From Opitutus sp. (lineage in GTDB: Bacteria; Verrucomicrobiota; Verrucomicrobiia; Opitutales; Opitutaceae), in assembly GCA_024998815.1 (NCBI GenBank), contig JACEUQ010000002.1, positions 820,501-884,500 on the forward strand: a stretch of 64,000 nt of DNA, in the 5' to 3' direction. Shown here piece after piece: positions 1 through 64,000 of this stretch. The notes beneath the pieces are model-generated. The model saw only the letters and a list, made by a program, of their open reading frames with translations, searched no databases and was not told the origin of the DNA. How positions within the stretch are numbered: position 1 is the first letter of the stretch; each line of letters starts with the position of its first letter. Position numbers and translations under genes: made by a program.

Positions 1-8
1 GGTCGGCT

Positions 9-80
9 ATGGCCGAGCGAATTGATCGTTTCTTGGACTTCGTTGCCGATGACCCTCTTGTCCATGCCATGATCATTCTA
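9..80 (+). pseudogene. fragment of a reading frame cut by IS630
   Basis: An open frame from an ATG at position 9 runs without a stop to the IS630 edge and has the look of a real protein (it begins MAERIDRFLDFVADDP). It then reads a few codons into the IS and stops. Only about 24 residues are visible, so no family can be given. It may be the end of a gene entering from the left or a short start interrupted by the insertion. Confidence 0.3.
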
Positions 81-1195
81 GTGCTTACTTGCAATAATAA
101 GTGATATTGTATCCGCTTTGTAGATGGGACGAAAAGCCGTGCGAATCACTTGTAGCGAGGGGGATCAGCAATCCCTAGAAAAACGGGCAACCAGCCGGAT
201 TGAGTCGAGGCAGCGAGTTGAGCGCGCCCGGATGATCCTTGGGTGCGTGAGTGGCGAGCAGGTGCAAGAGGTGGCGCGCCGCTGCAACACCAGGCCGAAC
301 ACCGTAATAAAGTGGAGGGATCGCTTTGTGCTGCTTGGCATGAAGGGGCTGGATGATGCGGCACGGCCGGGCGCGAAGCGCACCTACGGTGAGGACTTTC
401 GAGATCGGGTGCTGGCTTTATTGGAAGGGCCACCCCCTCCGGGGCAGGCGCGCTGGGATGGTCCAGCGGTGGCCCGTGTGCTCGGCGGCTCGGTGCACGC
501 GGTCTGGCGAGTGCTGCGCAAGGAGGGCATTTGCCTGCAGCGCCAGCGCTCGTGGTGCGTGAGCACTGACAAGCAGTTCGCAGCCAAGGCAGCCGATATC
601 GTCGGGCTCTACCTGAGCCCACCGGAAAAGGCATTGGTGATAAGTGTGGATGAAAAGCCTGGCATCCAAGCCCTAGAGCGCGCCACCGGTTACGTGGAGA
701 CCGACAATGGTAAAATCGTCCAGGGACTCAAAAGCACCTACAAGCGCCACGGTACACTCAACTTGTTCGCTGCCCTTGATGTGGCCACGGGCTTGATCAA
801 GACGCAGAAAACCACCCTTAAGCGCCGGGAGGAGTTCCTGCTGTTCATGGACCAAGTGGTGGCGGATCACCCGCCCGAGAGAGAACTCCACGTGATTTTG
901 GATAATTATTGCACCCACAAAAAGTGCGACGCTTGGCTCGCTCGGCACCCCAATGTCCACTTCCACTTTACCCCAACCTCGGCGAGTTGGCTCAATCAAG
1001 TTGAAATCTGGTTCGGCATACTAACAAGGAAGGCGCTACGGGGCGCGAACTTCAGAAGCGTCGCCGAACTTAGTCAGGCCATTGACGCTTTCGTCGCCGC
1101 CTACCTGCCCAATGCCAAGCCGTTCAAGTGGCGCAAGCGCGAGGTCAAGGGAAGCCAACTCAGAAATACTATCATTAATCTACGCAATTAAGCAC
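81..1195 (+). mobile_element. IS630-family element, copy 1
   Basis: This 1115-bp element is flanked on both sides by TA (79-80 and 1196-1197), the target duplication typical of IS630/Tc1-mariner elements. Its ends are inverted: the left begins GTGCTTACTTGCAATAATAA and the right, reverse complemented, begins GTGCTTAATTGCGTAGAT. It carries one transposase gene. A second copy of the same length and with the same protein lies inverted at 40581-41695, so the pair could support inversion of the intervening 39 kb. Confidence 0.9.
124..1191 (+). CDS. IS630-family transposase
   Basis: A 355-aa transposase. The N-terminal third is a helix-turn-helix region (SRQRVERARMILGC, then RPNTVIKWRDRF near residue 60). 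The C-terminal DDE domain shows the first Asp in VISVDEKPG, the second in HVILDNYCTHK, and the third acidic residue in the SWLNQVEIWFG segment, an order typical of IS630. The stop codon lies inside the right inverted repeat. Length and motifs look complete, so the enzyme is probably functional. The protein is identical to that at 40585-41652. Confidence 0.93.
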   Translation: MGRKAVRITCSEGDQQSLEKRATSRIESRQRVERARMILGCVSGEQVQEVARRCNTRPNTVIKWRDRFVLLGMKGLDDAARPGAKRTYGEDFRDRVLALLEGPPPPGQARWDGPAVARVLGGSVHAVWRVLRKEGICLQRQRSWCVSTDKQFAAKAADIVGLYLSPPEKALVISVDEKPGIQALERATGYVETDNGKIVQGLKSTYKRHGTLNLFAALDVATGLIKTQKTTLKRREEFLLFMDQVVADHPPERELHVILDNYCTHKKCDAWLARHPNVHFHFTPTSASWLNQVEIWFGILTRKALRGANFRSVAELSQAIDAFVAAYLPNAKPFKWRKREVKGSQLRNTIINLRN

Positions 1196-1224
1196 TAGTG
1201 CTGAGGGAAAACCGAGCATGGTGG

Positions 1225-1611
1225 TTAGGCCCGCAAGGCTTTGACCAGCGCTGCCACCGCCGCCGCCTCGGCCCCGCGTACGACCACTCCGTCGGGCAGC
1301 GTCACCCTCAGTGCCTCGGCGCTCGCGCTCAACTCGCTCGGCTTCGGAGGCGGCAGATTCACCTCGGCAAATCTCACCGGTACAACCGATTTACTCGGGC
1401 CGACTGCGCCGTCGCGTCGCCTGCCCTCCGACACCCACGAGGCAAACGTCTGATACTTGACGCCCTCGCGCCGGGCAAACGCCGCCTGCGTCAGCCCGCT
1501 TTGCTCATAGGCTGCGAGCAATTCCTGTCGCCGCGCTTTCGGCGTAATCCTGCGCCCCTTTGAATCCCGCTTAGTTTCGTCCACCACCAAATCCGCTGTG
1601 ATCATTTTCAT
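1225..1611 (-). CDS. tnpA: IS66-type accessory protein TnpA
   Basis: A 128-aa protein matching the small first ORF of IS66 elements. It has a basic N-terminus, a helix-turn-helix segment (SGLTQAAFARREGVKYQTF, about residues 37-55), and a C-terminal stretch rich in Ala/Val with LPDGVVVRG. In IS66, TnpA is an accessory DNA-binding protein needed with TnpB and TnpC. Neither partner is present, and the sequence changes to IS21 just upstream of the start codon, so this is an orphan left by rearrangement. The second Met (1605) could also be the start. Confidence 0.75.
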   Translation of the reverse strand: MKMITADLVVDETKRDSKGRRITPKARRQELLAAYEQSGLTQAAFARREGVKYQTFASWVSEGRRRDGAVGPSKSVVPVRFAEVNLPPPKPSELSASAEALRVTLPDGVVVRGAEAAAVAALVKALRA

Positions 1612-2834
1612 CCAGCCAAGATCTGCAAACCGACCACGCCTACACCGGCGGCTACGAATCGGTGAAGCGCTTCGTGCGGGCGCTGGCGGCGGTGACGCCG
1701 CTGCCGTTCCGGCGGATGGAAACCGCCCCGGGCGAGCAGATGCAGGTGGACTTCGGCCAGGGTGCCCCGGTGGTCGAGTCCGGCAAAAAGCGACGGCCGC
1801 ACCTGTTCCGGGCGACCTTAAGTTTTTCCAGTAAGAGCTACAGCGAGGTGGTCTGGCGGCAGGATACCGAGAGCTTCCTTCGCTGCCTGGAAAACGCCTT
1901 CCGGCGCTTCGGCGGGGAGCCCAAGACGATCATCCCCGATAACCTCAAGGCGGCGGTGTTGCAGGCGGATTGGTTCGATCCGGAACTCAACCCTAAGCTG
2001 GCTAGTTTTGCCCGGCACTACGGCACGGTGGTTTTGCCGACCAAGCCGCGCACCCCGCAGCACAAGGGCAAGATCGAGGCCGGGGTGAAGTTTACCCAAA
2101 ACAACGCCCTCAAGGGGCGGAACTTTGCGAGCTTGGGCGAACAGAACCAGTTTCTTGACCAATGGGAACTGAATGTGGCCGACAAACGCATCCACGGCAC
2201 CGTTCGCCAGCAAGTCCACACCCTGTTCGAAGCCCAGGAGCGGGCCGCCTTGCAGGCTCTGCCGGCCGATTTGTTTCCGAGTTTCCACGAGGCCCAACGC
2301 AGGGTCCACCGGGACGGCTACGTGGAGTATAAAAAGGCCTATTACTCGGTGCCGCCTGAGTACGTGGGGCGCGAGGTCTGGGTGCGGGGCGACTCGAAGT
2401 TGCTTCATATTTACACCCTGCTCATGCGCCAGATTGCGGTGCACCTGTTGGTCGATTCCGGACGTTTTGCCACCGACCAGGCCCATATCCATCCGCATAA
2501 ACGCAACGCGGTGGAACGGGGCTCGGAGTACCTTCTGGACCGCTGCAAACTGATCGGTCCGCACACCGGGGCGTGGGCCGAGGCGATGTGCGTGAACCGA
2601 GGGCCGATCGGCACCCGGGTGTTGCAGGGCCTGCTACAGCTGGCCCGAAAACACCCGGCAGGACAACTCGAGTCGGCCAGCCAAAAGGCCTGCCGCCACG
2701 GCAGTTACCGGCTGCGGGATCTGCGGTGCCTGATCGATCAGGGCGAGACGGTCGTGCAGATCGACTTCCTTCAGGAGCACGAACTGATCCGCGACTTAAA
2801 TGCCTACAGGATAGAAGCTTTTACCCAACCATGA
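1612..2834 (+). pseudogene. istA: IS21 transposase IstA, N-terminus missing
   Basis: The frame is open from the junction at about 1612 and encodes the C-terminal 400 or so residues of an IS21 IstA. The TGGYESVKRFVR segment is followed by the catalytic rve core (QMQVDFGQG, then IIPDNLKAAV, then TPQHKGKIEAGVK). The N-terminal helix-turn-helix domain is absent because the sequence switches to IS66 DNA at the junction. The stop overlaps the istB start (ATGA at 2831-2834), the usual IS21 arrangement. It is not close to the IstA of the IS21 at 53-56 kb, so it comes from another element. Confidence 0.85.
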
Positions 2835-3099
2835 GCCAACTCACAACAACACTAAAACAACTCAAACTCTCCGGCCTGGGACGCACGCTGGACCTACGTT
2901 TACAGGAGGCTGCCGCCAGTCGGCTCAGCCACCTGGAGTTCTTGGAGCTGATCTTCCAGGACGAGATCAACTTACGGGAGCAAAAACGACTGGAAAGCCG
3001 CACCCGGGTGGCCGAGTTCAAGTCGCTCAAAACGCTGGAGGATTTTGACTGGCGGTTTAACCCCAGCGTCTCGCGCAAGGACATCTACGAACTGGCCGC
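2831..3099 (+). pseudogene. istB: IS21 helper ATPase IstB, N-terminal fragment
   Basis: About 90 codons of IstB, the AAA+ helper of IS21 transposition. The start overlaps the istA stop. The visible part is the N-terminal helical region (SHLEFLELIFQDE and WRFNPSVSRKDIYELA). The Walker A and B ATPase motifs should follow but are missing, because after YELAA the sequence passes into a sugar-isomerase gene in another frame. The fragment cannot be functional. Confidence 0.85.
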
Positions 3100-3369
3100 G
3101 AACTCACCGCCAAGGTCAAGCTGGCCGCGCCGTGGATGCGTATCGCCAACCTCTGCGGCAGCCGATCCGCACCGGTCGATGCGAAGTTCGCCGGCTGCCT
3201 ACCAAAAACCATCGAGTCGGTCGGGGAAGGAGATTTTCCGTTGGCGGAATTTGTCCAGGCACTCACTGATGTCGGCTACTCCGGCCCGGTAGGATTCCAG
3301 TGTTACAAGATCGGCGGGCACCCGCCCGAGACGCCGGCCCGTTCGATCAAGGCATGGCAGAGCGCATGA
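3100..3369 (+). pseudogene. C-terminal fragment of a TIM-barrel sugar isomerase/epimerase
   Basis: About 89 codons from ELTAKVKLAAPW to a TGA stop at 3367-3369. They align almost residue for residue with the C-terminus of the 279-aa isomerase at 12640-13479, sharing RANLCGSR-like, ECVGEGEFPL-like and GPVGFQ-YKI segments. The first two thirds of the gene have been replaced by truncated IS21 DNA. Together with the intact paralogue, it suggests this catabolic region once held at least two such isomerases. Confidence 0.75.
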
Positions 3370-3446
3370 AGCATTCTCTAGGCCGCTCGCGCAGAGATGC
3401 AGAGAAATAAAAAAACCTAAGCCCCCAATCGGCATCCCACCGCATC

Positions 3447-4301
3447 TCATCTCACGCCGCGGCGCTTCCATTCGGTGGGACTGCAGCCCATCACTTGCCG
3501 GAATTGACGGCTGAAAAAATAGAGGCTGGCATAGCCGTATTCTTCGGCGATCTGGCTGACATTCAGGTTTGATTCAGTGAGGCGCTGCGCGGCGGAGCGG
3601 ATGCGTTGGTTGATGAGCCAGCGTTCAGCGGAGATGTCAAAGGTCGCGCGGCAGAGTCGGTTCATGTAGTCGCGCGAAAGTTGGAGCTGCCGTGCCATTT
3701 CGGAGGTGTCGGGGTGAACTGCGGCGGGGAGTTTTTGCGCCCACTCGTTGAGGATTCGAATCTGGGTCGGGCTTAATTTTCGTTCGCTCTCTGATTGAGA
3801 AGGGGAGGTCGGATGTTGGAAAAAGGTGATGGAGAGCAGACCTGCCACGGCGCAGCGCAGGGACCGCGACGGGCGCAAGGTCGGCAGGTAGGATTCTTGG
3901 CGGACCGCTTCCCGCCAGGCTGTGCTCAGCTGGGCATTTCGAGCCACGATAAAATCATTTTTCAGTGCAAAGTTGAAAGATCTCGATTTTTCCACGCGCA
4001 GACGGAATCTGGCCAGGGAAGTCACCACCGGTTCACCCGACTCCAGACGGAACGGGACCTCGGGCCCGATCCAAATTGCATCGCCTGCTTTCAGGTCAAC
4101 CATGTGACCTCCGACTTCGGCCTTCATGCTTCCTTTTTTGCAGAAGTAAAAAAGATGGTGAGGAATACCGGACGCTTCAGCCAACCACCCCTCCCGCGGA
4201 CGAAAATCCATCGGCGTCGCGCTCAGTTCGAAAAGGAGCGTATTATTTTCATTCAGCAAGTGACTGAAAAAAGTATCCGGTAATACGCGCAGTCTTTTCA
4301 T
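3447..4301 (-). CDS. AraC-family transcriptional regulator
   Basis: A 284-aa regulator. Residues about 20-110 form a cupin-like sugar-sensing domain (PHHLFYFCKKG, then LKAGDAIWIGPEVPF). The last 100 residues hold two helix-turn-helix motifs of the AraC type, with the signature IAEEYGYASLYFFSRQFRQ and CSPTEWKRRG at the end. It is divergent from the 673-aa gene at 4380 across 78 bp, so it most likely controls the 4380-10463 operon in response to a sugar. The effector cannot be read from the sequence. Confidence 0.9.
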   Translation of the reverse strand: MKRLRVLPDTFFSHLLNENNTLLFELSATPMDFRPREGWLAEASGIPHHLFYFCKKGSMKAEVGGHMVDLKAGDAIWIGPEVPFRLESGEPVVTSLARFRLRVEKSRSFNFALKNDFIVARNAQLSTAWREAVRQESYLPTLRPSRSLRCAVAGLLSITFFQHPTSPSQSESERKLSPTQIRILNEWAQKLPAAVHPDTSEMARQLQLSRDYMNRLCRATFDISAERWLINQRIRSAAQRLTESNLNVSQIAEEYGYASLYFFSRQFRQVMGCSPTEWKRRGVR

Positions 4302-4379
4302 TTATCCCGTTTAGAGTGCAAATATTAACGCCCTCCGTCCATTCCCAAAATTCCGTGAATATCGTAGGGTTGAATTGTC
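4302..4379. promoter_or_regulatory. divergent promoter region, AraC regulator / glycan operon
   Basis: These 78 bp separate two divergent start codons and are noticeably AT-richer than the flanking genes. Both transcripts must start here, and the AraC protein probably binds here. No clear operator repeat could be assigned by eye. Confidence 0.4.
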
Positions 4380-6401
4380 ATGAATACTTTCATTTCCACG
4401 AACGGCACGAAGTTGAGTCTCTCGCCTGAATCGGATGCCAATCTCCAAGCCTGGCTAAACCCGCCCGCAATGGGTTTCAGGAAGGACGGCAAAATGCTCG
4501 AAACCCCATTCACGGTGAATGCCGGGGATGGTCTCTGCGTCGGTCATGACGAGGCGCGTGGTCTCACCATGAAGCGCAGTCAGCGCATCGAAACAGGATC
4601 CTTGATCCTCGACATGCGTGCCGATGCGACCGGCGACTTTCACGGCATCTCTCTGCGCCAGAGCGTGGATTTCTCGCTTTCCTCGAGCAGTTATGTGATC
4701 GCTCCGGGCGTCGTTTACGACGGCAATCGCCTTTTGGTCTCTCCCCAGCCATACTGTCCGTATTTTCCAACGGAAGGCGTGTCGGCCGACGGCCCGATCC
4801 TCATTGTTGATGTCCCACGGCTTGCCTCTGCGACCGGCTATCACCTCGAACTGGCCGGCAATGCCCTCACGCCCCCTTTCGTCGGCATCTACGATCCGAT
4901 CAGCAAAACCGGCGTGCTGGTGGAAATTCAAATCTACGGCGATTGGGGGGTAAGCGGAGTCTCTTTCACGACATTGCCCGATCAACCGGTCCGCGTCACA
5001 TTCACGCTGCCAGTGCATCGCCTGCGGCGCTACCGCTTCTGTGATTGGGTTGCGGCCGACGAACCCGGCATGGATCTCGCCGCAGGCCAGTCGATCGAGG
5101 CCCGCTTGCGCATCATCCCGGTTTGTGCCAAAAACATTCCCGCTTTTGTGCACCAGTTGGCCCTTCACAGTTTCGAGGCCCGCGACAAAGGCCCGCTCGA
5201 ATCGCGCAGGAATCTTGGCAAGAAACTGCGCGAGGCGGCCGACCTCGTGGAGGCGAAATTCGACCGCATCAACTGGGTCGAGAGCGATGGATTTTACCGC
5301 TCAACGCTCCCGCAAACGAATTCCCCATTTGTCATGCAGAGCGGTTGGTCGGGTGGCGGGGTCACGATGCGCGCGCTGATCCAGTCGCCCGATGCCACGC
5401 GTCGCGAGCGGGCGAAGCGGATGCTTTCTTTCCTCTGCACGGCGGCGACACCAAGCGGGTATTTTCACGGCGTATGGAATGGCAAACGCTGGCTGAGCTT
5501 CAATGCCAAGCGCCCGGGCTGCCGCGCCTTCACTCTGGTTCGGCGTCCGCTGGAACTGGGTCGCGACATCCTCCATGCAATGAATGTGCTGGAGGCGCGC
5601 GGCGAGGCGCTTGAGCCCCTCTGGATCGAGACGGCGCGCCGTTTTCTGGACGCCGTGGTGAGCACGGAGCGGCGTTTCGGACACCTGGGTTACAGTCTCG
5701 ATCCGGAAACCGGCGATGTCTTGTGGGGTGACAGCACGGGAGGGGCCTTTGCGTTGGAAGCGCTCGCCCACGGCTACCGGCGCTTCGGATCCCCGTGCTA
5801 CCTTCAAACCGCCAAGCGGCTGGCGGCCTATTACCGCGAACACTTTTTGCTTCGAGGATTCACCTGCGGCGGAGTGGGCGACGCGCTCATGGCGGTCGAC
5901 AGCGAGAGCAATTACGCGCTCATGGCGGGCCTGGTTCATCTCCATGAAATCACACTCGATCCGATTCACCTCGAGTGGGCGGTCGAGGCCGCCGATCTGG
6001 TGCAGACCTGGACGCTCCTCTACGACGCGCAGTTTCCCGAGGGCACTCCGCTCCGGCGTCTCGGCATCGAGCCGCGCGGGGCGTATTTCGCAAACATCCA
6101 GAACCAGCATGGCGCTCCGGGCATCTATGTCGCCTCCGGCATCGAACTGGCCACCCTGGCGCGCCACACGGGAGACAATCGGTTTTTGGAACTGCTCCGC
6201 GAAATCACGGGCTGCATCCCGCAGATGGTGGTCAAGCCCGGTCAGGAAGATGTCTGGGGAGATCTTCCGGTCGGTTCGATAAGCGAGCGTCTCATGACCA
6301 TGGATGGACTCGAGCCGAACGGCCACACCCAGCCGATCGATACCTTCGGGAATGTCCCCATGACTGCTGCCAATGAACTTCCTGCCGAACTCTTGGATTA
6401 G
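4380..6401 (+). CDS. uncharacterised 673-aa toroid-like protein, candidate glycoside hydrolase
   Basis: I do not recognise a named family. The N-terminal 260 residues look beta-rich (SSSYVIAPGVVYDGNRLL, GDWGVSGVSF, RRYRFCDWV). The remainder is helical, with repeating motifs resembling an (alpha/alpha)6 six-hairpin glycosidase barrel (GWSGGGVTM, PSGYFHG, ERRFGHLGYSLD, CGGVGDALMAVDSESNYAL). The protein is clearly paralogous to 28804-30843. Acidic residues conserved in both copies include D451 in LWGDS and D507/E509 in DSESNYA, candidates for catalysis. There is no obvious signal peptide. It is the first gene of a likely operon with an FAD oxidoreductase and a GH36 alpha-galactosidase, which supports a role in oligosaccharide breakdown. 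Function is inferred only. Confidence 0.75.
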   Translation: MNTFISTNGTKLSLSPESDANLQAWLNPPAMGFRKDGKMLETPFTVNAGDGLCVGHDEARGLTMKRSQRIETGSLILDMRADATGDFHGISLRQSVDFSLSSSSYVIAPGVVYDGNRLLVSPQPYCPYFPTEGVSADGPILIVDVPRLASATGYHLELAGNALTPPFVGIYDPISKTGVLVEIQIYGDWGVSGVSFTTLPDQPVRVTFTLPVHRLRRYRFCDWVAADEPGMDLAAGQSIEARLRIIPVCAKNIPAFVHQLALHSFEARDKGPLESRRNLGKKLREAADLVEAKFDRINWVESDGFYRSTLPQTNSPFVMQSGWSGGGVTMRALIQSPDATRRERAKRMLSFLCTAATPSGYFHGVWNGKRWLSFNAKRPGCRAFTLVRRPLELGRDILHAMNVLEARGEALEPLWIETARRFLDAVVSTERRFGHLGYSLDPETGDVLWGDSTGGAFALEALAHGYRRFGSPCYLQTAKRLAAYYREHFLLRGFTCGGVGDALMAVDSESNYALMAGLVHLHEITLDPIHLEWAVEAADLVQTWTLLYDAQFPEGTPLRRLGIEPRGAYFANIQNQHGAPGIYVASGIELATLARHTGDNRFLELLREITGCIPQMVVKPGQEDVWGDLPVGSISERLMTMDGLEPNGHTQPIDTFGNVPMTAANELPAELLD

Positions 6402-6430
6402 TCGCGCATCCTCAACACCCGTTTCAAATC

Positions 6431-8260
6431 ATGACCACACAAAACACATCCCAAACCCGCTGCCTGAAAGCCAACCGGCTCACGGCTGACTTCGTCGTGA
6501 TTGGAGGTGGCATGGCAGGGACCATCGCCGCAATCGCCGCAGCCCGCAACGGGGCGAGTGTCATCCTCGTGCAGGACCGCTCGGTCCTTGGAGGCAACGC
6601 CTCCAGCGAGATCCGCATGCACATTGTCGGCGCCGATTCCCATGGCGGAAAGCCCGGCTGCCGCGAAACCGGCATCCTTGAGGAATTGCGACTCGAGGAC
6701 GCCGTGCGCAACCCTCACCGCAGCTACTCGCAGTGGGATCTGCTGCTTTACGAGAAGGTCAAAGCTGAAGCCAACATCACGCTTCTTCTCGACACCACCT
6801 GCGTGAGCGCCGAGGTCGCCGCCAATGCCAGCGGCGAACGCCGCATCACGGCGATCCGTGCCTTGCGCAATTCGACGGACGACGAATTTCTTATCGAGGC
6901 AAAATGGTTTGCCGACTGCAGTGGCGACGGCCGCCTCGGCGCGGAAGCGGGTGCCGATTTCACCGAAGGCCGCGAGGCGCGCGCAACCCATGGTGAACCG
7001 CTCGCGCCTGAGCAAGCCGACAACAACCGCCTCGGCAGCTCGATCATGTTCATGTCGCGCGAGCATGCCACCCCTCAAGTTTTCATTCCGCCCAACTGGA
7101 TCCGCAAGTTCACGAAGGAGGACTTCAAGGGTCATCGCGATATCTTCAGCTACGAATACGGCTACTGGTGGTTCGAGTGGGGTGGTCATCTCGACACGAT
7201 CAAGGACAACGAAACCATCCGTCACGAACTGCTGCGCATCGCCCTGGGCGTCTGGGATTATGTGAAAAACTCCGGTGATCATCCCGGTTCGGCCAACTAT
7301 GCCCTCGACTGGGTGGCGGCGATCCCCGGCAAACGCGAGAGCCGCCGTTTTCTCGGTCGCCATGTGCTTTCGGATAAGGACATTTTCAATCCCGAAACAC
7401 GGCCCGATGCCGTGGCCTATGGTGGATGGCCAATCGATCTCCATCCGGTCGAGGGCGTCGACGATCCGGAAAAGCCGGCCTGCGTGCATCATGGCTTCAA
7501 GCACCTCTACAGCATTCCCTATGGCTGCTACTGCTCGCGCAATGTGGAAAACCTCTTCTTTGCCGGACGCAACATCAGCGCCACCCACATCGCCTTCGGC
7601 AGCACCCGAGTCATGGCCACTTGCGCGATCGGCGGTCAGGCCATCGGCACCGCTGTGGCATTGCTCACTTCGCAAAAGGCGCGATCCAGCTCGGAACTCG
7701 CGACGCCGGAAGGCTTGCAGGCACTGAGGCAGCGCCTCCTTCGCGACGATGCGTTCATTCCCGGAGTTCGCCACGAAGATGCCGCCGATCTCGCTTCGAG
7801 CGCCCGCATCAGCGCCAGTTCGGAATCATCCGAAGGATCTGCCTCATGCGTGACCGATGGCACTTCCCGTCACCTCAAAGCACAATGGGGACCGTGGTCC
7901 GCCGATGAAACCCACTCTTGGAAATCGCAGACGCTTCCCGCCACGCTTCGCCTGGAATTCGCTCAGCCTGCCACACTCAGCGAAGTGCACCTCACTTTCG
8001 ACACCGGCCTGGAGCGCGAACTGATGCTCAGTGGCAGCGACAAGTGCTCAAAGAAAACCCTCCGCGGCCCGCAACCCGAGACGGCAAAACACTACCGACT
8101 GCTCATCGACGGCAAGCTCGTCGGCGAGGAGTCATTCAACTATCTGCGCAAACGCATCCACCGCCTTCCGACACCGCAAACCTCCCGTCTCGTCGAATTG
8201 GAAATCCTCGCCACCCACGGCGTGCCCGAGGCCCGAGTCTTCGAGATCCGGTGTTATTGA
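6431..8260 (+). CDS. FAD-dependent oxidoreductase with C-terminal discoidin-like region
   Basis: A 609-aa protein. A dinucleotide-binding Rossmann motif (VVIGGGMAGTIAAIAAARNG, about residues 22-41) and GGNASSEIRMH place it in the FAD_oxidored family (PF12831-type), common in polysaccharide loci of Verrucomicrobiota and Planctomycetes. A second FAD-contact segment is seen at NLFFAGRNISATHIAFGSTRVM. After about residue 455 a beta-rich tail (SSARISASSESSE, then LEFAQPATLSEVHLTFD) resembles a discoidin/F5-8C carbohydrate-binding fold. The gene lies 29 bp after the 673-aa gene and 19 bp before the GH36 gene. The substrate is unknown; a sugar or glycoside hydroxyl is plausible. Confidence 0.82.
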   Translation: MTTQNTSQTRCLKANRLTADFVVIGGGMAGTIAAIAAARNGASVILVQDRSVLGGNASSEIRMHIVGADSHGGKPGCRETGILEELRLEDAVRNPHRSYSQWDLLLYEKVKAEANITLLLDTTCVSAEVAANASGERRITAIRALRNSTDDEFLIEAKWFADCSGDGRLGAEAGADFTEGREARATHGEPLAPEQADNNRLGSSIMFMSREHATPQVFIPPNWIRKFTKEDFKGHRDIFSYEYGYWWFEWGGHLDTIKDNETIRHELLRIALGVWDYVKNSGDHPGSANYALDWVAAIPGKRESRRFLGRHVLSDKDIFNPETRPDAVAYGGWPIDLHPVEGVDDPEKPACVHHGFKHLYSIPYGCYCSRNVENLFFAGRNISATHIAFGSTRVMATCAIGGQAIGTAVALLTSQKARSSSELATPEGLQALRQRLLRDDAFIPGVRHEDAADLASSARISASSESSEGSASCVTDGTSRHLKAQWGPWSADETHSWKSQTLPATLRLEFAQPATLSEVHLTFDTGLERELMLSGSDKCSKKTLRGPQPETAKHYRLLIDGKLVGEESFNYLRKRIHRLPTPQTSRLVELEILATHGVPEARVFEIRCY

Positions 8261-8279
8261 TCACAGCCAGCAGGCAATC

Positions 8280-10463
8280 ATGACCAAACTTCTTTCGAAA
8301 TTCACCGTCGGCGACACCGTCGTCCGTTTTGACGCCCCTGCTGAAGGCAAGGGCGCGCCGCAACTGTCGCTTCATCCCAAATCGCTCGCGCCGGGGAAGC
8401 ACCGCGAGTTTCTACCGCCAGATGTCGAGATCGTAGGCCTGCCGGCCAAGTGGCAACCAAGGCGCGCGTGGGCACTGGACTCCCTCGTGCAGCTCAAGTG
8501 CATGGAAGACATCTACGGTGGATCCTTTTCTCAAGGTCGGACGATGCGCTCAGGACACTCGACGGCCGTTCTCGAATTCATTGGTCAGAAGGTTCAGAAA
8601 ATGAACGGCGGCACCAGCGTCGTCACCACGCTCCAGCACCCCTCGGGACTGCGCTGCGAACATCAACTTTCCTGGCAGGGGAATGTGCCGGTTTTTTCCA
8701 GCCGGGTGAGTGTGCGCAACGCCGGCAAGAAACCGGTGCCCCTTGAAATGCTCAGCAGCTTCTCGCTCGGTGGCATGACGCCTTACGCCCATGACGATGC
8801 GCCGAATCGATTGCTGGTGCATCGCTATCGTTCTACTTGGAGCGCCGAAGGCCGCCTCGACACGCAAGGCATCGAGGACCTGCAACTCGAGCGTTCGTGG
8901 ATCGGACACGGCATCTCCAGCGAACGCTTCGGCCAGGTCGGCTCGATGCCGGTGCGAGGATTTTTCCCCTTCGTTGCGCTGGAAGATCGTGAGGCCGGCG
9001 TGCTCTGGGGCGCGCAACTTGCATGTCCCGGATCTTGGCAGATGGAGGTATTCCGCAAGGATGACTTCGTCGCGCTCTCCGGCGGCCAGGCCGACCGCGA
9101 GTTTGGGCATTGGTTTAAAACATTAAAGGCAGGCGAAACCTACGACACGCCCGTCGCTACGATCGGCTGCATAAAAGGTGATATCGATCAACTCGCGCAG
9201 CGCCTCAGTTCCGCACAGGAGCGCTCTCTTACAAAGTTGTCCAAGATAGAAAACGAGCTGCCCATTGTGGTGAATGAGTGGTGCACGAGCTGGGGAAATC
9301 CGACACAGGAAAATCTGCTGGCGCTGGCCAAGCGTCTCCACGGAACCCCGGCAAAGTATCTCGTCATCGACGATGGCTGGGCCGAGCGGCCCGGCGGAGG
9401 TATCCAGCAGAACGGCGACTGGATCATCAACCGAACGGCATTTCCCGACGGCCTCGCTGCGACCTGCCAAGCGCTACGCGACCACGGACTCATCCCTGGC
9501 ATCTGGTTCGAGTTCGAGGTCTGCAACCCGGGATCAAAGGCCTTCGATCTCACCGATCACCATCTCCAGCGCGATGGTCGCGTTCTTCAGGTCGGCGGCC
9601 GCCGCTACTGGGATTTCCGCGATCCCTTCACCTCCGATTATCTCACTCAAAAGCTGATCCATCTCCTGCGCGACAATGGATTCGGTTACCTGAAGGTCGA
9701 TTACAACGAAACCATCGGCTTCGGCGTCGATGGTGCCGAGTCGCCCGGCGAGGGCCTGCGGCAGCATCTGGAGGGCGTTCAAAAATTCTTCCGCAAGCTG
9801 CGCGAGGAGATTCCCGACCTCGTCATCGAGAACTGCTCGTCCGGCGGGCACCGCCTCGAACCCTCGATGATGGGCCTCTGCGCGATGGGATCGTTTTCCG
9901 ATGCGCACGAGACGCGCGAGATCCCGATCATCGCCGCCAACCTCCATCGCCTCATCCTGCCACGCCAGTCGCAGGTCTGGGCCGTTCTGCGCAAGAACGA
10001 CAGCGCACAGCGCCTTGCCTACTCTCTCGCAGCCACCCTCCTCGGCCGCATGTGCCTTTCCGGCGAGGTCCACGACCTTTCACCGGCACAGTGGAAGCTC
10101 ACCGTTTCGGCTATGGAACTTTACCGCCGCGTCTATCCGATCATCCGCGACGGTCATTCCACCTTCCACGGCGAAACCGGCAAAAGCTGGCGTCACCCAA
10201 AGGGCTGGCAGGCCGTGCTGCGCACCGCAAAAAACGGCAAGCGCGCCCTGCTCGTCGCCCACACCTTTGGAAGGTCCTTTCCGAAATCCGTCGAGATCCC
10301 TCTGCCGGATGCCGGATGGGAAGTGGAGGAAACTTGGCCCAAAAAGCATGGCATCCCGGCAAACCTGAAAGGCAAGTCCGTGCAACTCGACCTAACCGGC
10401 GAGTTCCGCGCGACTGTCATCTCCCTGCGCAAAAGACCGAATATGCCACCGCCGATTCATTGA
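8280..10463 (+). CDS. GH36-type alpha-galactosidase
   Basis: A 727-aa enzyme of glycoside hydrolase clan D. The barrel is recognisable from PIVVNEWCTSWGNP, KYLVIDDGWAERP, GLIPGIWFEFEVCNPGS, and GYLKVDYNE, which holds the expected nucleophile Asp (about D474). SDAHETREIPI holds the expected acid/base Asp (about D541). ENCSSGGHRLEPSMMG is also typical of GH36. The N-terminal 330 residues form the beta-supersandwich domain. The ATG at 8280 was chosen because the longer in-frame reading from 8031 overlaps the oxidoreductase gene. No signal peptide is evident, so it probably acts on imported alpha-galactosides. It is the last gene of the 4380-10463 set. Confidence 0.92.
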   Translation: MTKLLSKFTVGDTVVRFDAPAEGKGAPQLSLHPKSLAPGKHREFLPPDVEIVGLPAKWQPRRAWALDSLVQLKCMEDIYGGSFSQGRTMRSGHSTAVLEFIGQKVQKMNGGTSVVTTLQHPSGLRCEHQLSWQGNVPVFSSRVSVRNAGKKPVPLEMLSSFSLGGMTPYAHDDAPNRLLVHRYRSTWSAEGRLDTQGIEDLQLERSWIGHGISSERFGQVGSMPVRGFFPFVALEDREAGVLWGAQLACPGSWQMEVFRKDDFVALSGGQADREFGHWFKTLKAGETYDTPVATIGCIKGDIDQLAQRLSSAQERSLTKLSKIENELPIVVNEWCTSWGNPTQENLLALAKRLHGTPAKYLVIDDGWAERPGGGIQQNGDWIINRTAFPDGLAATCQALRDHGLIPGIWFEFEVCNPGSKAFDLTDHHLQRDGRVLQVGGRRYWDFRDPFTSDYLTQKLIHLLRDNGFGYLKVDYNETIGFGVDGAESPGEGLRQHLEGVQKFFRKLREEIPDLVIENCSSGGHRLEPSMMGLCAMGSFSDAHETREIPIIAANLHRLILPRQSQVWAVLRKNDSAQRLAYSLAATLLGRMCLSGEVHDLSPAQWKLTVSAMELYRRVYPIIRDGHSTFHGETGKSWRHPKGWQAVLRTAKNGKRALLVAHTFGRSFPKSVEIPLPDAGWEVEETWPKKHGIPANLKGKSVQLDLTGEFRATVISLRKRPNMPPPIH

Positions 10464-10539
10464 ACAGCTAAACACCTGAATACTAACAAAGGAGCGGAAT
10501 AAGCGGGACAAGCCCCAGGAATTCATTTTGGCTGGGTGA

Positions 10540-11880
10540 ATGATGCCGGCCGAAACGAACCCGTCGAACCCCCAAGGGGAGGTGATTTCGCTGCGCCACT
10601 TGCAGGTGCAGGTGCTAGACAGCCCCGAGTTAAACGCCCGAGCGCAGGGGCTGCTTGAGGAGCATCACTATCTGGGCGCGGTGAAACCGGTGGGCGAGCG
10701 GCTGCTGTACGCGGTGAGCGATGCGCAGGGCACCTGGGTGGCGGTGCTGGTGTTTGCGGCGGCGGCGCTGCACCTGCGCGGCCGGGAGGCGTGGATTGGC
10801 TGGAGTGGCGAACAGCGCCGACGCCGATTGGCGCTGGTGGTCAACAACGTGCGGTTCCTGCTGCTGCCCAAGCCGGCGGTGCCCAACTTGGGCTCGGCGG
10901 TTTTGAGCCGGGTGCTCGGCCGGCTCAGTGCCGACTGGCAGTCGCGTTACGAGCACCCCGTGCTCGTCGTGGAAACCTTCGTCGACCCCGAGCGTTTTAC
11001 GGGAAGTGTATACAAGGCATCCGGGTGGACCGAGTTGGGCCTGACCAAGGGCAACACGCGTAAGTCGCGCGATTACTACGAGCACCACGCCAAGCCCAAG
11101 CGCTTGTTTGTGCGCGAGCTGGAGCCCCGGGCCCGGAGAGCTCTTCAGGCAGGGCAGATCAAACCCTCGCTGGCTGCGGTGGAGGCGAAAGTTCCGGTGC
11201 GAAGTACCCTGAAGGCCCCCGATTTAATCAGCCTGGCGGAGGCCTTCCGGCAAGTGCCTGAATACCGCGCCTACATCGGGGCCTATCCCTTGCACGCGCT
11301 GCTGGCGATCACGGCGGCGGCCTATCTGGCCGGAGCACCCCGCGGCCAACGTGACCTGGCCGCTTTCGCCCGCCGGCTCTCCCCGGTCCAACGCCAAGCC
11401 CTCGGGGTGATCCGCCGCCGCGGCAAATACGGCGCTCCCAGCCAGCCCACCTTCAGCCGTCTGTTCGCCCGTGTGCAGGCCGCGCGCATCGAGGAGGTTT
11501 TACTCGCCCACCAACGCCAGGTGCGAGGCGAGCCTCCCGCCACCGAGTTCGTGGTCATCGACGGCAAAGTCCCCAAGCACAGCGGCGGGCAAAACGTGGT
11601 AACCGCAGTGACCTCGCCGGGCCTGTTCTATCTCGGCAGCGAGGTCGTCGCCGAAAAAAGTAACGAGATTCCCGCCGCCCGCGCCCTGTGTGAGAGGCTC
11701 GATTTGGTCGATAAACTCGTGAGCCTTGATGCCCTGCATACCCAGGCGGACACCGCGCGGGCGATCGTACTGGAGCATGGCGGCGACTACCTGTTCACCG
11801 TCAAAGGCAATCAGCCCGGCCTGCAGAAAATCGTAGCAGCGCAAGTGCCCGATCCGGGTGTTCCTTTTTTGACCCGTTAA
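10540..11880 (+). CDS. DruA-domain/ISAs1-type transposase, N-terminal and catalytic part
   Basis: A 446-aa frame with two parts. Residues about 10-200 match the DUF4338/DruA domain (LLEEHHYLGAVKPVGERL, IGWSGEQRRRRLALVVNN, VVETFVDPERFTGSVYKASG). Residues about 225-446 match ISAs1-family transposases (FRQVPEYRAYIGAYPLHALL associated region, then a DDE core with Asp in EFVVIDGKVPK and in VSLDALHTQAD, and YLFTVKGNQPGL). The frame stops at 11878, and the rest of the transposase continues in the -1 frame. The switch is at a T_TTT_TTG heptamer (11865-11871) that is correctly phased for -1 slippage. Fusion of a DruA domain to ISAs1 transposases is seen elsewhere, so this is not evidence of a Druantia defence system. 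Confidence 0.82.
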   Translation: MMPAETNPSNPQGEVISLRHLQVQVLDSPELNARAQGLLEEHHYLGAVKPVGERLLYAVSDAQGTWVAVLVFAAAALHLRGREAWIGWSGEQRRRRLALVVNNVRFLLLPKPAVPNLGSAVLSRVLGRLSADWQSRYEHPVLVVETFVDPERFTGSVYKASGWTELGLTKGNTRKSRDYYEHHAKPKRLFVRELEPRARRALQAGQIKPSLAAVEAKVPVRSTLKAPDLISLAEAFRQVPEYRAYIGAYPLHALLAITAAAYLAGAPRGQRDLAAFARRLSPVQRQALGVIRRRGKYGAPSQPTFSRLFARVQAARIEEVLLAHQRQVRGEPPATEFVVIDGKVPKHSGGQNVVTAVTSPGLFYLGSEVVAEKSNEIPAARALCERLDLVDKLVSLDALHTQADTARAIVLEHGGDYLFTVKGNQPGLQKIVAAQVPDPGVPFLTR

Positions 11881-11927
11881 AAGATCCCGCTGCCGAGCAA
11901 CGTACCACCCAGGAAAAGAAGCACCCC

Positions 11928-12362
11928 GTGACGCGCACCCTGGTGGCGCGCGAGTCGAGCGCGGAAAGCGCCTGCTTCCCCCTGGTGGCGCAAGCCGCGA
12001 GAATCTGCCGAAAACGCCACGGCAAGCCCCCCGCGACCGTGGCGCTGATCACCAGTCGCCCCGCCGCCGAGTTGACTCCCGCCCAATTGCTGGAGGTCAA
12101 CATTGCGCACTGGGGAATCGAAACCGGTTTGCATGCCCGCCTCGACGCCTCGCGCCAGGATGATCGCTGCCGATTACGCCGCCCGAACGCGGTTCATATC
12201 CACGGTATGTTCAACCGCTGGGCCAATAGCCTTTTCATGCACTGGCGCGGCCAACGAACCCAAAAACGCCACCTTCATACCTCTGACTTTATCGCCCACA
12301 TGTCCGAAAATCATGACCGTCGCACGCTCCGCGCCCTTACCTCAGTAATCTTCCCGCTATGA
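11928..12362 (+). CDS. C-terminal part of the DruA/ISAs1-type transposase (-1 frame)
   Basis: This frame is open from the slippery run at 11865 and carries the end of the ISAs1 transposase: a TLVARESS segment, then LLEVNIAHWGIETGLHARLD with the third catalytic acid (Glu in HWGIE), and the R-rich RCRLRRPNAVHIHG tail. It cannot act alone. It is either joined to the upstream frame by programmed -1 frameshifting or separated by a one-base indel in the T run. Possible element ends are an AGCGGGA (10502-10508) and TCCCGCT (12352-12358) inverted pair, but no target duplication was recognised. Confidence 0.75.
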   Translation: MTRTLVARESSAESACFPLVAQAARICRKRHGKPPATVALITSRPAAELTPAQLLEVNIAHWGIETGLHARLDASRQDDRCRLRRPNAVHIHGMFNRWANSLFMHWRGQRTQKRHLHTSDFIAHMSENHDRRTLRALTSVIFPL

Positions 12363-12534
12363 ATCGGCGTTGCGCCGGGTGGAAGCCGCCCGGTTGATGC
12401 TCGGCGCAGGCGAGACCGCCGTCAAAGCCGTGGCCTCGCACCTCGGTTTCCGCCACGCCGCGCAGTTCACCCAGTGGTTCAAACGTCACCACGGCTGCCC
12501 GCCAGTGGAGTTCCGTCGAAAGGGTGAAGCGTAA
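12361..12534 (+). pseudogene. AraC-family regulator, C-terminal HTH remnant
   Basis: Fifty-seven codons ending at a TAA encode the second helix-turn-helix of an AraC regulator (VASHLGFRHAAQFTQWFKRH, then CPPVEFRR). The remnant begins at the end of the DruA/ISAs1 element, and no matching N-terminal half is found to the left of that element. It is therefore a relic rather than a gene. It faces the isomerase at 12640, whose regulator it may once have been. Confidence 0.7.
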
Positions 12535-12639
12535 TTCATACAACATTTTTGGCGATACTTAAAAGTCTTTTGATGAGCATTTTGCGCATTATTTTGACAT
12601 AAGCTTTCGTGCACTCAGAGCAAAGGGAGCGGCGCGGGA

Positions 12640-13479
12640 TCAAAGTGCTTTCTGGAACGCCTGAATCGATTTCCCCAGATTTTCCTCCGGTTTGCCTTCA
12701 ATCTTGTAGCCTTGGAAACCGACGGGGCCTCTGTAGTCGATGGCCTTCAACGCCTGCACAAATTCTGAGAGCGGGAACTCCCCCTCGCCCACACATTCGA
12801 TGGTGGCGGGGAGCGCCCCGGCGAAGTCGTTGTTGGGCGAAGGTCGGGAGCCGCAGAGATTGGCTCGCTTTAGCCAGGGAGCGGCGAGCCGGAGCTTGGC
12901 GGTAAGTTCAGTGCGATCCACCGCATACCAGTGGTAACCGCAAAAGACGACACCGAGGGCAGGGTCGTTTATCTTTTCCGCGAGACGGACGCAGTCTTCG
13001 ATGCGTTCGAGGTAAAACCCCAGGTGGTGGTAGAGGGCGATGACGACATTGCGGGTTTTGGCCAGCGCGAGTAGCGGCGTGAGCTGGGCGATGGCGGTGT
13101 CATCCACACCGGGATCGGAAACCTTTTTTTTCCAACCAACGGTCAGACCGAGTTCCAAAACATCGCCGGGCTGGAGCTGCTCAATGATTTCTGCGACCGA
13201 GTGGTGCCCCTCCGGCTGCGGGTTGGTCAGGTCGAGCACGCAATAGATGGCGGCGAGACTCAAGCCGGTGCGTTTGCTCTGGGCATGAGCGTCGAGCAAG
13301 GTCGCCCTCGAAGCTGGGTTATCCCGGTTAACCCCCACATAACCGGCGCGGTAGCCGGCGGCTTTTAACAAGTCCCATCGCTCAGTCGACGTGTAAGGGC
13401 GGGCGGCGTTGGTGAAGTAGTTGTCGAAGGCGTAGATAGGCCACAGGGCATGAGGAGCGGGTTGCATGGTTTTGGTCAT
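12640..13479 (-). CDS. TIM-barrel sugar phosphate isomerase/epimerase
   Basis: A 279-aa protein of the xylose-isomerase-like TIM-barrel family (AP_endonuc_2). Visible strand/ligand motifs include GYRAGYVGVNRDNP, VIALYHHLGFYLERIEDCVRLAEK, LGVVFCGYHWY and ECVGEGEFPLSEFVQALK, in which His and Glu residues at strand ends would form the metal/substrate site. It lies 3 bp downstream of the Gfo/Idh oxidoreductase and is almost certainly co-transcribed with it. This pairing is found in keto-sugar and C-glycoside pathways as well as in inositol-type catabolism. The substrate is unknown. A truncated paralogue lies at 3100-3369. Confidence 0.85.
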   Translation of the reverse strand: MTKTMQPAPHALWPIYAFDNYFTNAARPYTSTERWDLLKAAGYRAGYVGVNRDNPASRATLLDAHAQSKRTGLSLAAIYCVLDLTNPQPEGHHSVAEIIEQLQPGDVLELGLTVGWKKKVSDPGVDDTAIAQLTPLLALAKTRNVVIALYHHLGFYLERIEDCVRLAEKINDPALGVVFCGYHWYAVDRTELTAKLRLAAPWLKRANLCGSRPSPNNDFAGALPATIECVGEGEFPLSEFVQALKAIDYRGPVGFQGYKIEGKPEENLGKSIQAFQKAL

Positions 13480-13482
13480 GAG

Positions 13483-14559
13483 TTAGAGGGCGACCGGGAC
13501 GACCCGGTGTTCGCGGGCGGAGGTGTAAATGGCGTCAAGCACGGCATGGACTGTGATCTGGCCTTCAGCCGTGGCGGAGGGGGCGGTATCGTTGCGGATG
13601 GCGTCGGCCAGATCGGTGAGCGGCCCGTAAAGAATGCCGCCCCAATCCGTCGTCGGCTCGCCCCGTTCGGCGCTGTTTAAGGTTTTGCCGTCCGCCTCCA
13701 ACGTAAACAGTCGGGCGACGCGCTGGGGGTGATCGGGCGCAAAGGGGAGGTCGAGGCCGCCCGTCTCGCCCCGGAGTTCGATGGCATGACGGCGAGGACC
13801 GATTTCGGGCTGCCGACTTACGACGATCTCAAGCCCCCCGGCGCAGCGGATGACGGCGTAATAACTGCTTTCCAAACTGGTGCCTTCCCGGCGCCAAAAA
13901 CCAAAGTTGGCCATGACATCCAGCGGCGCAAAGGCATCACCCAAAACGCTGCGCAGCCACTCAAGTTCATAAACGCACCAGTCCACGGTGAGACCTCCTC
14001 CGGCGGTGGCGGCGTTGCGTTTCCACTCCGGCAGATGGTCGATGGATGCGGGCAGACCGCCGGTGGCGTGAAGGCGCACGCGGATAAGTTTACCCAAGGT
14101 GCCCTGGCGCAAGACCTCGCGTGCAGATGCGGTGGCGGGGGAATAACAAAACCGGGAGGAACAACATCCCACTTTCAGCGCGGGAAACTGCTGGACGGTT
14201 TCGAGCAGAGCGCGGGCTTCGGCGGCGTTTAAGGTCCAGGGCTTTTCACAGAGCACATGCTTGCCTGCGGCCAAAGCCTCTTTGACCAGATCACGGTGCG
14301 TGACAGGAGGGGTCGCGAGGTAAACGGCTTCAATTTCGGGGCAAGCCAATAGGGCTGCGGGGCTTTCGTAGACCTGTCCGTGGCCCAACTTTTCGGCCAA
14401 GGCATGGGCGGCGGTCACCTGGACATCGGCCAAGCCAGCGACGACGACCTGCCAGGCGGGCAATTGCGGAAGCACGATCTGAGAAATCCGCCCGGTGCCA
14501 ATGACACCGAGGCGCAGGGGAGGGGATGAAATTTCGAGGTTTTGGTTAAATTTACTCAT
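13483..14559 (-). CDS. Gfo/Idh/MocA-family oxidoreductase
   Basis: A 358-aa NAD(P)-dependent sugar or inositol dehydrogenase-like protein. The N-terminal Rossmann fold shows LGVIGTGRISQIVLPQL (about residues 18-34), YLATPPVTH and the conserved HVLCEKPWTLN (Glu-Lys-Pro, near residues 98-100), followed by the alpha/beta C-terminal domain with GGGLTVDWCVYELEWL. It is the first gene of a two-gene unit with the isomerase at 12640 and divergent from the AraC regulator at 14659. Likely activity is reversible oxidation of a sugar hydroxyl; the substrate is not evident. Confidence 0.9.
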   Translation of the reverse strand: MSKFNQNLEISSPPLRLGVIGTGRISQIVLPQLPAWQVVVAGLADVQVTAAHALAEKLGHGQVYESPAALLACPEIEAVYLATPPVTHRDLVKEALAAGKHVLCEKPWTLNAAEARALLETVQQFPALKVGCCSSRFCYSPATASAREVLRQGTLGKLIRVRLHATGGLPASIDHLPEWKRNAATAGGGLTVDWCVYELEWLRSVLGDAFAPLDVMANFGFWRREGTSLESSYYAVIRCAGGLEIVVSRQPEIGPRRHAIELRGETGGLDLPFAPDHPQRVARLFTLEADGKTLNSAERGEPTTDWGGILYGPLTDLADAIRNDTAPSATAEGQITVHAVLDAIYTSAREHRVVPVAL

Positions 14560-14658
14560 TGCGGAAACAGCTTACCCCAAATTAATACCCTATAAAAATG
14601 GAGCCCATGTTTATTGTTTTGTAGAATTTGATCATTTTTACTTTAAGTTTTTTGAAGC
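14560..14658. promoter_or_regulatory. divergent promoter region, Gfo/Idh operon / AraC regulator
   Basis: A 99-bp AT-rich spacer between two divergent starts, with long runs of T and A. Both promoters and the AraC binding site are expected here. No confident -35/-10 pair or operator repeat could be assigned. Confidence 0.4.
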
Positions 14659-15462
14659 ATGGACACCCCCTTCCAATTCTTGCATTTCAACCATCTTCCA
14701 ACCTGCCGGGCTTGGATCGATAAGCGTTTCGAGGGCGTTTATGCGCTGAACTATGCCCATGGCGGGCGCATCCACTGGTCGGTCAACGGCGAGCCGCTAC
14801 GAGAGTTCACCGCGCCGGTGGCCTGGTGGACTTGGCCGGGGCAATATTTTACCTACGGCTGGAAGGATGAGCCGGGCTGGGATCACCGCTATGTGACCTT
14901 GCGCGGCCCATGGGTGGAGGCGCTGCTCGAACTCGGGTGGTTCCCCAGCCGGGCGGCTACGGCGATCAGCGGCATCACCAACCCGGCGGTCTTTTGCCGC
15001 AAAATGGATGCCCTGCTCACAGCGTTGGAAGGGAGTCGCGAGGATGATGCTTGGATCTTGCTTTTGGAACTCCTGAAAACGCTGCGCGAGGAGCAATCGG
15101 CTTCACCCCAGGGCGACGTTTCAGCGGGCCGCCTCCGGGCACTGCTCGCGGAGATTCGAGAGCAGCCGGGCGCTGCTTGGGCCGAGGCTGACGCGGCTCA
15201 AACCTGTGGGTTTTCCGCGCCCCATTTTCGGCGCTTGTTTCGCGCCGAGGCGGGCCTGCCTTTCTGGCAGTTTTGCCGCCAAGAACGGATGGCGCTGGCG
15301 GCCTCGCTCCTGCGGCGGGGTGAACTCCCGATCAAAGAAATCGCGGAGCGCTGCGGCATCGAGGACGTTTATTACTTTTCGCGCACCTTCCGGCAAAGCT
15401 TTGGGCTCCCCCCGGCACGTTTCCGCGCCAAGACCCGGCTGGCGAACGAGGCGAAGAAGTGA
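14659..15462 (+). CDS. AraC-family transcriptional regulator
   Basis: A 267-aa regulator. The N-terminal 130 residues are a cupin-type sensing domain with an aromatic-rich segment (VAWWTWPGQYFTYGW). The C-terminal 100 residues contain two AraC helix-turn-helix motifs (AAQTCGFSAPHFRRLFRAEA and IAERCGIEDVYYFSRTFRQ). It is divergent from the Gfo/Idh-isomerase unit and so probably its local activator. The gene is followed 4 bp later by a strong terminator hairpin. Confidence 0.9.
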   Translation: MDTPFQFLHFNHLPTCRAWIDKRFEGVYALNYAHGGRIHWSVNGEPLREFTAPVAWWTWPGQYFTYGWKDEPGWDHRYVTLRGPWVEALLELGWFPSRAATAISGITNPAVFCRKMDALLTALEGSREDDAWILLLELLKTLREEQSASPQGDVSAGRLRALLAEIREQPGAAWAEADAAQTCGFSAPHFRRLFRAEAGLPFWQFCRQERMALAASLLRRGELPIKEIAERCGIEDVYYFSRTFRQSFGLPPARFRAKTRLANEAKK

Positions 15463-15466
15463 CCGC

Positions 15467-15508
15467 ACCGACCAATCGATTGCAGCGGACAATCGATGGT
15501 CGGTTTTT
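15467..15508. terminator. bidirectional intrinsic terminator
   Basis: The arm ACCGACCAATCGATTG (15467-15482) pairs with CAATCGATGGTCGGT (15490-15504), with one bulged A and a short loop, followed by a T run. It lies between the ends of the convergent AraC gene and beta-helix gene and would stop transcription of at least the former. Confidence 0.85.
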
Positions 15509-15514
15509 CCAACA

Positions 15515-16888
15515 TCACCGGCTCGGCGCAGGCTCTTTCCATATCGAATCACGATCCTGCCCGCTGGCTTGCTGACAGCCGGCGAGGTCGGCGTTGTTCT
15601 GTTTGGCGGGGTCCAGCTCGGCGTCGAGGTGGAAGGGCGTGGGGTTGGTGGCGTGCCAGTAGGTGTTACCGCTGGCGGTGAGCTGGGTTTTATACCAGTC
15701 CACATAGGCGGGCATCTGGCTGCGGGGCTCCGTGTGCCAGTATTGGCTGATGAGGCTCGTGCCCGGCGTGCGGCCCGCGATGACGCTGTTGCGGATCGTG
15801 TAGTTCAGGGAGTAGGGGTAGGCGATGGGGAGATTGGCCCGGTTCATTACAAGCCCGAGGTGCGCCTCGCGGGGGTTGGTGGACACCACGATTTGGCCGG
15901 CGGCGCGTCCGTGCCACCAGTAGTTATTCGCGCGCAGGTTTTCCGCTGGCAACGGGCCTGGGGCTTGTTGGGCGTTGTTGATGATCCGGCAACGGTCGAT
16001 CACCACCCCGCTGCTGGTGGCGAACCAGAGGCCATTGCTGGCATTATTTCTGATCTCGCACTCGATCAGGCTCACCGGTCCGCGCGCGATCTCGAAGGTC
16101 GCTCCGCGATCATGGTTGTCGTTGATCTTACAACGTTCGAAGCGGACATGCTCGGCGTAGTGATCCATCCAAAAACCTTTTCCTTTATTGCGTAGCCATT
16201 CGCAATCGCTGAAGCGCAGGTTGTTACCGGCGAACCAGAATCCTTTGGCGGCGTTGTCGTTGAAACGGGTCCGCTCCACCACTCCGTGGCGCACCCAGGA
16301 CATACTTAAACCTTGGGTGCCATGAAAGCGCCCATCGCCGCGCCAGCTTCGGTCAAACCGGCAGTCGCGCAGGGTGAAGAACTGCTGCGCGGCCAAAATG
16401 GAACCGTTGCCATTGTCCTGAGCCCAGAGGGATTCGTAGAGATGATCCTCGTTGTAGAAGCGGGTGCCGGTGTTGTCGGCTGGTCCGGCGGTGGCGTTGA
16501 GGCCGGAACCACGGAATTTCTCCATAACGAGGTTTTTGAGCCAGATGCGGCCCATGTTGCGAAAGACCGTCGTCCCGAGGTAGTGCGGCACTTCGATGCT
16601 CGCCCCGGCGAGAGTTTGTCCCTGGGGCAGGCGCACCCAGAGGGTGTTGGGATCGGGGTGCCCGTCATACTCCGCGCCTTTGATCTTCACGCCGGGGCCA
16701 AATTCGGAGACGCCGAACTCGCCGGGTTGGAGCACGTCAGGTCCGAGGTAGGTGCCGAGTTTCCAGGTGCCTGGCAGGCGATGAGCCATGCCGACGGCCC
16801 ATTTAACGTCTTCGCCTTTGGTATATTGCCACGGCTCAAGGATGCGTTGTTTGAGGCGCTGGCCGTTGACGAAGATCGTCTCCCACCG
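15515..16888 (-). pseudogene. right-handed beta-helix protein, C-terminal part after an amber codon
   Basis: The frame carries on directly from the 16889-17299 frame after a single TAG and encodes about 457 residues. It shows the repeating coils of a right-handed parallel beta-helix (RFERCKINDNHDRGATFEIA, LIECEIRNNASNGLWFATSS, VVIDRCRIINNAQQ), as in pectate-lyase-like and DUF1565 proteins acting on polysaccharides. The first in-frame ATG after the stop is at 16789 (MAHRLPGTWKL), which would start mid-domain. The protein probably bound or cleaved a plant or algal polysaccharide, but the gene is likely inactive. Confidence 0.75.
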
Positions 16889-17299
16889 CTAAGCAATGGC
16901 GTCCTCGGGCGGATAAAAGGTGTCGTCGGAAGGTCCCCAAGTGGAGGGCGCCCATTCGTCGGCCTTGGCGCCGGAGAAGATGACCTTGCCGGGTTCATCA
17001 CCGATGATGGCCAGCGGGGCTTTGCGCAGGGCGGGGTCTGCGATGCCGTCAAACAGGGGGTAACTTTTGCCGGCGGAATCCATGCGCCCCTCGCGATAGG
17101 TGCCGGGGGCGATGCGGATGCGGGCGGGGGTGCCCTTACGCAGCAGTGCCTGGGCTTTTTCCAAAGCGGCTTTGAAGGTTTTCAGCGGGCGTTGTTTCGT
17201 GCCGGGATTGGTGTCGGCGCTGGCAGGATGGTTTTGATCGAGGATGGCCCACAAGGGGCCAGGGCGGAATGGCACTAAGTTAAGGGGTGTTGTCGTCAC
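16889..17299 (-). pseudogene. right-handed beta-helix protein, N-terminal part with rewritten start
   Basis: A 136-aa frame with the typical opening of beta-helix proteins (ADTNPGTKQRPLKTFKAALE, then PARIRIAPGTYREG). It ends at an amber codon (16889-16891 on the plus strand), after which the same frame resumes. The first eleven codons and the ATG at 17299 come from the end of the IS4-like element inserted at 17267, so the native start and any signal peptide are gone. Before that insertion, the sequence upstream was the repeat of the RAYT element, so the gene had probably already been truncated. Confidence 0.7.
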
Positions 17300-18786
17300 T
17301 TTTTGAGGTCGCGGGAAGCGGAGACGACCATCTGTCGACGGGGCTTGGTGAGGAGTTGATAAACCTTGGGACGGCGTTTGACGGCGCGGGGTTCGGAGCG
17401 ATCCGGGCGAAGCGGAACCAAGTCGGCGGCGAGGGTGAGCAGGATGCTTTCATAGATGATGCGCTGACGGCGCGGGGAGGCTTTCATGAGCAGAGGAGCC
17501 CAATGTCGCAGAGCGGACAGGGTGCCTTTGAACGAGAGCCGGTCTAGCGGGACGCCGTTCGTGCGGGCACTGTCCTGCAAGATCGCGCAGACCAGATTAT
17601 AGGCGATGGCCTGCATGAGCACCTCGCGCTCGATCATCTCTGGGGTGCGCGTGCGCAGCACATCCAGACCGAGGGTAGCTTTCAGATCACGGAAGTCGTT
17701 CTCGACCTCCCAGCGGCGGCGATACAAAGCGATCAACGCTTCGTCTGGATATGCCGTTTCATCCAGAAGCGTGGTGGCCAGCGTGACCGTGCGGGTGCGG
17801 AAGCCGGCATTGGCCACCTGGAAGGTCACCAACCTGACCTCGATTTGCTCAGGTAAAGTCGCCCAAAACTCCTCTGTCCAGCCCGCGAGTCGTTGAGGCC
17901 GACGCCAGCAGGTGCGCCCGTGGCCACTGGGCCGGCATTGGTGCAGGCGCAGGACCACATCAACGCCCTTGGTTTTGAGCAAAGCGATGAACCCCCAACC
18001 GCAAAAGCCCCGGTCGCCGAGCAAGACCTCGCGGGGCCGCAACCAACCGACCAACTGCCGGGCCAACTTCAGCTCATGGGTTTTCCACGAAGCCTGCACA
18101 AAACGGATCAAGTGACCGCCGGACAGGGAAAACAACCCCACCAACTTGCCAGTCGGAAAACCACAGCCCGGTTTTTGTCCTCCCGCATACGGATAGACCT
18201 GACGATTCGCATCGGTGTCGGGCATCGAGATGCCGCAGCCGTCGATCACCTTCACGCAGCGACCCCGCCACAAATCCGCCTCGCCGACCCGGCGCGACAG
18301 CTTTTGCACCAGCGATTCATGCACCTTACTCAGGCACTTCAGGCTCAGGCGCAAACGCGCCTGGCAATATCCCGAGGTGCTGTCGTCGGGTTCGGGCAGA
18401 TCAAGCGCATGGCACCATGCCTGCACACGTCGCACCGCCTCACGGCAACTCGCATCACGTTGCAAGACCTGCCCCAAAAACGCGCAAAACGTCACAAAGG
18501 GGGTATAGACTCTTTGCCGCTTGCCCTCGCCTGTAAACCACCGCTGCGGGATGAACCGAGTGATCACCTTGGCCAGTCCGTCAAGCGACTCCTCTCCAAG
18601 GTGCAGGGCTTGGGTGCGCCCCCGACTTCCCATCAAACGGTGCGAAAACCCCGGTAAAAACAAAGTGTTGTTGCGCATGGGCTTACAAAAGCATTAACCC
18701 ATGTAAAATCAATTGATAATCAATGGTTTACGTAATATTTCCGGGCAACTTTTCCTGCTCTGCCTCTGCCTAACTTAGTGCCATTC
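17267..18786 (-). mobile_element. IS4-like insertion sequence with 11-bp target duplication
   Basis: The element is bounded by perfect 16-bp inverted repeats, GAATGGCACTAAGTTA at 17267-17282 and its complement at 18771-18786, giving 1520 bp. An 11-bp direct repeat, GGGCCAGGGCG, flanks it at 17256-17266 and 18787-18797, so the boundaries are secure. The target lies at the edge of the inverted repeat around the RAYT gene, so this insertion came after that one. Confidence 0.93.
17296..18678 (-). CDS. IS4-family transposase
   Basis: A 460-aa DDE transposase. The catalytic core shows Asp in VKVIDGCGISMPDT, Asp in VLLGDRGFCGWGF, and Glu in the IS4 signature region ALYRRRWEVENDFRDLK. It fills the element almost completely. 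No truncation or frameshift is seen, so it is probably active. Its stop lies 13 bp inside the left inverted repeat. Confidence 0.92.
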   Translation of the reverse strand: MRNNTLFLPGFSHRLMGSRGRTQALHLGEESLDGLAKVITRFIPQRWFTGEGKRQRVYTPFVTFCAFLGQVLQRDASCREAVRRVQAWCHALDLPEPDDSTSGYCQARLRLSLKCLSKVHESLVQKLSRRVGEADLWRGRCVKVIDGCGISMPDTDANRQVYPYAGGQKPGCGFPTGKLVGLFSLSGGHLIRFVQASWKTHELKLARQLVGWLRPREVLLGDRGFCGWGFIALLKTKGVDVVLRLHQCRPSGHGRTCWRRPQRLAGWTEEFWATLPEQIEVRLVTFQVANAGFRTRTVTLATTLLDETAYPDEALIALYRRRWEVENDFRDLKATLGLDVLRTRTPEMIEREVLMQAIAYNLVCAILQDSARTNGVPLDRLSFKGTLSALRHWAPLLMKASPRRQRIIYESILLTLAADLVPLRPDRSEPRAVKRRPKVYQLLTKPRRQMVVSASRDLKK

Positions 18787-18790
18787 GGGC

Positions 18791-18813
18791 CAGGGCGTTT
18801 TTTGTCACTTTTT
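18791..18813. repeat. REP-like inverted repeat, left arm
   Basis: A 23-bp sequence starting CAGGGCGTTTTTTGTCAC. It is the perfect reverse complement of 19777-19799 and overlaps the last codons and the stop of the RAYT gene. The pair brackets that gene, as REP sequences bracket REP-associated tyrosine transposases. Confidence 0.8.
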
Positions 18814-19737
18814 AACCTTTTTCCAAATATGCAGATAATTGCGCACGGTCGTTGGCTTTCCCAATCGAAGGGCCTGCGCAAGCCAGGCTATCCCTGCGCC
18901 CCGTTCATCCCGCAGCTTCACGGCAAGCGCTAGCTTCCACGCCTGTTTGTGCGGCTTGGTCACCAATTCGACCTCGGATTTACCGATTTCTCGAAGCGCT
19001 TCTTCCAATCCGGCCTGCCAAGCCGCCTCCCGCAGTTCCTTGCGTTCCTGCGCCGCCATTGCCGACTGCAGGCGCAGTTGCGTGTGCTCTTTGGCGAGCG
19101 ATTTTCTCCACCCTGCGGTCCCGATAATCCATCCTTTCGCCAGTCCGACAAGCCCTGCCTGCGCCCATGTCTCTTCGTCTTTGGCCAGACTCGTAAGATA
19201 CTCGGCATATGCGCTCCACCCGTTCGTATCGTCCGCCCAGCCGCCCCGGGCCGACAGCCAGACCTCCGCACACAAACACCTCGGCCGTGGCCCCTTGAGC
19301 AAATTCTTTAAACTACTCCACCGATATCCAACCAGGTGCTCCGGCAAAACCACCTTGGCCCTCACCGGGTTGAGATGAATATAATCAACCACTCGGGCCA
19401 ACGCCGACGCATCTTCAATCGGCATCGCCTTATATCTGCCTTGAAACAAGTGCCCGCTCTCCGAGCGAAAGCGGTTGAATCTTGTCGCCAGCGTGCTCTG
19501 CAACCAGTGCATGCCCTCTCCCAGGGTCGGTTCCAACGTCTCGATCGCTAAGTGAAAGTGGTTCCTCATTAACACATAGCCGTGTACTCGCCACCGGCAC
19601 CTATCCGCCGCCTCAAACAACGCTGCCAAAAAAGCCTCGGCCGAACCCGCCGTCTCAAACAGATCCCGACGGTAGTTCCCTCGGTTAATCACGTGATATA
19701 ACCCTCCAGACTGCTCCATCCGCACTCGTCTTGGCAT
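18805..19737 (-). CDS. REP-associated tyrosine transposase (RAYT, Y1_Tnp)
   Basis: A 310-aa protein with the Y1/IS200-like HUH nuclease domain: H60-F-H62 in MRNHFHLAIE and the catalytic Tyr119 in ARVVDYIHLNPVRAK, with FQGRYKAM between. The N-terminal GGLYHVINRGNYR is typical of RAYTs. The C-terminal 130 residues end in a helix-turn-helix-like segment (AQALRLGKPTTVRNYLHIWKK). The gene sits between perfect 23-bp inverted repeats that also supply its stop codon. RAYTs process REP hairpins as single-stranded DNA. Confidence 0.88.
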   Translation of the reverse strand: MPRRVRMEQSGGLYHVINRGNYRRDLFETAGSAEAFLAALFEAADRCRWRVHGYVLMRNHFHLAIETLEPTLGEGMHWLQSTLATRFNRFRSESGHLFQGRYKAMPIEDASALARVVDYIHLNPVRAKVVLPEHLVGYRWSSLKNLLKGPRPRCLCAEVWLSARGGWADDTNGWSAYAEYLTSLAKDEETWAQAGLVGLAKGWIIGTAGWRKSLAKEHTQLRLQSAMAAQERKELREAAWQAGLEEALREIGKSEVELVTKPHKQAWKLALAVKLRDERGAGIAWLAQALRLGKPTTVRNYLHIWKKVKK

Positions 19738-19776
19738 GTCTCTCCAATGGGTTCACTCACCGTCTCACTCAAACCT

Positions 19777-19799
19777 AAAAAGTGACAAAAAACGCCCTG
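19777..19799. repeat. REP-like inverted repeat, right arm
   Basis: A 23-bp partner of 18791-18813 with all 23 positions complementary, ending CAAAAAACGCCCTG. Outside each arm the sequence also resembles the other (AAGGGG next to CAGGGCG), so the true repeat may extend to about 30 bp. It lies 39 bp upstream of the RAYT start codon. Confidence 0.8.
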
Positions 19800-19852
19800 C
19801 CCCCTTTGGCATTCCCCTCGAATACTGAAGCCCTTGTATCTTGAGCAATGAA

Positions 19853-19913
19853 GGTCTGGTTGCGGATTCCGAGAATGGGCATTTAGCTCGTCGGAGGAAG
19901 CCGCAACCAGACC
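19853..19913 (+). ncRNA. candidate IS110 bridge RNA stem-loop
   Basis: GGTCTGGTTGCGG (19853-19865) is a perfect complement of CCGCAACCAGACC (19901-19913). Inside, TCCGA and TCGGA form a second short stem separated by an internal loop of about 18 nt. The hairpin lies in the 275-bp gene-free stretch upstream of the IS110 recombinase at 20075, where IS110-type elements encode the bridge RNA that pairs with target and donor DNA. Only the hairpin is seen directly; the RNA identity and its full extent (perhaps to about 20070) are inferred. Confidence 0.5.
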
Positions 19914-20068
19914 GTCGGGAGGCGGACAACTTCCCCGGAGCAGACCGATTCGCCCTAGAAACGTGAACGCGATTTCGTGGGTCAGCAGGGTCGCTCCGGG
20001 GCACTTCATAAAACTCGAACCGTTGGATGAGCATGGCCAACAGCCGATAGCTCGAATCGCAAGACTGA

Positions 20069-20923
<855 letters not shown>

Positions 20924-20964
20924 TTGATCAGCAATGGCATGAGTTGTGCATAGGCTGTATCTCA

Positions 20965-21435
20965 ATGAGCAATAATCAATACACGTTCTTTGGTGATCAT
21001 GCGGCGCTGGAGTCATTGACGCAGCACGGAGACCGCTTGGTGGAGCTGGATCGTCATATCCAATGGCCGCGGTTGGTGGCTGTGGTTGAAAAGATTTGGC
21101 GCGCGGGTGCCGACAAGAAGGCGTCCTGCGGTCCAAAGCCATGGGCGACGGAAGTGATGCTGCGGATTTTGGTGCTCAAGCGGCTGTATAATCTTTCCGA
21201 CGAGCAGGTGGAGTATCAACTGCGGGACCGACTGTCGTTCCTTCGCTTCGTGCAACTTGGGCTGGGCGACTCGGTGCCGGACAGCAGGACAATCTGGTTG
21301 TATGCCGATCAGTTGGCTAGAGCCTCCTCGAAAAGCCTTTCGCAACGGGCGTATTCCCGCCCCGGCCGGCCACTGGGGGCGCAAACAGCCCTGAACGGAC
21401 TCGGTTTACGTGTTCACGAAGGGGCGGCGGCCTAA
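20965..21435 (+). pseudogene. IS5-family transposase, N-terminal fragment
   Basis: From the ATG at 20965 about 118 codons match the N-terminal DUF772 domain of IS5-group transposases (LVELDRHIQWPRLVAVVEK, then LKRLYNLSDEQVEYQLRDRL and GDSVPDSRTIWLYADQLA). After about position 21320 the family match stops, and the frame continues through unrelated sequence to a stop at 21435. The DDE catalytic domain is absent. This is debris between the truncated IS110 and the next element. Confidence 0.75.
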
Positions 21436-21558
21436 AAACAGCCCCGGCCCCATCACCAAGGTCGCTTTTCCAACGGCGAAGTCCACGGCGGTTCGCTCCG
21501 GGGCTTTTGCACCGAACTAATTGAACCGATTTGGGTTAGCCGCGACGAGCGAAGCGAC

Positions 21559-23142
21559 TCAGGCCGCCAAGGGCAGCGGCTTTTCCTGAGACTTCCTCGC
21601 GCGCACCAAAATCATCCGGTCAAAGTTGTGCGCGAGGATCTTCAGGGTCAGTTCGCTGCGCACCGCCGCCAACCCGCGACGACCCGGCCGGCCGAACCCG
21701 TGGTTGAACTTGAGCGTAAACATCAGCGACTCGATCGCGCTGCGCTCGGCGCGAAGCGTGATATAATCCTGGTGGTTCCACAGTTCCTCGCCGAGCAAGG
21801 CGCGCCCCTTGGCGCCGGAGATGCTCACCTTGGCCACCTTCAGCTCGTATGCCTGCGCCAGCCCTTCGGCGCTGGAGTAGCCGTCGTCGACGTTCGCGCT
21901 CGCCGGCACCAGGCCCGTGTTGGCGATATTCTGGATCAGCAGGGGCACCAGTTGCTTGCAATCAGCCACGTTGCCCGCGTCGAGAATCAGCGCGGTGACA
22001 AAACCGCCGCGGCTGCGGGCCAATTGCGGCTTGTAGCCAATCACCGGTTCCCGCCCGCCTTTTTCAATAAAAGCAGCACTGCGATCGGCCAGGCTGAGGA
22101 CCCTTTCCCTCGACTTGGTCTTCACCCCATCATGCACCCGCGCAATGCTTTGCTGGATCGTCGTAATCACCGCGACCACGTCCCCGTGGATGCAGTCCAG
22201 TAGGTCTTCCGCGATCCGGCGCTTGGAGGGCCGCAGCTTGGCCAGTTTAACATTTGCTTCGGCCTCTGCGGCTTCTACTTGGGTGAGCAACTTGCCGCCC
22301 AACTTGCAGGCGATTTGGTAAAACTGGTCGTAGAGCAGCCGGAGTTTTTGGGCTCGGCGGGGACCACCACCCAGCAGGGCGATGGCGCGGGCGCTCTTTC
22401 GCAACTCCTCCAGCCAGTGGTCTTTGAAGCCATCCTGCAGCGAGTTAAGCCCGACCTGGTCGAGCTTGCCGCCCATGCGGTAGGCTCGCTCAAAGAGGCG
22501 GTAAATGATACCGGAGTCTGTTGGCCAGCAACTGGATGCCTTGATCGCCGTGCTGTCCAGGGTGATATCGGTAAACGAATCGAGCCCTTCGGCCAAAATA
22601 TCGGCCAATTGGGCCCGGTGGATCAGGGCGAGAGTACTCTCACTCAGGCGATTTATCAGGGGGCCAACGGTATTAGGTGCAGGCAGCGTGTACCCCAAAT
22701 CATCGAGCAAGGTGCGCAACGATGCCGATTCAAGCAGCACCATCCGGGGGCAGGCACTGTATTGCGACCCCAAGTAACCGGTGGCCATGGCCGTGATAAA
22801 AACCACAACAGCGGGGGTGCGCGGACGCCCTGCGGCGAGGAACTCGGCTTGCGTTTTTTCCGCCGTGCCTGACGCCGGCACGGCGAACAACGCCTCGGTC
22901 TGCGCCAGTTCGAACTCCCGGTCCTTCCGCCGTTCGCGCTTTTCCGCCATGGCGTGGGCGTCGAGATCGGCGGTCATGGCCACTTCGATTTCGGGGTGGG
23001 ACCGCCAAAAGCGCTGTAATTGCAGTAAGAAATCACCAAAATCACTGCGCGCCGGGGTTGAAAAGAAGTCGCCGGAGGGATAAACGATCGATTCGTTACT
23101 TGATAATTTAACGCCGCTACTTATTTTGTTTCCTGTTTTCAT
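21559..23142 (-). CDS. DDE transposase (527 aa), IS4/IS5-like superfamily
   Basis: A large DDE-type transposase. Catalytic candidates are Asp in FTDITLDSTAIKASS, Asp in SANVDDGYSSAEGL, and Glu in RAERSAIESLMFTLKFNHGFG. The C-terminal LAHNFDRMILVRARK resembles the end of the 497-aa transposase found twice in this window, but the two are otherwise unlike. I could not fix the IS family or the element ends; ISNCY-type is possible. A TATTAT hexamer lies 5 bp before the ATG, suggesting an almost leaderless transcript. Confidence 0.8.
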   Translation of the reverse strand: MKTGNKISSGVKLSSNESIVYPSGDFFSTPARSDFGDFLLQLQRFWRSHPEIEVAMTADLDAHAMAEKRERRKDREFELAQTEALFAVPASGTAEKTQAEFLAAGRPRTPAVVVFITAMATGYLGSQYSACPRMVLLESASLRTLLDDLGYTLPAPNTVGPLINRLSESTLALIHRAQLADILAEGLDSFTDITLDSTAIKASSCWPTDSGIIYRLFERAYRMGGKLDQVGLNSLQDGFKDHWLEELRKSARAIALLGGGPRRAQKLRLLYDQFYQIACKLGGKLLTQVEAAEAEANVKLAKLRPSKRRIAEDLLDCIHGDVVAVITTIQQSIARVHDGVKTKSRERVLSLADRSAAFIEKGGREPVIGYKPQLARSRGGFVTALILDAGNVADCKQLVPLLIQNIANTGLVPASANVDDGYSSAEGLAQAYELKVAKVSISGAKGRALLGEELWNHQDYITLRAERSAIESLMFTLKFNHGFGRPGRRGLAAVRSELTLKILAHNFDRMILVRARKSQEKPLPLAA

Positions 23143-23292
23143 GCAGTATAATACGGCACTTTTACAGTAAACTTAAATCACATAAGTTGTTTTTACTAGA
23201 AAAAACCAAAAACCTTTTCGAGGAGGCTCAGGCTCTGATAATCGTCGTATTTTGTGGCGCCGATATTCGATTCAGGTTAATTTTCCACGCAC

Positions 23293-24360
23293 ATGTCCGC
23301 CAAGTTACTCCAGAAAGTGACGTCCATGACCGGCTGCTCCCGAGCGACGATTTACCGCGCATTAAAGGGCAGCCCCTTGGTGAGCACTGCGACCCGGGAG
23401 AAGATTCAGGTTGCGGCGCAGCAAATCGGTTTCCGGCTTAATCCCCTGGTGGGCGAGTGGATGGCTCGCGTGCGCAACCCCGAGGCCGGGCTTTCCCGCC
23501 AGCCGCTGCTCTATCTGGCCGGCCACAGCCGCGCAGAGTATGCGAAGAGTTTTTTTCTCGCCGAAGCCTGGCGTTCGGCGCGGCGACGGGCGCGCGAGCT
23601 CGGATTCTCGATCGAGATTTTCTATGCCCACCAGCGCACCGATGGATGGGAGCGCACGGCGGACCAAATCCGCAAGCGCGGCATCCGCGGGGTCATCATC
23701 GCGCGCTTCCCTCCGGGCTCGCCACCAGTCACGCTGCCTTGGGACGAGCTCTCGGTGGTGGCCATCGGCTTTACCGCATCGCACCCGCCGGTGCACACGG
23801 TGGCCTCACACGGCTTTGAAACGATCCGCCACGCCATGGAGGACCTGCGCCAGCGCGGCTACCGGCGGCCCGGCTATGTCGGCAGCCTGGTCACCGAAAA
23901 AATCGGCGGCAGCCGGCACACCGCGGATTTTTTGGCCTGTCGCGAATCGTTTCCAGAAGCGCTCGAGGTGCCGCCGCTGCGGCTGTTGATGGATGGCGAC
24001 CTCGCCCCGTGCAGGGCCGCGTATTTGCGGTGGTTCCGGAAATATCGCCCGGATGTGATCGTGAGCGGCGGCATCACCGAGTATCTGGCATGGCTGCACG
24101 AGGAGGGGCTGCGAATCCCGGAGGAAGTCGGCTATTTCCACCTCGGCCTGCGCAAGGATTTTCCGGTGATCCGGCATGCTGCCGGGATTCCGCAACCGGG
24201 CGGGGAACTGGGGCGCAGCGCAGTGGATGCGCTTGCCGTGATGCTCTACCACGGCGAAACCGGACTGCCTGCGCGGGCCGATATTCTGCAGAGTTTCGCC
24301 AACTCGTTCGTGGAGGGGCGGACGTTGCGTGCGCCCCAAAAGGAGATGATCCAGGCATGA
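23293..24360 (+). CDS. LacI-family-like transcriptional regulator
   Basis: A 355-aa regulator. The N-terminal helix-turn-helix (TSMTGCSRATIYRALKGSPLVSTATREKIQ in family alignment, about residues 10-39) has a Tyr-Arg-Ala hinge variant, where LacI proteins usually have Val-Ser-Arg. The rest is a periplasmic-binding-like effector domain (RGIRGVIIARFPPG, YRRPGYVGSL, VIVSGGITEYLAWLHEEG). Its stop overlaps the start of the next regulator gene (ATGA at 24357-24360), so the two are translationally coupled. It probably controls the MFS/hydrolase genes downstream. Confidence 0.85.
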   Translation: MSAKLLQKVTSMTGCSRATIYRALKGSPLVSTATREKIQVAAQQIGFRLNPLVGEWMARVRNPEAGLSRQPLLYLAGHSRAEYAKSFFLAEAWRSARRRARELGFSIEIFYAHQRTDGWERTADQIRKRGIRGVIIARFPPGSPPVTLPWDELSVVAIGFTASHPPVHTVASHGFETIRHAMEDLRQRGYRRPGYVGSLVTEKIGGSRHTADFLACRESFPEALEVPPLRLLMDGDLAPCRAAYLRWFRKYRPDVIVSGGITEYLAWLHEEGLRIPEEVGYFHLGLRKDFPVIRHAAGIPQPGGELGRSAVDALAVMLYHGETGLPARADILQSFANSFVEGRTLRAPQKEMIQA

Positions 24361-25418
24361 AGGCGACCACCATTTCAGTGGCCCAAGAGGCCGGAGTCTC
24401 GATCATGACCGTGTCGCGGGTGATCCACAACCATCCCACGGTCGCGAAAGAAACCCGGGACCGGGTGCTGGAGGTTCTGCAAAAGCAGGGCTACCGGCGG
24501 AATCCGTTTCATGAGGCCTGGCACGTCAGCAGGCGCGGCGACCGGGTCGCCTCCCAGCCGTCTATCATCTTTCTCTGCGGCGAACCGGCAGAGCGCTTGA
24601 AGAGCCGGCCATGGATGGCCGCGATCTGGCAGGGAGTGCGGGAGCGGGCGGAGGCTTTGGGACTCATGGTGGATTACTTCCATGTGACATCGGGAAATCC
24701 AGGATGGAAACGCATCGGCGGCATCCTCGAAGCCCGAGGGGTGAACGGCGTGGTGCTCGGTCCCTTGTCGGCGCAATGCGCTCCCATCGAGATGCCCTTT
24801 GATAATCTGGCGGTTGCGGCTGCGGATTATTGCCAACCTCTCACCGGGTTTCACCGGGCGACCCAGAACCATTACGACGGGATGCAGCGCGTCTTCTCGC
24901 GGCTGCTTGCGGCGGGCTATGCGCGGCCGGGCATGGTCGGTTCGGTGGACCCCGACGCCCGCGCCCGCCAATGGATGGGCACCTTCCTTGAACGCCAGTT
25001 ATGGTTGCCGGTGAAGGAGCAGGTTCCCGCATTGCGCTTGGGCGGCCCAGACGCGGAGCGGGAGTTCCGCCGCTGGTGCCGCGAATTCCGTCCGGACGTG
25101 GTGGTGACCGCGCTGGGCGAAGTCGTCCGTTGGCACGAGGCATTGCCGCAGACCCGCCCCACCCCACCGGACCTTTTCCTGCTCGATCTCGATGGCCCAT
25201 TATCAACCGAGAGGCGCATTCCTTCCAGTCCCCCTGCCCCCCGCAGCCCGAATCTCACCGGTCTCATTTATCCCGGAGCCCTGATCGGCTCCGCAGCGGT
25301 GGATCTGATGGCGGCTCAGTTGCGGCACTACGAACATGGCCTGCCCGCGATGCCGCAAACCTTCCGCGTTGAGAGCCGCTTCCGGGAAGGCAAGAGCTGC
25401 CGCCTGGGGAAGGAATGA
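24357..25418 (+). CDS. LacI-family transcriptional regulator
   Basis: A 353-aa LacI regulator with a textbook N-terminal helix-turn-helix (ISVAQEAGVSIMTVSRVIHN, residues 5-24) and hinge region, then a sugar-binding-protein-like domain (NGVVLGPLSAQ, YARPGMVGSVDPDARARQW, FRPDVVVTALGEVVRWHE). The start at 24357 overlaps the stop of the preceding regulator; upstream in-frame codons are shadow sequence. Tandem coupled LacI genes may form heterodimers or read related sugars. It is followed after 84 bp by the MFS transporter gene. Confidence 0.9.
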   Translation: MKATTISVAQEAGVSIMTVSRVIHNHPTVAKETRDRVLEVLQKQGYRRNPFHEAWHVSRRGDRVASQPSIIFLCGEPAERLKSRPWMAAIWQGVRERAEALGLMVDYFHVTSGNPGWKRIGGILEARGVNGVVLGPLSAQCAPIEMPFDNLAVAAADYCQPLTGFHRATQNHYDGMQRVFSRLLAAGYARPGMVGSVDPDARARQWMGTFLERQLWLPVKEQVPALRLGGPDAEREFRRWCREFRPDVVVTALGEVVRWHEALPQTRPTPPDLFLLDLDGPLSTERRIPSSPPAPRSPNLTGLIYPGALIGSAAVDLMAAQLRHYEHGLPAMPQTFRVESRFREGKSCRLGKE

Positions 25419-25502
25419 GGAGGGCCGGGCGGGCAGGGTTGCGACGACTAACATAAACGGCGTTTTGAGCTTTGGACTCCAACCTGATAGAGTTCCGTTT
25501 AC

Positions 25503-26455
25503 GTGAACGACCCCACCCCCGCATCGCCCCGGCCCGCATCGCCTCCAAAAACCTACAGCGTAGGCACCCTCACTTATACCAAGATGGGGCTGGTGGCGTT
25601 GTTTGGATGGCTGCTCTGGGGAGACTTTTGTTTTCAGGTCATGGAGTCCCTCAACCCGGCGATCGTGCCCCTCAAGCTGCGCAGTCTGGACGCGCCGAAC
25701 TGGGCCATCGCACTGATCATGACGACGCTCCCCGGTATGCTGAACACGACGGTGTGCCCATGGGTGAGCTTCAAGAGCGACCGCCACCGCGGACCGATGG
25801 GGCGCCGGATTCCTTTCATTCTCTACACGCTGCCGTTTTTGACCGGCTGCCTCCTGCTTCTCGGCTTCTCCGAGCAGATCGGGCATGTTCTGCACGGCCT
25901 CCTGCCTGTCTCTTGGGGCCTGTCGCACTCCACCGTCACCATCGCCTGCATCGGCGTCTTTATGGTGGCCTTCAAGTTCTTCGACATGTTCGTGAACTCG
26001 GTTTTCTGGTATTTGTTCAACGACGTCGTTCCGCAAGAATTCCTCGGCCGTTTCCTTGGCATCTTTCGAATCGTCGCCCACTTGGAGTCGATGATTTTTG
26101 GGTTCTTCATTTTTAAGCACGCGGAAACCCACATGACTGAAATCTACGTTAGCGCCGCGCTCCTTTATGCCGTCGGCATGGGCCTTATGTGCTGGAAGGT
26201 AAAGGAGGGCGAATACCCGCCGCCGCCCGAAACTGACAAGGCCGGAAGCGGTTTTTTTACCCAAGTAAAACTCTACGTCACCGAGTGCTATACCGATCGC
26301 TACTACTGGAATCTATTCCTGTGCACTGCCTGTTGGGCAATCGCGGGCACGCTCGGGGTTTTCAATGTCTTCCTGCAAAAATCCATCGGCCTCGATCTAG
26401 CGCAGATCGGCATGATCAGCGGCACTGTGAGCTTCATGAACATGCTGTTAACCTA
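25503..26455 (+). pseudogene. MFS sugar transporter, N-terminal part (interrupted by IS)
   Basis: The first 317 codons of a major-facilitator transporter (GTG start at 25503). Hydrophobic helices alternate with cytoplasmic loops; the DRHRGPMGRRIPFILYT loop is typical of GPH/SLC45-like sugar carriers, and FNDVVPQEFLGRFLGIFRI is the second such loop. The frame is broken at 26455 by an IS with a 7-bp TAACCTA duplication. Removing the IS and one repeat restores one 470-aa protein with the part at 28270-28729. Confidence 0.88.
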
Positions 26456-28262
26456 GAGCCTGTCCCAAATTTCCGGATTTTTAAAAAGTGCGCAGAGGTC
26501 CATTGGGATTGCGGGCGAACGAGGTGGCACGAATCACCCCAGCGACGTTAAACGGCGGCCCGAATCGATTTTTCCCGCCCCCAAGCGCGGTAGTAAGGTA
26601 CGGCAAAGCCGGGGCGAGCCCCAGGGTTATTCACATTTTTGCCGGAAAATTGAATTAAGCGGCCAGCGGAAGTGTTATTTCCTCGGCAAGGATTCGTGAC
26701 ACCAGCCAGAGGTTGTGACCGAGTACACTCCAACCCACCGAACGGTAGCGGTTGGCAAACCCTTTACAGCGCAAGCGTCCGCCGAGGCGTTGTTTGAGGA
26801 TCGCAATGCGCGCTTCGGTCGCCGAACGGCGCCGCTGCAATTGGGCGAAGCGTTTTTCGCTCAAACGCTCCTTGAGCGCGTGCGGATCACGCGGGCATAC
26901 CGCATCGTAAACGTCTTGTTGCTTGAGCATTGCGGAAGTTTTTTTGGTGGCGAAGCCGCGGTCGGTGCCGACCGCGCTAATCGGCGCACTCAGGTCAAAG
27001 CGGTTCTGCCGCGCCAGGCTTTCCTCGAGTTGGCACCATTCTGCCGGAGCCGCGCCCTGGTAGAGTTGCCAGTCGGTGATTAAACCGGAGAGCGCCTCGC
27101 TCAACAGCAACGAGTTGCCAAACTCGACTTGGCTCCCTGCTTTGCCGCGAACCAGTACGTTCACATCAAGTTCATGCACGCTGAGGATCTTTTGGTCGTT
27201 GGGCACCGGGCGTCCGCCGATGATGCGCTCGTGGGCCTGCTTGATGACGGCGGGCAGTTGGCCGAGCATAGCGTCGATGCGGGTGGTTATCCGCTTGGTT
27301 TGGCGTTGGCTGTAATGGGTTTGGCTATACTTCTGCGCCAACAGGTCGCGGTGGCGGCGGGCATGTTCTCCGATCGTGCGTAACAGCGTCTTCATCTTGC
27401 GCAGGATCTGTTTACGCGCGCGCTTGGCGTCGTTGCGGCGGCCTGCGTGGGTCATTGACATGCACAACTTGTTCATCTGCTTGGCAAAGCACTCCGGCTC
27501 TTCAGGCATACGGTGGAGCAGTCCAGCGCGGCGGATTAAAATCATGGCCTTGAGCAAAGTCTTGGACACATCACGCAACAGCACCCAGTCCACCGGGAAG
27601 TGGATGTTGGTCTCCAAGCACGTGCCGTCGATGAGGCAAACATCCATGTCCAGCGGCGCGCTCAACCCGAGTTCAGTGGCGCGATCCTTCTCGCCGCACA
27701 TCTCCACCAACACTTGCCCCATCCAGCGCACCTGTTCGGCGGTGAAAAACTTCGAGGCCCGCTCCAGCACACTTTTGGACGCCCCCTTGATTCCCTCAAG
27801 CGTGCGAACACCGCAAAAATCCGCCAGTAAATCACTTGAGGCAATGCTACGGGAAAGCTCGCGAAAGGATATGTTGCCCAAATGCACCCGCAACACTTCA
27901 AAGCGTAACGCTTTGAGCGCAAACTCCATACGCTGGCGTAGTTGTGCGACACTGGCTTGGCCTGCCCCCGCCTTGGCAAAGTCCATCGCCATCGTCTCCA
28001 AGTGGCTGCCACGCAACAACGCGTCGAGTCCTTCCAATTGCTGGCGAAACTCGGCGTAATCTTTATTGGCACCGACTGGCGTTAGCGCCGGACGCAACCA
28101 GCGTTGCAGGGCAATGGCCGAGGTGGCGGATACGGGTTTTGACTTCATGGCCGATTATAGCGGCTTTTTTTTGACCAAAACCAGGGAATTACCCCTCTTT
28201 AGGCATCATTAAACTTATGCTAATAGTTCACTGCTAGGTTTTTATGCTTTCGGGACAGGCTC
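26456..28262 (-). mobile_element. 1807-bp insertion sequence, copy A
   Basis: The element has 11-bp terminal inverted repeats (GAGCCTGTCCC at 26456-26466 and GGGACAGGCTC at 28252-28262) and a 7-bp direct target repeat TAACCTA at 26449-26455 and 28263-28269. It carries one 497-aa transposase on the minus strand. A copy of identical length and protein lies in the opposite orientation at 56597-58403. It interrupts the MFS gene; the intact duplication indicates a recent simple insertion. Confidence 0.93.
26655..28148 (-). CDS. DDE transposase (497 aa), ISNCY-like, copy A
   Basis: A 497-aa transposase, identical to the one at 56711-58204. Catalytic candidates are Asp in MDVCLIDGTCLETNI, Asp in SAVGTDRGFATKKTS, and Glu in RRSATEARIAILKQRLGG. 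A long helical insert with many Arg/Lys (residues about 240-310) separates the first two. The exact IS family is uncertain; the length and layout resemble elements grouped as ISNCY. No defects are visible, so both copies may be active. Confidence 0.85.
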   Translation of the reverse strand: MKSKPVSATSAIALQRWLRPALTPVGANKDYAEFRQQLEGLDALLRGSHLETMAMDFAKAGAGQASVAQLRQRMEFALKALRFEVLRVHLGNISFRELSRSIASSDLLADFCGVRTLEGIKGASKSVLERASKFFTAEQVRWMGQVLVEMCGEKDRATELGLSAPLDMDVCLIDGTCLETNIHFPVDWVLLRDVSKTLLKAMILIRRAGLLHRMPEEPECFAKQMNKLCMSMTHAGRRNDAKRARKQILRKMKTLLRTIGEHARRHRDLLAQKYSQTHYSQRQTKRITTRIDAMLGQLPAVIKQAHERIIGGRPVPNDQKILSVHELDVNVLVRGKAGSQVEFGNSLLLSEALSGLITDWQLYQGAAPAEWCQLEESLARQNRFDLSAPISAVGTDRGFATKKTSAMLKQQDVYDAVCPRDPHALKERLSEKRFAQLQRRRSATEARIAILKQRLGGRLRCKGFANRYRSVGWSVLGHNLWLVSRILAEEITLPLAA

Positions 28263-28269
28263 TAACCTA

Positions 28270-28729
28270 CCCCGCCGGAGCACTGGGCGACCGCTTCCAT
28301 CCCTTGCGAGTTCTGGTGTGGGTAAAGCTGATAAATCTGTTTTTCATGCCGCTAGGCCTGGTCTGGTTGTTCTTCGATTTTGCCCCCGCCACCGCGTTCA
28401 ACATCGCGATCTCGATCAGCGCCATCAATCTACCCTTCGCCGTCCTCACCGAGGCAATGATGCAGCCGATGAACATGCGGTTGCTACCGCACGACCGCTA
28501 CGGCCAGTTCTGCTCGGCCAATGCTTTGGTCCGCTCCTTAGGATCCATCATCGGTGGGGGCTTTGGGGGGCTGTTTCTCGACCTCATGAAACGCCTCCAC
28601 CATGGCAGCGACTACGCCTACCGCTACATCCCCGTCTGGAGCCTCTGCTGGAGCGCAGTCGCCCTCTTCTTCCTCTGGAGACTTTATCGGGATTGGAAGG
28701 CACGGACTCGCGTGGATTGCGCGCCATGA
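28270..28729 (+). pseudogene. MFS sugar transporter, C-terminal part
   Basis: The remaining 153 codons of the transporter interrupted at 26455. Across the IS-free junction the reading is MNMLLTYPAGALGDRFHP. Four more hydrophobic segments follow (VWVKLINLFFMPLGLVWLFF, AFNIAISISAINLPFAVL), with loop HDRYGQFCSANALVRSLG. A start inside the IS end (28244) gives an open frame, but only a third of the transporter could be made. The next gene begins 75 bp after the stop and probably shared its transcript. Confidence 0.85.
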
Positions 28730-28803
28730 ATTTCCCCCATTTACTTCGAAGCTATTTCCCAAAAAGATGATGCCTTTCCTAAACTCACATCCAAAACAAC
28801 CAA

Positions 28804-30843
28804 ATGAGGACATCCACCACTCCACTCCTTGAAGAGCAAAACGGTCACAGTCCCGCTGTGCGTCTTGCCGCGCCACAGGTGATCTTTTCCGGCGAGAATG
28901 CTGCCACCGTCACACTTGAGCCCGCGGGCGATGGTCTTCATTTCTCCGCTCCTTCAGGCTCCGCGGCGGCGGGGCTGCGAGTTTCTTTCACTCCGGGCGA
29001 ATCCGCCGACGGCGTGGCATTGGAAGTTTGCGTCGAGTCGCCCGTGGCCCTGAGTGGCGTGCAGTTGGTGCTGCCGCTTGAGCTTGGTTTGGGGTGGAAG
29101 AGCTATGTCATCGCGCCGGGTGTGATCTACAATGGCAACCGCTTTGTGGTTTCGCCGCAGCCTTACGCGCCTTATCTGCTGACCGAAGGCGTGACGCCCG
29201 ACGGCCCGATCGTGGTGTCGGACATCCCGCGCCTAAGCGCCGATACCGGCTACCGCACCGAGTTGGCCGCCAATGCCTTTGCCATTCCCGCCGCCGGCGT
29301 GTTTGATCCGCAGCAGCGGATGGGATGTCTGGTCGGCTTCGACATCGACGGAGACTGGGGTGTGAGCGGCGTGAATCTCGTCACACTGCCGGGTGAAGCG
29401 GTGAGAGTGGAACTCTGCCTGCCTGTCATGCGCAAGCGCCGTTATCGTTTCTGTGATTGGGTGGATGTCACCAACGAGCCGGGCATGGACCTCGAGCCGG
29501 GCAAGCCCGTGATTTTCCATGCGCGCCTCATGCCGGTGCCCGCCGAGACGATTCCCGCCTTCATTCATCGGGTGGCCCTCCATGGCGAGACCTGCGTGGG
29601 AAGCGCGCCGCGTCCGCGATCCCTATCCTTTGCCGATGCAGCGGAGCGGATCGAGGCCAAGCAGGACGCCCACAACTGGAATGAGCGGAACGGCTATTAT
29701 CAGAGTCAGATGGGAGATAAGGGCTGGCTCCTTCAGACCGGCTGGGTCGGCGGCGGTGTGACCATGGTCGCGATGGCGATGTCGGAAAATCCCGAGCGCC
29801 GTCGCCGTGCGGTGCGCATGCTCGACACCCTCTGCCGCAATGCGGTGACGCCGAGTGGTTATTTCCACGGCCTGCACAATGGCGAGCGCTGGTTGAGCTT
29901 CGGAGGCAAGCGTCTCGGATGCCGCGCCTTTTCGCTCATCCGCCGACCGCTCGAGTGCACACGCGATGTTTTGAAAGTGCTCGAACTCCTGCGCTCGCGA
30001 GGTGAGAAAATCGAGCCCGTTTGGGAAGCCGCTGCGAAGGGTAACCTCGAGGCGATGGTCAGCACCGCGGAGCGATTTGGTCATCTTGGTTACACGGTCG
30101 ATTTCGACACCGGCGAGGTGCTCTGGGGCGACAGCGCCTGCGGCAGCTTCGGCATCGAGCCGCTGGTGCGCGGCGCGGCATGGTTCAAGGAGCCCCGCTA
30201 CCTCGAGATCGCGCGAAAGCTGGCGGATTACTACGGCACGCATTTCATCGATCGCGGTTACACCTGCGGCGGGGTCGGGGATGCGCTGATGGCGGCGGAT
30301 TCCGAGAGCAACTACGCGCTGCTGGCCGGGCTTGTGCATCTTCACCGCGCCACCGGCGAAGCGCGCTGGCTCGAGCGTGCCGTGCAAGCCGCCGATCTCT
30401 TCGCCACCTGGGTCCTGCGCTACGACGCGAAGTTGCCGGCGGATTCGCCACTCGGTCGCATCGGCATCCAGGCGCGCGGCGCCGTCTTTGCCAACACCCA
30501 GAATCAACACGGCGCGCCGGGTGTCTGCACATCTTCCTGCGAGGCGTTGCTCCTGCTCCATGAGGCGACGGGTGAGGACCGATTCCTTCACATGCTCGTC
30601 GATATCGTCGGCTGCATCTCGCAAATGATCTTGCGCCCCGGCGACGAGTCGGTCTGGCCGGGACGGCCCGACGGTTGCATCAGCGAGCGACTCATGACGA
30701 TGGATGGCATGCGCCCCATCGGTCACACCGCGAGCATGAGCACCTGGAGCGAAATCTCGATGCTGCTCACCGCCCGCGAACTTCCGCCCGTTTATCAAAG
30801 CCCCATCACCGGTACAACCGTGGCCTTCGATCCGTGCGCCTAA
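28804..30843 (+). CDS. uncharacterised 679-aa toroid-like protein, paralogue of 4380-6401
   Basis: It shares its whole length and most motifs with the 673-aa protein: YVIAPGVIYNGNRFVVSPQP, GDWGVSGVNL, RRYRFCDWVDV, GWVGGGVTM, PSGYFHGLHNGERWLSF, RFGHLGYTVDFDTGEVLWGDS (D443), CGGVGDALMAADSESNYAL (D499/E501), FANTQNQHGAPGV, and SERLMTMDGMRPIGHT. The C-terminal two thirds look like an alpha/alpha toroid as in six-hairpin glycosidases. It follows a sugar transporter gene and precedes a GH38-like gene, so it too sits in a glycan-utilisation setting. No signal peptide is evident, suggesting a cytoplasmic enzyme. Function unknown. Confidence 0.75.
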   Translation: MRTSTTPLLEEQNGHSPAVRLAAPQVIFSGENAATVTLEPAGDGLHFSAPSGSAAAGLRVSFTPGESADGVALEVCVESPVALSGVQLVLPLELGLGWKSYVIAPGVIYNGNRFVVSPQPYAPYLLTEGVTPDGPIVVSDIPRLSADTGYRTELAANAFAIPAAGVFDPQQRMGCLVGFDIDGDWGVSGVNLVTLPGEAVRVELCLPVMRKRRYRFCDWVDVTNEPGMDLEPGKPVIFHARLMPVPAETIPAFIHRVALHGETCVGSAPRPRSLSFADAAERIEAKQDAHNWNERNGYYQSQMGDKGWLLQTGWVGGGVTMVAMAMSENPERRRRAVRMLDTLCRNAVTPSGYFHGLHNGERWLSFGGKRLGCRAFSLIRRPLECTRDVLKVLELLRSRGEKIEPVWEAAAKGNLEAMVSTAERFGHLGYTVDFDTGEVLWGDSACGSFGIEPLVRGAAWFKEPRYLEIARKLADYYGTHFIDRGYTCGGVGDALMAADSESNYALLAGLVHLHRATGEARWLERAVQAADLFATWVLRYDAKLPADSPLGRIGIQARGAVFANTQNQHGAPGVCTSSCEALLLLHEATGEDRFLHMLVDIVGCISQMILRPGDESVWPGRPDGCISERLMTMDGMRPIGHTASMSTWSEISMLLTARELPPVYQSPITGTTVAFDPCA

Positions 30844-30846
30844 ACC

Positions 30847-31365
30847 GCGCTCCGCGCCTGCCTCCGCCTCCACACCGCCGCCGAGCGACGCCAAGCCCGC
30901 TGGGCCCTCGAAACCCACCGCAACACCGCGACCGAGACGCCCGAACGCCTCGCCACCCTCGCCGCCGCCTACGCCCATCGCACGGGCGAACCCCTGCCCG
31001 TGACGCTCGACCCCTCTCACCATGCCCTCGTCAAACATCTCCGCCCCGAGCATTTTCACCGCGCCCTTTCCGGTCCCCGCACCCTCGTCCACATCCTCCA
31101 CCTCCGGCCCTTCAACGGCCAGCACGCCCAAGTGCCCGTCATGAACTCCACCGGTCGCCTCACCCCCGAGTTCCAGACTTGGCGGCGCTTCATCACCCCC
31201 CTGCTTCAGCCCCGCCTCCCCGACGCCGAGCCCCTCTGGATCGTCCCTGAAATCGGCCCGGCCACCCCCCACGGCTACAACCTCAGTGTTTTCCCGCCCG
31301 CCTGGGACCAAGCCCGCCGCTGCCTCCGCGAACTCCGCCGCCTCGTCCGCACCCCGGGAAACTGA
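30847..31365 (+). pseudogene. C-terminal remnant of a TIM-barrel sugar isomerase-like gene
   Basis: An open frame with no N-terminal start runs from just after the preceding stop to a TGA at 31363-31365. It encodes a plausible protein end: helical ETHRNTATETPERLATLAAA, then VTLDPSHHALVKHL and EPLWIVPEIGPATPHGYNLS. The His/Glu-rich strand ends recall xylose-isomerase-like barrels. The first half is missing, with no IS at the edge, so it is probably an old deletion. Family assignment is tentative. Confidence 0.5.
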
Positions 31366-31389
31366 TCCCGCCTCTCTCCAACCTTTTTA

Positions 31390-34300
31390 ATGAATACCAT
31401 GTCCACACCCTTCCGCCTCCTCGACGTCCAACCCACGGCCCTATTCCCTAAACAAAAGGATGGGCAACTCCGCCAACTCGCCTGGTTGCGCGTGGCCAGC
31501 ATCGCGCCCGCCGCCGTTGCGGGGACGCTTGATGTCAATTTAGGGGGGCGCGCTTTACCGTCTCTTCCGGTGACCTTGGTTCCCGGCGAGTCGCGCTTGG
31601 AGCTGTTGCTGCCCGCCGTCTCCACGCCGACCGAGCTGGCGGTCGAGATGCGCTTCGAAGGCGAAACCGCGCCGCTGGTCTGGCGTGGCGAGTGGCAACC
31701 GGCGCGCCAGTGGAAGGTGTATTTGCTCAAGGCCTCTCACTACGATCTCGGCTACGACGGGCGCATCGACGTCATGCAGCGCGATGCCGCCGATTACCTG
31801 GACCTAGCCAGACGCCTCTGCACCGACCACGACCAATATCACGACTGGCACTATCACATTGAGCACTTGGGGTTTCTGCGTGCCTATGAACGCGAGCGAG
31901 GGCCGCAGGCTCTGGTCGCGTTTGTCGAAGGCTATCTCAAAACCGGCAAAATGACGCTGATGGGCAACCCCAGCGGCCCGCATTTTCACTGGATGGATTA
32001 CGAGCAACTCGCCCGCCTGCCCTATCCCGCCCGCCGACATCTGCGCGACCGCTTCGGTTTGGATGTCACCGGCATCGCCGTGCCCGACAACCCCAGCGTC
32101 TCTTGGCCCGGCTACCAGATTCTCGCGCAGGGCGGTTTCAGGCACCTGATCAAGCAAAAAACGTATTTTCGCGGCCCGGGACGCATTGCCCAAAGCCCGC
32201 GCAACCCGTTTCAACTGGGCTTGCCACCCATCGCTTGGATGACCGGTCCCGATCAAACCAGTCGCATCCTCACCAGCTTCCATGGCAGTTATAGCGAACA
32301 ATTCAATCTGGGCAGCGGCGGCGGTTATGGAGCCGCCTTTATCGATTCCGCCGCGCTTGATGCTACGAACTATCTGGAGCAACTGGCTCGTGGCGAGGTT
32401 CGCGGACCCTACCCTTACGATGCCGTGATCATTTCCAACTATGTTGATTGGGAAGTGCCGCATGAAGCGGAGCGCGCCATCGCCTCTTGGCGCGAGAAAT
32501 TTGATTACCCCAAAATTCAGTTCGAAAATGCTTTTGGGGCGCTCGCCTATCTCGAAGAAAAATACGGAGCAGTCATTCCTGAAATCCGGGGAGATACCGC
32601 CAACAATTCCGCCGACTACAGCAGCATTGATCCGAAGGCCCAAGGCGAAAAACGCGAGACCACCCGACTGCTCGCCTTTGCCGAGTCGCTGCACGTTCTG
32701 GCCGCCAGCCGGGATCCGGAAATCTTCGCCCCGCTCACGTGGGGTTTCGAGGAAGCCTACCAGACTTTGGTAGAGTTCGATGAGCACTGCTGGCCCACGA
32801 TGCTCTCGGTGAATGATCAAAACGTCTTCAACACCGTGGTCGTAAAACAGCATGGTCTTGGCCGCGCTCGCGCCTTCGTCGACCAAGCTATCGCGCGAGC
32901 CGAGCAAACTTTGCTGGGGAAAAATGAATACCCCGCATCCGTGCCGGAGCGCCTCGCCGTCTGGAACTCGCTGGCGCATCCTCGCAGCGGCATAGCCGAG
33001 TATCCACTGCCGGTTCAGGCTTTAAACCAAAGGGCCTACCATATCGTAGAGGAAACCACGGGAACAATCGTCCCGGCGGAATACACTCCGGAGGGCAAGC
33101 TGCGTTTCCACGCCGATGTTCCGGCGCTGGGTTACGCCGTGTATCGCTTGGCGCTCGGCTCGGTTTCGTTGCCCTCCGCTTTCGAGGTCGTCGCTCGGGA
33201 AGATGAACTCGCTGTCATCCTGCACAACCGTTGGTATCGCCTGGAAGTCAGTCGAGCCGACGGCGCGGTTCGCTCCCTGCGTAGTCTGGTTTTGGATCGT
33301 GAGTTGTTGGATGTGAAGGCTCAGTTCTCATTCAACACCTTCATCCGCTGCCATGCACCGGCACTTTTCTCGGCCGATCTCACCTTGAAGCGGATCGGGC
33401 ATTCCACTGTGCGTGTGCAAGATCAGGGACCGATCTCCGCCGCCGTTGAGATCATAACCAAGGACAACGAGTTGGACGTCGAGATCGTCACTACGCTGCG
33501 CCTCTTTGCCGAGGAGGATCGCCTGGAGGTGATTAACGACGTCCGCCGCATGGGATTCCTGCACACGACCAAGGCCGACCGTTATCGTGAGAATGTTTTT
33601 GTGGCCTTCCCATTCGCCGTGCCCGCAGCCTCATTCCGGGTTGAGCAGGGACCGGGAACGCTGGACCCGGCCAAGGATCTGGCTCCCGGTTCCAACACCG
33701 ACTTCGTGATGGCCAACCGCTGGATCGATGTCGCCAATGCCGACTTCGGCATCACTCTCTCCCCGCGCGAGGCGGCCTGCTTCCACTGCGGGCAGATCAA
33801 CTACAACCAGTTCGGTCCTAAGTTCAAAGCGACCAACTCCCATCTGTTCAACTACGTCTGGTCAAATCGCATGGCGGGCCTGACCCACCTCTCGGCGGGC
33901 TCTTATCAAGCGACCCTGAGCTACTCGCTCCGTGCCCACGCGGGCGATTGGAGAGCGGGTCAAGCCGCCGATTTCGGCTGGCGCCAAGCCCTGCCAGCGC
34001 TGGTTTCGGCCTGCGCTGCGGAAACACCCAACCGCCTCTCCGTGCTCAGCGTCGATGCGCCCAATGTGCAGCTCAGCGTCTTAAAACGGTCCGCCGCACC
34101 GGGACGCGGCAACATCGTCCGGCTGGTCGAAACCGAGGGTCGCCCCACCACGCGGGTTCGGCTCGGGTTGACCGGACTTCCCTGCGCCCAAGCCACGCTC
34201 TGCGACCTGGTGGAAAACGACCTTTCCCCGCTCCCGGTTCAGGGCAACACCGTGGAGTTCGACCTCGCAGCCTACGCCTTCGCCACGATCCGCCTGGAAG

Positions 34301-34923
34301 GCCCGGCGGAGGCATTACACGCCATCGCCGAGCTTTCCGTGCAACGCACGACCGATGCCAGCATCCACCTCGCCTGGCGAACGGTGGACGACCGTCCCGC
34401 TGCGGGTTTTCACATCTTCCGCAGCGAGGTCCACGCCGAGGCGCCCTCGCAAAGAACCCTGGTCGGCTACACCACCGACCGTGAGTTTGTTGACCGCGAC
34501 CTCAATCCCGGCACCGACTACACCTACCGGGTGGCCGTTGCCGCAGCGGATAACCGGCAAGGCCCCGCCAGCGCCCCGCTGCGCACCGCGACCGGGATCA
34601 ACAACACGACTCCGCCACGCCCGCTGGTCGAGGTCGGCGTGGTTCCCTTGCCCAGCAAGCGGCTCTGGCTCTACTGGCAACGCTCCGCCGAACGCGACCT
34701 CGCGCTCTATCGCGTCCACCGCTCCTCAACGCCCGATTTCATGCCAACCGCCGAGACCTTGGTTGCCGAGGTGCCGCCCGCTCGGGAGTTCTACGTGACC
34801 TATCGCGATGAAAACGTCGCCCCCGGCGAGACGTGGTTCTACCGCGTCCTGCCAGTGGACTTCGCCGCCCACGAGCAACGCACCTCCCTCTGCGTCTCAG
34901 GCACCTTGCCTCATCGGCTATGA
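31390..34923 (+). CDS. GH38-like alpha-mannosidase-type protein with fibronectin III domains
   Basis: An 1177-aa protein. After an N-terminal beta domain (about residues 1-105), a GH38-like catalytic domain begins with LLKASHYDLGY (H117 and D119 matching the paired zinc ligands of GH38), followed by TGIAVPDNPSVSWPGYQILA, which may hold the nucleophile Asp. Residues about 560-970 form the beta-sandwich domains usual after GH38 barrels. The last 200 residues contain two fibronectin type III modules (SIHLAWRTVDDRPAAGFHIF and KRLWLYWQRSAERDLALYRV). There is no clear signal peptide. The HWD of classical GH38 is replaced by HYD, so the specificity may differ. It probably removes alpha-mannosyl or related residues. 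Confidence 0.72.
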   Translation: MNTMSTPFRLLDVQPTALFPKQKDGQLRQLAWLRVASIAPAAVAGTLDVNLGGRALPSLPVTLVPGESRLELLLPAVSTPTELAVEMRFEGETAPLVWRGEWQPARQWKVYLLKASHYDLGYDGRIDVMQRDAADYLDLARRLCTDHDQYHDWHYHIEHLGFLRAYERERGPQALVAFVEGYLKTGKMTLMGNPSGPHFHWMDYEQLARLPYPARRHLRDRFGLDVTGIAVPDNPSVSWPGYQILAQGGFRHLIKQKTYFRGPGRIAQSPRNPFQLGLPPIAWMTGPDQTSRILTSFHGSYSEQFNLGSGGGYGAAFIDSAALDATNYLEQLARGEVRGPYPYDAVIISNYVDWEVPHEAERAIASWREKFDYPKIQFENAFGALAYLEEKYGAVIPEIRGDTANNSADYSSIDPKAQGEKRETTRLLAFAESLHVLAASRDPEIFAPLTWGFEEAYQTLVEFDEHCWPTMLSVNDQNVFNTVVVKQHGLGRARAFVDQAIARAEQTLLGKNEYPASVPERLAVWNSLAHPRSGIAEYPLPVQALNQRAYHIVEETTGTIVPAEYTPEGKLRFHADVPALGYAVYRLALGSVSLPSAFEVVAREDELAVILHNRWYRLEVSRADGAVRSLRSLVLDRELLDVKAQFSFNTFIRCHAPALFSADLTLKRIGHSTVRVQDQGPISAAVEIITKDNELDVEIVTTLRLFAEEDRLEVINDVRRMGFLHTTKADRYRENVFVAFPFAVPAASFRVEQGPGTLDPAKDLAPGSNTDFVMANRWIDVANADFGITLSPREAACFHCGQINYNQFGPKFKATNSHLFNYVWSNRMAGLTHLSAGSYQATLSYSLRAHAGDWRAGQAADFGWRQALPALVSACAAETPNRLSVLSVDAPNVQLSVLKRSAAPGRGNIVRLVETEGRPTTRVRLGLTGLPCAQATLCDLVENDLSPLPVQGNTVEFDLAAYAFATIRLEGPAEALHAIAELSVQRTTDASIHLAWRTVDDRPAAGFHIFRSEVHAEAPSQRTLVGYTTDREFVDRDLNPGTDYTYRVAVAAADNRQGPASAPLRTATGINNTTPPRPLVEVGVVPLPSKRLWLYWQRSAERDLALYRVHRSSTPDFMPTAETLVAEVPPAREFYVTYRDENVAPGETWFYRVLPVDFAAHEQRTSLCVSGTLPHRL

Positions 34924-35231
34924 AGGGGAAAATCGGCTACCCTGAAAAACTCTATGAGAGCCCGCGTCTAATCTCAAAAAGTTATAAACCCGAAAACCGT
35001 GATTGGAGCCGTTCTCCGCCGCCGAGCAGACCGCGCTTCCGCCCGAGTTCGCCGCCAAGCTTCAGGAGGTAGTATTCTCAAAAGCCTAGACCGGCTTCGC
35101 CTGGATCGTGCGCCTGCACAACCCCGCCGCCGCCGAGGCCACGAAATTGCCAGCTACGCCGTCAGCCCGGCCAAGCCCGGACGCCCGCCCCGCGCCCAGC
35201 GCATCGATCACCACGAACAACCTATCCCCTG
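34924..35231. other. gene-free spacer with possible gene debris
   Basis: No intact gene is seen in these 308 bp. One forward frame reads protein-like (EPFSAAEQTALPPEFAAK, then a stop, then TGFAWIVRLHNPAAAEATKL), suggesting decayed coding sequence. No hairpin terminator or RNA gene was recognised. Confidence 0.35.
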
Positions 35232-36053
35232 ATGAACTCCCTCCGCCTCGCCGTCGCTCTCATGCTCCTGTCGTTGCCCGTCCTCGGCCTCGGACAAACC
35301 GCCTCGCCCGAGGTGCTGAAAGCGCACGCCTTGGACAGCCGCGCCCTCGGTCGCTCCGTTGCCTACTCGCTGTTCGTGCCGCCCGGCGTCGCGCCGTCCG
35401 GCGGTTGGCCGCTCGTGGTGATCTTGCACGGCGACGGGCGCAACCACCGCAGCCTGGCCGACGACGCCCGCGCCAAGGCCTTGATCGCCCGCCAGCCCTT
35501 CGCCGTCTTGTGCCCGAATGGCGACCGCGCCTGGTGGATCGATTCGCCGCTCGTCGCGGGCAGCCACTACCAGTCGATGTTGCGCGAGTTGTTGGACGCC
35601 GTGCCGCGCCAGTTTCCCGTCTCCGCCGCGCCCGCCAAAACCGTGATCGCCGGCTGGAGCATGGGCGGCTTCGGCGCGGTGCGTTTCGCGCAAGACCACC
35701 GCGAACGCATCGGCGGCCTGGCCATCGCCATGGCGCTGGTGGATTTCCCCAACCCCGCGCTGCCCAAGGAACAAAACTACGGCGTCCCGGCCGTGATGGC
35801 CGACCCCGCACGCTACGCCGAGTTCAACTGCCTCACGAAAGCCGAGCGCCTGCGCGGCCTCCCCATCCTGCAACTCGCACCCGTCGAGGCCTTCGACTTC
35901 ACCATGAACCGCAACTTCCACGCCCGCCTCACGGAGCTCGGCATTGCCCACGACTACCGCGAAATCCCCGGCGGACACGTCTGGAGCACGGTCAGCGACG
36001 CGCTGCCCGCACTGCTGGAATTTGCTCAAAAACAATTCCAGCCCGCGCGATGA
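35232..36053 (+). CDS. secreted alpha/beta-hydrolase (esterase-like)
   Basis: A 273-aa protein with a signal peptide (MNSLRLAVALMLLSLPVLG, cleavage near residue 21). The alpha/beta-hydrolase fold shows the oxyanion strand LVVILHGDGRNHRS and the nucleophile elbow GWSMGGFGAV (Ser of G-W-S-M-G). The catalytic Asp is probably near LQLAPVEAFDF, and the His is in IPGGHVWSTV. It resembles dienelactone-hydrolase or feruloyl/acetyl-esterase-like enzymes that deacylate polysaccharides in the periplasm. Its stop overlaps the ATG of a ROK remnant. Confidence 0.85.
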   Translation: MNSLRLAVALMLLSLPVLGLGQTASPEVLKAHALDSRALGRSVAYSLFVPPGVAPSGGWPLVVILHGDGRNHRSLADDARAKALIARQPFAVLCPNGDRAWWIDSPLVAGSHYQSMLRELLDAVPRQFPVSAAPAKTVIAGWSMGGFGAVRFAQDHRERIGGLAIAMALVDFPNPALPKEQNYGVPAVMADPARYAEFNCLTKAERLRGLPILQLAPVEAFDFTMNRNFHARLTELGIAHDYREIPGGHVWSTVSDALPALLEFAQKQFQPAR

Positions 36054-36235
36054 GCCAGCCGCCCAACGACCTCCTCCCCGGCATCGACCTCGGTGGTCTT
36101 ATGAGCGCCGTCGTGATCGGCGACAACGACGCTGGGTTTGGACGCGAGTTCAAAGGTATGGGCATCGTCTGCGGCAGACCGCTCGACCTCGCGCAATGTC
36201 TCATCCTGAACGCCACGCTGGGTCCGCGTCTCTAG
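36050..36235 (+). pseudogene. ROK kinase remnant with internal deletion
   Basis: A 61-aa frame whose start and end match separate parts of the ROK gene at 37616: LLPGIDLGGLMSAVVIGD corresponds to its ATP-binding LLLGIDLGGTKTAVVLGD, and GMGIVCGRPLDLAQ to GVGIACGGPLDLAQ-like sequence. The stretch between is deleted and the rest of the kinase is missing. It is a decayed duplicate wedged between the esterase (ATGA overlap) and the transporter start 3 bp later. Confidence 0.75.
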
Positions 36236-36237
36236 CC

Positions 36238-37590
36238 ATGCTTTCACGCCTGCTACCTTCCAACAAGACCGACCCCGAACTGGGGCCGTTGAGACCGGGT
36301 TTGGTGTTTTCATTTTTTAATGCGATGGGGTGGCAGATTGCCATCGGCACCCCGTTGGTGCTTTTCGCGGAGCAACTGGGCGCTGGACCGGAAAAAGTGG
36401 GTCTGGCCGCATCGATGTTTTTTTTGCTCACGCCAGTGCAGATAGTGGCCACCGCGCTGCTGCCACGCTACGGCTACAAAGGGTTGATGCTTGGCGGCTG
36501 GCTCATTCGTTCGCTTCTGCTCCTGGTGCCGATCATGCTCGCGGTGCTGGCGCCAACGATCGGGGTGCGGTCGTGGATGGCTTCGGCTCTGGTCGGCATG
36601 ATCTTCTTTTTCTGTCTATTTCGAGCCATCGGGCTGGCCGCGATGATGCCGTGGTTTTACTCGATCATTCCCCAAGGGGCGCGTGGCCGTTATTTCTCCA
36701 GCGAGTCAATGCTGGCCGGGGTGTCTAGTGTGCTGACGCTGCTGGTGTGCGCGGGTTTGTTCGCGGTGCTGCCGGTTTTCCCGGCACTAGGCGTGCAATA
36801 CGGCATCTCGCTCGCGGGTTCGATTTGGAGCTACTATGCGTTGCGCCGCCTGCCAGACGGGCCGGTGCCCGAGCCGATCAAGCTCGAGACCGTGTTTCGT
36901 ACGTTGCCAGACATCGTGCTGCGAAGAAGCGAGTTTCGACGTTACCTTTGGCTATCGCTGCTTTGCTTTGCGACGACTGCGCCGATTCCCCCCTTCCTAG
37001 CCTATTACCTGAAAACCGTGCGCGAACTTGAACCGAGCTGGATCATGGGGCTCGAGGTCTTTCGCTACGGCGGGGTGATCCTTGCCTCGGTGCTCATCCG
37101 TCGGCGCATTGACGGGATGGGGGCGCGTCCCTTCGTATTGCTATCGTTCGGACTTTATTTTGGCCTCGCCGCTTACTGGATGGTTTTTGTGCGCACCGGT
37201 CTCGGCGGGAGCGTTGGTTTGATTGCGGCTTATATCGCGCTCGGCCTTGGCGGCGCTACTTGGACGGTGGGCAACCTCGCCTACCTGCCGAAGCTCATTC
37301 CGCCGGAGCAACGCACCTTGATGATTTCAGTTTATGGAGCTCTGACTTCGCTGGTGGCCGGGCTCGCGACCCTGGGCTGGGGCTGTGTGTTGCGACCGGC
37401 CGGCGCGGTGGTCGGGCTGGATGCGTGGCGCTTTCAAGTATTCTTCGGCGTGGCGATGGCAGGGGTGGCGTTCATTTCATTCCTATTTGCCCGCCGGCCC
37501 GAACCGAATGTCGAGCCGCCCAAGCCGCCATCTTCGGCAGCGGTCGGGCTGGTCCCAAAACCTGACGTCAGCTTAGCGCCCAGCGCGTAG
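36238..37590 (+). CDS. MFS transporter
   Basis: A 450-aa membrane protein with about 12 hydrophobic segments (for example LVPIMLAVLAPTIGV, ALVGMIFFFCLFRAIGLA, VSSVLTLLVCAGLFAVLPVF, LIAAYIALGLGGATWTVG). The loop IIPQGARGRYFSSESMLAG between helices 4 and 5 is typical of sugar or solute major-facilitator carriers of this group. The ATG at 36238 was chosen because the longer frame upstream overlaps the esterase gene out of frame. It is probably transcribed with the esterase and the ROK/SIS genes. The substrate is unknown, likely a sugar. Confidence 0.85.
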   Translation: MLSRLLPSNKTDPELGPLRPGLVFSFFNAMGWQIAIGTPLVLFAEQLGAGPEKVGLAASMFFLLTPVQIVATALLPRYGYKGLMLGGWLIRSLLLLVPIMLAVLAPTIGVRSWMASALVGMIFFFCLFRAIGLAAMMPWFYSIIPQGARGRYFSSESMLAGVSSVLTLLVCAGLFAVLPVFPALGVQYGISLAGSIWSYYALRRLPDGPVPEPIKLETVFRTLPDIVLRRSEFRRYLWLSLLCFATTAPIPPFLAYYLKTVRELEPSWIMGLEVFRYGGVILASVLIRRRIDGMGARPFVLLSFGLYFGLAAYWMVFVRTGLGGSVGLIAAYIALGLGGATWTVGNLAYLPKLIPPEQRTLMISVYGALTSLVAGLATLGWGCVLRPAGAVVGLDAWRFQVFFGVAMAGVAFISFLFARRPEPNVEPPKPPSSAAVGLVPKPDVSLAPSA

Positions 37591-37615
37591 ATCACCACGA
37601 GCAACCATTCCATGC

Positions 37616-38532
37616 ATGAGCTAACAGCCCTCTGATCTCCTCCTCGGCATCGACCTCGGCGGCACTAAGACCGCCGTCGTGCTCGGCGACGCCGCCGGCC
37701 AGGTCCACGCCCGCGCCCAGTTCCCGACCACCACACCCGACGAAACCCGCCGCCTCATCCGCGAGGCCGCGCTGGGTTTTGGCCGCTAGTTCCACCGCGT
37801 GGGCATCGCGTGCGGCGGGCCGCTCGACCTCGCGCAAGGCCGTCTGCTTGCCCCGCCCAACCTGCCCGGTTGGGAACACGCCCCGCTCGTCGCCTGGTTT
37901 TCCGCCGACTTCGGTAAACCCGTCGCCCTGGTCAACGACGCCAACGCCGGCGCGCTCGCCGAGTGGCGTTGGGGCGCGGGTCAAGGAGCAAGCGACCTCG
38001 TTTTCCTCACCTGCGGCACGGGACTCGGCGCGGGCATCATCGCAGGCGGACGCCTCCTCGCCGGAGCCGGGGGCAACGCGGGCGAGATCGGCCACGTGCG
38101 CCTCACCGAAGACGGCCCGCTCGGTTACGGCAAACGTGGCAGCGTCCAAGGCTGGGCATCAGGCGGCGGCATCGGACGCCAGGCGTGCGCGGCCGGCTGG
38201 CCCGCCGACACTTCGGCCAAGGACGTCGCGCTCGCCGCCGATGCAGGCGACCCACGCGCCATCGCGCTTTTGGAAAAAGCCGGGGGCAAACTCGGCCGCG
38301 CCGTCGCCCTGCTCGTCGATCTCCTCAACCCGCAGGTCGTCGTGCTCGGTTCGCTTTTCGCGCGCGCGCGCGCCGCCACCTCGAACCGGCGCTCCTACGC
38401 GAACTCCATACCGAAGCACTGCCCGAACTTCTCGCCGCCTGCCGCGTCGTCCCCGCCGAACTCGGCGAATCCATCGGCGACCTCCAGGCTCTCGCCGCCG
38501 CGCTCGAGCCGCAAATTCATCAAATCCAATAA
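37616..38532 (+). pseudogene. ROK-family sugar kinase, two stops and a frameshift
   Basis: In one frame it reads a complete ROK kinase: ATP motif LLLGIDLGGTKTAVVLGD, VNDANAGALAEWRWGAG with the catalytic Asp, and FLTCGTGLGAGIIAGGRLL. However, codon 3 is TAA (37622-37624), codon 58 is TAG (37787-37789), and near 38365 the frame shifts inside an alternating CG run. The C-terminus then continues in another frame (HLEPALLRELHTEALPELL) to a TAA at 38530-38532. ROK enzymes phosphorylate glucose, fructose or amino sugars. As it stands no full kinase can be made. The ROK zinc-binding motif is not evident. Confidence 0.85.
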
Positions 38533-38538
38533 ATCGCC

Positions 38539-39171
38539 ATGCCGAACAATTCATCGCACCGTGACCATCTTGCCGAGTTGCTGAATCGTCGCCCCGAACT
38601 CGCCCCGCTTGCCGCTGATATCCGCAATGCCGCCGACTTGTTTCTCGAATGCTTCCGCAACGGTGGCAACGCACTCATCGCCGGCAACGGTGGTAGCGCC
38701 GCCGATGCGGATCATTGGGCGGGCGAACTCATGAAAGGCTTCGAGTCGCGCCGCCCGCTCACGCAGGAGCAGCGCGCGGGTCTGCGCCCCGAGCTTGCCG
38801 ACAAGCTCCAGCAGGCCGTGCCCTGCATCCCGCTCACCGGCTTTCCGGCGCTCCGCACCGCCGTCGCCAACGATATCGACCCGACCCTGGAATTCGCCCA
38901 GCTCGTCATGGCTCTCGGCCGCCCCGGCAGCCTCTTCGTGGGTCTCTCGACCTCCGGCAACGCAGAGAATGTCTGCGCCGCCGCCGAGGTCGCGAGGGCG
39001 AAGGGGCTCAAGGTGCTCGGACTGACCGGTGAGGGCGGCGGGAAACTCGCGCCGCTCTGCGACCTCTGCCTCCGCGTCCCAGCCAGGCGAACGCTGGAGG
39101 TTCAGGAATTCCATCTCCCGATTTACCACACCCTCTGCCTCATCATCGAAAACGAATTCTTTTTAAACTGA
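38539..39171 (+). CDS. SIS-domain protein, phosphoheptose isomerase-like (GmhA-like)
   Basis: A 210-aa sugar isomerase (SIS) protein. Typical motifs are LIAGNGGSAADADHWAGELMKGF (phosphosugar-binding loop, about residues 50-72), SLFVGLSTSGNAENVCAA (second SIS loop with Ser-Thr-Ser) and KVLGLTGEGGGKLAPLCD. The layout matches GmhA, which converts sedoheptulose 7-phosphate to a heptose phosphate, but other phosphosugar isomerases share it. The start is 6 bp after the end of the ROK pseudogene, consistent with a former sugar-kinase/isomerase unit. Confidence 0.85.
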   Translation: MPNNSSHRDHLAELLNRRPELAPLAADIRNAADLFLECFRNGGNALIAGNGGSAADADHWAGELMKGFESRRPLTQEQRAGLRPELADKLQQAVPCIPLTGFPALRTAVANDIDPTLEFAQLVMALGRPGSLFVGLSTSGNAENVCAAAEVARAKGLKVLGLTGEGGGKLAPLCDLCLRVPARRTLEVQEFHLPIYHTLCLIIENEFFLN

Positions 39172-39253
39172 AATGTTAAACCTAAGAGGAAAAACAGTCC
39201 CGACAAGAGCAGTTCGGAAACGCGTTGCTTTTGGCGAGGGATGGCCCTGGTTT

Positions 39254-40578
39254 TCAGCTCCTTTGCAAAAGATCGAACCAGTGGCGGAAGTCGCTGTGAG
39301 ATTCCATCCACCAACGTTCGCTGGGAGGGAACAGCGCACTACTCAGGTCTTGTAAACAGAGGGGGGGAGTGACCGGGCGCGGCTCGATCCAACGGACGAC
39401 TTGCCCTTCTCCGGTCACGAGCGCGAGCCCGCGTGCAACCAAGAGGTCGGCGAGAACTTGAGCGGTCTCCGAACGGGTGACAGGCTCGTCCCCGAAACCA
39501 TCAGCCAAACGATAGTCCAAAGTGACCTGTGAATGCTTTGCCGCCAGACCCAGAACGGTCGCCAGAGACTGGCGGGTGATCGCGCCGTCGCTTTCAGGAG
39601 GTGCTACCGAAAGCCTCTCGGCGCTCTGACTCAGGGCGGCGGTGTCGAGACGAGCACAGGGGTGAAACCAGCCGTTGTCCAGTTCCATAAAACCGCACGC
39701 TGCGGCAAGCTGCGCGGATTTCCACTCTGGACTATCAGTCGCCAGATCCCGCAGCGGGGCGATGGTGAGGGGGCAACCCGAGGAAAGCAGCTCCCACTGC
39801 ACAAGCACCGGCGCAAGGATGCGTGGCGGCACGCCATGGCGGATACCCAGGGCGGCGATGGCACCGGCTGCCTGCCCGGTGAGCATGGCGCAGGGTTGGA
39901 CACGGGTCGCTCCGTTGGCCAGGCGGGACTGCGAGATGTTCTTTTCCGCCGCCAGCAGGCCATCCACTTGCTCGGGAATGAAACAACGGAAAGGTATGGC
40001 GAAGGGACCATAGCCTCGATCGCCATTAAATGCAGGGGCATCGTTTTGCGAATCCAGGTCCGCTTCAAGAACCGAAGGAGTCACTTGCTGGTGCAGATCC
40101 ACCATGTAATCGCCGATGGCAACGACATCCTCGAAGCGCACGGGAGCCCCCGGCCGACGCTCGATTTCCTTTGCGGTCAGCGTGTGCAAGCCGATGATTC
40201 GCCTGCTCTCGCGGACATAGGGTTGCGGAGGGAAATGGTAGAGAATCTCTCGGAAAGGAGCGATCTCGGGATCGTCGAAAATCCACGAGTCCACTTCTGC
40301 CCGGTGATGTGGCGTGTCGAAGCCCTCATCGTCTGCCACGCTCCAATCCGTCTTACCAAGCACCTGCTGCATGAAGTAAAGCAACCGCAGGGTCTTGAGC
40401 TGTGCATTTCTAAGCATGCGTGACCGGGAGACCGGATCCTCAACATCCCCAACATGGACCGCCTCTGCATGGCCACGGTTCATGTGAGTCCGCGTCACCG
40501 GATGCATGGCGAAACGTTCCCGCCACGCGTCAGGATCCCGCGGATCAGCCGCAACGAATGCTTCTGGCGGATCCTTCC
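39254..40578 (-). pseudogene. FAD-dependent oxidoreductase, N-terminus removed at IS630
   Basis: The frame is open from the IS630 border (40578) downward and encodes the C-terminal 440 residues of an FAD-dependent oxidoreductase of the PF12831 type. Markers are SRRIIGLHTLTAKEIERR and the C-terminal FAD-contact region FIPEQVDGLLAAEKNISQ followed by NGATRVQPCAMLTGQAAGA. The last 150 residues resemble an S-layer-homology-like helical tail. The N-terminal Rossmann motif is absent and not found beyond the IS. The first ATG inside the remnant is at 40507, but no complete enzyme can be formed. Confidence 0.8.
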
Positions 40579-40580
40579 TA

Positions 40581-41695
40581 GTGCTTAATTGCGTAGATTA
40601 ATGATAGTATTTCTGAGTTGGCTTCCCTTGACCTCGCGCTTGCGCCACTTGAACGGCTTGGCATTGGGCAGGTAGGCGGCGACGAAAGCGTCAATGGCCT
40701 GACTAAGTTCGGCGACGCTTCTGAAGTTCGCGCCCCGTAGCGCCTTCCTTGTTAGTATGCCGAACCAGATTTCAACTTGATTGAGCCAACTCGCCGAGGT
40801 TGGGGTAAAGTGGAAGTGGACATTGGGGTGCCGAGCGAGCCAAGCGTCGCACTTTTTGTGGGTGCAATAATTATCCAAAATCACGTGGAGTTCTCTCTCG
40901 GGCGGGTGATCCGCCACCACTTGGTCCATGAACAGCAGGAACTCCTCCCGGCGCTTAAGGGTGGTTTTCTGCGTCTTGATCAAGCCCGTGGCCACATCAA
41001 GGGCAGCGAACAAGTTGAGTGTACCGTGGCGCTTGTAGGTGCTTTTGAGTCCCTGGACGATTTTACCATTGTCGGTCTCCACGTAACCGGTGGCGCGCTC
41101 TAGGGCTTGGATGCCAGGCTTTTCATCCACACTTATCACCAATGCCTTTTCCGGTGGGCTCAGGTAGAGCCCGACGATATCGGCTGCCTTGGCTGCGAAC
41201 TGCTTGTCAGTGCTCACGCACCACGAGCGCTGGCGCTGCAGGCAAATGCCCTCCTTGCGCAGCACTCGCCAGACCGCGTGCACCGAGCCGCCGAGCACAC
41301 GGGCCACCGCTGGACCATCCCAGCGCGCCTGCCCCGGAGGGGGTGGCCCTTCCAATAAAGCCAGCACCCGATCTCGAAAGTCCTCACCGTAGGTGCGCTT
41401 CGCGCCCGGCCGTGCCGCATCATCCAGCCCCTTCATGCCAAGCAGCACAAAGCGATCCCTCCACTTTATTACGGTGTTCGGCCTGGTGTTGCAGCGGCGC
41501 GCCACCTCTTGCACCTGCTCGCCACTCACGCACCCAAGGATCATCCGGGCGCGCTCAACTCGCTGCCTCGACTCAATCCGGCTGGTTGCCCGTTTTTCTA
41601 GGGATTGCTGATCCCCCTCGCTACAAGTGATTCGCACGGCTTTTCGTCCCATCTACAAAGCGGATACAATATCACTTATTATTGCAAGTAAGCAC
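40581..41695 (-). mobile_element. IS630-family element, copy 2
   Basis: This 1115-bp element is the inverted copy of 81-1195, with TA on both sides (40579-40580 and 41696-41697) and the same terminal sequences. Its last base, together with the TA and the next G, forms the CTAG in which the neighbouring IS1182 inserted. It truncates the FAD oxidoreductase gene. Confidence 0.92.
40585..41652 (-). CDS. IS630-family transposase, copy 2
   Basis: A 355-aa transposase identical in sequence to that at 124-1191: helix-turn-helix N-terminus, then DDE residues in VISVDEKPG, HVILDNYCTHK and SWLNQVEIWFG. The perfect identity of the two copies points to recent transposition or to gene conversion between them. 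Confidence 0.93.
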   Translation of the reverse strand: MGRKAVRITCSEGDQQSLEKRATSRIESRQRVERARMILGCVSGEQVQEVARRCNTRPNTVIKWRDRFVLLGMKGLDDAARPGAKRTYGEDFRDRVLALLEGPPPPGQARWDGPAVARVLGGSVHAVWRVLRKEGICLQRQRSWCVSTDKQFAAKAADIVGLYLSPPEKALVISVDEKPGIQALERATGYVETDNGKIVQGLKSTYKRHGTLNLFAALDVATGLIKTQKTTLKRREEFLLFMDQVVADHPPERELHVILDNYCTHKKCDAWLARHPNVHFHFTPTSASWLNQVEIWFGILTRKALRGANFRSVAELSQAIDAFVAAYLPNAKPFKWRKREVKGSQLRNTIINLRN

Positions 41696-41698
41696 TAG

Positions 41699-43360
41699 CA
41701 GCCCGTCGGACTGAAAAAAGCGGGTTCGGGCCAAGTCCCCGGCCCGCGCGCCAACTTTGAGTGTGGCGGATAGATTTTGGGGCCTAAAATACTCCTTCGG
41801 GCTGTGGCCCGTTGGATTAGGGCGGTTAATCAATGGCGCGTCCGGATTTTTTTGGTGTTTGAGGGTTGGTTTTCCTGCGTTGGCGAGGTTAGGCCGGCCG
41901 CAGTTTGGCGTTGAGGCGATGAAGACGCTTAAAGTTGTAGGCCAGGCACACCAGCTCCCATTCGAGGGATACTTTTTCCAGTCCGCGCATTAAAAAACGT
42001 CGGAAGCCGAGCGCCTCTTTTATAATACCAAAAATCGGTTCAATGGTTTCTTGCCGTAGTTTATATAACGCTCGTCCGGCGGCCGTAGCGGTGCGGTGGA
42101 TCATGCGTTCGGCGAAGCTCGCCTCGGGGCCCGGTTGCGGCGGGTCTTCGTGCTGTTCGAGTTGGGCGATCGTGCGGCCATGCGGCTCCCGTTTCATCGC
42201 TGCATATACAGTTACGCCCGTTGTGGTTGCGTCCGGTGCGGACTCGGCCTTTGTCACCGCCGCTTCACTCACAAAACCACTGTCAATCAGTACGTTCGCC
42301 ACCTCAATATGTTGCGCGATGGCCGCCAGGTTTGGCTCAAGCTGCTGTTTATCATTGGGCGCATTACAGACCCGCGCACCGACGATCAGGCGCGAGTCGG
42401 TGTCGGCCCCGGCTTGTGCATTATAACACTGCTGGAAGCCGTTGCCCGTTTTCATAATCCGGCTGACTTCATCGGTCAGGTTGACCTGGTCTTTCGTGCC
42501 CGGAGTGGGGTCGGGCTGAACGGGAACTGGGCCACGCGGTTTTTTACCCGTGTCGGCTTCGGACGCGGAGCGTTTTGCCATTTTAGCTTCATACTCAGCT
42601 TGTTCCGCCTGAAACCGCAGATGCGCCCGGGCCTCGATTTCCGCCTTGGCCTTGGCCAACGTCGCCTTGCGCTCCTCGCGCCGCTGGATCTCTGCGGGGA
42701 TCGTCAACCCGTCTTGCAGCGGGATCGCGTCCGCAGCGTCGGCTTTGCGCAACAGTTCAGCGATTTCCAGATCAAGGACTTCCATCGTCTTAACCGCATG
42801 GGCATAACTCACCGCCGAGTGCTTGCTGGCGTTGGCAAGTATTTTGGTGCCATCGACGGCCACCGTGACGTTGCCGATCTTTAACACTCCGCACGCCGCA
42901 GACATCTGAAGTAATTGAGCAAAAGCTTTTTGCACCAATTCCCGGTTCTCCCGGCGGAACGTGCAAATCGTATCGTGGTCGGGGTGCGTGTCGGCACAGA
43001 GCAGGCGCACTGCCACGTTTTCATAGGTCGTGCGCTCAATTTGGCGGCTGGAAAAAACTCCCGTCGCGTAACTGTAAGTCAGTAAACTCAGGAGCATCGA
43101 CGGCGGGTATTGCGCACTGCCGCTCCCACGCTGATTTACGGACACCGAACTGACGTCGATCAAGTCAACCGCATCGATGATAAAATGCACCAAGTGATCC
43201 GGCTTCACCCAATCCCGCAGGTCGGGCGGCAGCAGTAACGGAGTGCGCCGATCAATTATAACGAACTTGGTTGCCATGGAACTACTTAGTTACGCTTTTA
43301 ATTGGTAGTCAATATAATACAAATATTTAATGCGTTTATTTTTCCAAGTCCGACAGGCTC
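41699..43360 (-). mobile_element. IS1182-family element with CTAG target duplication
   Basis: A 1662-bp element. Its ends are imperfect inverted repeats (CAGCCCGTCGGACT at the left; GAGCCTGTCGGACT at the right when reverse complemented). The 4-bp palindrome CTAG is repeated at 41695-41698 and 43361-43364, matching the palindromic CTAG-type targets known for IS1182. The left CTAG uses the last base of IS630 copy 2, so this insertion is the younger of the two. Confidence 0.9.
41889..43277 (-). CDS. IS1182-family transposase
   Basis: A 462-aa transposase. The N-terminal domain has DLRDWVKPDHLVHFIIDAVD and the PPSMLLSLLTYSYATGVFSS DUF772 segment. Catalytic residues are Asp in VTVAVDGTKILAN, Asp in VANVLIDSGFVSE, and Glu in LRQETIEPIFGIIKEALGFR. 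A Lys/Arg/Ala-rich charged stretch (about residues 185-255) lies between. It looks complete, with about 80 bp of noncoding DNA upstream and 190 bp downstream within the element. Confidence 0.92.
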   Translation of the reverse strand: MATKFVIIDRRTPLLLPPDLRDWVKPDHLVHFIIDAVDLIDVSSVSVNQRGSGSAQYPPSMLLSLLTYSYATGVFSSRQIERTTYENVAVRLLCADTHPDHDTICTFRRENRELVQKAFAQLLQMSAACGVLKIGNVTVAVDGTKILANASKHSAVSYAHAVKTMEVLDLEIAELLRKADAADAIPLQDGLTIPAEIQRREERKATLAKAKAEIEARAHLRFQAEQAEYEAKMAKRSASEADTGKKPRGPVPVQPDPTPGTKDQVNLTDEVSRIMKTGNGFQQCYNAQAGADTDSRLIVGARVCNAPNDKQQLEPNLAAIAQHIEVANVLIDSGFVSEAAVTKAESAPDATTTGVTVYAAMKREPHGRTIAQLEQHEDPPQPGPEASFAERMIHRTATAAGRALYKLRQETIEPIFGIIKEALGFRRFLMRGLEKVSLEWELVCLAYNFKRLHRLNAKLRPA

Positions 43361-43409
43361 CTAGGTTAACTCCAGTATTCCCTCCGTGTTTGCCCAATCC
43401 GCCCATTCC

Positions 43410-44423
43410 ATGATGTTCCGTCGGCTCTGTACTCTCACTGCCCTTACCGTTCTAGCCCCACTTGCCGTATTGGCACAACCACTTGACCCACAACTGGCTC
43501 CAGTACATTCCGACAACCTCTCCCAACGCTTCGCCAACGGCGTTGTCGCGGTGGCCGAGGACAAGGTGATCACCGTCGACGACCTGCGCCGCGAAATCGG
43601 CCCGCGCGTGCCGGCCCTGCAGCGCTCCGCTCGCAACGAGAAGGAATTCAACGAAAAGCTAGAATCCCTTCAGGACGAAATCATCCAAGAGATGATCGAC
43701 CGCATCCTCATCGTGAAGGACTTCAAGAAGGACGATAAGCGCAAGGTCCCTGCCAGTTACATTAACAACGCCATCGCCGAGGAGCAGATCCGCCGTTTCG
43801 AGAGCGACCGCACCAAGTTCCTCGCCTACCTGCGCAACTCCGGCATGACCTACCGCGATTACCGCAAGAAGGTCGAAGACGACATGATCTACGACTACAT
43901 GCGCAGCCAGCAGCGCAAGAGCAGCAACGTGGTCAGCCCGGCCCGCGTCGAATCCTTTTACAGCGAAAACAAGGACCGCTTTCAGCAGGAAGATCAGGTT
44001 CACATGCGCCTACTCTCACTGACCCGCCAGGCCGGTGAAACCGACGAATCCCTGCTGGCCCGCGCGCAAAAAATCGTCGACCGCTTCAAGGCCGGCGAGA
44101 AGTTCGAGGACCTGGCCCGCGAACTCAGCCAGGACGCCAAACGCACCAAAGGCGGCGACTGGGGTTGGCAGCCCCGCGCCGACCTCAAGGCCGAGTTCAG
44201 CAAACCCCTCTTTGAGTTAACCAAAGGGCAGGCTACCGACCCGATTCTCGCCCCCGAGGCGGTTTACCTTCTGTACGTGGAAGATCGTAAATTCGCCGGC
44301 TTGCAGCCCCTAGCCGAAGTGCGCGAGCAGATCGAACGCATCCTGGGTAATCAAATTTCACGTGAATCCGAAGCCCGCTGGCTCGAACGCCTGCGCCGCA
44401 ACGCGTACGTTAAAATCTACTGA
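43410..44423 (+). CDS. SurA-like periplasmic chaperone / parvulin peptidyl-prolyl isomerase
   Basis: A 337-aa protein with a signal peptide (MMFRRLCTLTALTVLAPLAVLA). Residues 35-175 match the SurA N-terminal chaperone domain (VVAVAEDKVITVDDLRREIG, LQDEIIQEMIDRILIVKDF). Residues about 195-290 form one parvulin domain (HMRLLSLTRQ, FEDLARELSQDAKRTKGGDW, FELTKGQATDPI). E. coli SurA has two parvulin domains; here there is one. It should assist folding of outer-membrane proteins. The ATG at 43410 gives the best signal peptide; the frame is open further upstream. A strong terminator follows. Confidence 0.85.
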   Translation: MMFRRLCTLTALTVLAPLAVLAQPLDPQLAPVHSDNLSQRFANGVVAVAEDKVITVDDLRREIGPRVPALQRSARNEKEFNEKLESLQDEIIQEMIDRILIVKDFKKDDKRKVPASYINNAIAEEQIRRFESDRTKFLAYLRNSGMTYRDYRKKVEDDMIYDYMRSQQRKSSNVVSPARVESFYSENKDRFQQEDQVHMRLLSLTRQAGETDESLLARAQKIVDRFKAGEKFEDLARELSQDAKRTKGGDWGWQPRADLKAEFSKPLFELTKGQATDPILAPEAVYLLYVEDRKFAGLQPLAEVREQIERILGNQISRESEARWLERLRRNAYVKIY

Positions 44424-44441
44424 GCGGGAATCCGTCAAAAC

Positions 44442-44486
44442 CGCGCCGGTAAGCCGAACACCTCGGCATGCCGGCGCGTTTTTTTT
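44442..44486 (+). terminator. intrinsic terminator of the SurA-like gene
   Basis: CGCGCCGG (44442-44449) pairs perfectly with CCGGCGCG (44471-44478), and eight T residues follow (44479-44486). It lies 19 bp after the stop codon of the chaperone gene, a canonical rho-independent terminator. A smaller inner stem (AAGCCG/CGGC) may also form. Confidence 0.92.
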
Positions 44487-44658
44487 GCGATTCCAAAGGG
44501 CTTGGGCCGGAGCGGAGGGAGTCCGGGTGCGTGCGCTGATCGAGTTCGACGGTCGCCACTAGCCGCAGGGATTTGAGGGCGGAACCGACTTGGGTTTCGG
44601 TGGCGTTGAGGGCTGCCACGACTGTGGCTTAGTTCGATGGAGCCTCATAAAGGTGCCC

Positions 44659-45396
44659 TCAAAGACCGAGCCGTTCGCGGAAAACCTGTGCCTGTCGCCG
44701 CGAGAACTCCACCTCGCTGCCGCCGCGAAGAGAGGCTTTCAGCCCGCCGCTGAACCAGGGTTCGATCTTGTCCACGAAGGTGCGGTTGATGAGTTGCCCT
44801 CGATTGGCGCGCACGAAGAGCGAGGCGGGCAGGCGCTCTTCCATCGAACCGAGCGTGCGGTAGAGCAAGGCGCGCTGGTCGCGGAAATGGAGACGCGTGT
44901 GGTTACCCTCAGCTTCGAGCAGGCTGATTTCGCGCACGGGGATGAACCAGCAGCGGTCGCCGTCGCGCACGAATACTTGGTCATCTTCGCGCAGCGGAGC
45001 ACCGGGCGGTTCGGTCTCCGTGTCCGTCGGCGCGGGCGTGGCGGCGACGCGGGTGCGCACTCGCTCAAGCGCGGCGGAGAGACGCGCGGGGTTGACCGGT
45101 TTCATGAGGTAGGCGAGTGCGTTGACCTCGAAGGCGCGCAGGGCGAATTCGTTATAGGCAGTCACAAAGACGATGTGCGGATGCGGTCCGGGCAGGGCGT
45201 CGAGCAGGTCGAAGCCGGTGCGGCCGGGCATCTCGATGTCAAGGAAGAGCAGGTCGGGCGCGAGCTTGGGGATGAGCTTGAGCGCCTCGGTGGCGTTGGC
45301 GGCTTCGCCCGCGATTTCGATGTCGGGAAATGCTGCGAGCAGGGTGCGCAATTCGGCGCGGGCGAGGCGTTCGTCGTCGATGAGCAGGGCTTTCAT
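44659..45396 (-). CDS. LytTR-family response regulator
   Basis: A 245-aa regulator. The receiver domain has MKALLIDDERLARAEL with the acidic pair, the phospho-acceptor Asp in DLLFLDIEMPGRTG (about residue 54), VTAYNEFAL with the conserved Thr, and Lys in LAYLMKPVN. The C-terminal LytTR DNA-binding domain spans about residues 145-245 (FIPVREISLLEAEGNHTRLH, then FVRANRGQLINRTFVDKIEP). Its start overlaps the stop of the kinase gene (45393-45396), so the two form a two-component pair at the end of an export operon. Confidence 0.93.
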   Translation of the reverse strand: MKALLIDDERLARAELRTLLAAFPDIEIAGEAANATEALKLIPKLAPDLLFLDIEMPGRTGFDLLDALPGPHPHIVFVTAYNEFALRAFEVNALAYLMKPVNPARLSAALERVRTRVAATPAPTDTETEPPGAPLREDDQVFVRDGDRCWFIPVREISLLEAEGNHTRLHFRDQRALLYRTLGSMEERLPASLFVRANRGQLINRTFVDKIEPWFSGGLKASLRGGSEVEFSRRQAQVFRERLGL

Positions 45397-46523
45397 GGTG
45401 CTAGGGCACGTGGCAGCGGCGGCGGCAGGATCGCCTCGGCTTCGACGATATCGTCACCAGCTTGGCGAAGGTTGAGAGACGCGTCCGGCCCGAAGAGCAA
45501 CGCGAGCCGTGCGCGGCTGTTTTTGAGGCCGAGGCCGGTGCCTGCGACGAGCGGGGCGAGCGTGCCGGGATTGGTCACACGGATACGCAGCGTGTCGCCG
45601 CGCAGAAAGGCTTCGAGGGTGATGTCGGCGCCTTGCTCGCGGGGTGCGAGACCGTATTTGAGGGCGTTTTCCACCAGCGTCTGCACGAGGAAGGGGGGCA
45701 CGTGGCGGTTGAGCGCGGCCGGTTGGATGGCGCGGCGCAAGCGCAGGCGGTCTTCGAACCGCAGGCGTTCGAGCGCGAGGTAGTTGTCCACTGAGGCGAG
45801 TTCGCAGGAGAGCGGCACGGTCTCGTCCTGGCCCAGCGTGAGGGAGGCTCGCAGCAATTCGGAGAGCTGGGTGACGGCTTCGCGCGGCCGCTCCAGCTCG
45901 GGCGGAATGAGGGCGCGCAGGGTGTTGAGGCTGTTGAAGAGGAAGTGGGGGTTGAGCTGGGCCTTCAGCGCGCGCAGGTCGGCGTCCTTGACCGCTGCCG
46001 CCAGTTGCAGGCGCTCGATGAGAGCGAGCTGGTATTGGCGGTAATAGCGCAGGCCGAGATAAAAGCCGGTCCAGATGACGAAGAACGACAGCGATAACGT
46101 GAGGTTATTCAGGTAGGCAGCGGTAAAGGATTCGGATTCGGCCGACGAGTCGAAGCCCAGCGCATCCGGCTGCACGAGGTCCATCGTCAGCCTCAACAAG
46201 AGTCCGATGTGCGCGATCGCGGCGGCCAGCACCCAGGGAACCAGACGCAGGGTCAGGCTCACCCATGAGCGCGTTTCCCTGAGTTGCCCGAGGATGGCAA
46301 CGCGCAGGAGATGCGACAGCGCCAGTCCTGTCGCGCTTTGAAATGCGTAAAAAACGACCTCGGCCAGCGTGCCGCCGGCGCTAAACGGCATCGGTGTTAA
46401 ACAAATCACCAGCAACCCGCCCCAGCCGGCGAACTGACACAGCCAATAAGCACGGGTGCCTAGCCAACGGTGTCGCAGCGGGTGCGTGACGGTCGTGGAC
46501 GGCAGATGAATGACGGATGCCAT
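45393..46523 (-). CDS. LytS/YehU-type sensor histidine kinase
   Basis: A 376-aa membrane kinase. The N-terminal 180 residues contain several hydrophobic segments (YWLCQFAGWGGLLVICLTPM, FYAFQSATGLALSHLL, YLNNLTLSLSFFVIWTGFYLG). The His_kinase domain carries the phospho-acceptor His in LKAQLNPHFLFNSLNTLRAL, the N box LVQTLVENALKYGL and the G box GTGLGLKNSRARL. The ATG at 46523 was preferred to the longer frame start at 46631, which overlaps the preceding TolC-like gene. It should phosphorylate the LytTR regulator encoded next. Confidence 0.9.
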   Translation of the reverse strand: MASVIHLPSTTVTHPLRHRWLGTRAYWLCQFAGWGGLLVICLTPMPFSAGGTLAEVVFYAFQSATGLALSHLLRVAILGQLRETRSWVSLTLRLVPWVLAAAIAHIGLLLRLTMDLVQPDALGFDSSAESESFTAAYLNNLTLSLSFFVIWTGFYLGLRYYRQYQLALIERLQLAAAVKDADLRALKAQLNPHFLFNSLNTLRALIPPELERPREAVTQLSELLRASLTLGQDETVPLSCELASVDNYLALERLRFEDRLRLRRAIQPAALNRHVPPFLVQTLVENALKYGLAPREQGADITLEAFLRGDTLRIRVTNPGTLAPLVAGTGLGLKNSRARLALLFGPDASLNLRQAGDDIVEAEAILPPPLPRALAP

Positions 46524-46581
46524 GAGGGGACGAGCTTGGCCGTTAGATTGCACGAGCCTGGGCTTGGTCCGCCAGCGCCAT

Positions 46582-47973
46582 TTAGCGGGCGTCCACGGAG
46601 GGTCGGCCATGACCGATGGCGGCGATTTCATTTTGGGCGATTACGGGTGATGAGTTGTCTAGGCCGAAGCCGGTGGCGAGTGCTCGCCCGAGGCCGATGC
46701 CAGCGAGGGTCTGGTTGAGTCGGGCTCGCGCGACGTCGCGCTCGGCTTCGATCTGTGCGATCGCTGCATCGAGCAGCGCGATTCGGTCGGAAACGCCAGC
46801 ATCGAGCCGTGCCTGGGCCAACGAGAGGCGCTGGCGGCGGGCGGCGACATCGGCCTGCGCGGCGATCAGCCGGTCGTGCGCGGTTTCCACTGAGGTCAAT
46901 GCGTCGGCGGTTTCCTGAAACGCGCGCACGGTCGTCGCGGTGTAATCGGCCATGCCCACGGAGAGTTCGGCCTCGGCGGTGCGCACGCGGGCTTTGCGGC
47001 GACCGCCGTCGAACAGCGGCAGATTGATCTGGCCGGCAAGCCAGCCGGCGAGCGAGCCGCTGTTCAAGAGATCGCGCAACGAGTTGCTCGAAAAGAGCCC
47101 GTTGGCCGTGAGGTTCAGCGATGGCAGGCGGGCGGCCTTGGCCGAGCCGACGCGAGCTTGGTGGGCGGCGACCCGGGCGTAGGCCGCCCGCACATCGGGG
47201 CGTTGCCCGATCAGCTCGGTGGTGAGCGAGGCGGATGCGGACAATTCCGGCCAAGTGGTGGTTTCCACCTTTAGCGGTTCGGTGGCGGTTGATTGACCGA
47301 GCAAGGCGGCGAGGCGATGCCGCCAAGCAGCGATGAGGCGGGTGTGTTCGGCTTGCTCGGCGTCGAGCTGGGCGAGGGTGGAACGGTGTGCCGCGATTTC
47401 GTCGGCCCCGATCAGGCCGGCGATTTGGCGTTGTTGGAGCAAGGCGAGTTGCTGGCGTGCGGCGGCTTGGCGGCGAGCGAGCAGGTCGGTCTTGACGAGT
47501 TCACCCCGGAGCGAAAACCACGCGGTCGCCACCTCGGCGGCGATGCTTAGGCGGGCCGCGTCGAGGTCGGCGGCGGAGGCGAGTGTCTCGGCGCGACCTG
47601 CTTCGGCGGCCTTCGCGAGGCGGCCCCAGAGATCGACCTCGTAGCTCGCAGCCGCTCCCAGGGTGAGAGTGCTCGCCGGGCTTTTGAGTGAAGGATCATC
47701 GCGGCGCTCTTGGCGTGAGTAGGAGCGGCGTTCGCCGCCGGCGTTAAGGCTCAGTTCGGGGCGGCGAGCGGCGCGCGTGGAGTCGAACTCGGCTTCGGCG
47801 AGCGTGAGGCGCGCGGCGGCGGTGCGCACGTCGGGATTGGCGGCGAGGGCCTCGGCGATGAGCCCGTCGAGCTGCGGATCGTCCAGCAGGCGCCATTCAG
47901 CCGGCGCCGGTTCGGCGTGTGCAGCCAGCGGAAGGCAAAGCGCGAGGGTAAGGGTGAGGAGCAGGCGTTTCAT
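46582..47973 (-). CDS. TolC-like outer-membrane efflux protein
   Basis: A 463-aa outer-membrane factor. It has a signal peptide (MKRLLLTLTLALCLPLAAHA) without a lipobox Cys, then repeated long alpha-helical segments of the OEP family (LIAEALAANPDVRTAAARLT, ARQQLALLQQRQIAGLIG, RPDVRAAYARVAAHQARVGS, LPSLNLTANGLF, and the second half LSLAQARLDAGVSDRIALLD). It would form the exit duct for the adaptor and ABC transporter encoded just upstream. The chosen start overlaps the stop of the HlyD gene as ATGA; the longer frame upstream lies inside that gene. Confidence 0.92.
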   Translation of the reverse strand: MKRLLLTLTLALCLPLAAHAEPAPAEWRLLDDPQLDGLIAEALAANPDVRTAAARLTLAEAEFDSTRAARRPELSLNAGGERRSYSRQERRDDPSLKSPASTLTLGAAASYEVDLWGRLAKAAEAGRAETLASAADLDAARLSIAAEVATAWFSLRGELVKTDLLARRQAAARQQLALLQQRQIAGLIGADEIAAHRSTLAQLDAEQAEHTRLIAAWRHRLAALLGQSTATEPLKVETTTWPELSASASLTTELIGQRPDVRAAYARVAAHQARVGSAKAARLPSLNLTANGLFSSNSLRDLLNSGSLAGWLAGQINLPLFDGGRRKARVRTAEAELSVGMADYTATTVRAFQETADALTSVETAHDRLIAAQADVAARRQRLSLAQARLDAGVSDRIALLDAAIAQIEAERDVARARLNQTLAGIGLGRALATGFGLDNSSPVIAQNEIAAIGHGRPSVDAR

Positions 47974-48881
47974 GGGATGATTTTCACGAGCACACGTTGG
48001 CCGAGGCGCACGGTTTGGTCGTCGATGGACAAGACGCATTCGACGACACGCAGGTCCAGGCGTTCGCCGGGTTCGCCGGTCGGAGTCTTTACTCCGAAGA
48101 CGTCGCCGACGCGGAGGATGCGTGCGGATAGGGTGCGTGTGCCGTCGTTGTCGATGACCACTTCGGCGGTCTGGCCGACCTTGACGCGATCGACGAAGCG
48201 TTCGTCGAGATCGGCGCGCACGATGCGCGACATGTCCGGGGCGAAGACGAATAGCGGGGTGACGTTGAGCGTGCTCACGCCGTCGCCGGGCCGGACGGTG
48301 CGCTTGACGATGCGACCGGCGAGCGGAGCGCGGATGGAGCGCTGATCGACTTGGTATTCATCGGCCTTCAAGCGAGCCTCGGCCGTGACGACGGCGGCTT
48401 GCGCGGAGGCGAGCTCGGCTTGCAACTGTTCGACGAGGTCGCGGGCTTGATCGGCTTCGCGGCGCGGAGTGGCTTGGGCGTCGGCGAGTGGTTGGATGCG
48501 CTCGGCTTCGCGAGTGGCGGCGGCGAGGCGCACGTGTAGGGTTTGCGCGGCGGCCTTGGCCTCGGCGAGAGAGGCGGCGCTGATGGCGAGCGCGAGGCGG
48601 GCCTGGCGATCATCGATCACGGCGAGAACCTGGCCGGCCTGCACGCGGTCGCCTTCCTCGACGTGGACCGACTGGATGAGCCCGTCGTTGCTGCTGGCTA
48701 GGCGGATCAAGCCGCCTTCGATGTCCACGCGGCCGCGTGCGTAGGCGGTCTGCGAGACGGGGGCGGCGGTTGCCTGCGCGTGGGCGTTGTCGGAGCAACC
48801 GGAGAGGAACGCGGTCGCGCCGATGAGCACGAGGCCGGAGATGAGAGCGGTGAGGAGGCGAGGGAAAGCGGAGTGTTTCAT
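47970..48881 (-). CDS. HlyD/MacA-like periplasmic adaptor lipoprotein
   Basis: A 303-aa membrane-fusion protein. The N-terminus has a lipoprotein signal with lipobox LSGC (about residues 26-29). The biotinyl-lipoyl halves are seen in SNDGLIQSVHVEEGDRVQAG and RSIRAPLAGRIVKRTVRPGD, separated by an alpha-hairpin coiled coil rich in Ala/Glu/Arg (residues about 85-165). The beta-barrel region follows (VRADLDERFVDRVKVGQTAE). It links the inner-membrane ABC transporter to the TolC-like duct. Start and stop overlap both neighbours by 4 bp, indicating tight translational coupling. Confidence 0.92.
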   Translation of the reverse strand: MKHSAFPRLLTALISGLVLIGATAFLSGCSDNAHAQATAAPVSQTAYARGRVDIEGGLIRLASSNDGLIQSVHVEEGDRVQAGQVLAVIDDRQARLALAISAASLAEAKAAAQTLHVRLAAATREAERIQPLADAQATPRREADQARDLVEQLQAELASAQAAVVTAEARLKADEYQVDQRSIRAPLAGRIVKRTVRPGDGVSTLNVTPLFVFAPDMSRIVRADLDERFVDRVKVGQTAEVVIDNDGTRTLSARILRVGDVFGVKTPTGEPGERLDLRVVECVLSIDDQTVRLGQRVLVKIIP

Positions 48882-49591
48882 GAGTGAGCGAGAGAGGTTT
48901 GGGTGTTGCGCGTGTCGCGCAGGATCAGGCCGTCTTCAAGATGGATCACGCGGTCGGCGTGACTGAGCAGGCGCGGGTCGTGGGTGACGCCGAGGATCGT
49001 GGCGCCGTGGGTGCGGGCGAAGCGGTGCAGGATGTCCACGACGCGCTGGCCATTTTCTTTGTCGAGGGCGCTGGTCGGCTCGTCGGCGAAGATTAATCGC
49101 GGGTTTTTGGCGACGGCGCGGGCGATGGCGGTGCGTTGTTTTTCGCCACCGGAGAGCGCGGCCGGGAGCAGGTGCCCGCGAGCGGCAAGCCCGACTTCTT
49201 CGAGCGCGACGTGGGCCCGTTCGCGGGCTTCGGCGGCGGGGATGCCCATGAACGAGAGCGGCAGCAGCACGTTTTCCAGGGCGGTGAGGGCGGCGAAGAG
49301 ATTGAAGCCTTGAAACACGAAGCCGCAGTTACGCAGGCGGAACTCGTCGCGCTCGTGGTCGTCCATGGCCCAGAGGTCTTCGCCGAGCAGCCGCACGCGG
49401 CCGGTGTCGGGGCTGAGGAGGCCGCTCAGAGCGGAGACGAGTGTGCTCTTGCCGGAGCCGGAGGGACCGACGCAGAGCGTGAGTTCTCCCGGGTGCACGG
49501 ACAGCGAAAGGTCTTTGAGCACTTGGATGCGGTTGTTAGCCGGACCGTAACTCTTGGTGATACCCTCGGATTCGATGGTGATAGATGACAT
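48878..49591 (-). CDS. ABC transporter ATP-binding protein (MacB/DevA/LolD type)
   Basis: A 237-aa ATPase. Motifs in order are Walker A CVGPSGSGKSTLVSALSG (residues about 42-59), Q-loop FVFQGFNLFAALTALEN, signature ALSGGEKQRTAIARAVAKNP, Walker B RLIFADEPTSALD and H-loop TILGVTHDPRLLSHADRVIHL. The start at 49591 (MSSITIESEGITKSYG) is the family-typical one; codons further upstream are shadow sequence within the permease gene. It energises the FtsX-like permease encoded 8 bp upstream. Its stop overlaps the HlyD start. Confidence 0.93.
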   Translation of the reverse strand: MSSITIESEGITKSYGPANNRIQVLKDLSLSVHPGELTLCVGPSGSGKSTLVSALSGLLSPDTGRVRLLGEDLWAMDDHERDEFRLRNCGFVFQGFNLFAALTALENVLLPLSFMGIPAAEARERAHVALEEVGLAARGHLLPAALSGGEKQRTAIARAVAKNPRLIFADEPTSALDKENGQRVVDILHRFARTHGATILGVTHDPRLLSHADRVIHLEDGLILRDTRNTQTSLAHS

Positions 49592-49599
49592 GGTGTAAA

Positions 49600-50727
49600 T
49601 TAACGAAGGAGAGAGGCTGGCTCTGCGCGGGTGAGGGTGCCCAAGGCGAGGAGGCCGGAGACCAAGGCTATCACGATCACGAACACCAGGGTGCCGACAT
49701 GGGCCCACCACGGTGCAACGATGAGAACATGGCCGGCGCGTCCTAGTTCGACGAGGGTTGCGCCCACCGCCAAGGTGGTGGCTGCGCCAGCCAGGCCGAC
49801 CCAGCCGGCCTGTTCCACCACGACGAGCCGAAGCGAACGCAGTGATACGCCGAGCGCGCGCAGCGTGGCATATTCGCGCAGGGAGGAGTTGATCACGGCC
49901 TTGAGCGTCTGGCTGGTGATGACCACGCCGATGATCAGCCCGAGCATACCCGAAAAAATGAACCCGAGGCCCATGCCCGTCTCCAACAGCCAATACAGCT
50001 GCGAACGAACCGACAGCTCTTGGGCCGTCCAGACCTGGTAATGCCGCGTCGGGCCGGTGGGCGAGAGCTCGACTCGCACTTGATCGGACCGGGCGGGATC
50101 GCGGAGTCGCACGAGATAATAGGAGACCTCTTCGTCGCTGCCCGACGGATCGAGCACGCGTGCGGTGTCGAGCGAGCTCACGATGTTGGGTCCGCCGATG
50201 GCGCCGAGGCCCTGGGTGAGGCCGACGACCTTGGCGCGGCGACCGTTGATCTCCAACCAGCCGCCGAGGCGGGCGCCGAGGTTGTCGGCGTTGCTGGCGT
50301 CGATGAGCACGGTATCGGGTTCGTCGAGCAGGCGGCGCTGTTCGGTGGTGAGAACTCGCGCCAGCATCATGGCGTCTGCCCGCGTGCTCAGGCCGATGAT
50401 CACGCCGTTGGCCGCCGAGCCGTCAGCCCGGCGCACTGAGCCCGCGCGCCACTGGAAGGATTCGACGGCGGTCACGTCCGCATGCCCGCGCAGGAATACC
50501 TCGTTCTTGGCCGTCATGGGTCGTGCCAGATCCACACTCGGTGTATCGGGATAGCCTACCCACAGGTCGGCGGTGGACTGGTCGATCGTCACCGATACCG
50601 TGCGGAAAATACCGAGCATCAGCGCCAGCTGCATGATGACCAGTAGGCCGGCGAAGCCCACGGCAAACACCGCCGGGACGAAGCGGCGCCAGTCGCGGCG
50701 TAGGGTGGTGCGAGCGAGCGAAATCAT
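49600..50727 (-). CDS. ABC transporter permease, FtsX/DevC-like
   Basis: A 375-aa inner-membrane protein of the MacB/FtsX fold. One transmembrane helix lies near the N-terminus (FVPAVFAVGFAGLLVIMQLALMLG), followed by a periplasmic domain of about 220 residues (ADLWVGYPDTPSVDLARPMT, VIIGLSTRADAMMLAR). Three helices lie at the C-terminus (GLGFIFSGMLGLIIGVVITSQ, VGLAGAATTLAVGATLVELG, VGTLVFVIVIALVSGLLALG). The short cytoplasmic SLREYATLRALGVS motif is diagnostic for DevC-type permeases. With the ATPase, HlyD lipoprotein and TolC-like protein it forms a mechanotransmission-type exporter. The substrate is unknown. Confidence 0.92.
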   Translation of the reverse strand: MISLARTTLRRDWRRFVPAVFAVGFAGLLVIMQLALMLGIFRTVSVTIDQSTADLWVGYPDTPSVDLARPMTAKNEVFLRGHADVTAVESFQWRAGSVRRADGSAANGVIIGLSTRADAMMLARVLTTEQRRLLDEPDTVLIDASNADNLGARLGGWLEINGRRAKVVGLTQGLGAIGGPNIVSSLDTARVLDPSGSDEEVSYYLVRLRDPARSDQVRVELSPTGPTRHYQVWTAQELSVRSQLYWLLETGMGLGFIFSGMLGLIIGVVITSQTLKAVINSSLREYATLRALGVSLRSLRLVVVEQAGWVGLAGAATTLAVGATLVELGRAGHVLIVAPWWAHVGTLVFVIVIALVSGLLALGTLTRAEPASLLR

Positions 50728-50738
50728 TGGCGAAAAGC

Positions 50739-51650
50739 TCAGAACGCGACGTTGACGGCAATCGAGGCGTAGCCGGCTCCGGCGTCGGACTTCACCTTGT
50801 AGTGAGGATCATGATATTCGAATTGCTGATCGACGACCACGCCGGAGGCGAGCGTCACGCCGACCGATGTCGAGACTTGATAGTTCACCGAGAGACCGAG
50901 GCGAAATTCGCTGTAATCGAGCGTGGAGCCCTTGAGCGAAGGCCGTCCGGCCGCACCCGGCAGAGGATCCCTTTCGACGTAGTAGCTGCCGCCCGTGCCA
51001 TCGGCTAGCATGGAGAACTGCCAAGTTTTAGACAACGTGTAGGTGATTGCGGTCGTGGGGTAGCCGACGGAGGCGCTCCATTGGTCGTTGATCGTCCAGG
51101 TCACTCCGAAGGCCGGCCCGATCAGGTCCTTGCCGAGAGAGTTGACGCTCAGGCCGCCGGAAAACGAGAGATGCGGGGAGTAGTTATAGGTAGCGAGCGC
51201 GTAGCCATTCACGCCGAAGCCCTTGCTGGAAAAACCGCTACCCGCGGAGTGCACGCCGGGGCTGATGCCGGCGGCGAGCGACCAGGTGTCGTTGATCTCC
51301 TGCGAGTACCCCAAATCTAGGGAAACGCTGCGCAGCTCCTTAGGGAGTGGCGTGCGGGCGTTGGGCGTGGACTGATCGAGCGAAATTTCGCCGTAGCTCA
51401 AGCCGACATCGAACGAGACCTTTTCGCCGAACGGAATCGTCTGCGACACGCCCAAGTCGTAGGCGGTGGAGCTTACGCTACCGCCTGCCTTTAGGTCGGA
51501 TTTGCCCGTGGTTGTGGCACCGGCGCGCGCGGAAAAGCCGGGCAGGTTGAGTTTAAACGGATCCGGCTGCGCGTCGGCGGCGCGGGAGGTCGTGAGCAGG
51601 CTGACGGTGAACAAGGGCGCCAGGGCGGCGGTGAGAACGGTTGTTTTCAT
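50739..51650 (-). CDS. outer-membrane beta-barrel protein of unknown function
   Basis: A 303-aa protein with a signal peptide ending near SRAADA (residue 26). The mature part alternates short polar and aromatic beta strands (VSFDVGLSYGEISLD, RSVSLDLGYSQEIND, TWSLAAGISPGVH, FRLGLSVNYQVSTSVGVTLA) and ends in a terminal Phe (ASIAVNVAF), the usual BAM recognition signal. It resembles uncharacterised porin-like or DUF6268-type barrels. It is the first gene of the seven-gene unit to 44659, 11 bp ahead of the permease, so it may be a partner of the exporter. Confidence 0.75.
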   Translation of the reverse strand: MKTTVLTAALAPLFTVSLLTTSRAADAQPDPFKLNLPGFSARAGATTTGKSDLKAGGSVSSTAYDLGVSQTIPFGEKVSFDVGLSYGEISLDQSTPNARTPLPKELRSVSLDLGYSQEINDTWSLAAGISPGVHSAGSGFSSKGFGVNGYALATYNYSPHLSFSGGLSVNSLGKDLIGPAFGVTWTINDQWSASVGYPTTAITYTLSKTWQFSMLADGTGGSYYVERDPLPGAAGRPSLKGSTLDYSEFRLGLSVNYQVSTSVGVTLASGVVVDQQFEYHDPHYKVKSDAGAGYASIAVNVAF

Positions 51651-52074
51651 GCGACGACACGTTGCCTGAATCCGGCGAAGCGCGCCCCCGGATCACAACG
51701 AGCGGTTGTATAACCGGACGAACGGCAATTGAACTTGGGATGTGCATGCACACGCCGCTTCAAACTGAATCTTAGACGCGGCCCGAATGCAGGCCGGCAG
51801 AGGTATCGAGCTGGTAGTTTACCTTTTAATCTAAGCGGGACCCTCAGGCCAGAGCGCGGCCTTTAGCCGGGACAAGACATGCAGGATAGTTTGTTGGTTC
51901 TCACTCGAAAAAGTGATCTTCCCGATGGCCCTGTCATCGGTCCAATAAGTGGCATCCAGCAATTCAAGGCGCATCACCTCACGCTGCCATGCGGTAATCC
52001 GGTTAACTTAAGGCCCCAAGCGAACGATCAAGCTATTGCCAGTTCTGTTAACCGTTTCGCCTCGCCAGAAAAAT

Positions 52075-52104
52075 AGCCCGTAAATCCTTCGATTTACGGG
52101 CTTT
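52075..52104 (-). terminator. intrinsic terminator-like hairpin
   Basis: AGCCCGTAAATC (52075-52086) is a perfect complement of GATTTACGGGCT (52091-52102) around a four-base loop. Read on the minus strand it is followed by an A then a run of T (ATTTTTC), so it would terminate minus-strand transcription. It lies directly behind the tRNA 3'-end remnant on the same strand, as expected for the terminator of a tRNA gene. Confidence 0.75.
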
Positions 52105-52111
52105 AAAAAAC

Positions 52112-52136
52112 TGGCGTCCCCACGGGGATTCGAACC
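52112..52136 (-). repeat. tRNA 3'-end remnant, probable attachment site
   Basis: On the minus strand this reads GGTTCGAATCCCCG then TGGGGACGCCA: the 3' half of a T-arm with the invariant TTCGAAT, a 7-nt acceptor strand and the encoded CCA. The upstream half of the T-stem does not pair, and no D-arm or anticodon arm is present, so this is not a whole tRNA. Such 3'-end duplicates are typical attachment scars of integrative elements. No integrase gene is seen nearby. Confidence 0.55.
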
Positions 52137-52462
52137 ACTCCCAAGTAAATAGCGAAAAGCCTTCGTTTAGTGTGCTTTATGTTGGTATTTAGTGTTTTGA
52201 GACAGGAAGGAAACTAATCCTAACTGCGCCTAAGTGAAGCCAGAAACACCCTTGCTGGCAAATCGCTGACAAATAATTTGGGCGGACGAAGTGTGGTACT
52301 TCTATTCTGGTCAGTAATCTGAGGGCCACCTTTGGGTTACCTCACTTCAACTTTCGAGTACTGAAGGCCCGCCCACTTGGCCCGTACTCTACGATGTGCG
52401 ATGCCGCGACCTATCTTGTCGCAACTGTCGCTATCATGCGGCTCAATCCGCCCTCACCAACC

Positions 52463-53119
52463 ATGCCTAAATCCTCAGATCGCCTAGCCCTCACCCGCCA
52501 GTGGCACCTGCTCAGAAAAATCCCCACGTACGGCGTTGGTCTCACCATAAATGAACTGAAGGATTTATTGAGCTCCCAGGGGATTGAGGTCACCAAACGC
52601 ACCGTCGAGCGTGACTTGTGTTATCTTGCCAATCCTCGTGGGGGTGGTTGGCCGATACAAGTCGATGTGCAGTCGAAACCCTACCGGTGGAAATGGTTAA
52701 ATTCTAAGGGGGTGGGTTTGCCCGGATTGGAAATTGCCGATGCGGTCGCCGCTACCTTGGCGAAGGATATTGTCCACCAGCTATTACCGGCCACACTCGC
52801 TGAGACATTAAAACCTAAGTTTGAGCAGGCGCAACGCGTGCTCGAAGCCAACCAGTCCAAAAACCGCTTCGCGCAGTGGGCTGACAACGTCCGTTACCTC
52901 CCGCCCTCGCTCCCGTTTTTGCCTCCTACGGTTTCAGAAGGTGTTCGCAAGGGCGTGCACGAAGGACTGCTCAAGGGGCTTCAACTTGCCGTACGCTACG
53001 ACAGCCCAGATAGAACCGAGTACAATGACTCAATCCTGCATCCGCTCGGACTGATCCAAAAAGGACCCGTCGCCTACCTCGTTGCCACCACTTTAGATTA
53101 TTATCCCGATGTGCTGTGA
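52463..53119 (+). pseudogene. WYL-domain transcriptional regulator, cut by IS21
   Basis: About 217 codons. The N-terminal winged helix-turn-helix (LTINELKDLLSSQGIEVTKRTVERDL in family alignment, about residues 29-54) is followed by the start of a WYL domain (LKGLQLAVRYDSPDRTEYND, then HPLGLIQKGPVAYLVATTLD). The WYL fold should continue for another 80-100 residues, but the IS21 end begins at 53115 and supplies the stop. No convincing C-terminal remainder was found beyond the IS. WYL regulators of this shape control stress, DNA-damage or phage-defence genes; no target is visible here. Confidence 0.8.
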
Positions 53120-53216
53120 GCGGCGGCGCGAACACCGTCTATTTCTGGCGGTTACAAAATCACCTGTCGTAAAAGCCGATGACCGGCCCCGCCAGGGGCC
53201 GGCCTTCAGGGCCCGG

Positions 53217-53984
53217 TCAGCTTGCGGGTTCGTCGGTCAGGCGGTCTTTCATGCGGTAGGATTTGCCCTCGATGACGACGGTCTGAGCGCGGTGCAGCAG
53301 GCGGTCCAGGATCGCCGCAGTGATGCCAGCGTCGTTATTAAAAATCCCCGCCCAGTGCTTGTAGGCCTTGTTGGTGGTGACGATCAGCGAGCCGCGTTCG
53401 TAGCGTTGGCTGACGATCTGGAAGAGCAGGTCGGCCCCCGCCTTGTCGAGCGGCAGGTAGCCGACTTCATCGAGGACGAGCACCGCAGGGGTCATGTAAC
53501 GCTTCAACTCGGCTTGCAACCGGTGCAGGGACTGGGCGGTGACCAGGGCGTTGATCGCGTCCACCGCCGTCGTAAACAGCACCGTGTAACCCGCCTGGCA
53601 GGCCGCGTAGCCCAACGCGCTCGCGAGGTGTGTTTTACCGAGCCCCACACCACCGCAAAACACCGCGTTGGTGCGCTCCTTGACAAAGCCCAGTTCGAAG
53701 AGGTGCCGCACCTGCGCTTCGTTCAACTCCTTGGGCCAGTCCCACTGGAACTGGTCGACGGTTTTCTTGACCGGGAAGCGCGCCGCCTGGATACGCCGCT
53801 CCAGCGCCCGGATCTGGCGGTCCTGGGTCTCGGCCTGCACCAGTCGGCGTAAAAATTCGGCGTGCGAACAGCGCGCCTTGGCCGCCTCGGCGGTCAGTTC
53901 GCCGTGGTGACGCAACAGGTAACCGAGTTTCAGATACTTGAGCTGGTCTTTTAATAAATCGGGTTTTTCGGGTTCTGTTTTCAT
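53217..53984 (-). CDS. istB: IS21 helper ATPase IstB
   Basis: A 255-aa AAA+ protein. The N-terminal helices (LLKDQLKYLKLGYLLRHHGE) are followed by VDQFQWDWP, Walker A FCGGVGLGKTHLASALGYAA, Walker B AVLVLDEVGYLPLDKAGADL, the sensor region RGSLIVTTNKAYKHWAGIFN, and DRLLHRAQTVVIEGKSYRMKD. The start MKTEPEKPDLL at 53984 overlaps the istA stop. It is complete, but the partner IstA is frameshifted, so the element may be immobile. Confidence 0.92.
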   Translation of the reverse strand: MKTEPEKPDLLKDQLKYLKLGYLLRHHGELTAEAAKARCSHAEFLRRLVQAETQDRQIRALERRIQAARFPVKKTVDQFQWDWPKELNEAQVRHLFELGFVKERTNAVFCGGVGLGKTHLASALGYAACQAGYTVLFTTAVDAINALVTAQSLHRLQAELKRYMTPAVLVLDEVGYLPLDKAGADLLFQIVSQRYERGSLIVTTNKAYKHWAGIFNNDAGITAAILDRLLHRAQTVVIEGKSYRMKDRLTDEPAS

Positions 53985-55446
53985 TGGGTATAGGGGCTTA
54001 AATCCGGGGGACACAGTTCGAGTTCCAACGCGGCCAACGCGTCGGCGCGGGTGAGGTGGATCGGCCCGGCTTGCGGCAAGGCCCGCGCGCGTTGTTCGAG
54101 CAAGTTGAGGATGTAATCGCTGGAGTAGGCGCCGAGTTCATGGGCGCTTTCGATCGCCCGGCCGACTGCCTCCGTTCCATACAGGGCCACCAAACCCACG
54201 ATAGTCGCCACGTGATGGCCCGCGTTGAGCCGGCGCTCCTCCAGCCCGCGTTGGTAGGCGGGCGCCGCCGGGCTCAGTTCCAAAAACCGTAGCCGCAGGC
54301 GCTGCCGCGCCCCCTGCCGTTTGCGCTCCTCGAGTTCGCGCACATGCTCGGGGTTTTCCACATCGGCGCGGCGGGCAAAACTGCGGGCGTGCTCGGCCAC
54401 CAGGGTGCGTTCCGCAAAAAACCTCACCTGCGCCCCCTCGATCTGCGCGGTGAGTAGCGCCCCGGCAAACTTCGTGGGCACCGAGTAGCGGTTCGTTTCG
54501 ATACTCACCCGGCACCGCCGCGACGCCCGCACGCTTAAGGTGCGCACCGCCGGACTGGCCACCGGGTTAAGCGGCAGGAGCGCAGCGCGCTCCTCGGGCA
54601 GCCGGTCCACCGGCCGGCCCTGGGTTTCAGCGTGCACGCGCACGTTGGCCACCGTTTCCAGCCACAAGCTGGCGGCCGGCCCCAGCTCGGTAAACCCGTT
54701 CATCTGCCGCCCGCCAAGGAAGCTTTTTTCACGTAACCCACCGCGTTTTCCACCATGCCCTTGGACTGCGGATGCCCCGGCCCGCACGCTTTTATCGTAA
54801 ACCCGTAGTGCCGGGCAAAGTCCAGGTACTGGGCGTTGTACACCGGGTCGGTCCCGGGCACATGCGAGAGGACGGCCGTCTTGCAGTTGTCCACCATCAC
54901 CTCGCGCGGCACCCCGCCGAGTTTTTCAAAGGCGCGCCGGTGACAGCCCAGCCACCACTCCTGGCCCTGCCCGAGGGTAAATTCCACATGCAGGAACCGG
55001 CTGTACCCCAAAACCATGACGAAAAAACTTAAAGCCCGCCGGGTGCCGTCCACCTCCACCGCGCCAAAACTGCCCCAGTCCACCTGCGCGGTCTGGCCGG
55101 GGGCAAACTTGAGGGTAAGAAACGCCTCCAGGTTCCTCGGCCGCACCCGCCGCACGTAGTCTTTCAAAATTGAATACCCGCCCGTGTACCCCCGCTCGCG
55201 CACCTTTTGCCAGAGCTGCATGGCGGTGAACGGATGGGCCTCCAGCCAGCGCGCGATCGCCGGCTTGTGCACGTCGAGCTTGCTTGGCCTAGGCACCTGC
55301 GCGGCCTGGCTGCGCACGTACTTTTCCTGCGCCTGCCAGCGCCTCACCGTCTGCACGTGCAACTGGAGCGAGCGGGCGATTTGCGGCGCACTGTGACCGG
55401 CCGCCTCCGCCTGTTTTATCCGGCAATACAGTTCGTAATCGATCAC
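53981..55446 (-). pseudogene. istA: IS21 transposase IstA, frameshifted in a poly-A run
   Basis: Two frames together give a full IstA of about 488 residues. The first (from 55446) has the helix-turn-helix AGHSAPQIARSLQLHVQTVR, the rve core start QTAQVDWGSFGAVEVDG, VMVDNCKTAVLSH and GHPQSKGMVENAVGYVKK. The second (to 53981) resumes with SFLGGRQMNGFTELG and holds the C-terminal beta-barrel (RVSIETNRYSVPTKFAG). The break is at six A residues (54724-54729 on the complement); seven would restore the frame. A simple deletion is the likeliest cause. Confidence 0.88.
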
Positions 55447-55802
55447 GCGCCCACCTCCCGGCTCGGCGGCGGCGTTGCCGCCAGCGTGTGCGTTGGCCTG
55501 CCCCGGTCCAAGGAGAGCACCTGGTAAAGTGGCGCGGCGTAGGCGATCACCCCGGCCTCGATTAACTGCCGACGCGCCTCGACCAGGCCGTCCTCGCTGA
55601 GCGTGAGCAGCCGGGCCAGGGTGCGCGTGGCGTAGTAACTCAGCCCGTCGGCGTCACCCACGGTTACCAGGACCAGATAAAGTCCCCAGGCGGGGGCACT
55701 GGCCCGCCCCAGGTAATTGCCCCGCACCAGCCGGTGGTCCAGCCAGCTAAACTGGGCCGGCGTGCGCCGGAGTTGTTCGCGATCGATCGGTTGTTTTTGC
55801 AT
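55443..55802 (-). CDS. small IS21-associated ORF of unknown function (119 aa)
   Basis: A 119-aa protein (begins MQKQPIDREQLRRTPAQFSW) with a winged-helix look: LSYYATRTLARLLTLSEDGL followed by VEARRQLIEAGVIAYAAPLY reads like a replication- or regulator-type HTH. I do not recognise a named family. The stop overlaps the istA start (ATGA), and its own start lies inside the preceding ORF, so it is translated as part of the element. It may regulate transposition. Confidence 0.65.
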   Translation of the reverse strand: MQKQPIDREQLRRTPAQFSWLDHRLVRGNYLGRASAPAWGLYLVLVTVGDADGLSYYATRTLARLLTLSEDGLVEARRQLIEAGVIAYAAPLYQVLSLDRGRPTHTLAATPPPSREVGA

Positions 55803-56304
55803 AATCGGGCGGCTGGACGTCGATGCCCAGGATCACCCGCCCCCGGGATTGCAGGTGTCGCAGCATGGGTTCGAGGTCCTCTTGTAACGTCACTCCGGCG
55901 AACTGCGCGATAAGCCCCACGAGCACAGGGTTTTGCGACTCCCATCTGTCTTGTAACGCCGCGCAGGGATTCGGTAACGCCACCTCGGCGACCGGCTCGG
56001 CTTTAGGCTGGTGCACAACGGATTGCGTAGTTGGGATGTCTTGTAACGCCACCCGCCGTCGCGGCCCCCTCCGCCGTGAGTACCCCGGATTGGCCTTCCG
56101 CCACTCCTGCACCCGTTGGACATTTTCTGGGCCTTTCCAGTGGTCGAGGTTCTCCGGCTTCGCCAACCATTTGGCCTGACTGGCCGCCCGGCTCGCCCGT
56201 CGGCATCCCGGCTTCCCGCAGTAGCGCTGACGCTCGCGGTTATGCGCGTCGGGCAGAAAGAAATCGGCACAGTGCAAACACTTGCGTGAACCGGTTGGAT
56301 GCAT
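55747..56304 (-). CDS. zinc-ribbon-like IS21-associated protein (185 aa)
   Basis: A 185-aa protein. The N-terminus carries paired Cys motifs, KCLHCADFFLPDAHNRERQR then YCGKPGCRRASRAASQAKWL, forming a probable zinc-binding knuckle like those of small DNA-binding proteins. KPENLDHWKGPENVQRVQEW and KANPGYSRRRGPRRR follow, and the C-terminal half is low in recognisable motifs. It is the first gene of the IS21 transcript and overlaps the next by 56 bp. Function unknown; a DNA- or RNA-binding accessory role in the element is plausible. Confidence 0.65.
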   Translation of the reverse strand: MHPTGSRKCLHCADFFLPDAHNRERQRYCGKPGCRRASRAASQAKWLAKPENLDHWKGPENVQRVQEWRKANPGYSRRRGPRRRVALQDIPTTQSVVHQPKAEPVAEVALPNPCAALQDRWESQNPVLVGLIAQFAGVTLQEDLEPMLRHLQSRGRVILGIDVQPPDYAKTTDRSRTTPAHAGPV

Positions 56305-56699
56305 CGCTGTGCATCCGCCAAGCGTCCCGCCGGTTCAATCTCCACCCATTCGCACCCCTCATATCCCCAGCCGGACAGGGAAGAAAACCCACCCACGGAA
56401 GAAGAGTATTACTCTTTTTAAGGGGAAGAAGATCCACCGAAGAAGAAGTGCATTCCTAACCGCCAGAAATAGACGCTTTCCCGCTCGCCGCTCACACTCA
56501 ATCTCGATTGCCATATCAAATGCCTCTGAATCAAACAGTTGTGGGGCAATGTCACCCCTTGTGCGGAGTATGTAGCCGTCAATTTTTATGTAGCTAGAGC
56601 CTGTCCCGAAAGCATAAAAACCTAGCAGTGAACTATTAGCATAAGTTTAATGATGCCTAAAGAGGGGTAATTCCCTGGTTTTGGTCAAAAAAAAGCCGC

Positions 56700-56713
56700 T
56701 ATAATCGGCCATG
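56700..56713 (+). promoter_or_regulatory. -10 hexamer directly before the transposase ATG (copy B)
   Basis: A consensus TATAAT (56700-56705) ends five bases before the ATG at 56711. Transcription from it would start at or within a few bases of the start codon, giving an essentially leaderless mRNA with no room for a ribosome-binding site. The same arrangement is present in copy A near 28150. Confidence 0.55.
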
Positions 56714-58204
56714 AAGTCAAAACCCGTATCCGCCACCTCGGCCATTGCCCTGCAACGCTGGTTGCGTCCGGCGCTAACGCCAGTCGGTGCCAATAAAGAT
56801 TACGCCGAGTTTCGCCAGCAATTGGAAGGACTCGACGCGTTGTTGCGTGGCAGCCACTTGGAGACGATGGCGATGGACTTTGCCAAGGCGGGGGCAGGCC
56901 AAGCCAGTGTCGCACAACTACGCCAGCGTATGGAGTTTGCGCTCAAAGCGTTACGCTTTGAAGTGTTGCGGGTGCATTTGGGCAACATATCCTTTCGCGA
57001 GCTTTCCCGTAGCATTGCCTCAAGTGATTTACTGGCGGATTTTTGCGGTGTTCGCACGCTTGAGGGAATCAAGGGGGCGTCCAAAAGTGTGCTGGAGCGG
57101 GCCTCGAAGTTTTTCACCGCCGAACAGGTGCGCTGGATGGGGCAAGTGTTGGTGGAGATGTGCGGCGAGAAGGATCGCGCCACTGAACTCGGGTTGAGCG
57201 CGCCGCTGGACATGGATGTTTGCCTCATCGACGGCACGTGCTTGGAGACCAACATCCACTTCCCGGTGGACTGGGTGCTGTTGCGTGATGTGTCCAAGAC
57301 TTTGCTCAAGGCCATGATTTTAATCCGCCGCGCTGGACTGCTCCACCGTATGCCTGAAGAGCCGGAGTGCTTTGCCAAGCAGATGAACAAGTTGTGCATG
57401 TCAATGACCCACGCAGGCCGCCGCAACGACGCCAAGCGCGCGCGTAAACAGATCCTGCGCAAGATGAAGACGCTGTTACGCACGATCGGAGAACATGCCC
57501 GCCGCCACCGCGACCTGTTGGCGCAGAAGTATAGCCAAACCCATTACAGCCAACGCCAAACCAAGCGGATAACCACCCGCATCGACGCTATGCTCGGCCA
57601 ACTGCCCGCCGTCATCAAGCAGGCCCACGAGCGCATCATCGGCGGACGCCCGGTGCCCAACGACCAAAAGATCCTCAGCGTGCATGAACTTGATGTGAAC
57701 GTACTGGTTCGCGGCAAAGCAGGGAGCCAAGTCGAGTTTGGCAACTCGTTGCTGTTGAGCGAGGCGCTCTCCGGTTTAATCACCGACTGGCAACTCTACC
57801 AGGGCGCGGCTCCGGCAGAATGGTGCCAACTCGAGGAAAGCCTGGCGCGGCAGAACCGCTTTGACCTGAGTGCGCCGATTAGCGCGGTCGGCACCGACCG
57901 CGGCTTCGCCACCAAAAAAACTTCCGCAATGCTCAAGCAACAAGACGTTTACGATGCGGTATGCCCGCGTGATCCGCACGCGCTCAAGGAGCGTTTGAGC
58001 GAAAAACGCTTCGCCCAATTGCAGCGGCGCCGTTCGGCGACCGAAGCGCGCATTGCGATCCTCAAACAACGCCTCGGCGGACGCTTGCGCTGTAAAGGGT
58101 TTGCCAACCGCTACCGTTCGGTGGGTTGGAGTGTACTCGGTCACAACCTCTGGCTGGTGTCACGAATCCTTGCCGAGGAAATAACACTTCCGCTGGCCGC
58201 TTAA
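56711..58204 (+). CDS. DDE transposase (497 aa), ISNCY-like, copy B
   Basis: Identical to the 497-aa transposase at 26655-28148, with candidate catalytic residues in MDVCLIDGTCLETNI, SAVGTDRGFATKKTS and RRSATEARIAILKQ. The reading frame is intact. Copy identity indicates recent spread within this chromosome. Confidence 0.85.
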   Translation: MKSKPVSATSAIALQRWLRPALTPVGANKDYAEFRQQLEGLDALLRGSHLETMAMDFAKAGAGQASVAQLRQRMEFALKALRFEVLRVHLGNISFRELSRSIASSDLLADFCGVRTLEGIKGASKSVLERASKFFTAEQVRWMGQVLVEMCGEKDRATELGLSAPLDMDVCLIDGTCLETNIHFPVDWVLLRDVSKTLLKAMILIRRAGLLHRMPEEPECFAKQMNKLCMSMTHAGRRNDAKRARKQILRKMKTLLRTIGEHARRHRDLLAQKYSQTHYSQRQTKRITTRIDAMLGQLPAVIKQAHERIIGGRPVPNDQKILSVHELDVNVLVRGKAGSQVEFGNSLLLSEALSGLITDWQLYQGAAPAEWCQLEESLARQNRFDLSAPISAVGTDRGFATKKTSAMLKQQDVYDAVCPRDPHALKERLSEKRFAQLQRRRSATEARIAILKQRLGGRLRCKGFANRYRSVGWSVLGHNLWLVSRILAEEITLPLAA

Positions 58205-58403
58205 TTCAATTTTCCGGCAAAAATGTGAATAACCCTGGGGCTCGCCCCGGCTTTGCCGTACCTTACTACCGCGCTTGGGGGCGGGAAAAATCGATTCGGG
58301 CCGCCGTTTAACGTCGCTGGGGTGATTCGTGCCACCTCGTTCGCCCGCAATCCCAATGGACCTCTGCGCACTTTTTAAAAATCCGGAAATTTGGGACAGG
58401 CTC

Positions 58404-58911
58404 TACATAAGTAGTTCAATACGAGTAATCCAGGCACCCAGCTAGGGCAGCAGATTAGGGATCAGCGAAAACGGTGTCCTGCCATCCTTTCCCTCCATCA
58501 AACCGTTCGAGTGTTATTCTCGCACACGGCTGCTCCTTTTTTTGGATTGGTTTCAGTGCAGTTCATGACGTCCAAGCCCTCCCCGTAAGCGGTCCGTGCC
58601 ATAGCGTGTATTGTCCATGCAGGGGCTCATCGGCGAAGAACTCAACAACCTGTGAGTGCGACACGCTACTTTGCCAAAGCAAGCTCGTCAGACCGAAGCG
58701 GCTTACCGCACTGCGAAAAGCGATCTTGGGCTGCCGCCCGATTCATCACGACATAGAAGACCGAGGGCAGGCTGAATAACCTGATGCGTTACCTCGCCCT
58801 GACTGATACGCGTGCCAAAAAACTGAGCCATCGTAACACGCACCATTGATAATCAATGACGTTAGTGGGACGGAATTGTGGCTCGGCCCTGCCCCGGCGC
58901 GCGTCGCCGTC
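58404..58911. other. gene-free stretch between IS copy B and ftsZ
   Basis: No convincing gene is seen in these 508 bp; the longest frame (58474-58779, plus) is Cys- and Ser-rich and does not look like a real protein. A short palindrome ATTGATAATCAAT lies near 58845. No clear terminator hairpin with a T run follows ftsZ. This may be the remains of the sequence in which copy B and the IS21 inserted. Confidence 0.45.
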
Positions 58912-60237
58912 TCACGATCCTAGGCGGATGCCCTTGCGTAAATACGTCGGTACATCGAGGTCCTGGCCCTCGAAGAGATTACGATCCGTTTTGTCAAAGT
59001 GCCCACGGCTTTCGACCTCGCTAAACGTGAAAACCGATTGAGCGACCGACGCCGGTGGAACTGCCGCCGGACCTTTGACAACTTCGCCAACAGGAACGGG
59101 CGCGACTGTCGTTGGCGACGGGGCAGCCGTATCGACCGTGGGATCCGTTTCCAGCGCGAGCTCATTGGTCGGCCGGGGCGCAGCAGGACTGCTGACACGC
59201 GGGGCACGGGCCACGGAAGTGGTGCGGCGCACCCCGCCAGAACGGCCACCGATATCACTCGTTCCCAACACAACAATCTCAAGCTTCCCCTGCATGTCTT
59301 CATCGATAACGGCGCCCATGATGACATGGGCGTCACGACCGAACTCCTCGGTCACCGCAGTCATAATCTCGTTCACCTTGGGCAATGTGAGATCGGTTCC
59401 ACCCACGATGTTAACGAGAAGCCGGTCTGCCTTGCGGGCAAACTCAGGGGTGGCGCGCAAGGGACACGACTTCACGGCCTCAATTGCTTGGGAAACCGCG
59501 TTCTCGCCTGTGCCGGCACCGAGGCCAAAAAGAGTTTTCCCGCCCCGTGTGTGGAAGGCCTGGCGGAGGGTGGCAAAATCCAGGTTGATCAGCCCGGTGA
59601 GGAAGAGCATCGACCAAATCGATTTAACGCCGCGCCCGATCCACTCATCGGCGCGCGCAAAGGAGTCCAGTGCGGTTTCACCATCCACAGCCTGCTGAAG
59701 AAGGATGTCATTGGGCAGCGGGATAACGGCATCACACACCTTGCGAAGAGCGGCTAAACCTTCTTCGGCCTGCTTGGCGCGACGGCCGCCCTCGAAAGTG
59801 AAGGGCAAGGTCACAAAGGCGATGACCAGCGCACCGGACTCGGCGGCAATTTCGGCAACCGTTGGAGCCGCACCGCTCCCCGTGCCACCGCCCATTCCAG
59901 CGACCAGAAAAACCACGTCACAACCCTTAACGACCGCCGTGATCTTTTCGCGGTCTGCCTCTGCCGCATCATGGCCAAGATCAGGGTCGCCACCGGCCCC
60001 CAAACCGCGGGTCACCGTCGAACCGATAAAAATCTTATCCTGCACCGGGGAGTTGGATAACGCCTGATGGTCGGTGTTGATCACCGCCATCTGGAGCCGG
60101 TCGAGATTCTCCATCTTGAGGCGGTCCACGGCATTGGATCCAGCACCACCAACACCAATCACTTTAATCGCAATCGTACGATCGGTGAGGATACCGTGAG
60201 CAAGGGGAAGTTCGGAAGGAGTCATGGCTTGGTCCAC
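58912..60237 (-). CDS. ftsZ: cell division protein FtsZ
   Basis: A 441-aa tubulin-like GTPase that forms the cytokinetic ring. The GTP-binding domain has IKVIGVGGAGSNAVDRL, INTDHQAL, the tubulin signature GMGGGTGSGAAPTVAEIA, and FVTLPFTFEGGRRAKQAEEG. The C-terminal domain follows, then a Pro/Ala/Thr linker of about 90 residues and the conserved C-terminal peptide DLDVPTYLRKGIRL that binds FtsA. The T7 synergy loop reads GLINLDFATLRQAF: the first Asp is kept, but the position of the catalytic second Asp (NxDFAD in most bacteria) is Thr223. It is last in the murB-ddl-ftsQ-ftsA-ftsZ order, 9 bp after ftsA. A second possible start is four codons in. Confidence 0.96.
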   Translation of the reverse strand: MDQAMTPSELPLAHGILTDRTIAIKVIGVGGAGSNAVDRLKMENLDRLQMAVINTDHQALSNSPVQDKIFIGSTVTRGLGAGGDPDLGHDAAEADREKITAVVKGCDVVFLVAGMGGGTGSGAAPTVAEIAAESGALVIAFVTLPFTFEGGRRAKQAEEGLAALRKVCDAVIPLPNDILLQQAVDGETALDSFARADEWIGRGVKSIWSMLFLTGLINLDFATLRQAFHTRGGKTLFGLGAGTGENAVSQAIEAVKSCPLRATPEFARKADRLLVNIVGGTDLTLPKVNEIMTAVTEEFGRDAHVIMGAVIDEDMQGKLEIVVLGTSDIGGRSGGVRRTTSVARAPRVSSPAAPRPTNELALETDPTVDTAAPSPTTVAPVPVGEVVKGPAAVPPASVAQSVFTFSEVESRGHFDKTDRNLFEGQDLDVPTYLRKGIRLGS

Positions 60238-60246
60238 AGCGAAGGT

Positions 60247-61455
60247 TTAAGCGGAAGCGAACAGTTTTTGCACCCAACCCGGAGTCCGGGAACGACGGCG
60301 AGGAGCGGACAATTCGGTGCGAGAACCGATTCCGTAGTGCAAAAGTCCCAACACGCTGGTGAAGGATGGATCGCGAAGATTTTCGGTCACCCAACTCGGC
60401 GCCTCGCCCAACCGGACTTGAACACCAAAGACGCGCGCCGCCGCCTCATCCAGCCCGGGTAAGTTGGCCGTACCACCGGTGAGGATGATCCCTGCGGCAG
60501 TCTTCTCTGGGGAAAAGGCCGGCCCGAGTTTCTTGCGCACCACCTCAAAAAGTTCGGTCGTGCGAGCCGCCGTGATCTGCTCGATTGAGTGCCGAGAAAA
60601 CTGGCGATCGCCGATGGCGAAATCGCCATTGAGCCAGACCTTCTCGGTGCGATCCTTGTTGGTCACCGTGCCCCGGCCAAAACGCAGTTTAAGCTTTTCG
60701 GCTTGGCCATCGGTGACACGCAGCCCGAGGCTCAGATCGTTGGTCAAATGACTGCCGGCAACCGGAACCACACCGGTGATCTGGGCGCAGCCGTCGCGGT
60801 AGAGCACAAAATCCGTGGTGCCTGCACCGACATCGATCACCAATACGCCGTTCTGCTTTTCCTCGGCCGTTGCGAGCATGGCCCCCGATGCCAAGCTGGA
60901 GAGAATCAACTCGGCGACGCGGACGTTGAAGCCGCGAATGACATGGAGCTGGGCGGCGATCATGCTCTCAACGCCGTGCACGGTCCAATAACCCGCCTCA
61001 AGACGCTGGCCAACCAAGTGCTCGGGGTCGGGGACATTGCGACCATCCAAGCGGAACGGACGGCGCAGGTGGTGAACAACCAAACGGCCATCGGGTAGTT
61101 TTTTCGCCTTCGCCAGACGGCAAACCGTATCGATGTCGGGGGCGCTTACGAGATTGTCCGCGGAGGAGACGTTCACCGAGGCTTCGTTGTAAAAGCCCTC
61201 GAGGTGGCCGCCGGTCTGAGCGAGATATACCTCGTCGATGCGCGTGCCGGCCTTTTGCTCAGCAGCCATCAGTGCAGTGTGGGTGGCCTCGCTGGCCGCG
61301 CGGAAATCCACCACCGCGCCCTTGATCACCCCACGCGACTGACATTCACCGACACCAATGATGTGCAGGGAGCCTTGGGTAAGCTCACCGATAAGAACGC
61401 TGACTTTGGATGTGCCGATTTCCACGGCACCGATGAATTTGGTTCTAGAACTCAC
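60247..61455 (-). CDS. ftsA: cell division protein FtsA
   Basis: A 402-aa actin-like protein that anchors FtsZ filaments to the membrane. Visible are phosphate-1 motif FIGAVEIGTSKVSVLIGE, the 1C subdomain with VYLAQTGGHLEGF, phosphate-2 VLVIDVGAGTTDFVLYRDG, and the adenosine motif GIILTGGTANLPGLDEAA. The C-terminus, RSRTPGWVQKLFASA, is a typical amphipathic membrane-targeting helix. The GTG at 61455 was chosen as start because it gives the family-typical N-terminus and overlaps the ftsQ end by 11 bp; the frame is open further into ftsQ, but that stretch is shadow sequence. Confidence 0.94.
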   Translation of the reverse strand: MSSRTKFIGAVEIGTSKVSVLIGELTQGSLHIIGVGECQSRGVIKGAVVDFRAASEATHTALMAAEQKAGTRIDEVYLAQTGGHLEGFYNEASVNVSSADNLVSAPDIDTVCRLAKAKKLPDGRLVVHHLRRPFRLDGRNVPDPEHLVGQRLEAGYWTVHGVESMIAAQLHVIRGFNVRVAELILSSLASGAMLATAEEKQNGVLVIDVGAGTTDFVLYRDGCAQITGVVPVAGSHLTNDLSLGLRVTDGQAEKLKLRFGRGTVTNKDRTEKVWLNGDFAIGDRQFSRHSIEQITAARTTELFEVVRKKLGPAFSPEKTAAGIILTGGTANLPGLDEAAARVFGVQVRLGEAPSWVTENLRDPSFTSVLGLLHYGIGSRTELSAPRRRSRTPGWVQKLFASA

Positions 61456-62470
61456 GTTTCGAAGGAGAAGAATTACGGGAAGGAGCGAAAAAAGAGGGAG
61501 TGCTGGTGGGCGCAGCGTTTCTAAAAAAGTTAAGACCCGAGCCCCGCTTCGGTTCATTCACGGGCGTGGGGGGTTCAAAGGAAATCGGCACCTGCTTGTC
61601 GCCGATGGAAAGGTTAACTGATTTGAGCTGCCCCGGTGCGTTCTGCCGGCGCGTCTCTGCGATGATATAATCAAGGCGAGCCAACTGCTTGTAAAAGCTG
61701 TCCTGCGATGAGCCAAACGTAATGGCCTCGACCTCGGCCGACTTGATCATGAGCGTGCGATCGAGCCCGAACCGCGCCAGTGAAACGACCTTGAATGAAC
61801 GGTACAACACGGGGGCCGAAACCTGCGCGGTGCCAAGCAAGTCGGCCACCACATCCATTCCCTCAATACGCGTAAAGCCCGCACCCTCGCGAACCAGCTT
61901 CACCCCGTCGATGAAGGGTAACGCATCAGTCATTTCCACATTATAACCGAAACCTGAATACACCGCTCCGTCTCGTGAGACGACAAAAACCACGGGGCTG
62001 GCGTCGCCAATCCGCGCCATGATACGCGCCACCGGGGTGCGCTCCTGCAGGGTCACCACTAGGATGTCGGGGAAGCGGCGCTCGATGACGGCTTTACTCA
62101 CCTGTCCACTCTCCTCCAGCCGCCCCTTGAGCTTGATCAAATCGAGCTCCATCAGGCTGGCCGACTTGGACAAATCCAACGTCCGCTGAACCCAGGTTTT
62201 ATCCAGCACACCGTCGGTGCGCACTGTGAAATCACGTACCGGAACGCCCTTGGTGGGCGAGGTGATACGCGCAGGATTGGTGTCCCACAAGTGAACGAGC
62301 TCGTAAACACCCCAAGCCGATGCGGCGACCAGCAGCAAGATACCCACGATGTTGCCGACACCCAGAACCAAACGCTTCTTGCCCTCCCTCCCCATCGTGC
62401 GCGGTTTCACCTGCTGGGGAATATCTCTCCAGCTGCGCGTGCTCACGTTGTGTGGATTGGACTCGCTCAT
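61445..62470 (-). CDS. ftsQ: cell division protein FtsQ
   Basis: A 341-aa divisome protein with a short cytoplasmic tail, one transmembrane helix (LVLGVGNIVGILLLVAASAWGVY, about residues 34-56) and a periplasmic POTRA domain (VRDFTVRTDGVLDKTWVQR, LKGRLEESGQVSKAVIERRF, DILVVTLQERTPVARI), followed by the FtsQ beta domain. The C-terminal 40 residues are Pro/Ser-rich and longer than in many homologues. It lies between ddl (1-bp gap) and ftsA (overlap), the standard dcw order. Confidence 0.92.
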   Translation of the reverse strand: MSESNPHNVSTRSWRDIPQQVKPRTMGREGKKRLVLGVGNIVGILLLVAASAWGVYELVHLWDTNPARITSPTKGVPVRDFTVRTDGVLDKTWVQRTLDLSKSASLMELDLIKLKGRLEESGQVSKAVIERRFPDILVVTLQERTPVARIMARIGDASPVVFVVSRDGAVYSGFGYNVEMTDALPFIDGVKLVREGAGFTRIEGMDVVADLLGTAQVSAPVLYRSFKVVSLARFGLDRTLMIKSAEVEAITFGSSQDSFYKQLARLDYIIAETRRQNAPGQLKSVNLSIGDKQVPISFEPPTPVNEPKRGSGLNFFRNAAPTSTPSFFAPSRNSSPSKREF

Positions 62471-62471
62471 C

Positions 62472-63422
62472 TCAAATAGGGTCGGCTGCTGCCCTTAAAC
62501 GAAAACGCTGCACCGCCGGATTCACCAACTCGCGGACCAACTCGGTAAAATCCAGCCCGACACAGCGTGCGCTCATGGGCAAAAGACTGGTTTCTTTCAT
62601 GCCCGGGAGCGTGTTGATTTCCAGTAAATAAAGGGGGTTATTCACATTTTGCTCACACAGGATGAAATCGACCCGGGCGTAATCCCGGCAACCGCAGGCG
62701 GCATAGGCGATTTCGGCGGCTTTTTGAGCGGCCAACGCGAGCTCTTCGCTGAGCGGTGCAGGCGCAAAGTACTGGGTCGCCCCTTTCGTGTATTTACTCG
62801 CGAAATCATAAACTCCGGATTTCGGCTTAATTTCCACCACGCCCATAGCCTTTCCCTGCACCACGCCGACGGACAGCTCACGCCCCACAAGACGTTGTTC
62901 AATCAGCCAGTTACCATCAGTTATTGCAGCGAGCGCCTGCGCCAAAATCGCCCGATCGGTGGCAATGGTTAACCCCACGCTGCTGCCCTGGTCATTGGGC
63001 TTAACAACCACTTGAACGCCAAGGGCGGCGATCACCTCGTCCGCCGTGGGCTTTTGCGCGGCGGCGAAGCTCAGCCCGGCCGCCACCGTGATACCGCACG
63101 CGGCGGATGCGGCTTTAGTCGCAGCCTTATCCATGGCGAGCGCACTGCCGGCCGCATCACAGCCCGCATAGGTCACTCCAGCGGCATCGAGCAAACGCTG
63201 CATGCCACCGTCCTCACCAAACGTTCCATGTAACGTCGAAAAAATCACATGCCGACTGGGGTCGAGGCCAGCCGGGATTTCATCGGCATCCACCGTGAAC
63301 AGGCGCGTGGGAAACACGCGGGCAAGCGCCAATGCGGAGGCTGCGCCCGAGCCGATTGAAACTTCACGCTCCGACGAAGTACCGCCACAAAGAACGGCGA
63401 TGATTGGGTCACAATTTTTCAT
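62472..63422 (-). CDS. ddl: D-alanine--D-alanine ligase
   Basis: A 316-aa ATP-grasp ligase joining two D-Ala for peptidoglycan precursors. Motifs are IAVLCGGTSSEREVSIGSG (substrate loop), FSTLHGTFGEDGGMQRLLD, VVVKPNDQGSSVGLTIATD (ATP-binding Lys and Gly-rich loop), DYARVDFILCE and LLEINTLPGMKETSLLP (Mg and substrate binding). MKNCDP at 63422 overlaps the murB stop as ATGA, so it was preferred to the ATG five codons upstream. Confidence 0.95.
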   Translation of the reverse strand: MKNCDPIIAVLCGGTSSEREVSIGSGAASALALARVFPTRLFTVDADEIPAGLDPSRHVIFSTLHGTFGEDGGMQRLLDAAGVTYAGCDAAGSALAMDKAATKAASAACGITVAAGLSFAAAQKPTADEVIAALGVQVVVKPNDQGSSVGLTIATDRAILAQALAAITDGNWLIEQRLVGRELSVGVVQGKAMGVVEIKPKSGVYDFASKYTKGATQYFAPAPLSEELALAAQKAAEIAYAACGCRDYARVDFILCEQNVNNPLYLLEINTLPGMKETSLLPMSARCVGLDFTELVRELVNPAVQRFRLRAAADPI

Positions 63423-64000
63423 AAAACGTCCTTCCACAGTTTTCCATATAGCAGCACCTCGGGCTCCAGTTTCACTCCCTGGCTTTGTTCAACTCGGGCG
63501 CGAACACGACGGACCAGAGCAATCACATCCGCAGACGTGGCGTTGCCGCGATTAACAATAAAATTGGCATGCACCGTCGACACTTCTGCGTCCCCCACCC
63601 GCTCACCCTTGAGTCCGCTCACATCGATCAAACGCCCCGCAGAGTCGTTGGGCGGATTTTTGAAAATACAACCCGCGCTCGGCTCACGCGGCTGCGACTT
63701 CTGGCGCTTTTCCTTATAAGCATCGATCTGCTGGGCGATCGAGGCGGCCTCGGACTGCGAAGCCGGTTTGAGTAACGCGCCAAGGGCAACCGCTTCGTGC
63801 AACTCCGCGCAATGCCGGTAGTCCACGTGCATCTCGCTTTTTTTCAACGTGCGGAGCTCGCCGTCCAACGTCATGAGTTTCACTTCCTCGACCACGTCGA
63901 ACATCCAACCACCCATCGCCCCGGCGTTCATGCGCAGCGCCCCACCGAGATTACCGGGAATTCCCTCCAAAAACTCGAAGCCGACCAAACCGGCCTTGGC
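63419..64000 (-). CDS. murB: UDP-N-acetylenolpyruvoylglucosamine reductase MurB (partial)
   Basis: The C-terminal 193 codons of MurB, the FAD enzyme that reduces UDP-GlcNAc-enolpyruvate to UDP-MurNAc; the N-terminal part lies beyond the window end. Visible are GFEFLEGIPGNLGGALRMNA (FAD/substrate loop), EPSAGCIFKNPPNDSAGRLI with the catalytic Ser of S-A-G-C, GDAEVSTVHANFIVNRGNAT, and LEPEVLLYGKLW with the conserved Glu. The order and 4-bp overlap with ddl match dcw clusters. Confidence 0.94.
   Translation of the reverse strand, partial: AKAGLVGFEFLEGIPGNLGGALRMNAGAMGGWMFDVVEEVKLMTLDGELRTLKKSEMHVDYRHCAELHEAVALGALLKPASQSEAASIAQQIDAYKEKRQKSQPREPSAGCIFKNPPNDSAGRLIDVSGLKGERVGDAEVSTVHANFIVNRGNATSADVIALVRRVRARVEQSQGVKLEPEVLLYGKLWKDVL

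Follow-up and report, generated by a model that had tools for sequence, protein, structure and literature searches.

Two genes in a 64,000-nucleotide stretch of an Opitutus sp. genome (hereafter the window) lie among genes for sugar utilization and encode related proteins, and the locus raises the question of what kind of sugar-active protein they specify and whether it belongs to a family already described. The first copy, P0001 (4380..6401, + strand, 673 aa), and the second, P0002 (28804..30843, + strand, 679 aa), are the sole full-length copies in the 4.24-Mb genome. They are identical at 322 of 627 residues in BLASTP (51%, 613 bits), confirming both open reading frames and the likeness over the whole length claimed by the original prediction. 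Neither protein reached a cut-off in Pfam (copy of 2025), where the best model was PF07944 (GH127) at 16.9 and 18.7 bits against a cut-off of 24.9. A search of NCBIfam 20.0 gave neither a hit reaching its cut-off nor any match of substance, and a sequence search of the PDB gave no match, in agreement with the earlier statement that no family could be named. The traces of named families in these searches (GH127, GH47, GH88, AGE and GH76) were sub-threshold or repeat-like and were rejected, and a viral fold library and phage records yielded nothing informative for the family. The term new family is used here for one that lies outside Pfam (2025) and NCBIfam 20.0 and has no sequence match in the PDB; it is not measured against the CAZy library.

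An AlphaFold2 model based on a 72-sequence alignment (pLDDT 93.5, pTM 0.94) places a beta-sandwich ahead of an (alpha/alpha)6 toroid, whose 12 helices form the six helical hairpins characteristic of the six-hairpin superfamily. Residues 1-252 of P0001 (4380..5135, + strand) are assigned to a galactose-mutarotase-like beta-sandwich on the basis of a separate model and of conservation. When residues 1-278 were modelled alone, the pLDDT was 86.9 and the best VIA match of the domain was the galactose-mutarotase-like structure 3k25 (Z 13.9, rmsd 3.3, 193 residues). A mutarotase-like domain often precedes the catalytic domain of glycosidases, and in this family it carries a conserved loop, P109-x3-Y113-x-G115-N116-R117 ... 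D144-x-P146. Residues 253-673 (5136..6398, + strand) make up the toroid. Among the 50 VIA matches listed for the whole model, the best for the toroid is the GH76 enzyme BT2949 (Z 27.4, rmsd 3.7, 327 aligned residues), and AGE-type epimerases appear at Z about 22-25. Structures of GH95, GH139, GH65 and the like do not occur in these 50 rows, which carries no weight for or against them. The toroid fold originally proposed from sequence motifs is therefore strongly supported by both the model and the GH76 and AGE structures.

The (alpha/alpha)6 fold also hosts lyases and epimerases. Over the whole chain the top Foldseek match is BACCELL_00875 (5no8; E 4.6e-12, VIA Z 23.2 over 488 residues), the PL27 L-rhamnose-alpha-1,4-D-glucuronate lyase. 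P0001 has the same order of domains, sandwich then (alpha/alpha)6, at 9% identity. The match covers both domains and would fit an exo-acting, PL27-like lyase that removes a terminal sugar next to a uronic acid by beta-elimination, using Y113, H577 and either N575 or R388, with the conserved acids binding hydroxyls. Against such a lyase, the 72-member profile found no sequence match to 5no8 or 5nok at E up to 10.

The AGE structures would fit instead an enzyme that isomerizes or epimerizes free sugars or disaccharides, comparable to cellobiose 2-epimerase or YihS. AGE enzymes are single toroids that are not known to have an N-terminal sandwich and that use two conserved histidines, whereas the family studied here has the additional N-terminal domain and, in place of the histidine pair, only one conserved histidine, H577. 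The corresponding Pfam model, PF07221, did not match P0001 and gave P0002 11.6 bits against a cut-off of 23.4; a remote relative of the family (L016) does pass GlcNAc_2-epim, with 27.5 bits against 23.4. We consider an epimerase improbable. More doubtful still seems a phosphorylase or transferase acting on glycosides in the way of GH94 or GH65: a mutarotase-like N domain followed by a toroid is the layout of GH65 and GH94, and cellobiose phosphorylases appear among the next Foldseek matches, but these have TM-scores of 0.2-0.35 with rmsd >19, and no GH65 or GH94 Pfam model matched P0001, P0002 or a 50-member sample of the family.

We compared the proteins with further families of related architecture. 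The alpha-mannanases of GH76 (BT2949, 4v1s) resemble P0001 in the toroid and leave its N-terminal sandwich unmatched; PF03663 (GH76) matched neither P0001 nor P0002 at E up to 1 and only 3 of 50 relatives, weakly. With a superfamily profile, a helical-hairpin stretch matched BcGH76 at E 2.7e-10 over one hairpin, and the two stretches can slide by one hairpin, so that the register is unsure and the catalytic Asp-Asp pair of GH76 is not placeable from this match. The nearest Pfam model, PF07944 (GH127/GH146), detected 25 of 50 relatives at E <=0.01 (best 2.1e-10). In GH127, unlike in P0001, the toroid is the first domain, and the GH127 set has invariant cysteines (C322, C388 and C389, in the Zn-ligand motifs ETC and CC), whereas no cysteine is invariant among the 72 members of our family. 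GH127 was also rejected by profile comparison, in which hhalign gave 93.7% with an alignment off register by one hairpin.

GH95 and GH139 have a catalytic geometry of Glu acid and Asn base. These exo alpha-L-fucosidases combine a beta-sandwich, a toroid and a small C-terminal beta domain (PMC12282258), a layout that resembles those relatives of P0001 that have a C-terminal extension, but not the P0001 clade, which lacks it. The GH95 Pfam model matched neither P0001, P0002 nor any of the 50-member sample, and for GH139, considered for its common layout and its RG-II context, no sequence link was found. The comparison with GH clans G, L and M (GH37/63, GH15/65 and GH8/48) recommended at the outset gave nothing, as no member model matched P0001, P0002 or the sample of 50 members. 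The recently described GH192-194, which are beta-1,2-glucanases of clan GH-S (PMC12102758), and GH195, which is related to GH99 (PMC13063451), do not fit the layout. Judged by sequence comparison, none of the named families tested (GH127, GH76, PL27, AGE and GH95) accounts for P0001 and P0002.

Searching public genomes with an alignment of eight sequences yielded 163 relatives, from which 79 distinct loci were retained. Members were found in Verrucomicrobiota, Bacteroidota, Bacillota (notably Paenibacillus), Acidobacteriota, Planctomycetota, Pseudomonadota, Spirochaetota, Lentisphaerota and Hydrogenedentota. Actinomycetota is represented by Streptomyces plasmids and a Nonomuraea replicon, which brings the spread to about ten bacterial phyla. 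Within the taxonomic family of the window genome the distribution is patchy, with a strong full-length match in 7 of 200 genomes. In a maximum-likelihood tree the window proteins form, together with L003, L023, L031, L032 and L034, a single long and fully supported branch (length 2.45). Inside this clade P0001 groups with L031, L023 and L003, whereas L032 and L034 are the partners of P0002; because the two window proteins fall into different subgroups, a recent duplication as the origin of the pair is ruled out.

A C-terminal extension with a median length of 78 residues is present in most relatives and missing from the P0001 clade, and the clade also departs from the rest of the family at otherwise constant sites (among them E198 to T, D392 to E and K576 to Q). 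All the blocks quoted originally as near-invariant (YVIAPGV-Y-GNR, RRYRFCDWV, LWGDS, CGGVGDALMA-DSESNYAL and NQHGAPG) were found in both window proteins, but RRYRFCDWV and LWGDS mark only this small clade. In a crude hydropathy scan, signal peptides were apparent in members from Bacteroidota, and none was seen in the window proteins or in those from Paenibacillus. Given this lack of a signal peptide, the substrates of the window enzymes are probably oligosaccharides taken up into the cell.

Conservation across the 72 sequences singles out a small number of candidate residues. No variation was seen at D507, E509, S510, Q574, N575, E636, R637, R388, W323, Y113 or N116, and position 501 holds either D or E in every sequence (D in P0001). 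D501, D507 and E509 (codons within 5880..5906, + strand) form the motif D/E-x5-D-x-E, which spans a loop and the start of the fourth inner helix, and the E636-R637 pair (6285..6290, + strand) lies in the loop preceding the last (sixth) inner helix. H577, conserved at 94%, is the sole conserved histidine column. The acids put forward initially fared unevenly: D507 and E509 are indeed invariant in all 72 sequences and lie where an inner helix begins, but D451 is not a family residue, since 88% of the 65 relatives that fall outside the P0001 clade have glycine at its site, and D/E501 and E636 had been missed.

In (alpha/alpha)6 folds the active site lies at the mouth formed by the N-terminal ends of the inner helices. 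With inner and outer helices told apart by their succession along the modelled chain of twelve, 33 of the 38 toroid positions conserved at >=93% fall in outer-to-inner loops or in the first five residues of an inner helix and 2 of the 38 in outer helices, and these loops and helix starts account for 218 of the 395 positions in the toroid (hypergeometric p = 1.5e-5 for the enrichment). Topology and conservation thus indirectly place conserved polar and acidic residues at the mouth where the superfamily has them, and to this extent bear out the original expectation that the acids would share a pocket and not lie scattered outside it. Positions 501, 507, 509 and 636 are acidic in 72 of 72 sequences from many phyla, and this retention of four acids suggests strong selection on catalysis. 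It argues against a non-catalytic sugar-binding protein descended from such enzymes, a reading that we regard as very improbable and that has a precedent in another toroid family, where a GH139 protein without its catalytic acid is suspected to be enzyme-dead (PMC12282258).

The family is not isolated. Three further sets of toroid proteins (670-780 aa) from relatives of the window genome were aligned with the family profile by hhalign, at a probability of 99.8% for L016/L014/L009 (E 1.3e-27), 99.3% for L012/L018/L010 (9e-21) and 99.1% for L013/L017 (5e-19). When four proteins of these sets were searched against Pfam, two remained below all cut-offs and two weakly passed GH127 or GlcNAc_2-epim. 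In a joint alignment of the four toroid families N116, D507 and E509 never change and position 501 stays acidic, while each of H577, N575, Y113 and E636 differs in at least one set: L010, L012 and L018 have other residues in place of H577 and N575, and L014 and L016 in place of Y113. D/E501, D507 and E509 are, on this alignment, the most persistent candidate functional residues of the group.

This persistence of the acids across four families favours acid-base hydrolysis over a lyase mechanism, although it is no proof; H577, N575 and Y113, which a lyase could use, are each lost in some sets. The PL27-like lyase is nevertheless the main rival explanation, because it has the same layout and because Y113, N575, R388 and R637 are invariant and H577 nearly so within the family; these residues, with the invariant Q574, could form a lyase site. 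Overall we consider the lyase unlikely. It is tempting to speculate, although we hold this at somewhat less than even confidence, that at least four toroid families with the motif D/E-x5-D-x-E, none of them named in Pfam or NCBIfam and one of them occurring in about ten bacterial phyla, constitute a clan-level group with a catalytic layout and linkage specificity new to CAZy.

Both copies lie in sugar-utilization units, as had been proposed. The unit of the first copy comprises a divergently oriented AraC-type regulator (3447..4301, - strand; PF12833, 1.5e-19), the toroid gene, a FAD-dependent oxidoreductase (6431..8260, + strand; PF12831, 3.2e-82) and a GH36-like gene (8280..10463, + strand; PF02065, 3.8e-30), whose reading frame opens at 8031 with a likely start at 8280. 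The AraC-type regulator is retained beside P0001-type genes in L031 and L035. A GH36-like homologue, 54% identical, lies near the toroid gene of L033, where the GH36-like gene and an MFS sugar carrier are found downstream of it. Oxidoreductases of the PF12831 type recur beside the toroid genes of the clade (in the window, L031 and L034); another PF12831 copy in the window, at 39254-40507, looks truncated.

The unit of the second copy consists of a LacI regulator, a split MFS carrier, the toroid gene, a GH38-like gene (31390..34923, + strand), a second MFS carrier (35944..37590, + strand; PF07690, 1.7e-14) and a ROK-family gene (37799..38584, + strand; PF00480, 8.2e-41). The GH38-like protein (1177 aa) contains a divergent GH38 N domain, GH38 C domains and fn3. 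A homologue 46% identical to it is found near the toroid gene of L034 (Puniceicoccaceae), which is adjoined by a ROK homologue; this locus again shows the gene order GH38-like, FAD-dependent, toroid, ROK. The catalytic N domain of the GH38-like protein is very divergent (E 1e-3), and the protein may itself represent an unusual family.

In other genomes the neighbouring glycosidases vary by locus and no single substrate emerges. Raw counts over 83 loci gave 15 with GH141-like beta-helix proteins, 12 with an unnamed family of about 600 aa, 10 each with GH43 and SSF carriers, 9 with SASA esterases, 7 each with GH3, GH95-like and GH88 genes and 6 with GH2, and some of the loci are SusC/D loci. Enzymes of the GH88 type act on unsaturated uronides, and their presence in 7 of the 83 loci is a point in favour of the lyase; the window copies, on the other hand, adjoin GH36-like and GH38-like genes and not uronate genes.

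Taken together, we favour, with slightly better than even confidence, the view that the proteins are an undescribed six-hairpin carbohydrate-active family, most likely of exo-acting glycoside hydrolases. The data show the family, its predicted fold, the invariant residues with their position in the topology, and the gene context; from these we infer catalysis, stereochemistry, substrate class and the part played by each acid as follows. The sandwich loop P109...Y113-x-G-N116-R ... D144-x-P146 would contribute to the probable active-site mouth, with D/E501, D507, E509 and the E636-R637 pair surrounding the same mouth. One of D/E501, D507 and E509 would act as the general acid, and either E636 or a second member of the 501/507/509 trio as the base, in a single-step hydrolysis that would free a terminal sugar from oligosaccharides of plant or algal type after their import. 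The enzyme of the window clade seems to be cytoplasmic, and its partners would be a sugar carrier, the FAD-dependent oxidoreductase and a glycosidase of GH36-like or GH38-like type.

Databases leave many proteins from sugar loci of Verrucomicrobiota, Bacteroidota and Paenibacillus blank, and the toroid family is among them. Being full-length and well conserved, with a confidently predicted fold and few candidate residues, it is directly assayable. If hydrolysis is the true activity, an enzyme family would be added to loci that contain GH141-like, GH43, GH36-like and GH38-like genes. On the strength of the predicted fold and the invariant acids, a new sugar-enzyme family of a familiar kind is credible; it would enlarge a well-known superfamily without introducing a new principle.

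The surveyed loci hold further proteins of interest. The unnamed proteins of about 600 aa counted above (L044:15521-17320, with homologues in 12 loci) adjoin the toroid gene in six loci, and a representative had no match in Pfam, NCBIfam or the PDB. Large Bacteroidota proteins beside the toroid gene (L081:2250-9648 and L053:4893-7403) likewise lack a Pfam match, and three of four such proteins are weakly similar to the NCBIfam model for oligosaccharide amylase (GH15-type).

The window region is rich in mobile elements. Transposase genes of the DDE_3, rve/Mu-type, DruA/DDE, IS110 and DDE_Tnp_1 types (124-3292, 10540-11880 and 20075-23142) surround both sugar units. The MFS carrier reported upstream of the second copy is present, but its gene (25503-28729) is interrupted by an insertion sequence of 1,811 bp (26454-28264), whose termini begin TAGAGCCTGTCCC. 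The N-terminal part of this sugar carrier (25503..26456, + strand) is cut by the insertion sequence, and the open reading frame of the C-terminal part (28244..28729, + strand) begins about 20 bases inside it. The transposase of the insertion sequence (26655-28148, - strand) is identical to that of a second copy at 56595-58405.
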